DNA from: Streptomyces albofaciens JCM 4342
GTDB taxonomy: Bacteria > Actinomycetota > Actinomycetes > Streptomycetales > Streptomycetaceae
DNA: 64,000 bases
Assembly (NCBI RefSeq): GCF_008634025.1
Contig: NZ_PDCM01000002.1
Location: 1,488,001 to 1,552,000, forward strand
Direction: 5' to 3'
Made by a program: the position numbers and the translations under genes. Below the pieces are notes generated by a model. It ran no database searches. It saw only the letters and a program-made list of their open reading frames with translations, and had not been told where the DNA came from. Positions 1 to 64,000 of this stretch are shown in pieces. Numbering within the stretch: position 1 is the stretch's first letter; every line of letters begins with the position of its first letter.

Positions 1-225
1 CGCCCGCCGGTGTGGGGCCTGGCCGTGGCGGGTGAGGAGGGCGTACGCCGGGTGCTCGGCCTGCTGGCCGAGGAACTGGCCGACGCGCTGGGCCTGGCGG
101 GCTGCGCCACGGTCGCGGACGCGCGTCGGCTGCGTACGGCACGGGGCGGGGCCGGGGCGGACGACGGCGCCGGTCAGCGGGCCGGCACTCCCCTGACGGC
201 CGGTGACGGGGCCGCCGGGCCGTAG
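1..225 (+). CDS. C-terminal end of a 4-hydroxymandelate oxidase-like flavoprotein (partial)
   Basis: Only the last 74 residues are present; the gene enters from the left edge in frame 1 and stops with TAG at 223-225. The peptide begins RPPVWGLAVAGEEGVRRVL and continues into an amphipathic helix ending near GLAGCATV, the typical C-terminus of FMN-dependent alpha-hydroxy-acid oxidases. In glycopeptide clusters this family member (HmO) oxidises 4-hydroxymandelate to 4-hydroxyphenylglyoxylate on the way to 4-hydroxyphenylglycine, which fits the adjacent Hpg-rich NRPS. The last ~25 residues look like an unconserved tail. It converges on the biosynthetic operon and shares a terminator with it. The family call rests on a short tail, so another lactate/glycolate-oxidase relative is possible. 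Confidence 0.6.
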   Translation, partial: RPPVWGLAVAGEEGVRRVLGLLAEELADALGLAGCATVADARRLRTARGGAGADDGAGQRAGTPLTAGDGAAGP

Positions 226-245
226 CCCGGGAGCCGGACCGTACG

Positions 246-302
246 AAAGCTCCTGGCGGCCGGGTTCCCGGAGATTCCGGAACCCGAACGCCAGGAGCTT
301 TT
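246..302. terminator. Bidirectional terminator between convergent genes
   Basis: A perfect 12-bp outer stem (AAGCTCCTGGCG at 247-258 with its complement at 289-300) encloses a second inverted repeat (GGGTTCC...GGAACCC). It is flanked by an A on the left and TT on the right, with short T runs on either transcript. It lies between the plus-strand oxidase stop and the minus-strand ferredoxin stop, so it can end both transcripts, including the long NRPS operon. Confidence 0.85.
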
Positions 303-326
303 CCGTGCCGCCGGTGGTGTCGCGCG

Positions 327-548
327 CTACGCGCCGGGGGCGTCCGTCTCCGTTTCCCGCACCGTGATCGCGCCGGCCGGGCACCGCAGGGCCGCCGTGC
401 GCACCTTCGCCGTCAGCTCCACGGGCGGCGCCGGATCGGTGAGCACCACCGTGCCGTCCTCCTCCGACTGGTCGAAGACCGCGGGCACCAGCAGCGTGCA
501 CATACCGGAAGCCGCGCAGATCTCCGCGTCGACCCGTACCTCGACCAT
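327..548 (-). CDS. 3Fe-4S type ferredoxin, P450 electron donor
   Basis: Encodes about 73 residues beginning MVEVRVDAEIC. The cysteines follow the C-x5-C ... CP spacing of single-cluster 3Fe-4S ferredoxins (ICAASGMC near residues 11-17, then LRCPAGAI near the C-terminus). Such small ferredoxins pass electrons to actinomycete cytochrome P450s. The start at 548 is chosen because a GAGGAGG sequence sits a few bases upstream; an in-frame start further upstream would add an arginine-rich tail not seen in the family. It is the last gene of the minus-strand operon, directly after the two P450 genes, so it probably feeds one or both. No ferredoxin reductase is visible in the window. Confidence 0.85.
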   Translation of the reverse strand: MVEVRVDAEICAASGMCTLLVPAVFDQSEEDGTVVLTDPAPPVELTAKVRTAALRCPAGAITVRETETDAPGA

Positions 549-605
549 CGTCCCTCCTCGTCTCCGGGATCGCCCCCGGGCACCGCGCACCCGGCCGGGC
601 CGCCG

Positions 606-1820
606 TCACCAGGCGACCGGCAGCCGCTCCAGGCCGTACGCGATGGAATTCGTCTTGTGCGGCACCTGGTCGGCGGGCACGGCCAGCCGCAGGTCCGGGA
701 ACCGGCGCCACAGGGCCAGGTAGGCGGTGCGCAGCTCCATCCGGCCGAGCGCGGCGCCGATGCAGTGGTGGATGCCGTGCCCGAAGGCGATGTGCGGCAG
801 CGGCTCGCGGTTCACGTCGAACCGGTCGACGTCGGGGGCGAGCACCGGGTCGCGGTTGGCCATCGGGATGGAGCAGACGACCTCCTCCCCCGCCTTGATC
901 AGCTGCCCGGCCACGACCACGTCCTCCACGGCGGTGCGTGGGGTCGGCGCGTGCGCCACGGACAGGAAGCGCAGCAGTTCGTCCACCACGCGGTCCACGG
1001 TGTTCTCGGGGTCCGCCAGCAGGACGGCGAGCTGGTCCGGGTGTTCCAGGAGGGCCAGCACGCCGAGGCTGATCATGCCGGTGACGTTGTCGAGGCCGGC
1101 CAGCACCATCAGGCCGCAGATGCCGATCAGTTCCTCGTCGACGAAGTTGTCGCCGTGGTCGCGGATGAGCTGGCCGATGAACCCCTCGTCGGGATCCTTG
1201 CGCTGCCGCTTGACCAGCGCGCGCAGGTAGTTGGAGGTGTACGCCTGGGCGGCGGCCCGGTCCTTGCGGTTGCGGTCCTGCTCCAGCTGCCACTGGTGCT
1301 TGACCAGGAACTCGCGCCGGTCGTCGCGGGGCACGCCGAGCAGTTCGCACAGCACCGCGCCGGAGATCGGGCTCGCGTACAGCTCGACGAGGTCGGCGGG
1401 CTGCCCCTTGCGCTCCATGGCGTCCAGGCAGCGTTCCGCGATCGCCTCGGTCACCGGCTTGAGCCGCTGGATGCGGCGCACCGTGAACTCCGGCGTGAGC
1501 ATCTTGCGCAGCCGGGTGTGCTCGGGCTGGTCGTAGTCCATGAGGTGGCCGGACATCTCCTGCGGGCGGTGTTTGCTCCCGCCGCGGATGGCCTGGGCGC
1601 GGAACCGGCGCTGGTTGCTGAAGCGGACGTGGTCGCCCATGATCTGGCGTACGGCCTCGTAGCCCAGGGCCATCCAGATGGGCTCCGGCGCCGCGCCGGG
1701 CGCCGCGGCCACCTCTTCCCGGACGAGGGCGCCCTGGGCGCGCTGCCGGCGGATGTCGTCCGACGGGCCGAAGCCCGCCCGGCGGGCGTGGTCGAACTGG
1801 TGCTGGGACTCGTCCGGCAT
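606..1820 (-). CDS. comJ: Cytochrome P450, OxyB-like peptide cross-linking enzyme
   Basis: A 404-residue P450. The heme ligand loop is FGHGIHHCIGAALGR; the I-helix reads LAGLDNVTGMI, close to the LAGDDNISGMI pattern of vancomycin OxyB rather than the usual AGxDTT; the B-C region contains LMDYDQPEHTRLRKMLTPEF. In glycopeptides OxyB makes the first aryl ether (C-O-D ring, residues 4 and 6) while the peptide is bound to the NRPS and docked on the X domain. The order halogenase, P450, P450 and the OxyB resemblance suggest the counterpart of complestatin ComJ, so the symbol is by analogy. GGAGGAG precedes ATG 1820. An in-frame ATG at 1841 overlaps the stop of the preceding P450 but has no ribosome site. 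Only two P450s are present in this window. Confidence 0.88.
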   Translation of the reverse strand: MPDESQHQFDHARRAGFGPSDDIRRQRAQGALVREEVAAAPGAAPEPIWMALGYEAVRQIMGDHVRFSNQRRFRAQAIRGGSKHRPQEMSGHLMDYDQPEHTRLRKMLTPEFTVRRIQRLKPVTEAIAERCLDAMERKGQPADLVELYASPISGAVLCELLGVPRDDRREFLVKHQWQLEQDRNRKDRAAAQAYTSNYLRALVKRQRKDPDEGFIGQLIRDHGDNFVDEELIGICGLMVLAGLDNVTGMISLGVLALLEHPDQLAVLLADPENTVDRVVDELLRFLSVAHAPTPRTAVEDVVVAGQLIKAGEEVVCSIPMANRDPVLAPDVDRFDVNREPLPHIAFGHGIHHCIGAALGRMELRTAYLALWRRFPDLRLAVPADQVPHKTNSIAYGLERLPVAW

Positions 1821-1834
1821 TGCTGCTTCTCCTC

Positions 1835-3028
1835 CTACCATGCGACGGGCAACGATTCCAGGGCGTACTGACGGGACCGGGCGGGCCGGAACCGGACCCG
1901 CTCGTGCGGTACGGCGAGCCGCAGGTCCGGGAAGCGGCGCAGCAGGGCCGGGAAGGCGATGCGCAGTTCCATCCTGGCCAGCGGGGCGCCGAGGCAGTGG
2001 TGGATGCCGTGGCCGAAGGCCATGTGGGTGGCCGGTTCGCGGGTGATGTCGAAGCGGTCGGCGGGCTCGCCGGGGGCCGGTACACGGTTGGCGGCCAGCA
2101 GGGAACAGGCCACGCTCTCCCCGGCCTTGATGACCTGGCCGCCGATCGTCACGTCCTCCAGTGCCGTGCGGGGCGAGGCGGTGTGGATGACCGTCAGGTA
2201 GCGCAGCACTTCCTCGACCGCGCGATCGGTCAGTTCGGGGTGTTCGCGCCACAGGACGAGCTGTTCGGGGTGTTCCAGCAGGAGCAGGGTGCCCAACCCC
2301 AGGATGCTGGCGACCTGTTCGAAGCCGGCGGCCATCACCGTCGCGCCGATCCCCGCCAGTTCCGCGTCGGATATGGCCGCGCCCTGCTCGCGGACGAGGC
2401 TGCCGAGCATGTCGTCGCCGGGGTCGCGGCGGCGGCGTTCGGCGAGCTGGCCCATGTACGCCCAGTACGCCTTGCCGGCGGCCAGCTGCTGTTCCTGGCT
2501 GCGGCCCACGTCCCGGGTGATGTCCAGGTAGCGGGCCAGTTCCGTCTGGTCGTCCCGGGGGACGCCGAGCAGTTCGCAGCTGGCCAGGCCGGGGATCGGC
2601 CAGGCGAAGTAGCGTACGAGGTCGGCCGGCCGCCCGACGCGCTCCATGGTGTCCAGGCAGTCCTGGACGATCTCCTCGATGCGGGGCTCCAGCCGGCGCA
2701 TCTTGCGCACCGTGTACTCCGGTGTGAGCAGCTTGCGCAGCCGGGTGTGGTCGGGCGGATCGTACTGGAGCAGGTTCCCGGCCTGCACCAGGCTGTCGGC
2801 GTCCTCCTCGCTGTCGGCGGGCGGGCGGGTGCTGAACCGTTCCGCGTCGGCCAGCACCGCCCGCACCTCGGCGTGCCCGGTGGCCACCCAGCCCACCTGC
2901 CGGGAGGGACCGATCGTGACGTCGGTCTCGACCAGCGGAGTCTCCCTGGCCATCCGGACGAGTTCGGGTACCGGGTCGAAGCGGTCCCGCCGGTAGTGCG
3001 CGGGAATCTCGGGTGTCTTCTCGGGCAT
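1835..3028 (-). CDS. comI: Cytochrome P450, OxyA/OxyE-like peptide cross-linking enzyme
   Basis: A 397-residue P450 with heme loop FGHGIHHCLGAPLAR. Its I-helix is MAAGFEQVASIL, lacking the acid/alcohol pair and resembling the MGASGDQVA of vancomycin OxyA; YWAYMGQ and RRRDPGDDMLGSLVREQG also match OxyA-type enzymes. In a two-P450 type V cluster this one would install the second ring, in complestatin the biaryl bond between Trp2 and Hpg4. ATG 3028 is preferred because HYRRDRFDP then aligns with the OxyA N-terminus and GAAGAGGAA precedes it; a GTG at 3064 would overlap the halogenase stop by four bases (GTGA) and add an acidic stretch. The comI name is by analogy to complestatin gene order. Confidence 0.85.
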   Translation of the reverse strand: MPEKTPEIPAHYRRDRFDPVPELVRMARETPLVETDVTIGPSRQVGWVATGHAEVRAVLADAERFSTRPPADSEEDADSLVQAGNLLQYDPPDHTRLRKLLTPEYTVRKMRRLEPRIEEIVQDCLDTMERVGRPADLVRYFAWPIPGLASCELLGVPRDDQTELARYLDITRDVGRSQEQQLAAGKAYWAYMGQLAERRRRDPGDDMLGSLVREQGAAISDAELAGIGATVMAAGFEQVASILGLGTLLLLEHPEQLVLWREHPELTDRAVEEVLRYLTVIHTASPRTALEDVTIGGQVIKAGESVACSLLAANRVPAPGEPADRFDITREPATHMAFGHGIHHCLGAPLARMELRIAFPALLRRFPDLRLAVPHERVRFRPARSRQYALESLPVAW

Positions 3029-3060
3029 CCGCTGTTCCTCTTCTTCGTCGTCGTCCGTGG

Positions 3061-4578
3061 TCACCCACTGCCGGCGGGGAGCCAGAACATGCCGTCCGGC
3101 GACGACACCAGCCCGCCGGGCAGCAGCGGCGTCTCGGGCTCGGCGTCCGCGCCGAGCAGCGCGCGCATCTGCACCTGGGAGCCCTCCCGCGTCACCTGGC
3201 TGACCACCGAGGACTTGAACAGCGGCAGCATGCTGCCGTCCTCGCTGTGCGCCAGCTGGTCGACCGCGCCGGCGAACTCCGCGGAGTCCGCCCGCAGGCG
3301 CTCCGCCATCGCGTCGGCGTCGGTCAGCGCCGTCTCGCCCGAGGAGACCCCGCCGACCAGGTCGACGAACGCCTCCATCTCGGAGCGCTGGTGGTGCGTG
3401 ACCTTCTTGGCCTGCCAGAAGTAGGACTGCTCGCTGTGGTGCATCTCGTAGAACGAGAGCAGGAACTCGTAGAAGACGCTGTACTCCCGCCGGTAGCGCG
3501 CCTCGAACTCCCGCAGCGCCACGGCCTCGTCCACGAGCCCCGCCAGGACACTGTTGATGCTACGCGCCGCGAGCAGTCCGCTGTAGGTGGCCAGGTGCAC
3601 GCCCGAGGAGAACACCGGGTCCACGAAGCACGCCGCGTCGCCCACCAGCAGCATTCCGGGCCGGGAGAAGGTCGTCTGGTGGTACGAGTAGTCCTTGCGC
3701 ACCCGCAGCTGTCCGTACTGCCCGGTGGTCACCCGCCGGGCGTTCGCCAGATACTCGCTGATCAGCGGGCACTCCGCGATCAGGGCCCGCAGCGCCTGCT
3801 CCTGGTCGCCCTGGATCTTCTCCGCCATCTCCCGGCGCACCACGGCGCCGACGCTGGTGAGGGTGGGGCTCAGCGGGATGTACCAGAACCAGCCGCTGTC
3901 GAAGGCGACCGAGAGGATGTTGCCGGAGTTGGGCTCCGGGAGGCGCTTGCCGCCCTCGAAGTAGCCGAAGAGGGCGAGGCTGCGGAAGAACTCCGAGTAC
4001 TTCCGCTCCCCGCCGACGCGCTGGAACAGCCGGCTCTTGTTGCCCGACGCGTCGACCACGAACGTGCCGCGCGCCTCCCGTTCGGCGCCGTCGGCGTCGG
4101 TGTAGCGCACGCCCCGTACCCGCTCCTCGTCCGCTATGACGTCCGCGACCGCGCAGCCCTCGCGGACGTCGGCGCCGCAGCGGCCGGCGTGGCGCAGCAG
4201 GATCTCGTCGAACTTCGACCGCTCGACCTGGTACGCGTACGACGTCGGGCCCGCCATGTGCTCGGAGACCGAGAACGAGAACGTCCAGGGCTCCGGTGTG
4301 GCGCCCCACCGGAAGGTGCCGCCCCGTTTGCGTGTGAACCCCGCCGCCGCCAGGTCGTCCGCCACGCCCGTCAGCCGGCACACCCCGTGCACGGTCGACG
4401 GCAGCAGCGACTCGCCTATCTGGTAGCGGGGGAAGAATTCCTTTTCCAGAATCAGCACGCGGTGCCCCTGCCGCGCCACGAGCGCGCCGAGCGTGGAGCC
4501 GGCCGGACCGCCACCGACGATCACCACGTCGTACGTCTCCGGGTCCGCCGGGTTCCCTGCGTTCGCTGAATTCGCCAC
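3061..4578 (-). CDS. comH: FAD-dependent halogenase of the glycopeptide type
   Basis: About 505 residues. The N-terminal FAD dinucleotide motif is GGGPAGS, followed by FFPRYQIGESLLPSTVHGVC. The flavin-halogenase signature appears as WFWYIP, and the second FAD motif is GDAACFVDPVFSSGVH. It is very close in sequence to BhaA of balhimycin, which chlorinates aromatic residues on carrier-bound substrates using FADH2, O2 and chloride. As the only halogenase in the window it would have to make all chlorinations of Hpg residues. The GTG at 4578 is chosen because GGGGGAGAGG lies just upstream; ATG 4593 in the same frame has no ribosome site. A partner flavin reductase is not encoded in the window. The symbol is by analogy with complestatin. 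Confidence 0.93.
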   Translation of the reverse strand: MANSANAGNPADPETYDVVIVGGGPAGSTLGALVARQGHRVLILEKEFFPRYQIGESLLPSTVHGVCRLTGVADDLAAAGFTRKRGGTFRWGATPEPWTFSFSVSEHMAGPTSYAYQVERSKFDEILLRHAGRCGADVREGCAVADVIADEERVRGVRYTDADGAEREARGTFVVDASGNKSRLFQRVGGERKYSEFFRSLALFGYFEGGKRLPEPNSGNILSVAFDSGWFWYIPLSPTLTSVGAVVRREMAEKIQGDQEQALRALIAECPLISEYLANARRVTTGQYGQLRVRKDYSYHQTTFSRPGMLLVGDAACFVDPVFSSGVHLATYSGLLAARSINSVLAGLVDEAVALREFEARYRREYSVFYEFLLSFYEMHHSEQSYFWQAKKVTHHQRSEMEAFVDLVGGVSSGETALTDADAMAERLRADSAEFAGAVDQLAHSEDGSMLPLFKSSVVSQVTREGSQVQMRALLGADAEPETPLLPGGLVSSPDGMFWLPAGSG

Positions 4579-4643
4579 GGCCCTCTCCCCCATTTCCGGG
4601 CGGACCGCACCTGGGCATTCGCGCACAGATATCCGTCCGCCTG

Positions 4644-5930
4644 CTATTCGATTGTTAATTTCCGCTGAGAATCCGTCAAGGAAGGCGATTTGACAGCGGT
4701 CCGCGGTGTACTGTGCCGGGCGATCAGCGAGAGCATCGGCCCGGTCATGAAGGTGGTGATCAGGGCCATCAGCACCAGCACGGTGAACATGTCGCGGCCG
4801 ATGATCCCGGCTTCCAGTCCCACGTTCAGCACGATCAGTTCCGTCAGTCCGCGGGTGTTGACCAGCGCGGCCACCAGCGCCGACTGGTCCCGGCCGAGAC
4901 GGCTGAGCCGCGCCGCCGCGTACGCCGGGACGACCTTGCCGACGGTGGCGACGGCCACGATCAGCGCGAGCAGCAGGACGGCCTCGCCGTTCAGCGACCC
5001 GATGTTGAACGACAGCCCGGTGGTGACGAAGAACAGCGGCAGCAGCAGGCCGGCGCTCTGCTCCATGGGGCGCAGCACGTCGGCGTCCGGTACGCCGTCG
5101 CGGCGGGGCATGGCCAGACCGGCCAGCAGCCCGCCGAAGACCGGGTGCAGGCCCAGCGAGGCGGTGACCCAGGCGCTGCCCAGGGCGAGGGCCAGCGCGA
5201 CGGTGACCTGGTTGGCCATCAGCGCCCGGGAGCGGTTCAGCCACCGGCCGAGGACCGGGCGTACGACCAGGAACATGCCGGCCACGAACGTGGTGACCAG
5301 CAGCAGCGTCAGGGACCAGTGGCGGCCCGGCGCGTGGCCGGTGCCGACCAGGGCTGCGGCCAGCACCAGCCACGCGGCCACGTCCATGAACCCGGCGGCG
5401 GTGGTCGAGACCGTGCCGGCCGGGGTGCCCGCGAGGCCGCGCTCGCGGATGATGGCGACCAGCACCGGCAGGGCGGTGACGGACACCGCCACCACCATGA
5501 ACAGCAGGAACGAGTGGCCGCTCGCGTGCCGGGGGTCGACCGACGAGAAGGCGCCGGGCAGCAGTTCCACCGCTCCGGCGCTCAGCCCGGCGGGGGTCAG
5601 CAGCGCGGCCACCGCGACCACGGCCGCCGCCCGGCCGCCCCGGCGCAGCTGCCGCGCGTCGATCTCGTAGCCCGCCACGAACATGAAGAGCACGATGGCG
5701 ACCTGGGACAGCACCGACAGGAAGGGCAGCACGTCTTTCGGGAACAGGTGGGCGGTCGGGTCGCCGGGGAGCCGGCCCAGCAGGGTGGGTCCCAGGGCGA
5801 TGCCCGCCACGATCTGGCCGATGACGGCCGGCTGGCCGCACCGGCGGGCCGCCGCGCCCAGCAGCCAGGACACCACGACGATCAGCGCGACATCGCCGAT
5901 GACGACGGTCACGACTGTTTCGGTGTTCAC
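4644..5930 (-). CDS. CPA2-family sodium(potassium)/proton antiporter
   Basis: A 428-residue integral membrane protein with about twelve hydrophobic segments. The first helices contain QPAVIGQIVAGIALGPTLLG, the conserved start of monovalent cation:proton antiporter-2 proteins, and later PVFGGLLAGLAMPR and VNTRGLTELIVLNVGL are typical of the exchanger core. There is no C-terminal TrkA domain. Antiporters of this family sit at the same position in vancomycin-type clusters, where their role (ion balance or export support) is not settled. GTG 5930 has GGGGGAGG six bases upstream. A short gap containing a hairpin separates it from the MbtH gene. Confidence 0.9.
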   Translation of the reverse strand: MNTETVVTVVIGDVALIVVVSWLLGAAARRCGQPAVIGQIVAGIALGPTLLGRLPGDPTAHLFPKDVLPFLSVLSQVAIVLFMFVAGYEIDARQLRRGGRAAAVVAVAALLTPAGLSAGAVELLPGAFSSVDPRHASGHSFLLFMVVAVSVTALPVLVAIIRERGLAGTPAGTVSTTAAGFMDVAAWLVLAAALVGTGHAPGRHWSLTLLLVTTFVAGMFLVVRPVLGRWLNRSRALMANQVTVALALALGSAWVTASLGLHPVFGGLLAGLAMPRRDGVPDADVLRPMEQSAGLLLPLFFVTTGLSFNIGSLNGEAVLLLALIVAVATVGKVVPAYAAARLSRLGRDQSALVAALVNTRGLTELIVLNVGLEAGIIGRDMFTVLVLMALITTFMTGPMLSLIARHSTPRTAVKSPSLTDSQRKLTIE

Positions 5931-5946
5931 TTCGGGCCTCCCCCAC

Positions 5947-5974
5947 GGGGGCGGCCGGCGTCCCGGCCGCCCCC
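5947..5974. other. Intercistronic GC hairpin between MbtH and antiporter genes
   Basis: Perfect 12-bp inverted repeat (GGGGGCGGCCGG at 5947-5958, complement at 5963-5974, 4-base loop). No T run follows on the minus strand, so simple termination is unlikely. It sits just upstream of the antiporter ribosome site and could act as an mRNA processing or stability point, or reduce read-through into the tailoring genes. Confidence 0.5.
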
Positions 5975-5998
5975 TTCATGGCTGTGTCGCGCGGGTTC

Positions 5999-6223
5999 CT
6001 ACGACCCGTTGGTGCTCGCGTTCATTTCCGCGATGAGGCTCTTCGGGCGCATATCGGTCCAGTGCTCGTCGATGTAGTCGAGGCATTCCTGCCGCCCGGC
6101 CTCGCCGTGTACGGAGGTCCAGCCCTCGGGAATTTCCGCGAAGGCGGGCCAGAGCGAATGCTGTCCCTCGTCGTTGACGAGAACCAGGAAGGTGCCGTTC
6201 TCGTTGTCGAACGGATTGGTCAT
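5999..6223 (-). CDS. MbtH-like NRPS adenylation chaperone
   Basis: 74 residues starting [21 protein letters not shown]. The family signature is complete: SLWPAF, PEGW, and the C-terminal [17 protein letters not shown]. MbtH-like proteins bind adenylation domains and are usually needed for their folding or activity; one copy probably serves several A domains of the assembly line. Its ATG overlaps the stop of the last NRPS gene (ATGA), so translation is coupled. AAAGGAA lies upstream. Confidence 0.97.
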
Positions 6224-9200
6224 GATGGGTTCCTTTCCCCCGTCGGCCGCGCGGCCCGGAGCTTTTCTGCGACGATGCGCCCGATCTGTGCCAGGGGCGC
6301 GGGCTGGAGCATGCTGTAGTGGTCGGTGGCGATGTCGTGGGTCTCGATGGTTCCCCCGATGAAGCGCCGCCAGCTGCCGGCGGCGTCCCACGCCTGGGAG
6401 TTCTCGGGCCGGTCCACGGTCGCGACGAAGACGTTCAGGTCGCCGCCGAACCGGGCCGGTGTGTAGCCGAACGAGAGCCGGCCCGCGTTGATGGTCACCT
6501 CCCGGATGTTGGCCAGCAACTGGTCGTCCAGGCCGCCGCCTTCGCCGTCCCGTGGGCCCTGTTCGCCCAGTTCGCGGCGGAGCACCACGTCCTCGCTCTC
6601 GCGGGCGGCGGGCGTCTCGGTGAAGACCTCGCCGGTGTCGCCGTCGAGGTACGTGTCGAGCAGCGCGAGCAGCGCCACCTCCTCGCCGCGGGCCTCCAGC
6701 GCGGTGGCCACCGCGTAGGCGACCGTGCCGCCGAAGGACCAGCCCAGCAGGTGGTACGGGCCGTTGGGCTGGACGCTGCGGATCTGCTCGACGTAGTCGG
6801 CCGCCATCTCCTCCATGGTCAGCGGCAGCGGCTCCGGTCCGGCCAGGCCGCGCGCCTGGAGGCCGTAGACCGGCTGGTCGGCGGGCAGGTGCGGGAGCAG
6901 GCCCCGGTAGCCCCAGCTCAGGCCCAGGCTGGGGTGGACGCAGAACAGCGGCGGCCGGCTGCCCTGCGACCGCAGCGGCAGCAGGACGCCGAGGTCGCCC
7001 CGGCTGCCGCGGGCGGCGGACCTGCGCGGGCGCTCGCGGCTCGGGTCGGCCGGCGTGATCAGGCCGTCGGCGGTGCGCCGGGCCCGGTCGCCGGTGCGCA
7101 GCATCCGCGCGCCCGGCGGGCCGAAGGGGCTGGCGACGAACCGTTCACCGGTGCGGGCGGGCCGGTCCGCGTAGCCGCGGGCCGTCGACGCGCCCGCCAC
7201 GTACAGGTCGCCCGTGACGCCGTGCGGCACCGGCCGCAGCAGCTCGTCGAGCACGTACGCGCGGGTGTCGCGCACCGGGCGGCCGGCGGGCAGCGCGGCC
7301 GGTGCGGGGTCCCCGGCGGCGGTGCGGAGTTCGAGCCAGGGGCCGCCCGTCCCGGCGGAGCCGTGGGCGGTGACCAGGGTGGTGTCCGGGTGCAGGGCGC
7401 GCCACTTCAGCAGGCCGTCGTCGGCCGACGGCGTGTCCGTCGACACCGCGAGGACCTCCACGGGCCGCCGTCCGTCCGGCAACTCGGCGAGCGTGGGCAG
7501 CAGCGCGCGGGTGGTCACCAGCAGCTGGGGGTCCTCGGGCCCGGTGGGCGTACGGACGTCCTCCGGCGCGCCGAGCCGTACGCCGCCGCCCCCGCACAGC
7601 GCCGCGAGCAGCGGTACGACCAGGTCCGCGACGGGCGCCCGGGTGTCCAGCAGCGTGGTGCCGCCGGCCGGGGCGGCGTGGGCACGGTGCGCCGTGTGGT
7701 GGGCCAGCGTCCGGTGGTCGACGACCGCGGCGCCGTCCGGTGCCCCGGTGTCCAGCACCAGGGCGGCGTGGGCGGGCAGCGGCGGCCGGAGCCCGTCCGT
7801 ACCGCCGGTGGCCCCGTTGGGCGCGGCCGCCACCGGGTCGTCCAGCGGCACGGCCGGCACCGGTCCGTCGGCGGGCAGCCGCCCGGCCGTGGCGGTCGTG
7901 CAGACCAGGGCGGCGGGCCGGGACTCCCGCAGCACGGCTTCGATCTCCTCCACCGGCCGGTTGGAGTCCACCGGGCGGCAGGCGGCCCCGGCCTTCAGGA
8001 CGCCGGTCAGGGCGACGAGGAACGCGGCGGTGAGCGGTTCCGCCACGGCCACCACGTCCTCGGGTCCGGTCCCCCGCTCGGTGAGCCGACGGGCCAGCAG
8101 GCTGCTCGCGGCGTCCAGCGCGCCGTAGGTCAGCGTGCCGTTGCCGTCCATGGCGGCCACCGCGTCGGGGGTACGGGCCGTCTGTTCGGCCAGCAGCTCG
8201 ACGACGGTACGGTCCGCCGCCTCGGCCGCCGTGCCGTTGCCGTCCGCGACCAGGCGGCGGAACTCGTCCTCGCCCAGCAGGATGTCCACCTGGCCCAGGC
8301 GCAGCTCCGGGTCGTCCGCGAGCTGTTCCAGCACGCGCACCAGCCGGTCGGCGATGACCTGGGCGGTGTCCCGGTCGAACAGGTCGGTGGCGTACCTCAG
8401 CTGTCCGTCGAGGCCGCCCGGACCGCCGTCGGCGTCCTGGCGTTCGGTCAGGCCGAGGGCCAGGTCCAGTTCGCCGGTGGCGGCGCCCACGTCCAGCCGC
8501 GCGGTGCGCAGGCCGGGCAGCTCCCACGGGTCCCACAGCTCGACCTTGTCCTCCTCGACCTCCAGGCCGACCTGGAAGACCGGGTGCCGGTCCACGGAGG
8601 GCGGCAGGGGCAGCGCGTCCACCAGGCGCTCGAACGGCACGTCGTGGTGGTCGCGCGCGCTCCGGTCCGCCTGCTGAACGCGGCGCAGCAGTTCGAGGAA
8701 GCCGGGGTCGCCGGAGGTGTCGGTGCGCAGCGGCAGCGGCCCGTCGAACGGGCCCACCAGCCCTTCGAGGCCGTCCTCGTCCCGGCGGGGCTGGACGGTG
8801 CCGACGGTGATGTCGGTGCTCCCGCCGAGCCGGGTGAGCAGCAGGGCCAGCGCCGCGTGCACGACCATGAACATGCTGGCCTCGCGGGGCCGTGCGGCCT
8901 CGGCCAGCTTGGCGTGCGCCGCGGCGTCCAGGCGCAGCGGCACGCTCGCCAGGCGCCGGGAGGGCAGCGCGGGCCGCGGCCGGTCGGTGGGCAGCGCCGG
9001 CTCGTCGGCCAGGTCGGCCAGGGTGTCCGTCCAGAAGTTCAGCTGGTCGCTGACCAGGCTCTCCGGCTCGTCGGCGCCGCGCAGCAGCTCCTGTTCCCAG
9101 CGGGCGTAGTCGGCGAACTGCAGGGCCAGTGGAGCCCGTTCGGGTGCCCGGCCTTCGGAGCGGGCGCCGTAGGCCGCCGCCAGGTCGCGGAAGAGCGGGT

Positions 9201-12200
9201 CGAGCGACTGCTCGTCGGCGGCGATCCGGTGGACGGTGACCATCAGGACGTGCTCGGTGTTCGACAGGGCGAACAGGTGCGGAGCCCAGGGGGCTTCGCG
9301 TGTCAGGTCGAACGGGTGGGCCGCGTGCGCGGCCAGCAGGCCCGGCAGCTCCTCCTCGGTCGTCTCCGTCACCGGCAGCCGCGGGCGGGCGGCGGGGTCG
9401 GTGGCGGCCATGATGTGCTGGCGCAGTTCGTCGCGGGCGCCGGAGAAGGTGGTCCGCAGGATCTCGTGGCGGGCCGCCACGTCGCCGAGCGCCGCCTCCA
9501 GGGCCGCCCGGTCCAGGTCGCCCGTCAGGCGCAGCGCGGCCGGGAACTGGAACGCCGCGCCGCTGTCGTGCAGCCGGGTCATCAGCCAGGTGCGCAGCTG
9601 GGCGACGGTGGCGGGCGCCTCGCCGTCGTGGTCGGCGGGGGCCAGCACCGGGCGGGCCTTGGTGGCGAGCGTGCGGGCCACGCCCGCGGCGGTCGGCGCG
9701 CTGAAGAACTGCCGCAGGTTCAGCGACGCGTCGAACTCCTCCCGGATGCGGCCGATCAGCCGCATAGCGAGGCCGGACTCACCGCCCAGTTCGAAGAAGT
9801 CGTCGTCGGCGCCCACCTGTTGGAGCTTGAGCACGTCGGCGAAGAGACCGCAGAGGGTCTCCTCGGTCTCGTTCCGGGGTGCGCGCCGCGCGACCCGCTC
9901 GGCGAAGTCCGGGGCGGGCAGGGCCTTGTGGTCGACCTTGCCGTTGGCGGTGACGGGCAGGGTGCCCATCACCATCACCGCGGCCGGCACCATGTAGCCG
10001 GGCAGGATCTTGGCGGCGTGCTCGCGGACCTCGTCGGCGTCCACCTCCTGGCCGTCCGGTACGACGTAGCCGACCAGCAGCCGTTCGCCGGGGCGGTCCT
10101 CGCGGGCCGCGACCACGGCCTGGCCGACGCCGGGGTGCGCGGCCAGCGCCGCCTCGACCTCGCCGAGCTCCACCCGGAACCCGCGGATCTTGACCTGGTC
10201 GTCGGCCCGGCCGACGAACAGCAGCGCGCCGTCCTCCGTCCAGCGCACCAGGTCGCCGGTGCGGTACATCCTCCCCCGGCCTTCGCCCGGGGGGACCCCC
10301 TTGCCGGGCGCGAACGGGCAGGCCACGAAGCGTTCCGCGGTCGGCCCGGCGCGGTCCAGGTAGCCGCGGGCCAGCCCGGTGCCGGCCACGTACAGCTCGC
10401 CCGGTGTGCCGGCCGGGACCGGCTGGAGGAACGCGTCCAGGACGTAGACCTGCCGGTTGGACAGCGGGCGGCCGATCGGCAGCACCGCGGCCGGTTCCTC
10501 GCCCGCCCGGGTCAGGTGCCAGGTGGCGCAGAGCGTGGTCTCGGTCGGGCCGTAAAGGTGGCGTACGGCGGTGTCGGGGCAGGCCGCGCGCACCCGCGCG
10601 ACGGCCGCGGCGGGCACCACGTCGCCGCCGGTCAGCACCTCGCGCAGGCCGCGCAGGCACTCCGGCGACTCCTCGGCCACCACGCGGAACGTGCCGGCCG
10701 TCAGGTGCACCGCGGTCACCCCGGCGGCCACCGCGGCGCGGATGTCCTGTGCGTCCACCGCGCCCGGCGCGGCGACGACCACGCGGCCGCCGGAGGCCAG
10801 CGGCACCCACACCTCGAACAGCGAGGCGTCGAAGGCGTGCGGCGCGTGCATCAGCACCGCGTCGCGCGGGCCGACGGACCAGCCCAGGTCGGCGACGAGA
10901 CCGGCCACGCCGCCGTGCGGCACCGCGACGCCCTTGGGCTGCCCGGTGGAGCCCGAGGTGTACATCACGTACGCGAGGTCCTCCGCCGCCACGCGTACGG
11001 GTACGAGGGCGTCGGCCGGGGCCACCGCGACGGCGGCCCGTACCCGGGCGTCGTCCAGGACGACCAGTTCCGCCGCGGCGTCGACCGGCACCGCGTCGCG
11101 GGTGGCCGCCGTGCACACCACCGCCGACGGGCGGGAGTCGGACAGCAGGAACGCGACCCGCTCGGCCGGGTAGCCGGGGTCGACCGGGACGTACGCGGCA
11201 CCGGCCTTCCACACCGCCAGGAGGGTCACGAGCAGGTCCGCCGAGCGCTCCATCAGGACCGCGACCCGGTCGCCGCGGGTCACGCCCCGGTCCGCGAGGT
11301 AGGCGGCCAGCCGGTCCGACTCGCGGGAGAGTTCGGCGTACGACAGGGAGCGCCGCGGGTCGCTGACCGCGACCGCGCCCGGCACCTGCGCCGCCTGGCC
11401 GGCGATCAGCTCCGGCACCGTGCTGCCCGGGACCTTGGCCGCGGTGGCGTTCCAGCCGGCCAGTACGAGGTCGCGCTCCGGCTCCTCCAGGACGCCGATG
11501 CGGCCCACCGGCACCGAGGGGTCGGCGGCCAGCTGCGCCAGCACCCGTACCACCCGCTGTCCGATCCGCCGGGTCGCCGCCTCGCCGAACAGGTCGGGCC
11601 GGGCGGACAGCCGCAGGCTGATGCGGTCGCCGGGGAACACGCCGAGGGTGATGGGGTAGTGCGCCGCGTTGCGGGAGAGTCCGGCGGGCTCCAGCGTGAG
11701 GGCCTGCGGGTCGTCCGGCGCGGCGGGCGGGCGCGGGAAGCTCTCGTAGACCACGAGGGTGTCGAAGGAGGCGCCGGGCCCGGCGAGCTGCTGGACCTCC
11801 GACAGGCCCAGGTGCTGGTGCGGGAGCAGCGCCGACTGGCGTTCCTGGAGGTCGGTGAGGAGGTCGATGGCGGGCTGCCCGCCGTCGAGCCGTACCCGTA
11901 CCGGCAGGGTGTTGATGAACAGGCCGACCATGGACTCCACGTGCGGCAGGTCGTGCGGGCGGCCCGCGACGGTGGCGCCGAAGACCACGTCGGTGCGCCC
12001 GGCCAGCCGGGCGAGGACCAGCGCCCAGGCGCCCTGGAAGAGCGTGTTGAGCGTCAGTCCGTGGCGGCGGGCCAGCTCGGCCAGGTCGTGGGAGGGGCCT
12101 TCGGGGATGTCGATCAGGACGTCCTCGGGCACCACCGAGGCGCGGGTGCGGTCCGCCGGGACGACCAGCGTCGGTTCCTCGGCGCCGGCCAGTTCGGCGC

Positions 12201-12795
12201 GCCACGCCTCGCGGGCCGCGTCCTTGTCCTGGCGGCCCAGCCAGGCCAGGTAGTCGCGGTAGGAGGCGGTCGGCGGCAGCGCGCCGCCGTCGCCCCCGGC
12301 CGCGTACGCCGCGGACAGTTCGGCGAGCACGATCGGCATCGACCAGCCGTCCATGAGGATGTGGTGGCTGGTGACGACCATCCGGTGCCGGCCGTCGCCG
12401 AGGCGGATCAGCAGGACGCGCAGCAGCGGCGCGGCGGCGAGGTCGAAGCGGCGGGCGCGCTCGGCGCCGGCCAGCCGCTCCGCCTCGGCCTCGGCGTCGT
12501 CCGGCGCGAGGTGCGACAGGTCGGTCTCCTGCCAGGGCAGTTCGACCTCGCGGGCGATGACCTGCACCATGCGGGCGCCGCTGACCCGGCGGAAGCAGGC
12601 GCGCAGCGCCGCGTGCCGGGCGATCAGGGTCTCCCACGCCGCGCGCAGCCGGCCCGTGTCCAAGGGACCGTTCACGGCGTGTGCGGACTGCACCGTGTAG
12701 ACGTCCGGTCCCTCCTCGTCGAAGGTGGCGTGGAAGAGCAGCCCCTCTTGCAGTGGTGACAGCGGCCACACGTCCTCGACCATGGATCGGGTCAT
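6220..12795 (-). CDS. comD: NRPS, module 7: C-A-T-X-(relic A)-TE
   Basis: 2191 residues; terminal module of the heptapeptide line. Domains: condensation ~1-430 (HHILMDGW near 144), adenylation ~460-960, carrier ~975-1040, X domain ~1060-1480, a decayed second adenylation segment ~1510-1900, thioesterase ~1920-2191. The A pocket read against GrsA is D-A-F-H-L-G-L-L-C, an Hpg code. The carrier core reads LGGES instead of LGGDS. The X domain has HRIAADE in place of HHxxxDG, the signature of the P450-recruiting X domain of glycopeptides. The thioesterase shows GWSFGG, with D in LLDTYLDG and H in TDHYSML. Vancomycin-type terminal NRPSs are ~330 residues shorter; the excess is the relic A segment. 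ATG 12795 follows GAGGAG. Confidence 0.95.
7050..8260 (-). other. Vestigial adenylation domain inside the terminal NRPS
   Basis: Between the X domain and thioesterase the protein keeps A-domain landmarks in order: [32 protein letters not shown] (A2-like), then much later [27 protein letters not shown] (A6-like) and [10 protein letters not shown] (A7-like). The ATP-binding loop (A3, normally YTSGSTGxPKG) has become [17 protein letters not shown], the A4/A5 substrate pocket is unrecognisable and A8-A10 including the catalytic lysine are gone. It cannot activate an amino acid. Boundaries are approximate. Confidence 0.75.
10271..10300. repeat. Palindromic insert in A domain of module 7
   Basis: One of six copies of a ~30-bp GC palindrome in the loop between A6 and A7. 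This copy encodes [10 protein letters not shown] ahead of RMYRTGD. Arms are CCCCCGG and CCGGGGG around CTTCGC. Confidence 0.7.
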
Positions 12796-12831
12796 CGCTT
12801 TCTCCTCACAACGCCTCGTCGTGCTCGGTCG

Positions 12832-27759
<14,928 letters not shown>

Positions 27760-27813
27760 CGCTTACTCCTCAAAACGACGTGCGTTCAGCGGACTACGAG
27801 GTGCGGTGCGCGG

Positions 27814-27856
27814 CCCGCGGGCCACGGCGCCCGGCCGGCGGGCCGTGGTCCGCGGG
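27814..27856. other. Intercistronic hairpin between comB and comC
   Basis: 15-bp stem (27814-27828 with 27842-27856) containing a single G-T wobble, loop ~13 bases, in the ~105-bp gap between the two NRPS genes. No T run follows. It may be an mRNA processing or stability element. Confidence 0.5.
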
Positions 27857-27864
27857 TCGTGGGC

Positions 27865-30800
27865 TCACGGCCCCGGCCACGGGTTGTCGTCGGCGAAACC
27901 TGCTTCGAACTCCTCGACCTCGTCCTGGCCGAGGTCCAGCAGGGGGAAGTCGGAGGCGGTGTGCCCGCCGGCGGCGGGGTCGGCGGTGTGGGCGGCCAGG
28001 CCGTCCAGCAGGTCCAGCCAGCGCCGGCCCAGCCGTTCGACGGCGGTGTCCGCCCACAGGCCGGCCGGTCCGGCGAGGGTGAGGGCCAGTTCCGGGCCGT
28101 CCGGGGTGTCCCGGACGTAGGCCCCCGCCTCCAGGGCGTGCGGGGCGGGTGTGCGCGGGTCGGCGGAGCTGCCGACGACCGAGGTGCCGGCCGGCTGCCA
28201 GGCGTCCCCCGTCGCCCCGGCGCGGCCGGCCCCGGCGAACCTGCCCAGGTAATTGAACCCGATGTGGGCGTCCGGGAGGGTGTCCAACTCCGGTCCGGTC
28301 GCGGGGTTCAGGTAGCGCAGCAGGGCGTGGCCGAGGCCGTCGCCGGGTATGTCGCGCGCCTGTTCCTTGACCCGTTTCAGCAGCTCACCGGCTGCCGGGC
28401 CGCCTCCCGCCGCCTCGTCCAGGTCCACGCCGGACACGTCCAGACGGACCGGGTGGACTCCGGTGAACCAGCCCACCGTCCGGGACAGGTCGGCCCCGTC
28501 GACCGGTTCGCGGCCGTGTCGCTCGATGTCCACGACGAGCGCGGCCGCGGGCCGCCCGGACGCCACCGCGCCCGCCAGCGTCGCCAGCAGCACTTCGTGG
28601 ACGCCGCAGTGGAACATCGCGGGGGTGTCGCCGGCCAGCGTGGCCGCCGTCGCGCCGGGCAGCACCCAGGTGCGCCGGTCCATGCCGGTCAAGGTGTCCC
28701 GGTCCGGGTCCAGGGCCCGCCCGCCCAGCGGCGGGGCGACACCCTCGAACAGGGCCTGCCACCGCGGCAGTTCGGCGATCCGGCGCTCCTCGGTGGCCTG
28801 TGCCGCGAGGGCGCCCGCCCACTGCCGGAAGGAGGTCCCGACGGGGTCCGGCTCCGGCACGCGCCCGGCCGCCGCCGCTTCACAGGCGGCCCGCAGGTCC
28901 GGGAGCAGGATGCGCCAGGACACGCCGTCCACGACGAGGTGGTGGATCACCAGGGCCAGCCGCCCGGACCGCCCCGGCCCGGCGTCCAGCCACACCGCCC
29001 GCACCAGCACACCCGCCCCGGTGTCCAGCCGCCCCGTCGCCTCCCGGGCCGCGCGGTCGGCCAGGTCGTCCAGGTCGCCGACCGGTACGTCCGTGGCGTC
29101 GATACGGGTGGTCAGCCCGGCCGCGTCCACCGCGCCCCGCGCCGACACCACCAGGCGCGGGCCGTCCTCGGCGCGCTCCACGCGGGCCCGCAGCATGTCG
29201 TGGGTGTCCAGGACGGCGGCCAGCCCGGCGGTGAGCACGTCCGGCCGCAGGTCCGCGGGCGTGGTGACGATCATCCACTGCGCGAACTCGCGGCTCAGCG
29301 CGTACTCCCCGAGCGCCAGCATGCCCGGCGTCCAGGCCACTTCCCCCACGCCCGCGTCCGGGGCCGCGCGCACCTCGTCGGCGAGCCGGGCCACGGCGGC
29401 CAGCGCGCCCGGCGTCTCCTGCTCGAACACGTCCTGGGCGCTGAACAGCACCCCTTCGCGGCGGGCGCGGGCCGCGAGCTGCATCGACATGATCGAGTCG
29501 CCGCCGCGCGCGAAGAAGCTGTCGTCCGCGCCCACGTCGTCCAGTCCCAGCAGCTCGGCGAAGAGCGCGCACAGGATGTCCTCCGCCACCGTGTGCGGCG
29601 CGCGGCCCGTCGTCTTCCCGGCGAAGCCGGGCGCGGGCAGCGCCCTGCGGTCCACCTTGCCGTTGACCGTCACCGGCAGCTCCGGAAGAACCAGGACGGC
29701 CGCGGGCACCATGTAGTCCGGCAGCACCTTGGCGACGTGCTCGCGGATCTGCTCGGCGTCCGCCTCCTGCCCGTCCGGTACGACATAGCCGACCAGCCGC
29801 CGCTCCCCGGGCCGGTCCTCGCGGGCGACGACGGCGGCCTGGGCCACCCCCGGCGCGGCGGCGAGCACGGTCTCGATCTCGCCCGGCTCGATCCGGTAGC
29901 CACGGATCTTGACCTGCGCGTCGGCCCGCCCGGCGAAGACCAGCTCGCCGTCGCGCGTCCAGCGCGCAAGGTCGCCCGTCCGGTACATCCTCCCCCGGCC
30001 TTCGGCCGGGGGGACCCCCATGCCGGGCACGAAGGGGTCGGCCGTGAAGCGCTCGGCCGTCGCGGCGGGACGGTCGAGGTAGCCGCGCGCCAGGCCCGCC
30101 CCCGCGAGGTACAGCTCCCCGGTCACGTCCGGCGGTACGGGCTGGAGGAACGCGTCCAGCACGTACACCCGGCGGTTGGGCAGCGGACGCCCGATGGGCA
30201 GGACGTCCCCCACGGCCTCGTCGGGCCGCAGCCGGTGCCAGGTGGCGCTCAGCGTGGTCTCGGTCGGCCCGTACAGATGCCGTACGACGAGGTCGGGGCA
30301 CGCCTCCCGGACGCGGGCGACGGACGCCGCCGGGACCACGTCCCCGCCGGTCAGCACTTCCCGCAGCCCCTTGAAGGACTCCGGCGCCTCCTCCGCGACC
30401 ACCCGGAACGAACCGGCGGTCAGGTGCACCGCCGTGACACCCGCCGCCACCGCCTCCCGCACCCGCTGCGCGTCCACCACACCGCTGCCGGCGACCATCA
30501 CCCGGGCCCCGGAGACGAGCGGCACCCAGATCTCGAAGAGGGAGGCGTCGAAGGCGTGCGGGGCGTGCATGAGCACCGCGTCGTCCGGGCCGAGGGACCA
30601 GTCCCGCTCGCCCGCCAGCGCGGCCACACTGCCGTGCGGCACCGCGACACCCTTCGGGGTGCCCGTCGAGCCGGAGGTATACATCACGTACGCCAAGTCG
30701 GCACCGGATATCGCTACTTGGGCTCCGGAACCCTCCCCCTGCACCTCGTCCAGCACCACCAGCGGAGCGGCCGTGTCCACCGGAACCGCCGCACGTGCCG

Positions 30801-32541
30801 CCTCACCGCACACCACGGCCGAGGGCCGCGAGTCGTCCAGCATGAACGCGATCCGCTCCGCCGGATACCCCGCATCCACCGGTACGTACGCGGCCCCCGC
30901 CTTCCACACCCCCAGCAACGCCACCACCAGATCGACGGACCGCTCCAGCACCACCGCGACCCGGTCACCACGCCCCACACCCAAACCGCCCAAGTGCGCG
31001 GCCAGCCGCCCCGCCTCCGCGTCCAACTCCGCGTACGTGAGCCGCCGTTGACCGTCCACGACCGCCACGGCATCCGGCGCCGACGCCACCCGCCGCGCGA
31101 TCAGCTCCGGCACCGACGGCCCCGCCACCTCCCCGGCCGTGGCATTCCACTCCCCCACCACCAACTGCCGTTCAGCCCCACCCAGGACACCGATCCGGCC
31201 CACCGGCACCGACGGATCGGCCACCATCTGCTCCAGCACCCGCACCAGCAGTCCGGTCAGGGCGTGGGCCAGTTCGGGGGTGACCAGGTCGGGGCGGTAG
31301 GAGACCTCCACTTCGATGCGGTCGCCGGGGAGGATGCCCAGCGTCAGCGGGTAGTGGGTGGCCTGGCGCAGGGCCAGGGTGGTGAAGGTGAGCGCGCCGG
31401 GCCCGCCCGACCCGGCGGCGGGGCGGGGGTAGTTCTCGTACACGACCAGCGTGTCGAAGCCTGCGCCGGGCCCGGCGTGCTTCTGGATCTCGGCGAGGCC
31501 CAGGTGCTGGTGCGGCAGCAGCGCGGACCGGCGTGCCTGGACGTCCTTGAGCAGGTCCAGTACGGGCCGCGCGGCGTCGAGGCGTACGCGTACCGGCACG
31601 GTGTTGATGAAGAGGCCGACCATCGACTCGACGCCGGGCAGCTCCGGCGGGCGGCCGGCCACCGTCGTGCCGTACACCACGTCGTCACGGCCGGAGAGGC
31701 GGGCCAGCAGCAGGGCCCAGGCGCCCTGGACCACGGTGTTGGCGGTCAGGCCGTGGCGGCGGGCCAGGCCGGTGACCGCGCGGGTGAGCTCGGCGGGCAG
31801 GGCCGCCTCGGCCTTGTCGGGCAGGACCGGGGCGCGGGCCGGGTCCGCGGGGGCGACGAGCGTCGGCTCGCCGTCCCCGGCCAGCTCGGCGCGCCACGCG
31901 GCCCGCGCCGCGTCCTTGTCCTGCCGGGCCAGCCACGCGAGGTAGTCGCGGTAGGAGGGGGTGCGGCGCAGCCCCGAGGCGTCACCGCCCGCCGCGTACA
32001 CCGCGGTCGCCTCGTCGAAGAGAATCGGCATCGACCAGCCGTCCAGCAGGATGTGATGCGCCGTCAGCACCATGCAGTGCCGGTCCGGGCCGAGGCGGAC
32101 GAGGAGCAGCCGCAGCAGCGGCGCCACGCCCAGGTCGAAGCGTTCCGCGCACTCCGCGGCGGCCAGCCGGCGGACCTCGGCGAGCGCCGCGGCCTCCGGC
32201 AGGGCCGAGAGGTCGGTCTCGCGCCAGGGCAGGACGGCCTCGCGGGTGATGAGCTGGACGGCTTCGCCGGACCTGCGGCGGTGGAAGCCGGCCCGGAGCG
32301 CCGCGTGGCGGGCGAGCAGGGCCTGCCAGGAGGCGCGCCAGCGGGCCGGGTCCAGCGGGCCGTCGATCGTCAGGGTGCGCTGGATGACGTAGACGTCGGG
32401 CCCCTGCGCGTCGAAGCCGGCGTGGAAGAGCATGCCCTCCTGGAGCGGTGACAGCGGCCACACCTCGGCCAGTGCCGAGCCCTTGCCGGACGCCGGGCCC
32501 TTGCCGGACGCCGGTCCCATGGGCGGTGGTGAGGTCTTCAC
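27865..32541 (-). CDS. comB: NRPS, module 3: C-A-T-E
   Basis: 1558 residues, a single elongation module. A short glycine/serine/proline-rich lead ([13 protein letters not shown], an internal duplication) precedes WPLSPLQEG of the C domain; C motif HHILLDG ~162, A pocket ~664, carrier core GGDS ~1015, E motif [10 protein letters not shown] ~1199 with ERHGRE and FNYLGR intact. The pocket reads D-A-F-H-L-G-L-L-S, an Hpg code with a Ser in the last position. The active-looking E domain predicts D-Hpg3. The start is GTG 32541, which overlaps the comA stop as GTGA; GAAGGGGGA lies upstream. The frame stays open far upstream inside comA on the same strand, but that stretch is a shadow. Confidence 0.94.
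29990..30019. repeat. Palindromic insert in A domain of module 3
   Basis: Perfect-arm copy of the palindrome (CCCCCGGCC-TTC-GGCCGGGGG), encoding GVPPAEGRG before RMYRTGD. Confidence 0.75.
30548..31248 (-). repeat. Near-identical tract shared by A domains of modules 3 and 4 (copy in comB)
   Basis: Partner of 25830-26520, at an offset of about 4.73 kb. The match stops at the end of the CACCCGCACCAG linker sequence, where the C domains diverge again. Confidence 0.8.
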
Positions 32542-35500
32542 AGCGACAGTCCCCCTTCGAGCCGTGCTGCTATCGCTTCGAACTCCTCGACCTCGTCCTG
32601 GCCGAGGTCCAGCAGCGGGAAGTCGGAGGGCGTGTGACCGCCCGCCTCGGGCGCGGCCGTGTGGGCGGCCAGGCCGCCGAGCAGGTCCCGCCACAGGTGG
32701 CCCAGGCGCGCCGCGGCCTCGTCGCCGAGGACGCCGGCCGGGCCGCCGACCGTGAGCGTCAGTTCGGGTCCGTGCGGTGTGTCGCGGACGACCGCGCCCG
32801 CCTCCACGGCGTGCGGCGCGGGCATGTCCGGGTCGTCCGATCCGCCGAGCGCGGTGCTGCCCGCCGCCTCCCACGGCCCGGCCGTGCCCGCGCCCGCGGG
32901 GAACCGGCCGAGGTAGTTGAAGCCGATCCGCGGGGTCGGGAGGGCCGCCAGCACGGGGCCGGTCTCCGGGTTGAGGTGGCGCAGCAGCCCGTGGCCGAGG
33001 CCGTCGCCGGGCACCGCGCGCACCTGTTCCTTGACGGCCTTGAGCAGCGCCCCGGCCGCCGGGCCGCCCGCCGGGACCTGGTCCAGGTCCACGCCGGACA
33101 GGTCGAGCCGTACGGGATGCACGCTGGTGAACCAGCCCACCGTACGGGACAGGTCGGCCCCGGCGACGGGGTGCCGCCCGTGTCCCTCGACGTTCACCAG
33201 CACCCCGGCCGCCGTGTCCGGCCGCCAGCGCGCCACCGCGCCCGCCAGTGCCGCGAGCAGCACCTCGTGGACTCCGCAGTGGAAGACCACGGGCGTGCGT
33301 GCGGCCAGGACCGCCGCCTGTTCCCGGGGCACCTCCCACGTGTGGTGGCGCACGGTCGCCGAGGTGTCCGTGTCCGGGTCGAGGGCGCGGCTGCCGAGCA
33401 CCGGGTCGGGCCCGTCGAGTACGGCGGTCCAGTACGGCAGTTCCGCGACCCGGTGCGGCTGCGTGGCCTGGGCGGCGAGCAGCGCGGCCCACTGCCGGAA
33501 GGAGGTGCCCACGGGGCCGAGGTCCGCCTCGCGCCCGTCCGCCGCGGCTTCGCAGGCGGCCCGCAGGTCCGGCACCAGGATGCGCCAGGACACGCCGTCC
33601 ACCGCGAGGTGGTGCACGGCCAGCGCCAGCCGGCCGGTCCGGTGCGGTCCGGCGTCCAGCCACACCGCCCGGACCAGGACGCCCGCGGCCGGGTCGAGGC
33701 GGGTGACGGCGTCCTCGGCGGCCCGTTCCGCGAGACCGTCGAGGTCGGCCTCGGCGGCCCGGGTCGCGTCCACCGTGGTCACCAGGCGGTCGGCGTCGAC
33801 CGAGCCCCGGCCGCCGACGGTCAGCACCGGTCCGCCGGGCCGCTCCACCACCCGGGCGCGCAGCATGGCGTGGGTGTCCAGGACGGTGGCCAGTCCGGCG
33901 GCCAGCACGTCGCGGCCCAGCCCGGCCGGGGCGCCCAGGACCGTCCACTGCGCGAACCGGCCGCCCGTGATCCGCTCGCCCAGCAGCCGCATCACCGGGG
34001 TCCACGGCACCTCGCCGACCCCCGAACCCGCGGGGCCGGCGCCGCTCCCGGCGGCCGGCTCCGCCACCTCGGCGAGCCGTTCCGGCGTCTGCTCGTCGAA
34101 GACCTGCCGGGAGGTCACCAGCAGACCGGCGCGGCGGGCCCGCGAGACCAGCTGGAGCGACATGATCGAGTCGCCGCCCAGTTCGAAGAAGCTGTCCTCG
34201 GCGCCGACCCGCTCCAGGCCCAGCAGTTCCGCGAACAGCGCGCACAGCACCGATTCGGCGGGGGTGCGCGGCTCGCGCCCGCCGACCTGTCCGGCGAAGT
34301 CGGGCGCGGGCAGTGCCGCGCGGTCCAGCTTGCCGTTGGGCGACATCGGCAGCTCGCCGAGGACCAGCACGGCCGCCGGGACCATGTGGTCCGGCAGCGT
34401 CGCGGCGACATGGGCGCGGACGGACCGTTCGTCCAGGTCCGGCCCGGCGGACACGACGTAGCCGACCAGGCGGCGTTCGCCGGGCCGGTCCTCGCGGACC
34501 ACCACCGCCGCCTCCGCCACCGCCGGGTGGGCGGTCAGCGCGGCCTCGATCTCGCCCGGCTCGACGCGGAAGCCGCGCACCTTGACCTGGGCGTCCGCCC
34601 GCCCGGCGAAGACCAGTTCGCCGTCGGCGGTCCACCGGGCCAGGTCCCCGGTCCGGTACATCCTCCCCCAGCCTTCGGCCGGGGAGGCCCCCATGCCGGG
34701 CGCGAACGGGTTCGCCACGAACCGGGCCGCGCTCAGCGCCGGGCGTCCCAGGTAGCCGCGCGCCAGGTTGACCCCGGCCACGTACAGCTCGCCCCGTACG
34801 CCCGGGGGCACCGGCTGGAGGAAGGCGTCCAGGACGTACGCCTGTGTGTTGGTGACCGGGCGGCCGATCGAGGGCGCGCTGTCGCCGCCGAGGGGCGCGG
34901 TCACCGTGGAGGTGACGGTCGCCTCCGTGACGCCGTACTCGTTGTACAGCTCCCGCCCTTCGGACCAGCGGCGGCGCACCTCCTCGGTCATCGGCTCGCC
35001 GCCGGTGACCAGCACCCGCAGCCGGGGCAGGCCGTCGGACGGCAGCTGCGGCAGGAACGCGGCGGGCAGCACCACGTGGGTGGCCCCGCGCTCGCGCAGC
35101 AGGTCGGCCAGGTCCTCGCCGAAGGTCTGCTGCCCGGCGGGTGCCAGCACCAGCCGCGCGCCCGCGCACAGCACCGGCCAGATGTCGCCCATCGACACGT
35201 CGAAGCTGGGCGAGACGAGCTGGGCCAGGCGGCTCTCGGTGCCGATGCGGTAGCGCGCGACGCGGTCCGCGACGAGGTTGCCGAGGCCGCGGTGGGCGAC
35301 GATCACGCCCTTGGGCACACCGGTCGACCCGGACGTGTAGATCACGTACGCCGCGTTGTCCACGCCCAGCGGCGCGGGGCGCTCGGCGTCGGACAGGGAG
35401 CCGCCCGCGCGGCGCGCCACGGCCGCGGCCACCGCCGGGTCGTCCAGGACGACCGTGCCGCCGCCCGCGCCGTCCGGCAGCGCGTCCCGGGTCCGCGTGG

Positions 35501-38500
35501 TGCACAGCACCACCGCGGGTTCCGCGTCGCGCAGCACGAACGCGACGCGCTCGGCCGGGTATCCGGGGTCCACCGGGACGTACACCCCGCCCGCCATCGC
35601 CACCGCCAGCACGGCGGTGATCAGCGTCACCGACCGCTCGACGACGACCGCCACCCGGCGCTCCGGCCCCACCCCGTGCTCGACGAGGTGGCGGGCCAGC
35701 TGCCCCGCCTCGTACTCCAGCCCGGCGTAGGTGAGCTGCCGCCCGGAGTCCTCCACGGCGACGGCGTCCGGGGTCCGCGCGGCCTGCGCGCGGAACAGCT
35801 CCGGCATGGTCGTGGCGGCCACCGGCGCGTCCGTACGGTTGAAGCCGGCGACGACGGTGGCGCGTTCGGCCGTGTCCAGGACGCCGACCCGGCCCACCGG
35901 CAGCGTGCAGTCCCGCATCAGCTGCTCGAAGACCCGCACCAGCCGCGCGACGAGCTTCCCGGCGAGGTCCGCCGCGACCTGGCCGCGGCGGTGCGCCACG
36001 TGGACGCGCAGCCGTTCGCCCGGGATGACGCCGAGGGTCAGCGGGTAGTGCGTGGCCTCGCGCGTGCCCAGGACCTCGAAGGCGAGCGCGTCCGGGGCGC
36101 CCGGCGCGGCGAGCGCGCGGGGGTAGTTCTCGTGCACGACGAGGGTGTCGAAGACGGCGCCGGGCCCGGCCAGGCGCTGGATCTCCGGCAGGCCCAGGTG
36201 CTGGTGGGCGACCAGCGCGGACTGGCGCTCCTGGAGGCCGCGCAGCAGGTCGAGCGCCGGCTGCGCGGCGTCCAGGCGTACCCGTACCGGCACCGTGTTG
36301 ATCAGCAGGCCGACCATCGACTCCATGCCGGGCAGCTCGGGCGGGCGGCCCGCGACGGTGGCGCCGAACACCACGTCCGTACGGCCCGCCAGCCGGGCCA
36401 GCACCAGCGCCCAGGCGCCCTGGAGCAGCGTGTTGACCGTCAGGCCGTGGCGGCGTGCCAGTTCCGCCAGGCCGCGGGTGATCCGCTCGGGGAGGTCGGT
36501 GACGACATGCCCGGTGTCCACCGGTCCCCGGTCCACCGCGCCCGGAGCGATCAGTGTCGGCTCCTCGGTGCCGGCGAACTCGGCGCTCCAGGCGGCCCGT
36601 GCGGCGTCCTTGTCCTGGCGGGTGCGCCAGGCGAGGTAGTCGCGGTAGGAGGCGGCCGGGGCGAGGGCCGAGGCGTCGCCGCCCGCCGCGTAGACCTCGG
36701 CCAGTTCGGCCAGCAGGACCGGCATGGACCAGCCGTCCATCAGGATGTGGTGGCTGATGACGATGAGCCGGTGGCGGGCGGCGCCGAGGCGGATCAGCAG
36801 CAGCCGCAGCAGCGGGGCCCGCGCCGTGTCGAAGCGGCGTTCCTGTTCGCGGGTGGCCAGTTCCTCGATGCCGGACAGGGCGTCGGCCTCGGTCAGGCCC
36901 GAGAGGTCGATCTCCTTCCAGGGCAGCCGTACCTCGCGGGAGACGACCTGGACGGCCTCGCCCGAAGCGCGCCGGTGGAAGCTCGCGCGCAGCGCGTCGT
37001 GCCGGGCCAGCAGCGCCTCCCACGAGGCGCGCAGGCGGGCGGCGTCCAGCGGTCCGGTCAGCTCCAGCATCCACTGCGTCTCGTAGACGTCCGGCCCCTC
37101 CTCCTCGAAGGAGGACTGGAACAGCAGGCCTTCCTGGAGGGTGGACAGCGGCCAGATGTCGGCCGGCCGCGGCACGGCGGCCTCCAGTTCCGCGACGCCC
37201 TCCTGGGTGAGGTCGAGCAGGGGGAAGTCGGAGGGGGTGTGGCCGCCCGATCCGGGCCGCGCCGCGTGGGCGGCCAGGCCGCCCAGCATCTCCACCCACC
37301 GGCGGCCGAGCCGCTGCGCCGCGGCGTCGGCCCGCCGGTCCTCCGCGTGGTGGCGCCAGGTGAGCGCGAGGGTCAGCGTGGGCGCTTCGGGGGTCCCGCC
37401 GATGGCGGCCTCGGCCTCCAGGGCGTACGGGGACGGCTCGCCACCGGCCGGTACGGCACCCGATGCCACCCCCTCGGCCGGCCCGCCCGAACTGCGGAAC
37501 GCGATCCGGGCGCCCGGCAGGTCCGACAGCGCGCGGGCCGTGTCCGGGTTGCGATGGCGCAGCAGGCCGTAGCCCAAGCCGTCGCCGGGCACCGACCGCA
37601 CCTGTTCCTTGACGGACTTCAGCAGCGCCCCGGCGTCCGGGCCGCCCGCGCGGACCTCGTCCAGCGCGGCACCGGACACGTCCAGCCGGACCGGATGCAC
37701 GGCGGTGAAACGGCCCACCGTACGGGCCAGGTCCACGCCTTCGGCCGTCCCCGTGCCGCGTCGGCCGTCCGTCTCGATGTCGAGCAGGACTCCGGTCCCG
37801 GCGCCCGTACGCCCGTACACGACCGCGGCGGCCAGCGCGGCCAGCAGCACGTCGTCGGCGGTGCAGTGGAACGCGGCGGGTGCCCGGCCGAGCAGCGCTG
37901 CCGCTTGCTGCGGCGGCACCGTCCAGGCCATACGGCGTTCCGCACCCGGCTGCCGTATGCCGGTCGGCTCGAAGTCCGGCAGGGCGGCGAGCCCGGACCC
38001 GCCCTCCAACACCGCGCGCCAGCAGTCCAGTTCGGCCACCCGGCGCTCCTGTGTCGCCTGTGCGGCCAGTCGGCCCGCCCACTCCCTGAAGGAGGTGCCC
38101 ACCGGGCCGAGCGCCGGCTGCCGGCCCTGTGCCACGGCCTCGCACGCGGACCGGAAGTCGGCGACGAGAAGGCGCCAGGAGGCCGGGTCCACCACCGTGT
38201 GATGGGCCGCGAGCACCAGGCGGCCGGGCCGCGTGGCGCCCGCGTCCAGCCACACCGCCCGGAGGTTCGCCCCGGCCGCCGGGTCGAGCCGGGCCACCGC
38301 CTCGCGGGCCGCCCGCTCGGCGGCCCGGTCGAGGTCGGCCTCGGTCACGGCTTCCCGGGTGACCAGCGCCGCCGCGTCCGCCGTTCCCCGTTCGGGCACG
38401 AAGAGGGACGGCCCGGTGCCACCGGCGACGGTCCTGGCGCGCAGCACCGCGTGGGTGTCCAGTACGGCGGCGACGGCGGCCGGCAGCGTGTCCGGCCGCA

Positions 38501-41500
38501 GGCCGTCCGGCGCGTCCAGCACCGCCCAGCGCGCGAAGTGCCCGCCCCGCGCCGCGGTCAGCGGCGTCCAGGGCACCTCGCCGGTCTCCGTGTCCGCTCC
38601 CGGCCACGCGTCCGCCGAGGAGGCGAGCCGCGCCAGCCGCTCCGGGGTCTGCGCGTCGAATATCTGGCCCGTGGTGAGCACCAGCCCGGCGCGGCGGGCC
38701 CGCGAGGCGAGCTGGACCGCCATGATCGAGTCGCCGCCCAGCTCGAAGAAGCCGTCCTCGGGGCCCACCCGCTCCAGGCCGAGCACCTGCGCGAACAGCG
38801 CGCACAGCGTCTCCTCGGCGGCCCCGCGCGGCGCACGGCCGCCGCTGCGCCCGGTGAAGTCCGGGGCGGGCAGCGCCTTGTGGTCCACCTTGCCGTTCAC
38901 GGTCAGCGGCAGCCCGTCCAGTGGCACGAAGGCCGACGGCACCATGTACTCCGGCAGCCGGCCGCCCACGAACTCGCGCAGCGCGGCGAGCAGTGCGCCG
39001 GTGTCGTGGCCCGCGCCGGCGCTGCCGCCGGACTCCCCGGTGAGCAGGGCGGGAGCGCTGTCCGCCGCGGTCCGCTCCCGGCCGCCCGGCTCGTCGCGGA
39101 ACGGCCGGCCGTCGCGCGCCGGGTGCCCGTCACGGGCCGGTTCCGGCGCCTGCGCGACGACGTACGCGACCAGGCGGCGCTCGCCCGGCCGGTCCTCGCG
39201 GGCCACCACCACGGCCTCGCCGACCGCCGGGTGGGCGGCCAGCGCCGCCTCGACCTCGCCCGGCTCGATGCGGAAGCCGCGCACCTTGACCTGGGCGTCC
39301 GCCCGCCCGACGAAGACCAGTTCGCCGTCGTCGGTCCAGCGCGCCAGGTCGCCGGTGCGGTACATCCTCCCCCGGCCCTCGGCCGGGGGGACCCCCATGC
39401 CGGGCACGAACGGGCAGGCCACGAAGCGTTCCGCGGTCAGCCCCGCGCGGTCCAGGTAGCCCCGGGCCAGCCCGGTGCCGGCCACGTACAGCTCGCCCGT
39501 CACGCCCGGGGGCACGGGCTGGAGGAACGCGTCCAGGACGTACACCTGCCGGTTGTCCAGCGGGCGGCCGACCGGCAGCACGTCCGGTACCGGGTCGCCC
39601 GGCCGCAGCCGGTGCCAGGTGGCGCACAGCGCGGCCTCGGTCGGCCCGTACATGTGCCGTACGGCCACCTCGGGGCAGGCCTCCCGCACCCGTGCCACGG
39701 CCGCGGCCGGGACCACGTCCCCGCCGGTCAGCACCTCGCGCAGACCCGCGAAGCACTCCGGCGACTCCTCCGCCACCACCCGGAACGACCCCGCCGTCAG
39801 ATGCACCGCCGTGACCCCCGCCGCCACGGCCGCACGGATCCGCGGCCCGTCCACCACGCCCTGCCCGTCCACCACCACGCGCGCGCCGGAGACCAGCGGC
39901 ACCCACACCTCGTACAGCGACGCGTCGAAGGCGTGCGGCGCGTGCATCAGCACCGCGTCGTCCGGGCCGAGCGACCAGTCCCGCTGCCCGACGAGTCCGG
40001 CGACGCTGCCGTGCGGCATCGACACGCCTTTGGGCACCCCGGTCGAGCCGGAGGTGTACATGACGTACGCCAGGTCCTCGGGGCCGATCCGGACCGCGGG
40101 GCCCTCGGCCGGGCACCCGGCCACGGCCGCCCGCACCCGCGGGTCGTCCAGCACCACGACCGGTCCCGGCACGCCGGGCGGCACCGCGGCCCGGGTGCCG
40201 CCGGTGCACAGCACGGCCGCCGGCGCGGAGTCGGCCAGCATGACGGCCACCCGCTCCGCCGGGTACGCCGCGTCCACCGGTACGTACGCCGCGCCCGCCT
40301 TCCACACGCCGAGCAGCGCCGCCAGCAGTCCGGCCGACCGCTCCATCAGCACCGCGACGCGGCTGCCGCGGGTCACCCCGAGGCCGCTGAGATAGGCGGC
40401 CAGGCGTCCCGCTTCGGCGTCCAACTGGCCGTAGGTCAGGGCGTGTTCGCCGTGCGAGACGGCCACGGCGCCGGGGCGGCGGGCGGCCTGGCGGGCGAAC
40501 AGCTCCGGCACCGAGGTGCCCGGCTCCTCGGCGCCCGTGGCGTTCCACCCCTCCACGACCAGCCCGTGTTCCGGCGCGCCCAGCACGCCGAACCGTCCGA
40601 CGGGCGCCTCCGGCTCGGCCGCCGCCTGCTCCAGCAGCCGGACGAAGGCCCGCTGGCCCGCCCCGGCCCACTCCTGGTCGTACAGCGCGGGATCGGCTTC
40701 GAGGACGACCTCCGTCCCGGCGTCGTCCGGCAGCTCGCGCACCACTACGGAGAACGCCTCGACGGGGGCGCCCGGCAGGTCGTGGAGCGTGCCGGGGACC
40801 GCGCCGAAGCGCAGGCCGGTGCCGATCGCCGGGACGGCCACCGACGGGCCGAAGTTGCGCCCGCCGCCCGGCCTGCCCAGCTCCGCGTGCAGGCGCTCGC
40901 CCCGGTACCGCCGGTGCTCCAGCAGCCCGTCGATCTCGCGCCGCGCCGCGCGGGCCAGCTCCGCCAGGCTGTCGCCGGGCGCCGCGGGCAGCCGCAGCGG
41001 CAGCACGTTGGCCGTGGCGCAGGGCGTGCGCCGGGCGGCGCTGCCCGTACGGCCGTCGACCGGGAAGCTCAGCAGTGCCTCGTCCGCCCCGGTCGTGCGG
41101 CACACGAAGGTGGCGAGCGCGGCGACGACGAGCGCGCCCCGGCTCGTGCCCGTGCGGTCGGCGGCCGTCCGCAGCGCCTGCCGGCCCGCGTCCGAGAGGC
41201 GGCCGGACGCGTGGGGGCGGGCGTCGCGGGAGGCGGAGCGGTGGCCGGGCACGGTGGCCGGCTCCGGACGGTCCGCGAAGTGCTCGTGCCAGTAACGGCG
41301 GTCGGCCGCGCACTGCGGCGACTCCCGGTAGGCGGCCTCCTGCTCCCACAGTTCCCGCAGCGGGGCGTGGCCAGGAGGGCTGTACGGCTCGCCGCGCAGG
41401 ATCGCCGTGTAGAGCGCGGCGACGCGGCGGGCCAGCAGCGTGCTCCCGTAGTGGTCCACCAGCAGCTGGTGGTGGCGCTGGTACCAGAGGTACCGGTCGG

Positions 41501-41897
41501 GAGCCAGCTTGAAGAGGATGTACGACGACAGACCCGCCGGGTCGCCCTCGGCGGGGCCGGCCGGGCGGCGGCCGTCCGCGCGCATCAACGCCTGCGCCGC
41601 TTCCCACGGTTCGTCCTCGGCGCCGAGGTCGACGATCCGCAGGGCCATGTCGCCCACGGCCTCGCCGATCGCCTGTGCCGGCACCCCGCCGTCCTGCGTG
41701 AACCGCAGGCGCAGCGCCTCCGTCTCGGCGACGGCCTGCCGCAGCGCCCGTCGGAAGACGTCGGTGTCGAGCGGGCCCAGCACATCGGCGTACTGCCGGA
41801 TGTCGTACGGCCGGGGCGGGTTCTCCGCGCGCTGGGCCAGCCACGTCCCCTCCTGGCAATCGGTCAGGGGCGCAGTGAACTGTGCCTGGCCTTCCAT
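32538..41897 (-). CDS. comA: NRPS, modules 1-2: C-A-T-E(inactive), C-A-T-E
   Basis: 3119 residues. Module 1: EntF-like N-terminal condensation domain (~1-430) with altered motif [11 protein letters not shown] pocket ~657, carrier ~1057, E-like domain ~1090-1560. Module 2: C from ~1580 (HHILMDG), A pocket ~2231, carrier ~2577, E motif [10 protein letters not shown] ~2761. Module 1 code is D-A-Y-H-L-G-M-L-C (Hpg). Module 2 reads D-V-G-V-V-G-E-V-T with GVTE in place of GPTE; I do not recognise this code with certainty, and Trp is inferred from position in complestatin-type peptides. The first E domain has HHTVVDP, ETDGRR and lacks FNYLGR, so it is probably dead; the second looks active. A linker rich in Asp/Arg/Gly interrupts the module 1 A domain before A10. 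GAAGGGGGAG precedes ATG 41897. Confidence 0.94.
34663..34692. repeat. Palindromic insert in A domain of module 2
   Basis: More diverged copy (CCCCCAGCC-TTC-GGCCGGGGAGG), encoding GASPAEGWG before RMYRTGD. Confidence 0.65.
39367..39396. repeat. Palindromic insert in A domain of module 1
   Basis: Copy with CCCCCGGCC-CTC-GGCCGGGGG, encoding GVPPAEGRG before RMYRTGD. Confidence 0.75.
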
Positions 41898-41937
41898 GTC
41901 TCCCCCTTCGACGGCAAACCGTTGCTCGCTCCGCCTG

Positions 41938-41975
41938 CCGCGCCACCGCTGCGGTGGTCCGCTGCGGTGGCGCGG
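41938..41975. other. Hairpin between ABC transporter and first NRPS gene
   Basis: Perfect 12-bp arms (CCGCGCCACCGC at 41938-41949, complement at 41964-41975) in the 114-bp gap. There is no T run on the minus strand. It lies ~40-80 bases before the comA start and could be a leader structure or a processing site between exporter and NRPS messages. Confidence 0.5.
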
Positions 41976-42011
41976 TCTTCCCCGTGTACGCGGCCGCCGG
42001 GCGGCCGGAGG

Positions 42012-44078
42012 TCAGCGGCCGCCGGGGCCCTGACCGGTGTGCCACACGCCGCCGCCCGGGGCGCCTCCGTCGTCGGGCCCGTCCCCGTCGAAGAAGACCA
42101 TGTGTCCCGGGCCGCCCTGCGCCATCTGCGGCGCGAACTCCCGCTCCGCCGCGGGCCCGGGCCCGGCCGGTTCCGGTCCGCCGCCGTTCGCGGCCTGCCG
42201 GGCGAACTGCGTGTGGTACAGCTCCGCGTAGAGTCCGCCGGCCGCCAGCAGCTCGTCGTGCGTGCCCCGCTCGCGGATGCGGCCCTCGTCGAAGACCAGG
42301 ATCTGGTCGGCCTCGCGGATGGTGGACAGCCGGTGGGCGATGACCACGGACGTACGGCCGCGCAGCGCCGTCTTCAGGGCCCGCTGGATGGCCGCCTCGG
42401 ACTCCGAGTCCAGGTGCGCGGTGGCCTCGTCCAGCACCACGATCGAGGGCGCCTTCAGCAGCAGCCGGGCCAGCGCGAGGCGCTGCTTCTCGCCGCCGGA
42501 GAGCCGGTAGCCGCGGTCACCGGCCACCGTGTCCAGGCCGCTGGGCAGGGAGCTGATGGTGTCCCAGATCTGCGCGGCCCGGCACGCCTCGATCAGCTCC
42601 TCCTCGGTGGCCCCGGGGCGGGCGTAGGTCAGGTTGTTGCGGATGGTGTCGTGGAAGAGGTGGGCGTCCTGCGACACCACGCCGACGGTGCGGCGCAGCG
42701 AGTCGAGGGTGACGTCGCGCAGGTCCTGCCCGGCGATCCGGACGCTGCCCGCCGTCGGGTCGTACAGCCGCGACACCAGGTGCGTGGCGGTGGTCTTGCC
42801 CACGCCGGACGGGCCGACCAGGGCGGTCAGCTTGCCGGACGGCACCGTGAAGCTGACGTCGTGCAGCACCTCGGGCGTCTCCTTGGCGCGCTCGTCGGCG
42901 GGCAGCGCGTTCGACTCCAGGGACGCCAGGGAGACCTCGCTCGCGGGCGGGTAGCGGAAGGACACCCGGTCGAAGGCGATCTCGGGGGCCGCCGCGCCGT
43001 CCGGCGCGGGCAGGTCGACGGCGCCGTCCCGCTCGGTGATCAGCGGTTTGAGGTCGAGCAGTTCGAAGATCCGGTCGAAGCTGACCATCGCGGTGTGCGC
43101 GTCGCCCTGCACGCTGGACAGCTGGGTGATCGGCCCGTACAGCCGCGCCAGCAGGGCGGCCAGTGCCACCAGCGTGCCGACCTGGAACGTCCCGTTGATC
43201 ACGAGGGCGCCGCCGAGGCCGTAGACCAGCGCGGTGATGACGGCGGCCAGCAGCGTCATGATGATGACGGTCAGGCGGCTCAGCACGGTCCAGGTGACGC
43301 CGACCTCGCGCACCTTGCCCGCGCGCTTCGCGAACAGGGCGGCCTCCTCGCGGGGGCGGCCGAAGAGCTTGGAGAGCATCGCGCCCGCGACGTTGAAGCG
43401 CTCGCCGATGGTGGCGCCCATCTCCGCGTTCATCTGCATCTGTTCGCGGGAGTAGCGGGTCAGCCGCCGGCCGACCAGCGCGCCGGGGATCATGAACAGC
43501 GGCAGGATCAGCAGCGCGATCAGACTGACCAGCCACGACAGGTAGAACATGCTGCCCAGCACCAGGACCAGCGTGAACACGCTGGACAGCGAGCCCAGGA
43601 GGGTGCCGAGCGCGTGCTGCGCGCCCACCACGTCCGTGTTGAGACGGCTGACCAGCGACCCGGTCTGGGTCCGGGTGAAGAAGGCCAGCGGCTGGCGCTG
43701 TACGTGGGCGAACGCCTGCACCCGCAGGTCGTAGCTGACGCCCTGGCTGATCCGGCCCGAATACCAGCTCTGGGCGAGCTGGAGCAGCGCGTCGAGGACG
43801 GCGAGCCCCGCGACGACGAGGGAGACGACGGTCAGCGTCGAGGTGTCCTTCTGCAGGATGCCGACGTCGACGATCTCCTTCAGCAGCAGCGGGGTCGAGA
43901 CGATGATGAGCGAATCGAGCAGCGTCAGCACCAGCAGCAGGACCGATTCGCGGGAATGCGGTTTCGCGTACGACAGGATGCGGCGGAGCGTTCCCGGGCG
44001 GAGCCGCTGCGCAGCCGTGGAATTGCCCGGGTCGTCGTACGTCGCCAGCATGATGCCCGAGCCTTGACCGGCAAACAT
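42012..44078 (-). CDS. ABC transporter, fused permease-ATPase, probable peptide exporter
   Basis: 688 residues. An N-terminal six-helix exporter domain (~40-330; LLLVLTLLDSLIIVSTPLLLK is the first segment) is fused to an ATPase with Walker A GPSGVGKTT, Q-loop VSQDAHLFHD, signature LSGGEKQR, Walker B IVVLDEATAHLDSE and H-loop VIAHRLSTI. A Gly/Pro-rich C-terminal tail follows. Half-size exporters of this kind head the balhimycin and related clusters and are taken to export the peptide as a homodimer. An AGGAGG sits ~11 bases before ATG 44078; an internal ATG nine codons later is an alternative. It is the first gene of the NRPS operon and carries the activator sites in its upstream region. Confidence 0.93.
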   Translation of the reverse strand: MFAGQGSGIMLATYDDPGNSTAAQRLRPGTLRRILSYAKPHSRESVLLLVLTLLDSLIIVSTPLLLKEIVDVGILQKDTSTLTVVSLVVAGLAVLDALLQLAQSWYSGRISQGVSYDLRVQAFAHVQRQPLAFFTRTQTGSLVSRLNTDVVGAQHALGTLLGSLSSVFTLVLVLGSMFYLSWLVSLIALLILPLFMIPGALVGRRLTRYSREQMQMNAEMGATIGERFNVAGAMLSKLFGRPREEAALFAKRAGKVREVGVTWTVLSRLTVIIMTLLAAVITALVYGLGGALVINGTFQVGTLVALAALLARLYGPITQLSSVQGDAHTAMVSFDRIFELLDLKPLITERDGAVDLPAPDGAAAPEIAFDRVSFRYPPASEVSLASLESNALPADERAKETPEVLHDVSFTVPSGKLTALVGPSGVGKTTATHLVSRLYDPTAGSVRIAGQDLRDVTLDSLRRTVGVVSQDAHLFHDTIRNNLTYARPGATEEELIEACRAAQIWDTISSLPSGLDTVAGDRGYRLSGGEKQRLALARLLLKAPSIVVLDEATAHLDSESEAAIQRALKTALRGRTSVVIAHRLSTIREADQILVFDEGRIRERGTHDELLAAGGLYAELYHTQFARQAANGGGPEPAGPGPAAEREFAPQMAQGGPGHMVFFDGDGPDDGGAPGGGVWHTGQGPGGR

Positions 44079-44174
44079 ATCAGCGGAGACCTCCTGGGTC
44101 GGGAATCCTGGGTTCCTGGTTCCTGGTCATTCGGCCGACCGCATGCGAAGGGCGGCGCCGCCAGGGCACCTGTT

Positions 44175-44205
44175 CCGTGATGTCGGCGAGCTTTCGTCAA
44201 GACCG
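44175..44205. promoter_or_regulatory. Imperfect inverted repeat, 10-bp arms with N11, upstream of ABC/NRPS operon
   Basis: CCGTGATGTC-N11-GTCAAGACCG. The left arm matches 9 of 10 and the right arm 7 of 10 of the perfect site at 45650-45680. It lies 97-127 bases upstream of the exporter start, about the same distance as the perfect site from the activator start, which favours a shared operator. Confidence 0.5.
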
Positions 44206-44350
44206 GCCGGCCGCTTTGCGGTGGCCGCCTTTTCCCCTGAAGGAGTGCGCCGTTGCGACGATACCCATGGCGTCTCCCACCAGCCAGGCCGATATGCCCG
44301 GGGCGGCGCACGGGGCTTCTCCACCGCTACTGGGTTTCTCTCCCGCGTAT

Positions 44351-44427
44351 CCAGGGAATTCCGGGACGCATCACCGGTCCGCACCGCACCGCACCACACC
44401 ACACCGATTCACCGGTGAATTCCCTGG
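44351..44427. promoter_or_regulatory. Nested palindromes in the operon promoter region
   Basis: CCAGGGAATTC (44351-44361) is repeated inverted at 44417-44427. Inside lie a 14-bp perfect palindrome ATTCACCGGTGAAT (44407-44420), an extra TCACCGGT at 44371-44378 and short direct repeats of GCACC/ACACC. It is relatively AT-rich for this DNA. It is a plausible operator for an unidentified regulator; no coding sequence fits here. Confidence 0.4.
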
Positions 44428-44528
44428 TTCCGACGGCCGGCCGGCCCGGCCGGCGCCGCTTTCGCGAGCGCCCGCCGGTACCGACCGTACGCGCTTTTCA
44501 GTGCCACCGGTTGGACGGTGCGGAGTCC

Positions 44529-44557
44529 GTCCAACCGGTCGCTTTTCTCACTTGGAC
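44529..44557. promoter_or_regulatory. Bbr/StrR-type activator box
   Basis: GTCCAA (44529-44534), a 17-base spacer, then TTGGAC (44552-44557). This is exactly the GTCCAa-N17-TtGGAC consensus described for Bbr, the StrR-like activator of balhimycin. It overlaps a separate 13-bp inverted repeat (ACCGGTTGGACGG, 44506-44518 and 44527-44539). The box sits ~450 bases upstream of the exporter gene and just after the stop of the StrR-like gene. Confidence 0.7.
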
Positions 44558-44573
44558 ACGGCCCGGTCGCCCG

Positions 44574-45569
44574 TCAGACGGTTTCGACGACGTTCCGCTC
44601 GGCCCGCTGGGCGAAGTCCGCCCAGATATCCGCACACTCACGGGCCAGTTGGGCGATGATGCCGCTGCAGTGGGGAGGAATGTTTGCCATGATGTCGTCC
44701 CACTCCTCCGCGCTGATCGTGTGAATGCTCAGCAGCCGCAGCAGCGTGCGCCCCGTCTCGCTGAACCGCAGGGCCGGGTCGACCTTCAGGCGGCGTACCA
44801 CCACCGTGCGGTCCTGCGCCGGCATCCGGGCGGGGGCCGCCGCGGCGTCGCCGTCGCGGGGGCCGCTGTGCCCGGTGGGCTCCTGCTCGCGGGACGCACG
44901 GGCCGGCCGGCCCCGCCCCTTGAGCAGCGGTTCCTCGCCCCGGCGCAGACGGTTGCGCACATCGCGCGCCGTCTCGGGCGAGATCCCGGACGCCCGCGCG
45001 ATCTGCCGCAGCGACAGACCGGGGTTCTCGGCGATGAGGTTGCCGGCGAGCCGGCGGCCCTCGGCGCCGTTGAGCGGCCGGAAGCGGCCGTCCTGGCCGA
45101 TCCTGCCGCGCCCCGCCGCGGCGGCGCCGGACACCCGGCGGCGGATCTCCGCCACGGTGCCCGGCGCGATGCCGGTGACCGAGGCGATCATCCGGTCCGA
45201 CCACAAGGGGTGGCTGCGGATGATGCGTTCGGCCGCGCTCTTGCGGTCCGCCATCGACAGTGGGAGGCCGTGCGTGATGTTCGACTCGACGGCGAGGACG
45301 AAGGCGTCGGCCTCGTCGCCGTCGAAGAATCTCACCGCGATCTTGTCGTCACCGCGGCGTTCCGCTGCTCGTAATCGGTGCACCCCGTCGATCACCCGCA
45401 TCGTCGCGCGGTGCGCGATGATGGGCGGCAGCGGCGCCTGTGCCACCGCCAGCATCTCGATGTGCTCCGCGTCTTCCCCGGATATGCGCGGAGAGCCGGC
45501 CACCGACAGTGAGCCGATCTCCACTTCGACAACCGTCTGCATATCCACGTGCGCCTGCCCAGGTTCCAC
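44574..45569 (-). CDS. StrR/Bbr-family pathway-specific activator
   Basis: 331 residues from GTG 45569, which has GAGGAG six bases upstream; an in-frame TTG at 45605 is possible but less likely. The N-terminal ParB-like domain reads SPRISGEDAEHIEMLA and MRVIDGVHRLRAAERRG, then FVLAVESNITHGLPLSMADRK; two helix-turn-helix blocks follow (SDRMIASVTGIAPGTVAEIRRR and LSLRQIARASGISPETARDVRNRL). This layout is that of StrR, Bbr and Tei15*, activators of aminoglycoside and glycopeptide clusters. It contains a TTA leucine codon at 45372-45374 (HR-L-RAAE), so translation should need the bldA tRNA. It probably binds the 44529-44557 box and perhaps the repeat in its own leader. Confidence 0.94.
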   Translation of the reverse strand: MEPGQAHVDMQTVVEVEIGSLSVAGSPRISGEDAEHIEMLAVAQAPLPPIIAHRATMRVIDGVHRLRAAERRGDDKIAVRFFDGDEADAFVLAVESNITHGLPLSMADRKSAAERIIRSHPLWSDRMIASVTGIAPGTVAEIRRRVSGAAAAGRGRIGQDGRFRPLNGAEGRRLAGNLIAENPGLSLRQIARASGISPETARDVRNRLRRGEEPLLKGRGRPARASREQEPTGHSGPRDGDAAAAPARMPAQDRTVVVRRLKVDPALRFSETGRTLLRLLSIHTISAEEWDDIMANIPPHCSGIIAQLARECADIWADFAQRAERNVVETV

Positions 45570-45975
45570 TCCAGGCTCCTCGCGTTGTGATTCCCCCGTG
45601 CGCAAGCTCGCGCTGACGCACCCTAACGACTTACGGCAGGCCCGTGCATCGGTGATGTCCGCCGGAGAGAGACATCACCGGGCCGTTCAGGCGTAGAACC
45701 CACCCCCGCTTCTCTTCCTTCTTCTACAACTCCCGGCGGGGGAGGAGGGTTCCCGCCACCGCCGGACCGCGAGAAACTCGCGACGCGAAGCGGAACACAT
45801 ATGCAAACAAACCATCTTCCCCCATTCAGATACATACTCTAACAGTGCCTTTATCTACGGGGCACCCCTACCTGAGGTAGCTGAACCTGCGATGTCGCAT
45901 TCCGCGGGTTACCGGGAACGGCATTTCCCCGAAGATCCGGTACCGCCGGAAAATACGTGCATTCACCACCCGAAG
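45570..45975. other. Upstream region of the StrR-like gene
   Basis: No credible gene. It carries the perfect N11 inverted repeat at 45650-45680 and, at ~45798-45857, an AT-rich patch unusual for this DNA that may hold the promoter or mark the edge of the transposon remnant. The open frame at 45623-45835 is proline/glycine-rich and has no ribosome site. Confidence 0.6.
45650..45680. promoter_or_regulatory. Perfect inverted repeat with N11 spacer upstream of the StrR-like gene
   Basis: CGGTGATGTC (45650-45659), 11 bases, GACATCACCG (45671-45680). Arm length and spacing resemble StrR-type operators (StrR itself uses 9-bp arms with N11), but the arm sequence differs. A weaker copy lies at 44175-44205. 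Confidence 0.6.
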
Positions 45976-46485
45976 TCATTCGCTCCGCGCCGGGCGCGGG
46001 TCGCGCGCCGCCCGTCCCTCCCGCGCCCGCTCCGCGCGGACCCATCCGCCCGCGCTCCGCTCCGCCGACCTCGGCGCCGGTGCCACGTACGACCACCCGT
46101 GCCGGCGCATCATCTTGCGCACCCCCTGGATCGTGTACGTGACATGGAAGCGCCGCGCGATCACGGTCTGGATGCGCTCCAGCGTCCAGCGCCGGTCGGG
46201 CCAGCCGTAGGCCTCCGGCCCCTTGGCGAGTTCCGCCTCCAACTGGCGGAACTGGGCCGGGCTCAGCCGCGGCCGGGACGCCGGCCCCTTCGAGCCCAGG
46301 GCCCCCGCCCCGTCGCTCCGCCAGGACTTGCGCCACCGCTGCACCGACCGCACGCTCACCCGCAGATCCCTGGCGATCACCGCGTTGGTCTCGCCCTGCG
46401 CGAACCGCTCGACCGCCCGCAGCCGCAGCTGTTCGCGGAACTCCCGCCGCTCGGCGGTCAGTCCGCCGCCCTGTGCGTATCGCAT
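45976..46485 (-). pseudogene. Truncated IS630-family transposase (N-terminal part)
   Basis: The frame starts at the family-typical MRYAQGGGLTAERREF (ATG 46485; ATG 46533 upstream is also open) and contains a helix-turn-helix (ETNAVIARDLRVSVRSVQRW) and the second winged-helix part ending MMRRHGWSY. In full IS630 transposases the DDE catalytic domain follows; here the frame ends ~45 residues later in an Arg/Glu-rich tail with no DDE residues. No matching catalytic part is seen to the left, and no clear terminal repeats or TA duplication. It is a dead insertion lying between the StrR-like gene and the DAHP synthase. Confidence 0.75.
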
Positions 46486-46566
46486 CTCTCCGACATACCG
46501 CAAGATTCGCCATGCGTCAGCCTTCGCCGACATCACCGGTTCAGCGCCGGTACCCCTATCGCGGGC

Positions 46567-46584
46567 TCCCCGGTGCACCGGGGA
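46567..46584. repeat. 18-bp perfect palindrome upstream of the transposase remnant
   Basis: TCCCCGGTGCACCGGGGA reads the same on both strands. It lies in the ~290-bp stretch between the remnant and the DAHP synthase stop; it could end the DAHP transcript, though only AAC follows. Confidence 0.4.
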
Positions 46585-46776
46585 ACACCCGTCCCCCGGT
46601 GCCCCATCCGCCCGGCCGTACGTGCGGAAATTGGCCTGTACCAACCGGGCGGACGATGGGTCGTGTGCGCTTTCGTCCGAGCGCCCGTCGGGGTACCCCT
46701 ACCGCCGGGCGTACGCCCGTCCGGCGCCGACGCCCCAACGCGCCGACCGCACCTCCGCACCCCCGCAGCAGCCGCG

Positions 46777-47832
46777 TCAGGAGGCGGCGATCCCCGCCGG
46801 GCTCCGCGGCGCCGGCTGCGTGAGCGAGCGTCCCATCAGCGGCGACAGCACGGTGGCCGTCTTGGCGATCTCCTGCATGTCGGCGTCGAGCAGCGCCTGG
46901 TCGCCGTCGCACAGCGCCGACTCCGGCGCCGGATGCACGTCGATCATCACGCCGTCCGCCCCCACCGCCAGCGCGGCGCGCATCAGCGGCAGCACCAGCT
47001 CACGCCGGCCGCCCGAGTGCGAGGGGTCCACGATCACCGGCAGGTGCGACAGCCGCTGGACCACCGGCACCGCGCTGATGTCCAGCGTGTTGCGGGTGCG
47101 CGTCTCGAACGTGCGGATGCCGCGCTCGCACAGCACGATGTCCAGGTTCCCGCGCTGCGCGATGTACTCGGCGGCCATCAGCCACTCGTCGATGGTCGCC
47201 CCGAACCCGCGCTTGAGCAGCACCGGCCGGCCCGCCGAGCCCACCGCCTGCAACAGCGCGAAGTTCTGCATGTTACGGGTGCCGATCTGGAGCATGTCCG
47301 CGTACGAGGCGACCAGTTCGACGCTGCCCGGATCGATGACCTCGGTGACCACCGGCAGCCCGGTCTCGGCACGCACGTCGGCGAGGATGCGCAGCCCGGC
47401 CTCGCCCAGCCCCTGGTAGGCGTACGGCGAGGTACGCGGCTTGAACGCGCCGCCGCGCAGCATCGAGGCACCGGCGGCGCGGGCCATCCGCGCCGCGGTG
47501 AGCGTCTGCTCCGGCGACTCGACGGCACACGGCCCCGCGATGACGGACAGGGTGTCGGGCCCGATCGGCACACCGCCGACCCGGACGACCGACCGGGCGG
47601 GGTGGTGCTCCCGGCTGACGAGCTTGTGCGGCACGGAGATCCGTACGACGTCCAGGACCCCCTTGCGGCTGCGCAGGTTGAGCGCCTCGAACTCGTCCAC
47701 GTCCCCGACGAGCCCGACGATCGTACGGGTCACCCCCCGGCTGACGAAGGCATCACCGCCCGCCGAGCGCACCAGGCCGACGACGGCGTCGACATCCTCC
47801 TGTGTGGCCCCCGGGGCCATCACCACCACCAT
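46777..47832 (-). CDS. 3-deoxy-7-phosphoheptulonate (DAHP) synthase, type I-beta
   Basis: 351 residues. A short N-terminal ferredoxin-like regulatory part (MVVVMAPGATQEDVDAVV...VGLVGD) precedes the barrel with SVIAGPCAVES, RGGAFKPRTSPYAYQG, QIGTRNMQNF, LLKRGFG, and VDPSHSGGRRE, the metal and PEP site residues of the AroA(I-beta)/B. subtilis-type family. It condenses PEP with erythrose 4-phosphate, the first step of the shikimate pathway. A cluster-borne copy is known from balhimycin, where it raises the supply of aromatic precursors; here Hpg, Tyr and Trp units all need it. GGGAGGAA precedes ATG 47832. Its leader holds a hairpin (47889-47920). Confidence 0.93.
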   Translation of the reverse strand: MVVVMAPGATQEDVDAVVGLVRSAGGDAFVSRGVTRTIVGLVGDVDEFEALNLRSRKGVLDVVRISVPHKLVSREHHPARSVVRVGGVPIGPDTLSVIAGPCAVESPEQTLTAARMARAAGASMLRGGAFKPRTSPYAYQGLGEAGLRILADVRAETGLPVVTEVIDPGSVELVASYADMLQIGTRNMQNFALLQAVGSAGRPVLLKRGFGATIDEWLMAAEYIAQRGNLDIVLCERGIRTFETRTRNTLDISAVPVVQRLSHLPVIVDPSHSGGRRELVLPLMRAALAVGADGVMIDVHPAPESALCDGDQALLDADMQEIAKTATVLSPLMGRSLTQPAPRSPAGIAAS

Positions 47833-47888
47833 GAGGGTTCCTCCCGTTGAGTGGACCGGCACCGGCCGGCCCGATGTGGTTGCGAGAA

Positions 47889-47920
47889 ACCGGCGCACGC
47901 CCGCACCGCCGTGCGCCGGT
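47889..47920 (-). promoter_or_regulatory. Leader hairpin, possible attenuator of DAHP synthase
   Basis: Perfect 11-bp arms ACCGGCGCACG (47889-47899) and CGTGCGCCGGT (47910-47920). On the minus-strand transcript the stem is followed by TTTCTC, giving a terminator-like shape 57-88 bases upstream of ATG 47832. I see no Trp-rich leader peptide like those of Streptomyces trp genes. Confidence 0.4.
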
Positions 47921-48122
47921 CCGTCTGCTGGAGCTCCCCGGGGCCGCCCGGCCGCACCGCGGCACCCGTGCGCGCACCCCCGCCGCACCACCGCGATGCC
48001 CGGCAACTACGGCTTAATTCAAGGGAGTTCGCGGAATGTGGTATCGCCGTCAATCATTCCACAGGTCCGCGGCGAGGTGTCCAACCGCGCAACGTCGGGG
48101 AGGTGGGGCGGGGGCGGGCCTG

Positions 48123-48316
48123 TACGGGCCGGGGTTGGGGGGTGGGTCCGTACCGGCCGGGGCCGAGGACGCACCCGTACCGGCCGGAGTTGGGAGGCGG
48201 GCCCGTACCGGCCGGGGTTGGGAGGCCCGGCCCGTACCGGACGGGGCCGAGGGCAAGTCCGTACCGACCGGGGTTGGGAGGCGGGCCCGTACCGGACGGG
48301 GCCGAGGGCAAGTCCG
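48123..48316. repeat. Tandem minisatellite, seven units of 27-29 bp
   Basis: Units begin TACCGG(C/A)CGGGG and fall in two types: a 28-bp form containing GTTGGGAGGCGGGCCCG and a 27-bp form containing CCGAGGGCAAGTCCG. Boundaries: 48123, 48151, 48178, 48206, 48235, 48262, 48290, ending 48316; a partial unit follows. The order is A-B-A-A'-B-A-B. Confidence 0.85.
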
Positions 48317-48440
48317 TACCGACCGTCGCCCATGGGCGCGCCCCTCCCGACCGGGACGTACGAGTCGTGCCCCTCCCCACCGGGCCCCACGGATCACCCT
48401 CTTCCCCACCGGAACCCACGGATCGCCCCTCCCACCCCCC

Positions 48441-49883
48441 CTAACCGGCCCGCAGACAATCACGCGATAAACCGTCGCCGCACCCGGCCGGCCCGGCCTC
48501 CTCCCCCGCGTCCAGGTTCAGCCGGGCAGCCAGGTCCGTACGGCGCTGCACGCCCAGCTTCCGGTAGGCGCGGGTCAGGTGCTGCTCCACGGTGCTGATC
48601 GTGATGAACAGCGCCCCGGCTATCTGCCGGTTGGTGTACCCGCGCGCGGCGAGCGTCGCGACGCGCAGTTCCGCGCCGCTCAGCTCGGTGGCCGAACGCC
48701 CCGCCCCGGGCCGCTCGGAGCGCTCGGGCGGGCAGGCGCTCGCCGCGCCGACCGGCGACGCCTTCAGCACGGGCGCCTTGATGCCGCACTCCCGCATCAG
48801 TTGCTGCGCCTTGCGCGCCGCCACCCGGGCCCGGCCGTCCTCGTTCCTGTCCCAATGGCTGTACGACAGTTCCGCCATCGCGTACGCCAGCTCCAGCCGG
48901 TGGCCGCTGCGCTGGAGGATGTCCAGGGACTCGGCGAGGAGCCGCGGGCGGTCCGCGCGGTCGGCCAGCGCCGCCAGCACCCGCAGCGCGACCCCGCGCA
49001 TCCACGGCGGCCGGGTGCCGGTGCGGGCCAGTTCGTCCTCCAGGAGGGACCGGGCGCGCCGGTCGTCGCCCAGGGCGACGTACACCTGCGCGGCGTCGGA
49101 GCGCCACGGCACCAGCGCGGACAGGTCGAGGCGCCAGCGCGCCATCAGGTCCCCGCACCCGTGGAAGTCCTCCAGCGCGGCGTACAAGCGGCCCGCGGCG
49201 AGGTGGTAGTGACCGCGCGCCCAGAGATACAACAGCCCGCCGGGCGTCCGGAACGCCGCGTCGGGCACGGGGATCCTCAGGTGCGCCGCGGCCTCGTCCA
49301 GCCGTCCCGTGGCGGCCTTCGCGTACAGGAGCGCGGCGACCGGGGCGGCGACGGCCGCCCCCCACCCTTCGGGCGGGACGACGGTGAGCGCGGTGTGCGC
49401 CGACTCCTCCGCCGCGGGCAGCTCGCCGAGTCTGATCTCGGTGTACGCCTTGGCCGTGGCGAACAGCGCCTGCCACATCGGCGCCCGCCGCTCGCGCGCC
49501 TCCGCCACGAGGATGTCGCACCAACGGGACGCCTCCGGCAGCCCGTCGGCGACGATGAGCGCCACCAGGGCGGCCAGCCCCGCCGCCGGGGTACGGTCCT
49601 CCGGCCGGGTCTCCTGGAGGATCCGCTCCGCACGGACGATCACGTCCCCGGCCGCGCCCTCGTCCAGCACGGAAGTGATCAGCGCGAGGGCCCGCTGCTG
49701 CGTACCGTGCTCGGCCACCGGCCCGGAGGTCCGGCCACCGGCTCCCGCGCTCCCGTACGCCCCCGACGCCACCCCGTCCCCGTACCGGCCGGCCACCCCG
49801 GGATACCCGTAAGCGAACCAGAGCCGGGCCGACTCCAGCACCCGCCGCTCCCCCGCACCACCGACTTCCCCCTCCACATGCAC
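48441..49883 (-). CDS. LuxR-type regulator, C-terminal part (frame-shifted from 49679-51373)
   Basis: About 480 residues from a possible GTG at 49883. It starts around VHVEGEVGGAGERRVLESARLWFAYGYPG, has a helical repeat region, and ends with a LuxR DNA-binding domain (LSGAELRVATLAARGYTNRQIAGAL, then ISTVEQHLTRAYRKLGVQRR). Alone it would be an unusual regulator; together with the upstream frame it makes a normal ~950-residue LAL protein. A TTA leucine codon at 48468-48470, near the end (GDG-L-SRD), implies bldA dependence. LAL regulators bind direct repeats at promoters of their clusters; complestatin has a LuxR-type regulator too. The exact start is unknown because the break lies in a C-rich low-complexity stretch. 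Confidence 0.8.
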   Translation of the reverse strand: MHVEGEVGGAGERRVLESARLWFAYGYPGVAGRYGDGVASGAYGSAGAGGRTSGPVAEHGTQQRALALITSVLDEGAAGDVIVRAERILQETRPEDRTPAAGLAALVALIVADGLPEASRWCDILVAEARERRAPMWQALFATAKAYTEIRLGELPAAEESAHTALTVVPPEGWGAAVAAPVAALLYAKAATGRLDEAAAHLRIPVPDAAFRTPGGLLYLWARGHYHLAAGRLYAALEDFHGCGDLMARWRLDLSALVPWRSDAAQVYVALGDDRRARSLLEDELARTGTRPPWMRGVALRVLAALADRADRPRLLAESLDILQRSGHRLELAYAMAELSYSHWDRNEDGRARVAARKAQQLMRECGIKAPVLKASPVGAASACPPERSERPGAGRSATELSGAELRVATLAARGYTNRQIAGALFITISTVEQHLTRAYRKLGVQRRTDLAARLNLDAGEEAGPAGCGDGLSRDCLRAG

Positions 49884-51373
49884 CGCACCCCCACCGTGCC
49901 TGCCCCCTCCCCCTCCCGCTCCCTCCCCTTTCCACCCTCCCCCGCCCGAAGCACCTCCAGCGCCTCGTCCGCCCTGCCGAACCACAGCAGATGGCCGATC
50001 AGCGCCTTCATGTCCCGGGGGGTGAGGCGCCCGGCCAGCGCGGCGTCGGTGAGGGCGGGCAGGTGCCGTACGGCGGCGGACGGGTCGACCCGCCACCCGG
50101 CCCGTACCAGCGCGATCCGGACCCTGAGCACCTGCCGCTCGTCCGCGCAGCTGTCCCGGGCCACGCGCAGGCAGTCCAGCGCCCGCCCCACTTCGTTACG
50201 GGCCAGCGCGGCCTCGGCCGCCTCCAGGAGGGCGGGCAGCACCCAGGGGGCGTCCACGTTCTCTGCGGCGACCAGATGGCGGGCCAGTACGGTCGACGGC
50301 GCCCCGTGCTCGTACAGCACCCGGGCGACGCGGGCCTCCAGGCGCGGCGAGCGCGGCGGCTCCACCCGGCGCAGCACCGCCGTCCGCCCGGCCTCGTGAC
50401 GGAACCGGCCGCCGGCGAGCAGCCCCATGTCGTGCAGGGCGCGCAGGCTGCGTTCGCCCGCCGCGCGGGGAGCACCGAGCAGTTCGGCGGGCTCGGCCCG
50501 CCCGGCCCGCGGCCCGAGCACCGCCAGCACCCAGGCGGTGCTGCGGGTGAGGCGGTCGCTGCGGTTCAGGCACAGCGCGACGGCGCGTTCGTACGCCTCA
50601 CCGGGCACCAGCCCGGCGTTCCCGGCGCGATCCGCGTCCGCGTAATCGTCCAGCAGCGCCCGCACCAGCAGCGGGCTGCCGCCGCTCAGCCGGTGGAATT
50701 CCGATACGGGCGGCGCCGAACGCCGCCCTTTCCGCCCGTCGGCCAGCATGGCGGCGATACCGTCCCGCGGCAGCGCACCGACATGCAGGAAACGGCATAC
50801 CGGCCGCCGCAGCAATTCCCGCCGCGTCCGGCTGTCGTCCCACTCCGAACCGCTGCTTTCCCCGAGGACCACCAGAATCCTGCTGACATCCAGCCGTCGC
50901 ACGACATACAGCAGACATTCCATGGAATGGACATCGGCCAGCTGCACGTCGTCGACGCACACCACGAGCGGCCGTTTCCTGGCCCGGGCGAAGAGGATTC
51001 CGCACATCCGCGGAAAGACGTCCGCGACCACTTCCGCGGGCACCGCGCCGTCCGCGCCCCGCACCGGCGCGCCGACGGTGAGCGGCGACGGCAGCGGCCA
51101 CACCGCCGCCTCCCCGTCCGCGCCGGACGGGGAGGCGGTCCGCAGCAACTGCTCCACCACGCGCAGCGGCACGTCCCGGTCCGCCGCGGTCGCCGTCGCC
51201 TGCAACCACACCGCGCCGGTCGGCGCCACCCGCTCCCGGAACGCGCGCAGCAACGCCGTCTTCCCGGCCCCCACCGCACCGCTGACCAACACCGCCCCGC
51301 CGCGCCCGGCCGCACAGGCGTCGAGCATGCCCTCCAGGACGGAGAGCTCCGTGTCCCGTTCCACCAACTTCAT
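49679..51373 (-). CDS. LAL-type LuxR regulator, N-terminal ATPase part (frame broken)
   Basis: The frame opens at ATG 51373 (GGGGGTGAAG upstream) and encodes the N-terminal AAA-type ATPase of the large LuxR family: Walker A SGAVGAGKTALL near residue 31-42, Walker B PLVVCVDDVQLAD near 135-147. Family-like sequence continues to EALEVLRAGEG at ~49940; the remaining ~85 codons down to 49679 are out of frame (GKGREREGEGAG...). The natural continuation lies in the other frame from ~49883. Recovering one frame needs one extra base, or loss of two, within 49883-49945, where plus-strand C5 runs cluster. The cause may be a sequencing error, a real inactivating mutation or slippage. It is probably the pathway regulator of the adjacent cluster. 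Confidence 0.8.
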   Translation of the reverse strand: MKLVERDTELSVLEGMLDACAAGRGGAVLVSGAVGAGKTALLRAFRERVAPTGAVWLQATATAADRDVPLRVVEQLLRTASPSGADGEAAVWPLPSPLTVGAPVRGADGAVPAEVVADVFPRMCGILFARARKRPLVVCVDDVQLADVHSMECLLYVVRRLDVSRILVVLGESSGSEWDDSRTRRELLRRPVCRFLHVGALPRDGIAAMLADGRKGRRSAPPVSEFHRLSGGSPLLVRALLDDYADADRAGNAGLVPGEAYERAVALCLNRSDRLTRSTAWVLAVLGPRAGRAEPAELLGAPRAAGERSLRALHDMGLLAGGRFRHEAGRTAVLRRVEPPRSPRLEARVARVLYEHGAPSTVLARHLVAAENVDAPWVLPALLEAAEAALARNEVGRALDCLRVARDSCADERQVLRVRIALVRAGWRVDPSAAVRHLPALTDAALAGRLTPRDMKALIGHLLWFGRADEALEVLRAGEGGKGREREGEGAGTVGVRCMWRGKSVVRGSGGCWSRPGSGSLTGIPGWPAGTGTGWRRGRTGAREPVAGPPGRWPSTVRSSGPSR

Positions 51374-52032
51374 GAGCCGGCTTCACCCCCGTATCCGGAC
51401 TCCCGCTGTTCAGTAGGACGGATATCCAGCCGCGACCGGCCCCCCGGCTCCAACAGTCACAGAAAATGCACCCGGCCGTCATTCCCCGGCCCCGGAACAG
51501 TCATCCCCCGCGTCCGCACCCGGTGACGACCCGCTCCGCCCTAACACGTCCCTTATTCCACCAACATTACCCCGCCACCACCCCCGGCAGGGAAACAATT
51601 TGAGGAGTCCACCATTCCCCTGACCACTCACCGACGCGAGCTTCCCCATCACCCTTACGGCGCGTAACAGAATCATCGGACCAGAGCCGCGAATTCACCC
51701 CACGGCAATCCTCCGCCCCCGCACACTCCACCACTCACCGCCCCATCTCCGGCCCCACTGGCAGCAAGGACCACCGGGCCCACCCCTGCGCCTCGCTCAG
51801 AACCCCTGCCGGGTACGCGCCGGTCACGTGCTCAACGAGGCTGAGGGGGCATACGGGTCAAGTCGGCGCGGGCGTACCGTGGTTCCGGGATGACGGAGTG
51901 CGCGGGTGCGTGGGTGCGCGACGGACTGTTGCTGCTGAGGGTGAAGGGAACCGGGCCGGACATCCGGCCGCTTCGTGGAAGCGGTGGCCTTCATGCGTCT
52001 GCGCCAAATGCAGAAACCCCTGATGAACAGGG
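51374..52032. other. Non-coding spacer between the cluster and the defence island
   Basis: No gene supported on either strand; open frames here are Arg/Pro/Ser-rich shadows without ribosome sites. It probably holds the LAL promoter near its left edge. A small hairpin is annotated separately at 52016-52034. Confidence 0.5.
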
Positions 52033-52034
52033 GT
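52016..52034 (-). terminator. Small terminator-like hairpin
   Basis: ACCCCTG (52016-52022), 5-base loop, CAGGGGT (52028-52034). On the minus strand it is followed by TTCTGC. It directly abuts the integrase relic. Confidence 0.3.
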
Positions 52035-52394
52035 CAAGACCGAGGCGGAACGAGCGCTGCGCAAGTGGCACAGCGACCATGAGGCGGGCAGCCTCACTTC
52101 TCGATCGGACATGGCCATGGGGCAACTCGTGGACGGGTGGTTGGCCAAGCCCCCCTTACCAGGGATGGCGACGACAACGCGATCATCTATGCGGACCAAG
52201 CGTTGATGAACGCCCTCAAGTGGCATTGCGAGCGTCAGCAGGCAGGGAAGGAACGATCCAGCCCGCTGTGGGTGGATCACGGGTTGGGGTTCGCCCGGGA
52301 CGGCTTCGCCCGGCTACCCCACGGCCCGCTACGGCAGGCGCCGCGCCGAGGGAGCCAAGAAGATCGCCGCTTCCGGCGCACCCGTACGGGCTGA
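52033..52394 (+). pseudogene. Relic of a phage-type (tyrosine) integrase
   Basis: Two fragments in different plus-strand frames resemble an actinobacterial integrase. From 52033 the peptide VKTEAERALRKWHSDHEAGS...DMAMGQLVDGWLA looks like the core-binding N-terminal domain. After a frame change near 52140-52160, ADQALMNALKWHCERQ and SSPLWVDHGLGFARDGF resemble the middle of the catalytic domain before the first catalytic His-x-x-Arg. The R-HxxR-H-Y catalytic residues are absent and the intervening part is deleted. It suggests that the neighbouring island was once mobile. The call is by eye on short stretches. Confidence 0.5.
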
Positions 52395-52457
52395 CTCCCG
52401 GGTCCGACCGGGAGAATCGCTCGGCTGTTGGTCACGTGACAGCCGGAGAAACAGAAA

Positions 52458-52480
52458 ACCCCACGTGAAGTGGGGTTTCC
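52458..52480. terminator. Rho-independent terminator, bidirectional
   Basis: Perfect 9-bp stem AAACCCCAC (52458-52466) and GTGGGGTTT (52472-52480) with a 5-base loop; A run on the left and T run on the right, so it can act on both strands. It lies after the pPIWI-RE gene in its direction of transcription. Confidence 0.65.
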
Positions 52481-52569
52481 GCTGGTCGGGTCGTTCACGA
52501 GTTCCCTTGACCAGGCGCAACAGAGCCAATTGATGTTGAGGTTCCCGCGAGCCGCAAGATCACTCCCCG

Positions 52570-52587
52570 ATTGTATGCGCATGCAAT
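52570..52587. repeat. AT-rich near-palindrome
   Basis: ATTGTATGCGCATGCAAT is symmetric except for one pair. The local AT content is high. It could be an old attachment core or an operator; nothing else supports either. Confidence 0.3.
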
Positions 52588-52630
52588 TTATTGATGGGAT
52601 GCGCCTACGCCCGTGAGGTAGTGAGGGCCG

Positions 52631-52679
52631 TCCCGCCGAGTAGCCGAAGGGAGAGACTCCCCTCGGCTACTCGGCGGGA
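52631..52679. terminator. Long hairpin directly after the pPIWI-RE gene
   Basis: 17-bp perfect arms (52631-52647 with 52663-52679) continue after one A-C mismatch into a further 5-bp stem (GGGAG/CTCCC) with a 3-base loop. The total is 22 paired bases, starting only four bases past the stop codon at 52684. No T run follows on the minus strand. It probably ends or protects the 3' end of the four-gene island transcript. Confidence 0.65.
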
Positions 52680-52683
52680 AGCT

Positions 52684-55554
52684 TCACTCGTCGTCATCCC
52701 CTTCATCGAGGTCGAAGTCGAAGGCCAGCTGGCCCGACAAAGCGTCGTCCGGCGCGGCTGCAGCCTGGGGCTCCGTCGGGTCCAGGGCCTCCTCGATCTC
52801 GTGAGGCAGAGCGTAGTCGTCCGCGAGTCGCGCAAGATGGAGGATCAAGGGCACAGCCAACCCCTCGCGACCAGCACGGTAGTCCTCGCTGAAACGCTGC
52901 TGGTGGACAAATGCGGCCCATGCCTCCGCGTCGTCACCGGGCTGAAGGCACGCGACGGTCAGTTCGAGGAGGTCCGGGTTCCAGGCATTCGCCGTCGGCC
53001 GGTAGGCGTTGTTGCCCGAGGCGTTGGTGTGCGGAGTGAGTTTGGCATCGTCGTTGGTGAGGTTCGGCTGCGAGCCGGACTTGCCGGTCGTGCTGTAGAA
53101 GACGCGGCTCGAGTCGCCCCGCGCCCCGGGCCGCCACAGCCCCATCGCGATGCCTCCACGCTGCTGGCCCTCCAGCTCGCGAGAGAGTTCCTCCGCCTCG
53201 GCCCAGCACTGTGCCGTCTCGTCCCGACTGCCGTCGGCGATCCGGACGACACGAAGCTGCTTGCCGTACAGACCGATCCGCTGAACGGGACCTCCGTCGA
53301 GGCCGAGCCTGTCCCGTTCCAGACCGTCGTTCCTCAGCCACGACCAGCGCTTCCGGACGTCCTGAGCGTGGACCAGAACGAGCGTCGGGGTGCTGCGCAG
53401 TTGTGCGAGGGTCTTCTTGACGAAGGCCGCCGTGAGGGCCGACTGCTCCGCACTGTTCTTCTTGCCTTCGACCCGTCCCGTCAACGACTTGAGGAGTTCG
53501 GGGTACGGCACCCATTCGTGCATGTCGGCCGACTTGCCCAGCACGCATTTCGCGCCCGGCCGGATGAGCACCGCAATGGGCGTGAACTGCTGCTTGCCCG
53601 TGGGCCCGTCAAGGCGACGTTCCACGAGGTGGAAGGCCACCTGGTTCAGGTTCGCGGGGATGAGCGTGTCGCCGAGCGTGTGCTGGGGCACCAGCCGCAT
53701 ACCGGTCTGGCGCAGGCCGTCCGACCAGGCCGCGGCGGCACGCAGACCTGCATCGGCGAGAGCCTCCTCCGTCTCTGCATCCGGGTCCGGGGGACGGATG
53801 AACTGGGTCACCAGGCCTGCGTCCGCGCAGCCGAGGCGGATCGCGTGCTTGGGGTCGGTTCGTCGCTTGGCGTTGCGGAAGGCGTCCTGCCCGTCAAGCT
53901 CCACGAAGGCCAGCTGCAGCCCGGGGACAGCTTCCCGCAGGGCGTTCATGGCCCGCGCGACGCTGGTACGGCGCTCCTCGATGGCCTTGTCGTGTTCCTG
54001 CCCCCGCTTCGGCACGCTGTCGCCTCCCAGCGGTGCACCGAGAGCGCCCAGGGGCCGCGCGTGCAGCCGGACGGTCAGCTCCTCCGCCTCCCACACCCAG
54101 GTATCAGGGCCCTGCACACGCCGGTGCCCGGCCAGTCCCAGCCCCGTCTCCGTCGCGGCGATCATCTGATCGCGGATGGTGTCGTTCTGGTGGAGCACGA
54201 CCGCGGTGAGGTGCTCCCCTTCGAGTGCTTCGGCCAGGCGTGCTCGCAGAACCTGAGCGTTGTGGGCCGCATTTAGCTCACGCTCACCCAGGATGACCGC
54301 GAGGTCTTCGGGATCCTTCTTTTCCAGGTTCTTGGGAATGGAGGGCAGCTTCTTGAGCTGCTTCTTGGGCGGCCGCGCGTACGGACTGCGCTCCAGCTTC
54401 GGAACGGGCACGAACTCCGGAGCGATCGCCTGCTCCGCCCACTCGATCAGCCGTCGGCGTTCACTGGGCATCAGTCCGGTGCCGATCGTGTGCCTGCCCA
54501 TGGCCGCCTGGTGCCCGATCGCGATCCGGATGCTGTCCCGGCCGTGGATCCAGTGGTCGGCCTCCTTCACCAGCCGATCCGGTGACGGCAGCGCGTCGAG
54601 TGCGCTGATCCGGGCGAGCATTCCTTCTGCTCCGCCCTGACGCCAGTTGGTGGTGCCGTTCTTCCACTCCAGCATCGCGACCGCGAAACGCTGCGGCTGC
54701 GGGCCGTCGTGGACGAGGGAGTCGTCCGGGAGCAGGTACGCGGACACGCCCTTGCCGTACGGCATGTAGACCTTGCCGGTGACGAACCGACGCACGCCGG
54801 CGGCCATGTGGACGCGCGGGACGGGTGAGAAGGGAATGGTGCGCACGGTGATGCGGAGGGTCGCCGCGTAATACGCCGGCTTGCCCTCGCCGCCACCGCG
54901 CCGCCTGGGTACGTACTCGATCACGTTCGACATCAACTCGGCGCCCCCGCTTCCGTGCCCCCTGGCGCCCGTGCGGCCGGCCACCTGCCGAAACGACAGC
55001 TGCTGCCCGTGGAGTTCGTACGGTGCCTGGCGCGCGATCCGTTCGGCGAGGACCTCGGGGAGGAGCCGGTACACGTGGGGCGCGGGCAGAGCGGTTCCTC
55101 CGGGCGACACCTTCTGTTCGAGGAGATCGATCCTGCCGGGCCGCCAGCTGAGCGCCGCGGTGTCGAGGTCACGGAAGCAGGTCATCAGCAGAGCCGTGGT
55201 CTCGGGATCATCGGCATCGCGCGCGAGGCTCTTGAGCCAAGTGGCGATGTAGAGGTTCGTCACCGCCATCGGGTACGCGTCCTGGCAGTACAACCAGGGG
55301 TTCTCCGAGCCGAACCGTGCCGTGGAGTCGACCGTGACGATGTCCGGCGCGGTGGCGCACATCAGCTGGTTGAACGCCGCTGTGGGCACGCAGCGCCGTC
55401 GCTCGACCTGTCCCTCGGTCTTTCCGCCGTGGTAGAGGCGCAGGAGTGGTTCCTCCCAGTGGGCGGGCAGGGAGAGCGTGTGCATCGGGACGACGAAGGG
55501 TCCCTGTGCCGGTTCGGGCAGGTACGCCGCCAGGCGGTTGTGCTGGTAGGCCAT
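52684..55554 (-). CDS. pPIWI-RE protein (prokaryotic PIWI-like, RNase H-fold)
   Basis: 956 residues from ATG 55554 (GAGGAG ~10 bases upstream). N-terminal ~1-400 is the family-specific X region; a MID-like segment around 400-600 ends with DPKHAIRLGCADAGLVTQFI near residue 572, containing the conserved arginine; the C-terminal PIWI/RNase H-like part (~640-956) ends with RFSEDYRAGREGLAVPLILHLARLADDY near 890, whose arrangement matches the conserved glutamate and LPLxLH region. pPIWI-RE proteins occur with a DinG-like helicase and an endonuclease and are proposed to recognise RNA-DNA hybrids or R-loops of invading DNA. I could not assign an Argonaute-type DEDX catalytic tetrad. It is the last gene of the operon, 78 bases after the helicase. 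Confidence 0.85.
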   Translation of the reverse strand: MAYQHNRLAAYLPEPAQGPFVVPMHTLSLPAHWEEPLLRLYHGGKTEGQVERRRCVPTAAFNQLMCATAPDIVTVDSTARFGSENPWLYCQDAYPMAVTNLYIATWLKSLARDADDPETTALLMTCFRDLDTAALSWRPGRIDLLEQKVSPGGTALPAPHVYRLLPEVLAERIARQAPYELHGQQLSFRQVAGRTGARGHGSGGAELMSNVIEYVPRRRGGGEGKPAYYAATLRITVRTIPFSPVPRVHMAAGVRRFVTGKVYMPYGKGVSAYLLPDDSLVHDGPQPQRFAVAMLEWKNGTTNWRQGGAEGMLARISALDALPSPDRLVKEADHWIHGRDSIRIAIGHQAAMGRHTIGTGLMPSERRRLIEWAEQAIAPEFVPVPKLERSPYARPPKKQLKKLPSIPKNLEKKDPEDLAVILGERELNAAHNAQVLRARLAEALEGEHLTAVVLHQNDTIRDQMIAATETGLGLAGHRRVQGPDTWVWEAEELTVRLHARPLGALGAPLGGDSVPKRGQEHDKAIEERRTSVARAMNALREAVPGLQLAFVELDGQDAFRNAKRRTDPKHAIRLGCADAGLVTQFIRPPDPDAETEEALADAGLRAAAAWSDGLRQTGMRLVPQHTLGDTLIPANLNQVAFHLVERRLDGPTGKQQFTPIAVLIRPGAKCVLGKSADMHEWVPYPELLKSLTGRVEGKKNSAEQSALTAAFVKKTLAQLRSTPTLVLVHAQDVRKRWSWLRNDGLERDRLGLDGGPVQRIGLYGKQLRVVRIADGSRDETAQCWAEAEELSRELEGQQRGGIAMGLWRPGARGDSSRVFYSTTGKSGSQPNLTNDDAKLTPHTNASGNNAYRPTANAWNPDLLELTVACLQPGDDAEAWAAFVHQQRFSEDYRAGREGLAVPLILHLARLADDYALPHEIEEALDPTEPQAAAAPDDALSGQLAFDFDLDEGDDDE

Positions 55555-55632
55555 GGTGCCGGTTCTCCTCGGGAAGGGCGTGAAGTGTTCGGACGCGACG
55601 CGGACACGTCGCGGGTGCTGTGGCGGATGCCC

Positions 55633-58600
55633 TCAGCCCATGTCCACCAGAGCGCGGTAGAGCGGTTCGTACAGCTCATGGACGAGGGACTTGTCGATGG
55701 GGGCGGGGTCCCGCTCCACCGCGTTCCCGTCCTCGAAGTAGGGGGCGAGCACCTCACGCATACTCGCCAGCAGGCTGGTGTCGGGGGTGTCCGCGTCCTG
55801 GAATCCGGCTTCTCGGGGGGAGAAGGCCGCGTCGACGAAGACCACCCGGGCTGGCACGCCGCCGCGCACCAGGCGGCCGATGACCTGCCACATGACGACG
55901 AGCTGGTCCCAGGTGAACGCCGCCTTCTCCTCGTCCCGCAGACTGGACCAGGCCAGCCGCCGGGTGAGGAAGCGGTTCCACTGACGGCGTGCGCGGCTGC
56001 GGAACGCCACGGCCGCCTGGTCGGGTGTGGCGGCGGCGAGCGCGTTCTGCCGGAAGGATCCGTCCACATCGCGGAGTTGGCGTACGGCCCAGTCGTTGAT
56101 GGACTGGATGGCGAGTGAGATGTCGTCGGGCCGAGGGTGGGGGCGTGCCAGGAAGTAGACCGTGCCGATGGCCGCCTTGCCACCGCGCAACACGATGTTG
56201 TGTCCTCGCTCCACGGCGAGCAGCGGCGCAACGAGAAGGTCGCCACCGACCGAGGGGAAGGCCTTCACGTCACCGCGCGGCAGGGTTCGTGCGGCGACGT
56301 CCTCCGGCAGCCGGGTCCAGGCAGTGTCGGAGTCCGCGTCGTCGGAAACGAGTCGGGTGACGCGGCCGTTCCACTCGGGGATCTGGTTGAGGTACTCGGC
56401 GGCCCGGCGTGCCTCGTCGTAACTGCCGACGAGCAGCAGGATGCGACGGCGGTCCGGATCGTCGATCTCCTTCAGCTCGGCGTCCAGCATGCTCACGGCG
56501 TCGGGGAGGCTCCGGTCGGGCACCGCGAGCTGGTGCAGCATGTGGAGGAGGGCCTGCGACCGTTCTTCGGGATCGCAGCCGGACAAGCGCAGCGGTTTGG
56601 GCCGGTCGGTTCCGGGCCAGTACAGGAATTCTTTGCGGAACTCGCTGCCCAGCACGGCTTCGACTTCCTCGTCGTGAGGACGCAGTACGGCACCGACCTC
56701 GGCGTGCACGTGGTACCTACTCGACGTGCCCGCCCAGCTCGTCGCGGACATGAGCAGGACGTGCGGGCCCGGACGGCCATCCACGGCGCACACGTCGCCG
56801 AGCCGCATGAGCAGTTCGCGGCCCACGCCGTTGCAGTGGAAGAAGCGGAGTTCACCGCTGCGGTCGCCGTCGCGCTCACGGTCGTCGTGGCGGAACTGAA
56901 AGCCGAGCACGTTGCCCATGGGGGACTCGGGGATGACCGCCTCGTAGTCCTTGGGAGGCCTGCGAGAGAGCACATTCGAGGCGCTCTCGAGGTTGAGAGC
57001 GGCCTCGACGCGCGGCCACAGCGTGGTCATGAAGTCGAGACGGCTGTGCAGGGCGGAGAGGAGCAGGGTAAACTCGAAGCGACGGGCCTGGAGGTCGGCG
57101 TCCGCGAGCACCGTGCTGTCATCTCCGACAATGCCGGTGAGCGTGTCGCGCAGCCTCTCCCGCGTCCTTGCTCCCTGGAGCGCGTGCAGGAGTTCCAGGG
57201 TGAGGTGGACGAAGGTGTTCACCAAGGGTGTCACCTCGTCTTCGTCAAGCGTGCTCTGCTGCTCGTGCAGCGGGTCGTCGCGGAACCGGCCGAGCGCAGC
57301 GTCCAGTGTCCGGGCCGCCTCAGGCGGGCGTTCGCCCTCCTTCCGCCCCGGAAACCAGCTGTCCAGCAGCAGGTTGTGGAGGGTGAAGGCGCTGAAGTAG
57401 TCGACGCTGATCCACCGCCTGAGCTTGTCGTCTTTGACGAGCAGGGCGAAGAGGCGGTCGGTGGCGGCGCTCACCGTGTTGACCGCGTTGGTCCAGTCGT
57501 CGACGTCACGGGCGGACAACTGGAGCCGGCCGTCCCGGGCCATCTGCTGGAACTTGTGGACGGCGACCTCGTCGAACCAGGAGTTCGGGGCCTTGCCCAC
57601 CAGGGTGCTGGCCGGCGCGAAGGCCGTGTCGAGCTGCATCTGCACCCGGTCCGCCTCATCGACGATGATCAGGTCGCTGAGCCGGCACGCGAGTTCGAGG
57701 TACCGGAGCTGTTCCTGGTGCTGGTGCAGCGGGACGGAACTGTGCACCAGACCGGCCGGGGTGGCAACCCACAGCTGTGCGTCGACCAGATCACGAGCCC
57801 CGCGGTGGCGCGGACAGCGGTTCCACAACGGGCACAGTCTCCGCTGCGGCTTCGGGCCGTGTGCGTCGCGCTGCGTGCCGTTCTCCTCGTCGAGAAGGGG
57901 ATCACCGTCTGTGGTCTCCTGCTCGGGGACGGTGTACAGCGTGATGCAGGGTGCCTCACGGACGCCGAGCGGGCGGCGGGCTTCCAGCCCGCGGAGCACG
58001 TCCACGGGGCAGGCGCTGCTGAGGTAGGCGAAGCCCACGTGGTCGTGCCCGAGCATGGTGGCGGCGCCAGCCGTGGCGGTACGGCGGTGCAGCCGGTTGA
58101 TGTTGCGCTCCCTGGTGGAGTGCCCGAGGATCGGTGCCGCCCGTACACCGAGCCGGTCGAACTGCTCCACCACGGCGAGCGTCTCGGCCACGTCCCCGAC
58201 GACGATGGTAACCCGGCGGGGGGTCTGGGTCACGAGGTAGTAGGTCAGGATGTCCCGGAGGGTGGACTTGCCGGCTCCTACCATCCCGACGAGGTGCAGC
58301 AGCCGGTCGATCCTCAGCCGTCCCTGTTCGGTGAAGCGGCCGAGTTCCGTGTCGCGCACGAGCAGCTTCACCCGCCGCAGCCGCGCGGCCCAGCCGTTAC
58401 GCGGCCCCTCCGGCACCGTCGCCTCGACGGCGTCCATCTCGTCGGCCGCCTTTTCGAGCTCTTCCCAGGTGACGTCGACGGGCTCTCCGTGCCCGGCCGG
58501 TGGTGCGTCGAGCGCGTGGGCGCGCGGCAGGGTGTCCGACAGCAGTTCCTCGTCGAACACCACGGAGTGGGTACGGTCCTGCACCCGGAAAGTGTGCTCT

Positions 58601-59070
58601 CCCTCCTCGGCGAACGGAATGGCCCGCGTCGCGAACCGCGGAGGGGTGCTGAGCAGTTCTTTGAAGATCTCGAAACGGCGTGCGGCTCGCGACGTCTCGC
58701 GACGGCGCGGCACGGAGGCAGGTCCCTCGACGTCGTATCCGCGCAGGTGCTGGGGGACCTTCAGATAGTCGGCCAGCGCCTCCGACCAGGCGTGCCGTCG
58801 CCGCAGATCCCACAGATAGTGACGGGCGCGCAGAACGCGCAGCCGCTGTTCGTCGGTGCGGAGGTCTCCGAACACCTCGCTGTACGGGTAACCACCCAGC
58901 AACGGCCAGACATCGGCGGCCGTGCGGGTGGGCGTCACGTCCCGCAGGAGGTACAGGCCCAGTTCGACGTCGAGAAGGTCGCCGGGGCGGAAGCTGCCTA
59001 GGTTCGCCGGCCACACCTCGGCGAGCTGCTGTGGTGAGCAGCGCCGGTGCCATCCCCTACGGTCACGCAC
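55633..59070 (-). CDS. DinG/XPD-like superfamily 2 helicase of the pPIWI-RE island
   Basis: 1145 residues. Walker A is GMVGAGKST near 258-266, Walker B IIVDEADRV near 466, motif III-like LLMSATS, and motif VI QVIGRLVRGG near 1059. Between Walker A and B, four cysteines (SACPVD, APCITL, and CPLWNRC) are placed as in the Fe-S cluster of XPD/DinG helicases. The first ~240 residues are a family-specific N-terminal region. The likely role is unwinding R-loops or duplex DNA for the pPIWI-RE and nuclease partners. GTG 59070 is chosen: GAAGGGGGA lies five bases upstream and the start overlaps the preceding stop by eight bases; a longer frame to 59187 runs inside that gene. Confidence 0.87.
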   Translation of the reverse strand: MRDRRGWHRRCSPQQLAEVWPANLGSFRPGDLLDVELGLYLLRDVTPTRTAADVWPLLGGYPYSEVFGDLRTDEQRLRVLRARHYLWDLRRRHAWSEALADYLKVPQHLRGYDVEGPASVPRRRETSRAARRFEIFKELLSTPPRFATRAIPFAEEGEHTFRVQDRTHSVVFDEELLSDTLPRAHALDAPPAGHGEPVDVTWEELEKAADEMDAVEATVPEGPRNGWAARLRRVKLLVRDTELGRFTEQGRLRIDRLLHLVGMVGAGKSTLRDILTYYLVTQTPRRVTIVVGDVAETLAVVEQFDRLGVRAAPILGHSTRERNINRLHRRTATAGAATMLGHDHVGFAYLSSACPVDVLRGLEARRPLGVREAPCITLYTVPEQETTDGDPLLDEENGTQRDAHGPKPQRRLCPLWNRCPRHRGARDLVDAQLWVATPAGLVHSSVPLHQHQEQLRYLELACRLSDLIIVDEADRVQMQLDTAFAPASTLVGKAPNSWFDEVAVHKFQQMARDGRLQLSARDVDDWTNAVNTVSAATDRLFALLVKDDKLRRWISVDYFSAFTLHNLLLDSWFPGRKEGERPPEAARTLDAALGRFRDDPLHEQQSTLDEDEVTPLVNTFVHLTLELLHALQGARTRERLRDTLTGIVGDDSTVLADADLQARRFEFTLLLSALHSRLDFMTTLWPRVEAALNLESASNVLSRRPPKDYEAVIPESPMGNVLGFQFRHDDRERDGDRSGELRFFHCNGVGRELLMRLGDVCAVDGRPGPHVLLMSATSWAGTSSRYHVHAEVGAVLRPHDEEVEAVLGSEFRKEFLYWPGTDRPKPLRLSGCDPEERSQALLHMLHQLAVPDRSLPDAVSMLDAELKEIDDPDRRRILLLVGSYDEARRAAEYLNQIPEWNGRVTRLVSDDADSDTAWTRLPEDVAARTLPRGDVKAFPSVGGDLLVAPLLAVERGHNIVLRGGKAAIGTVYFLARPHPRPDDISLAIQSINDWAVRQLRDVDGSFRQNALAAATPDQAAVAFRSRARRQWNRFLTRRLAWSSLRDEEKAAFTWDQLVVMWQVIGRLVRGGVPARVVFVDAAFSPREAGFQDADTPDTSLLASMREVLAPYFEDGNAVERDPAPIDKSLVHELYEPLYRALVDMG

Positions 59071-60238
59071 GGAATCCCCCTTCGGTACGCGGGTCCCCCG
59101 CCTTGTGGCGCGGGGTGGAGATCTCATCGGCGACCAGCCGCAGGAAGGTCTGGTCGTCCAGCAGGGTGACCCGGCCGGCCAGATCATCCGGCACGTTTCG
59201 GCGGAACTGCCGCCCGTACGCCTCGTTGTCGCGGAAGCGGTAGCGGGGCACGACGAGGAACGCCCTGTCGTAGGGCGGCTCGTTCCGGAACGGCGTGAGG
59301 GAGCGCGCCAGGAGAACGGGGTTCACCCGGTCCTTGACGTCCACCGCCCAGTGCCGTCGCCCCGACAGGGGGACACGCAGGTCGTACGCGTCGTAGTTGG
59401 GCCACATCTCGGCGGTGATTCCGAACTTCTTCTCCAGGGCGGCTTGCAGATCGGTCTCCGCGAGCCCGGGGCTGGTGATGAACATCCGCAGAGGGCGGCT
59501 GAGCTGGAAGACCCCGCCTTTGTCGGCAGGGAGCGGGGTGCCTTCGTCAGAGGTGCCGTCGCAGCGGCACCGGTCCAGTTCGCACCGGTGGCCGCCGTGC
59601 AGCAGCGGCACCATCAGGCAGCGACAGCGAGCGCACTGCCGGTACGTGCCGCCCCGCAGGTAGGAAGCGGGCACAGGCTCGTAGCAGCGCTTGATCACGT
59701 CGTGCAGCAGCATCCCGCAGTCCGGATCGCCGCCGAGCAGTGCCAGCTCGGCGCCGGTCAGCACGGGCCTGGACGTGAGCAGGGCCCGGAACGCGGTATA
59801 AGCCTGCGGTGCCTTGGCTGCACGGCACACGGCGAGCGCTTCCCGGATGCGTTCGTTCTCGAAGAGCTCGGCGGCCGGGTCGGCCGCGTTCACCTCCCAC
59901 TCCAGGCACAGCTGGTGCGGCAGCCGGGTCTCCGTATCAACGAGCAGGGCCGTGCCCGGAAGGGTTTCGGACGACAGTTCCAACGGCCACTCGGTCAGAG
60001 GCCGTTCACAAGCCCAGCGGACCATCTGCGGCACACTGCCTGGCGGTTCCTCGCCCCGGCTCAGGCAGTGCAGAACGAGGCGGTTGTACGCGTTCTGCAC
60101 CTTCGCCGGATAGACCGGGTTGGGCACGGTTTTCTGCCGGGACAGGCACGCCAGGGCGCTGGCGATCTGGCGAAGCAGCCCCTCGTCCGTGCCGACGACG
60201 TCCTCGGGACCTGCGTCCCTCATATCGGTCGCGGTCAC
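59063..60238 (-). CDS. Zinc-ribbon plus PD-(D/E)XK endonuclease of the pPIWI-RE island
   Basis: 391 residues from GTG 60238, which overlaps the upstream stop as GTGA. An N-terminal helical domain (~1-190) is followed by a Cys-rich zinc-binding stretch (CARCRC near 198, CELDRCRC near 220). The C-terminal part has YDAYDLRVP near 285 and WAVDVKDRVNP near 298, the D...DxK active site of restriction-endonuclease-fold nucleases, then FLVVPRYRF. This matches the described third gene of pPIWI-RE islands (domain Z plus REase). The probable role is cleavage of DNA exposed by the helicase and pPIWI-RE. The order and overlaps imply equal co-translation with the helicase. Confidence 0.82.
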   Translation of the reverse strand: MTATDMRDAGPEDVVGTDEGLLRQIASALACLSRQKTVPNPVYPAKVQNAYNRLVLHCLSRGEEPPGSVPQMVRWACERPLTEWPLELSSETLPGTALLVDTETRLPHQLCLEWEVNAADPAAELFENERIREALAVCRAAKAPQAYTAFRALLTSRPVLTGAELALLGGDPDCGMLLHDVIKRCYEPVPASYLRGGTYRQCARCRCLMVPLLHGGHRCELDRCRCDGTSDEGTPLPADKGGVFQLSRPLRMFITSPGLAETDLQAALEKKFGITAEMWPNYDAYDLRVPLSGRRHWAVDVKDRVNPVLLARSLTPFRNEPPYDRAFLVVPRYRFRDNEAYGRQFRRNVPDDLAGRVTLLDDQTFLRLVADEISTPRHKAGDPRTEGGFRA

Positions 60239-61875
60239 ACCTCCCCCTCTCCCGCGGCGGTGCCGTCGGTCGCGGCGCTCGGGCACCACCGGGACACCGG
60301 GCAGGACCGACAATGCGGCCCGGGGCGGGCGTCCCATGTTTCGTCCTCCCGCCACGGACCGGCGTACCGCCGCAGTACCGACAGTGCCTTTTGCTGCCGG
60401 CCGGGGTCCGTCGGGTCAATCACGTGCGGATCGGAACCGTCCGGCCGGAGGATCTCAACCTCGACGCGCGAGCCGTCGGGATCGCCCCCCAGCGCACCCT
60501 GTGCCAGGAGTGTGACCGCCAAGGCAAGTTGGGGGTAGGTGTCGAGAAGGTCCTCGTCGTGGCGGCGCCGCTTCCGTGTCGTCTTGAGCTCCCGCCACAC
60601 CCATGAGCCGTCCTCCTGGAAGAGCAGGTCGGGCTTGGCGATGACGACGGCCTGCGCCGCGGTGTCGTGGACGACTCGGAGGGCTTCGGGCTCGACCCGC
60701 TGGATGAGGGCGGCATCCTGGAAGGGACAGGCATCGACGTGGTGGAGCAGCATGTCCCGGCCGGTCGCAGCGTCCTCGTCGGAGACCCGCCAGCGTCCCT
60801 CTGTCCAGTTCTCGCCCTCCGGGGGCATGTCCCCGGCCGCGCACGGCAGCCGTCCCGGGCGTCGGTGCAGCTTCTCGATCCAGCCGTGCACCGCCTGACC
60901 GAGCCTGGCCGCGCTGCCGTACTCGTCGGACTTGGGCAGGTGCAGGGCACGGAGGAACCCCTGCGCGGGGCAAGCCGCGTGATAGCGCAGATCGCTGACC
61001 GACACTTTCCTCAGCGGTGCCACCCGCGAGGAGAGTCCGAGGACGCCGGGCGTGCGCGGCACGGCCTTGCAGCCCGTGAACTGCTTGCAGTCGACGCAGG
61101 ACGAGCCGGGTATCGGCCTGCCGCCCGCCACGACACGGGCCACGTGCGCGTGCCCGTGCTCGGCGTAGTACCCCTCGGCCTCCTCGGCCGTCCCGTCGAA
61201 CTGCACGCGAGGCCGTCCGTCGGCGAGCCCGACTTCGACGACACGCACCCGCTCGGGCTGGACGGCGGGTCCGTACGGCTCAAACGCACGCGACCACTTC
61301 CGGGGCCAGGCCGCCTGGTGCCCGTGAACGGCCACGTACACGGCGATCGCGATCTCGCCGGGCTCGGAGTCCTTGGACTCACCGTGCCGCAGCCGCCTGT
61401 ACTCGCGCAGTCGTCCGCCGGCCGACTCGTACCTGCGCCACCAGGCGTACATCTCCCAGAACTTGCCGTTCTCCCGCTGGGCCACCCAGTACGGGCGGAC
61501 CGGATGCAGCCGCTGCTCACCGTCGCCGGCGCACACTCCCACGTACGTCCGGAGGGCGTGCTCGGCGTACGTCAGGTGACCGGGATGGAGGGCGGGGGTG
61601 CGGGAGCGCAGCCCCGCCTGGGCCTGATCGGGAGTCTCACCGTGGAACTCGACCCGGTCGACGGCGTCCATCACCGGCCCGAGGGTGAACGTCTCAAGCT
61701 CCGGCTTCGGCAGCCGGAGACTCCGGGCCGGCCAGAGCCCGGGCCGGGCCTTGGCCGCGGCATGCGAGGGGCAGGTGTGCTCCTCATTCCCGCCTGTACC
61801 GGGCCCCACACGAACGAGGTCGTCGTTTCCGGTCAGCCAGTGCGGCTGGTGCCATGCCGTCAGGTCGTGGCTCAT
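60235..61875 (-). CDS. Cas4/RecB-like PD-(D/E)XK nuclease with Fe-S cysteines
   Basis: 546 residues from ATG 61875 (GGGGGAGG upstream). The C-terminal half is a RecB/Cas4-type nuclease: YHAACPAQGFLRAL near 300 with the first cysteine, AARLGQAVHGWIEKLH, KPDLLF near 413, WRELKTT near 425 (catalytic D...ExK), and a final cysteine group CRSCPVSRWCP near 517-528, the usual place of the other three Fe-S ligands. The N-terminal half is unfamiliar and has another Cys triplet (CVDCKQFTGC near 259-268). It is the first gene of the minus-strand operon. It is an addition to the classical three-gene island; it could trim or resect DNA ends opened by the helicase. Confidence 0.8.
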   Translation of the reverse strand: MSHDLTAWHQPHWLTGNDDLVRVGPGTGGNEEHTCPSHAAAKARPGLWPARSLRLPKPELETFTLGPVMDAVDRVEFHGETPDQAQAGLRSRTPALHPGHLTYAEHALRTYVGVCAGDGEQRLHPVRPYWVAQRENGKFWEMYAWWRRYESAGGRLREYRRLRHGESKDSEPGEIAIAVYVAVHGHQAAWPRKWSRAFEPYGPAVQPERVRVVEVGLADGRPRVQFDGTAEEAEGYYAEHGHAHVARVVAGGRPIPGSSCVDCKQFTGCKAVPRTPGVLGLSSRVAPLRKVSVSDLRYHAACPAQGFLRALHLPKSDEYGSAARLGQAVHGWIEKLHRRPGRLPCAAGDMPPEGENWTEGRWRVSDEDAATGRDMLLHHVDACPFQDAALIQRVEPEALRVVHDTAAQAVVIAKPDLLFQEDGSWVWRELKTTRKRRRHDEDLLDTYPQLALAVTLLAQGALGGDPDGSRVEVEILRPDGSDPHVIDPTDPGRQQKALSVLRRYAGPWREDETWDARPGPHCRSCPVSRWCPSAATDGTAAGEGEV

Positions 61876-62010
61876 TGCCTCCCCCTTGTCTCGGAACAGA
61901 CGTCACCCTCCGGTCCAGCCGGGTGCACCGTCACCTCCGACCGTAGCAGAAACCTTGGAACTCTTTGGAAGTTCTTGGCTCAGATTGGTTACTGAGCTAG
62001 GCTGCCCCGC
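61876..62010. promoter_or_regulatory. Divergent promoter region of the island with repeated TTGGAA half-sites
   Basis: The 135-bp gap between the divergent genes carries TTGGAACTCTTTGGAAGTTC (direct TTGGAA repeats overlapping an inverted GAACT/AGTTC) and an inverted GCTCAG-N8-CTGAGC. On the plus strand TTGGCT (61975-61980), 17 bases, TAGGCT (61998-62003) forms a good -35/-10 pair ending seven bases before ATG 62011. That gene has no ribosome site, so its message is probably leaderless. Confidence 0.6.
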
Positions 62011-62886
62011 ATGGCGGCATCACTGGAGGAACTCGAGCAGCGCCTGTCCCACCTGCGCACCGAGCTGCGCGGTGCCGTGCGTGCACGGGACAAGGCCGAA
62101 GCCGCGCGCATCCGTCGTGCACTGCGCGAGGCCGAGGCCGCATGGGAGCACGCCCTGGAGTCCGAGGCGGAGCCGGACGGCGAGGCCCTTCCGGTCGAGC
62201 CCCCGGCCCCGCGAGCGTCGGCGACCGCAAGCGCACCACGCCGCAAGGAGCGCCCGACGCACGGCTCCATCCCGATCCGCGAACAAGTCCACCAGGCACT
62301 CACCCTGCTGGGCGCCCCTGCCTCCCCGAAACTCATCTCCTCCACGTACGAGGCGTTTTTCACCGAGTCACTGGTCGCCACCAAACTCGCGTCCCTCCGT
62401 CGCGACGAGGAGCGATCCTTCACGGCTCAGGGTTATGCCCGCCCGTACTACATCTGCGCAGCACTGACCCACGACCGCCTGGTCCCCGCACGCGGGCTCC
62501 TGGCCCTGTCCACTTGGCCCGTGGAGCGACGGATCATAGGCCCGCTCAGCCCGCGCACCGACTTCCTCACCCACGCGACGGGAACCGCCGAGCAGATCCA
62601 GCGACTCACCGCCGCGGGACATCCAGTCCCCGACGCGGCCTGGCGGGTGCTGCGCCGTTTCGCCCTCACGATCCCGGGCGCCTACGACGCCGCGGCCCCG
62701 GAACCCGACCCTGCCCGCGTGATCGCGGCCGCGCACGCCGAAGCGGCCGTCCACCAGCAGGAGGACGACCAGCAGCGGCAAGCTGCCGCACAGCGCGCCC
62801 GTACCCAACTCGGTGATGTACAGCAGCTGTTCGGTGCGGCACCGATGCGTGACGCACTGCGCGACGCGAGTGAATCCCTGCCCTGA
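62011..62886 (+). CDS. Coiled-coil and winged-helix-like protein of unknown function
   Basis: 291 residues; not recognised as a named family. Residues ~1-55 are charged and heptad-like (LEELEQRLSHLRTELRGAVRARDKAEAARIRRALREAE), a likely coiled coil. A Pro/Ala/Arg linker follows to ~85. Residues ~88-150 (REQVHQALTLLGAPASPKLISSTY...ATKLASLRRDEER) look like a winged-helix DNA-binding domain. The Gln/Ala-rich C-terminus may be another helix. It is divergent from the nuclease/helicase/pPIWI-RE operon across a repeat-bearing promoter and is followed after 80 bases by another Cas4-like gene. It may be a DNA-binding component or the regulator of the island. Confidence 0.7.
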   Translation: MAASLEELEQRLSHLRTELRGAVRARDKAEAARIRRALREAEAAWEHALESEAEPDGEALPVEPPAPRASATASAPRRKERPTHGSIPIREQVHQALTLLGAPASPKLISSTYEAFFTESLVATKLASLRRDEERSFTAQGYARPYYICAALTHDRLVPARGLLALSTWPVERRIIGPLSPRTDFLTHATGTAEQIQRLTAAGHPVPDAAWRVLRRFALTIPGAYDAAAPEPDPARVIAAAHAEAAVHQQEDDQQRQAAAQRARTQLGDVQQLFGAAPMRDALRDASESLP

Positions 62887-62966
62887 CCCCCCTTCCCGAC
62901 GGCGATGACGTCAGGCGCCTCGCACGCCGGTGATCTCCCGAAGACACGTTCCCCGAAGTAGAGACG

Positions 62967-64000
62967 ATGCCCTCGCAGCAGTCCGAACATCCCGACGACA
63001 GACTCGCACGGCTGCGCGGACCGCAGCCCCCTCAGCCGTACACCGCCCGCAAGATCACCGCCCTGACCGCCAACCCGGCCTGCGCCCGCCGGGCCGTGCT
63101 CGACGCCGCCGGGGTGGACAAGGCGCTGCTCGCCCAGCAGGTCGGATACGAGCCGCGCTTCGGCCAGTCACCCTTCGCCCTCGCCCGCGAACAGGCCTTT
63201 CACAGCCTCGTCAAGTGGGGCAGCTACGCCGAGCTCATCCGGCTGCTGCGCGAGCAGCTCTCCGTCCCCGTGGCGGAGGCCCATGTCACCGACCTCAACG
63301 AGGTAGGGGGCAACACGGCCCTGCACCTGCGCGAGCGGGAGACCCGCCGCCTTATCGCGCATGTGGCCTCCGGCCAGGACATACGGCTCATCCTCGACCG
63401 CCCCGTACTCACCCTCCAAGTCGCCGGTCGCACGGCGTACCTGGAGCCGGATGCGCTCACCCATCGCATCGAGGGTAAGTTCCACGTCGTCCTGATCCGC
63501 TCGTTCGCGGCGATCGACGGCCAGGCCAATCCGACCGCGGTCGCCGAGGCGGCCAAGCAGGCCGCGGTGTACGTCCTCGCGCTGCACCGCGCCTTCGAGA
63601 CGGCCAGTCTGCCCACCGAGCAGATATCCCACGAGTTCCTGCTCGTCTGTCCCAAAGACTTCTCCAACCGCCCCTACGGGCGCCTGATCGACCTTCGGCA
63701 GGAACTCGACGCCCTCCAATTCCAGCTCTCGCGGCTGCGGCGCGCAGAGGACCTCGCGGCCCAACTGCCCGGGACCGCCACCCTGGACACGGCCCGAAGC
63801 GCGGGCGAACTCTCCTCCTCCATAGAGGCCTTGGACGCGTCGTACACGCCTTCCTGTCTGTCCTTCTGCGAAATGGCGCGCTACTGCCGCGACGAGGCCG
63901 ACGGATGCGCCTCGCCGGCCCGCCTGGGCAGCGGCGTGCGCAACGACCTGCCGGGCATCGACTCCACCCGCACCGCGCTCGACTACCTGGACGGCGTCGC
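62967..64000 (+). CDS. Cas4-like PD-(D/E)XK family protein with altered active site (partial)
   Basis: Starts at ATG 62967 and runs past the window edge after 344 codons. An early NPACARRAVLDAAGVD (cysteine near 38) resembles the first Fe-S ligand region. The nuclease core would be LEPDALTHRI near 158 followed by FHVVLIRSFAAIDG near 172 and PTAVAEAAKQAAVYVLALHR: the usual motif is EPD ... VxEIK, and here the E and K positions read L and R. A cysteine cluster CLSFCEMARYCRDEADGC near 295-314 fits a Cas4-type Fe-S site. A structural or DNA-binding role is more likely than cleavage. It probably forms an operon with the 62011 gene. Confidence 0.65.
   Translation, partial: MPSQQSEHPDDRLARLRGPQPPQPYTARKITALTANPACARRAVLDAAGVDKALLAQQVGYEPRFGQSPFALAREQAFHSLVKWGSYAELIRLLREQLSVPVAEAHVTDLNEVGGNTALHLRERETRRLIAHVASGQDIRLILDRPVLTLQVAGRTAYLEPDALTHRIEGKFHVVLIRSFAAIDGQANPTAVAEAAKQAAVYVLALHRAFETASLPTEQISHEFLLVCPKDFSNRPYGRLIDLRQELDALQFQLSRLRRAEDLAAQLPGTATLDTARSAGELSSSIEALDASYTPSCLSFCEMARYCRDEADGCASPARLGSGVRNDLPGIDSTRTALDYLDGV

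Follow-up and report, generated by a model that had tools for sequence, protein, structure and literature searches.

Predictions that pPIWI-RE systems target RNA-DNA hybrids reportedly date back to 2013. The three-gene island described by Burroughs et al. (2013; PMC3702460) comprises genes for PIWI-RE, a DinG-like helicase and a restriction endonuclease (REase) with Y and zinc-ribbon regions; the paper stresses that no methylase gene is associated, its main text does not mention Cas4, RecB or PDDEXK, and it names a protein kinase in the reference list only. PsPIWI-RE of Pseudomonas stutzeri, as presented in the available part of its description (PMC10991935), also occurs in a three-gene setting, with RNA-guided DNA cleavage demonstrated and a ciprofloxacin phenotype described. 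PMC7641849 was dropped as a relevant source, its matches being 'Piwi-related'. Literature searches for PprPDDEXK and similar names returned nothing relevant, and those for PIWI-RE with DinG or PADLOC returned nothing further among the matches listed.

The window analysed here (the whole stretch of DNA, 64,000 nucleotides in length, from a soil bacterium) carries a four-gene Ppr operon and, divergent from it, the operon p5-p8. The reading that we favour, and hold to be moderately probable, is that a known Ppr defence core has had its kinase partner replaced by a nuclease-dead nuclease-helicase module, p5-p8, which would license or activate the core. As judged from sequence, it is the gene content, the operon structure, the recurrence of the eight genes in many flanks, the absence of the kinase and the loss of p6 residues under purifying selection that are established.

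Organisation of the Ppr operon

The features of the locus, with p7 and p8 in window-equivalent coordinates, are as follows:

52684..55554, minus strand: PprPIWI, pPIWI-RE protein of 956 aa with X, MID and RNase H domains
55633..59070, minus strand: PprDinG, helicase of 1145 aa that begins with GTG and carries a pPIWI_RE_Z domain, Walker A/B and a set of four Cys
59063..60238, minus strand: PprRE, 391 aa, GTG start, with Y domain, zinc-ribbon-like Cys pairs and a restriction-endonuclease domain with D...DVK
60235..61875, minus strand: PprPDDEXK, 546 aa, Cas4-like PD-(D/E)XK nuclease that opens the Ppr operon
61876..62010, no strand: control region of 135 bp, shared by the diverging PprPDDEXK and p5
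61955..61988, plus strand: TTGG array, four units at exact 10-bp spacing, iteron-like
62011..62886, plus strand: p5, 291 aa, which opens the divergent operon; family of unknown fold
62967..64085, plus strand (window cuts at 64000): p6, 372 aa in full, predicted Cas4/RecB fold, nuclease triad lost
64082-65593, plus strand, beyond the window end: p7, exonuclease-like domain and UPF1-type 1B barrel
65590-66954, plus strand, beyond the window end: p8, SF1B motor, AAA_11/AAA_12

The gene coordinates, the 4- and 8-bp overlaps, the short gap and the 135-bp control region given in the first-pass annotation were all reproduced: PprRE and PprDinG overlap by 8 bp, PprPDDEXK and PprRE by 4 bp, and 78 bp separate PprDinG from PprPIWI, the GTG starts of PprDinG and PprRE having been chosen from the gene overlaps. 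The pPIWI-RE identity proposed there was borne out by the X, Y, Z, RNaseH, REase and PDDEXK_1 profiles and by the PADLOC models, with E-values far beyond chance level. PprPIWI matched PF13111 (pPIWI_RE_X, E 3.2e-87), PF18157 (5.1e-30) and PF13032 (RNaseH_pPIWI_RE, 1.1e-66) of Pfam, PprDinG matched PF18155 (pPIWI_RE_Z, 1.1e-42), PprRE matched PF18156 (pPIWI_RE_Y, 7e-39) and PF18154 (pPIWI_RE_REase, 1.7e-33) and PprPDDEXK matched PF12705 (PDDEXK_1, 3.3e-23). All four PADLOC Ppr models were matched within the one minus-strand operon, with E-values of 5.6e-166, 1e-252 and 1.8e-102 for PprPIWI, PprDinG and PprPDDEXK, respectively. These matches identify the minus-strand quartet as PprPIWI, PprDinG, PprRE and PprPDDEXK.

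Residues D748, E779 and E864 of PprPIWI (own numbering, not equated with D525/D610 of PsPIWI-RE) are conserved in 63/63 aligned rows. The Walker B Asp and Glu of PprDinG are present in 65/65 rows and each of its four Cys in 64/65, and PprRE retains its four Cys in 53/53 rows and the D, D and K of its motif in 40, 42 and 44 of them, respectively.

Operon membership of the Cas4-like gene was confirmed: the gene was present in 51 of the 52 helicase-bearing relatives in a neighbourhood survey of the Streptomycetaceae (L167, which lacks it, lies outside the kinase count below), and the catalytic D, E and K with four Cys (one N-terminal, three C-terminal) are identical in 63/63 aligned rows. This membership is not new, as PADLOC-DB 2023 already holds a PprPDDEXK model. 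Since the Cas4-like gene precedes the REase, the window operon is the four-gene Ppr form and not the plain triad; the REase is thus not the first gene, and the relative order REase-helicase-PIWI is retained. Loci read from PF13032 rows numbered 93 (82, L087-L168, together with 10 linked loci and L081), the remaining rows being mostly fragments or weaker matches. A second pPIWI_RE class accounts for 30 of the 82 Streptomycetaceae loci, and a Cas4-like match was absent in 29 of these 30, the exception being L149, which has the Cas4-like gene in two pieces and a divergent helicase. The class B helicase (locus L122) matched nothing in Pfam and owes its name to its position. A plasmid search with PprPDDEXK yielded two records, one at 80% coverage.

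The divergent operon and the kinase slot

The divergent 'pair' of the first-pass annotation is the window-cut start of the four-gene operon p5-p8, which extends 2,954 bp beyond the window end with 4-bp overlaps at both p6/p7 and p7/p8; the arrangement is therefore 4+4, and the 'six-gene system' was dropped. The island 3' of p8 consists of an SNF2-helicase, DUF4391, type III Mod and type III Res. In the 394-genome sample, p5 was found before p6-p7-p8 in 18/18 module copies. Fusion into one ORF was seen in none of 116 loci for p7 and p8 and in none of 118 for p6 and p7.

Of the 51 other Streptomycetaceae Ppr operons read for this feature, 50 have a Ser/Thr kinase no more than 4 kb away, at the slot occupied by p5-p8 in the window; the count is 50/53 less L081, where the fetched sequence ended at the gene, and L149, where no kinase was found, nor in its extended sequence L271. 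A kinase is present in the extended sequence of L081 (G187). The slot kinases retain the Lys, the HRD Asp and the DFG Asp in 51/51 rows, one row being the query. Neither a kinase nor an N6-methylase was found in any of the 27 Ppr-linked p5-p8 sequences, against 33/33 and 27/33, respectively, in the control set. Thus, with the kinase slot filled by a module whose p6 has lost its nuclease residues, one partner of the Ppr core appears to have given way to a different one. The kinase slot and the loss of p6 nuclease residues were both absent from the first-pass annotation.

The module adjoins Ppr in 10 of 18 close copies, window included, in the 394-genome sample. In a second set, comprising the 80 best of 276 loci, it does so in 16 of the 21 Streptomycetaceae loci with a visible upstream side (L184 and L229, where contigs end, were left out). 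Such linkage might represent hitch-hiking: p5-p8, independent in its role in defence or repair, would have arrived next to a single Ppr operon and since been carried in a defence island without functional contact. We regard this as rather unlikely, though several observations speak for it. Ppr is not adjacent in 8 of the 18 copies, and among the same best 80 loci no Ppr gene was found in the fetched flanks of the 57 from other actinobacteria. The p5-p8 operon is old in actinobacteria and mostly occurs where pPIWI-RE does not. The linked copies constitute one clade, in Streptomyces, in a tree that took every third non-Streptomycetaceae row, and the type III restriction-modification/SNF2 island follows p8 in the window locus. 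Against carriage alone, however, the 20 distinct linked copies (duplicates merged) fall into 17 left-flank groups, which suggests that all eight genes travel together, and into nine right-flank groups around the unchanged eight-gene block; nine of the left-flank groups occur among the ten copies with 1.46-2.35 kb of flank, the left-flank comparison for loci of the second set covering 341-587 bp only. The divergent control region is, moreover, common to both operons, and kinase and methylase are absent from the linked sequences.

In the loci read, a PIWI sharing 65% identity or more with that of the window was found in 10 Ppr operons, every one of which carries p5-p8; the nearest operon without it is L147 (PIWI identity 52%). 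Three copies inside the linked clade do not adjoin Ppr (L077, L080 and L176), L176 having 2.5 kb upstream without Ppr up to the contig end. The linkage arose once and, the linked copies being one clade, one event may account for the association and one for the nuclease loss; nuclease loss was dropped as statistically independent support for the partnership, one clade offering too few independent pairs. The earlier suggestion that the divergent genes are partners stands in part: the two genes make up half of an operon of four that mostly occurs without pPIWI-RE, but in one clade this operon is found with Ppr as an eight-gene block in many settings.

Contact limited to regulation, in which both operons would be controlled by the p5 product or another factor bound at the TTGG array and the p6-p8 enzymes would have no bearing on Ppr, is improbable. 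The array does lie within the common 135-bp region and goes with the p5 of this lineage and not with other Ppr operons, three perfect units being present 5' of p5 in 14/18 module copies and 12/12 further copies against a best score of 9/12 letters in 52 other Ppr upstream regions (in random windows, 8/3000 score at least 11, some perhaps overlapping the array itself). However, p6, p7 and p8 are all under purifying selection, and the array scores at most 9 upstream of 21/24 other actinobacterial p5 genes, so that p5 need not bind it. Nor was any HTH-type profile match found among 40 members of the p5 family, for which reason the 'DNA binding' assigned to p5 was dropped as a shown property. The family is large (2545 homologues among 7995 scored candidates), p5 itself has no Pfam, PADLOC or NCBIfam match, and stray matches in one member each were to a UVR motif (E 2.3e-6) and TetR_C_13 (0.063). 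A plasmid search with p5 yielded nine records, none at 80% coverage.

Loss of the p6 nuclease residues and a proposed mechanism

The structure model of p6 indicates a Cas4/RecB PD-(D/E)XK fold, with three matches at E 0.001 or below. PDDEXK_1 was matched by 10 of 63 family members (best E 7.7e-4), window p6 not being among them, and p6 as a close relative of PprPDDEXK was dropped (hhalign probability 0.5%, E 0.12). Residues C39, C297, C301 and C307 are invariant across 63 rows, with a spacing that we take, on sequence, to be of the Fe-S type. Sequence-profile searches of the PDB with p5, p6 and p7 gave nothing useful, p6 having one ribosomal-protein match (E 0.37), and four weak Pfam matches, in one member each, were found among 49 members of the p7 family.

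The triad of window p6 keeps the Asp and has E changed to L and K to R (VVLIRSF). The D/E/K triad is lost in 26/26 Ppr-linked rows, representing the 20 distinct copies, and dN/dS values of 0.14-0.27 in eight linked pairs indicate purifying selection; rows L199 and L268 of the alignment are blank at the triad positions. A degenerate triad is also seen in p6 copies that have no Ppr next to them (DAR 2, EER 2, QER 2, DLR 1, DVR 1, DVK 1 and SEK 1 rows), so p6 can be dead in the absence of Ppr; homologues such as those of L079 and L083 have the triad intact. That p6 still cuts through a variant active site, bringing nuclease activity to Ppr, is very improbable, for although K to R is conservative, the first Asp is kept in 20/26 linked rows (DLR 19, DVR 1) and fold and Cys are retained, two of the three catalytic positions are changed in every linked row, and variously (DLR, DVR, QER, HER).

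Under the preferred reading of a Ppr core with an exchanged partner, p6, p7 and p8 may form a split Dna2/Sen1-like complex (Cas4-fold p6, exonuclease-like domain and 1B barrel of p7, SF1B motor of p8) acting as a nuclease-dead translocase and adaptor. The substrates that it would load on to or remodel would be RNA-DNA hybrids or single strands of invading DNA. The hybrid would be bound by PprPIWI and unwound by PprDinG, with PprRE and PprPDDEXK doing the cutting. As the module occupies the kinase slot and its control region is common to the Ppr operon, its likeliest job is that of the kinase elsewhere, most likely licensing or activating the core. More tentatively, Ppr may be a partner-gated core acting on RNA-DNA hybrids, licensed by a dedicated Ser/Thr kinase in most Streptomycetaceae and, in the window clade, by a captured copy of the old actinobacterial nuclease-helicase complex used, with its nuclease off, as a Sen1/Dna2-like motor that loads hybrids for the Argonaute-like effector. 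The near-constant kinase neighbour and the nuclease-dead helicase module would then offer two natural designs comparable for core activation. The locus also illustrates how a nuclease-helicase operon that is conserved and housekeeping-like can come to be enlisted beside a defence system, its cutting subunit having been silenced.

Comparison with known systems

The window Ppr operon and the three-gene island, as far as described in the portions of PMC3702460 used here, share the same three genes, relative order and close spacing; unlike that island, the window has a Cas4-like gene before the REase and a divergent four-gene module on a common control region. Like PsPIWI-RE in the available part of PMC10991935, the window PIWI has genes for a DinG helicase and a nuclease next to its own. 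Compared by models alone, the four minus-strand proteins match the Ppr set of PADLOC-DB 2.0.0, whereas p5, p6 and p7 match none of its models. ACE1, an Argonaute-associated Cas4-family protein (PDB 9iab, 9iac), is known here from its PDB title alone. In contrast to Cas4/RecB nucleases, p6 of the window clade is without the nuclease residues. Dna2 and the Sen1/Ighmbp2-type SF1B helicases provide the remaining comparison: nuclease, 1B barrel and motor lie in one polypeptide in the Dna2-like case, whereas the corresponding parts are split over three genes in the window, where p7 has, in addition, an exonuclease-like domain.

The Ppr operon and the divergent p5-p8 operon

The window represents bases 1,488,001-1,552,000 of contig 2 in a 9.25 Mb genome of two contigs, and among the matches listed (for p5 loci, the best 80 of 276) the named genomes with the most similar locus are from Streptomyces. 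The first-pass annotation had described four minus-strand genes and a divergent pair as a six-gene system. The four genes were found as given and were named by Pfam and PADLOC:

52684-55554, minus strand, PprPIWI
55633-59070, minus strand, PprDinG (helicase)
59063-60238, minus strand, PprRE (REase)
60235-61875, minus strand, PprPDDEXK (Cas4-like)

They overlap by 8 and 4 bp, with a 78-bp gap between the helicase and PIWI genes. The pair is indeed present and divergent, separated from PprPDDEXK by 135 bp; it is not a complete unit and forms the start of a single operon, p5-p6-p7-p8, which continues past the window end with 4-bp overlaps at p6/p7 and p7/p8. The find is real and bigger than was noted. 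Structure models predict a Cas4/RecB fold for p6 and an exonuclease-like fold with a 1B barrel for p7; p8 has AAA_11/AAA_12 matches and is read as an SF1B motor. The genes downstream of p8 encode a helicase of SNF2 type, DUF4391 and the type III proteins Mod and Res (L007:7234-16316, window-equivalent 67234-76316), a right flank common to the loci L071/L178, L172, L176 and L177.

Two further groups of ORFs were observed elsewhere in the window:

6220-41897, minus strand, three giant ORFs of 2191, 4975 and 3119 aa
48441-51373, minus strand, two overlapping ORFs in different frames

The N-termini of the giant ORFs presumably resemble peptide-synthetase condensation domains, and to their right are ORFs which we take to be transporter-like and DAHP-synthase-like. 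The gene at 48441-51373 may be frameshifted, since its two ORFs together resemble what we assume to be one LuxR-type large ATPase regulator.

PF13032 matches were identified in 111 of 394 Streptomycetaceae genomes, and 82 pPIWI_RE loci (80 newly fetched and two earlier ones) were examined. A Ppr-type helicase gene adjoins the PIWI gene in 52 of the 82; all 52 carry the REase and 51 the Cas4-like gene, bearing out its proposed membership of the operon. The catalytic D, E and K, an N-terminal Cys and three C-terminal Cys are identical in all 63 aligned PprPDDEXK proteins. The Cas4-like gene is accordingly a member of a four-gene Ppr form. The gene is already catalogued by a PADLOC model; the name PprPDDEXK was not found in any paper in a search of the open-access literature.

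The remaining 30 loci constitute a second pPIWI_RE class, in 29 of which (a few with short fetched flanks) a Cas4-like match is absent; in one, L149, the gene is in two pieces. Two examples are:

L122:1416-10431, REase, large protein, PIWI, with an HTH_3 gene adjoining the REase
L087:1170-10108, same components

L122, read in detail, has the triad in the order REase, large protein, PIWI, with the HTH_3 gene upstream, and the gene adjoining the REase in L087 resembles it; the Cas4-like gene was not found at either locus. The large protein is without a Pfam match and is a putative helicase by position only.

Distribution of p5-p8 and its linkage to Ppr

Relatives of p7 occur in 387 of the 394 Streptomycetaceae genomes. 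The 21 core-type loci read contain p6, p7 and p8 in every case and p5 in none, and in a class-wide sample a match was obtained in 50 of 296 genomes, of which 27 belong to the same genus as the window. A p5 scan of named genomes (best 80 of 276 loci) yielded 57 loci from other actinobacteria, including Nonomuraea, Micromonospora, Nocardia and Amycolatopsis; all four genes were seen in 54, and none of the 57 had a Ppr gene within the flanks that were fetched (some are short). This wide occurrence, with Ppr unseen beside it, marks p5-p8 as an old and autonomous operon of actinobacteria. A p5 relative at L184:67-1347 has no p6-p8 detected within 10 kb downstream. In L137 (genome G173) a core-like p8-p7-p6 copy at 14671-18925, its p6 triad intact, is separated by about 4 kb from a Ppr operon of the kinase type, in what may be a second, independent neighbourhood.

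The 394-genome sample contains 18 close p5-p8 copies (p7 identity 52% or more), of which 10, the window included, are divergent beside Ppr. In the named set (best 80 of 276 loci), Ppr adjoins p5-p8 in 16 of 21 Streptomycetaceae loci with a visible upstream side, a count that leaves out L184 and L229, whose contigs end there. Once identical copies are merged, 20 linked copies remain; a tree of p7+p8 places them in one clade that also takes in three unlinked rows (L077, L080 and L176). In L080 (G187; 9629-10944) the p8 matches are split over two frames and the p6 triad is D, A, R, possibly a sign of decay in this copy. Beyond PIWI, the left flank forms 17 groups (over 341-587 bp only in named loci) and the right flank beyond p8 nine; ten copies with 1.46-2.35 kb of left flank form nine groups. 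That the same set of eight genes recurs against differing chromosomal backgrounds points to a block that moves together and not to a shared position.

Within the 135-bp region, at 61955-61988, a TTGG unit occurs four times with a spacing of 10 bp. Three perfect units precede p5 in 14 of the 18 module copies, whether linked or not, and in all 12 further copies from named genomes. Upstream of the other Ppr operons (52 regions) the array score reaches at most 9 of 12 letters; for p5 of other actinobacteria, 21 of 24 regions score 9 or less, and 8 of 3000 random windows from the same loci score at least 11. As the copies are related, this conservation is not independent; the array arrived with this module lineage, with which Ppr in the window's clade now has a control region in common.

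The kinase slot and the p6 active site

Of 51 further Ppr operons that include the Cas4-like gene, 50 have a divergent protein-kinase-domain gene within 4 kb (at 700 bp or less in 45, about 2.2 kb in five), typified by:

L093:6566-8050, minus strand, Ser/Thr kinase gene divergent from PprPDDEXK, with a matching slot in L089-L152

The L093 copy matches Pfam Pkinase at E 2.9e-47, and all 51 aligned rows, the query among them, keep the VAVK Lys, HRD Asp and DFG Asp. The one operon that departs from this pattern, L147, is the closest of them to the window's Ppr; its slot has a gene judged N6-methylase-like by eye, and a kinase match lies about 9 kb away. Outside this set, the G187 Ppr operon also has the kinase (extended flank). 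In the linked clade (27 sequences, window and duplicates included) neither kinase nor methylase was found at E 1e-10, and the same search recovered the kinase in 33 of 33 control Ppr loci and the N6-methylase-like gene, within the kinase stretch, in 27 of 33 (22 of 52 by gene-cluster count). At 16 of 52 Ppr loci the kinase has an NB-ARC/TPR (STAND-like) protein or a relative of it nearby:

L110:11480-14254, minus strand, NB-ARC/TPR protein of 924 aa, with relatives in 15 other loci

Relatives of p6 carry the motif EPD...EIKSF, whereas the window has EPD...LIRSF. None of the 26 Ppr-linked rows, which represent 20 distinct copies, has the full triad (DLR 19, QER 5, DVR 1, HER 1). It is kept in every one of the 20 core rows that could be read and in 61 of the 71 remaining readable ones, the ten degenerate rows being DAR, QER and EER (two each) and DLR, DVR, DVK and SEK (one each). 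The dN/dS of p6 is 0.14-0.27 (8 linked pairs), a range similar to p5, p7 and p8, and its four Cys are invariant in 63 rows. p6 is thus retained as a protein without its catalytic residues. The loss supports a changed role and falls short of proving one tied to Ppr, since p6 copies with no Ppr beside them can be degenerate too and the linked clade represents one origin.

Comparison with described PIWI-RE systems

Neither a kinase slot in Ppr operons nor the substitution of a nuclease-dead p5-p8 module for the kinase was found in the open-access literature searched. In Burroughs et al. 2013 (PMC3702460), 'protein kinase' occurs solely in a title in the reference list, and the triads are described as lacking a methylase gene, a point stressed there. 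If the locus acts in defence, PprPIWI would bind RNA-DNA hybrids on invading DNA, PprDinG would unwind them, and PprRE and PprPDDEXK would cut; p6-p8 may form a motor complex, nuclease-dead, which would load onto the Ppr core or license it in place of the kinase. The proposed Ppr scheme follows two published accounts, in which PIWI-RE is proposed to recognise RNA-DNA hybrids and DinG to unwind them (PMC3702460) and RNA-guided DNA cleavage is reported for a Pseudomonas PIWI-RE (PMC10991935).
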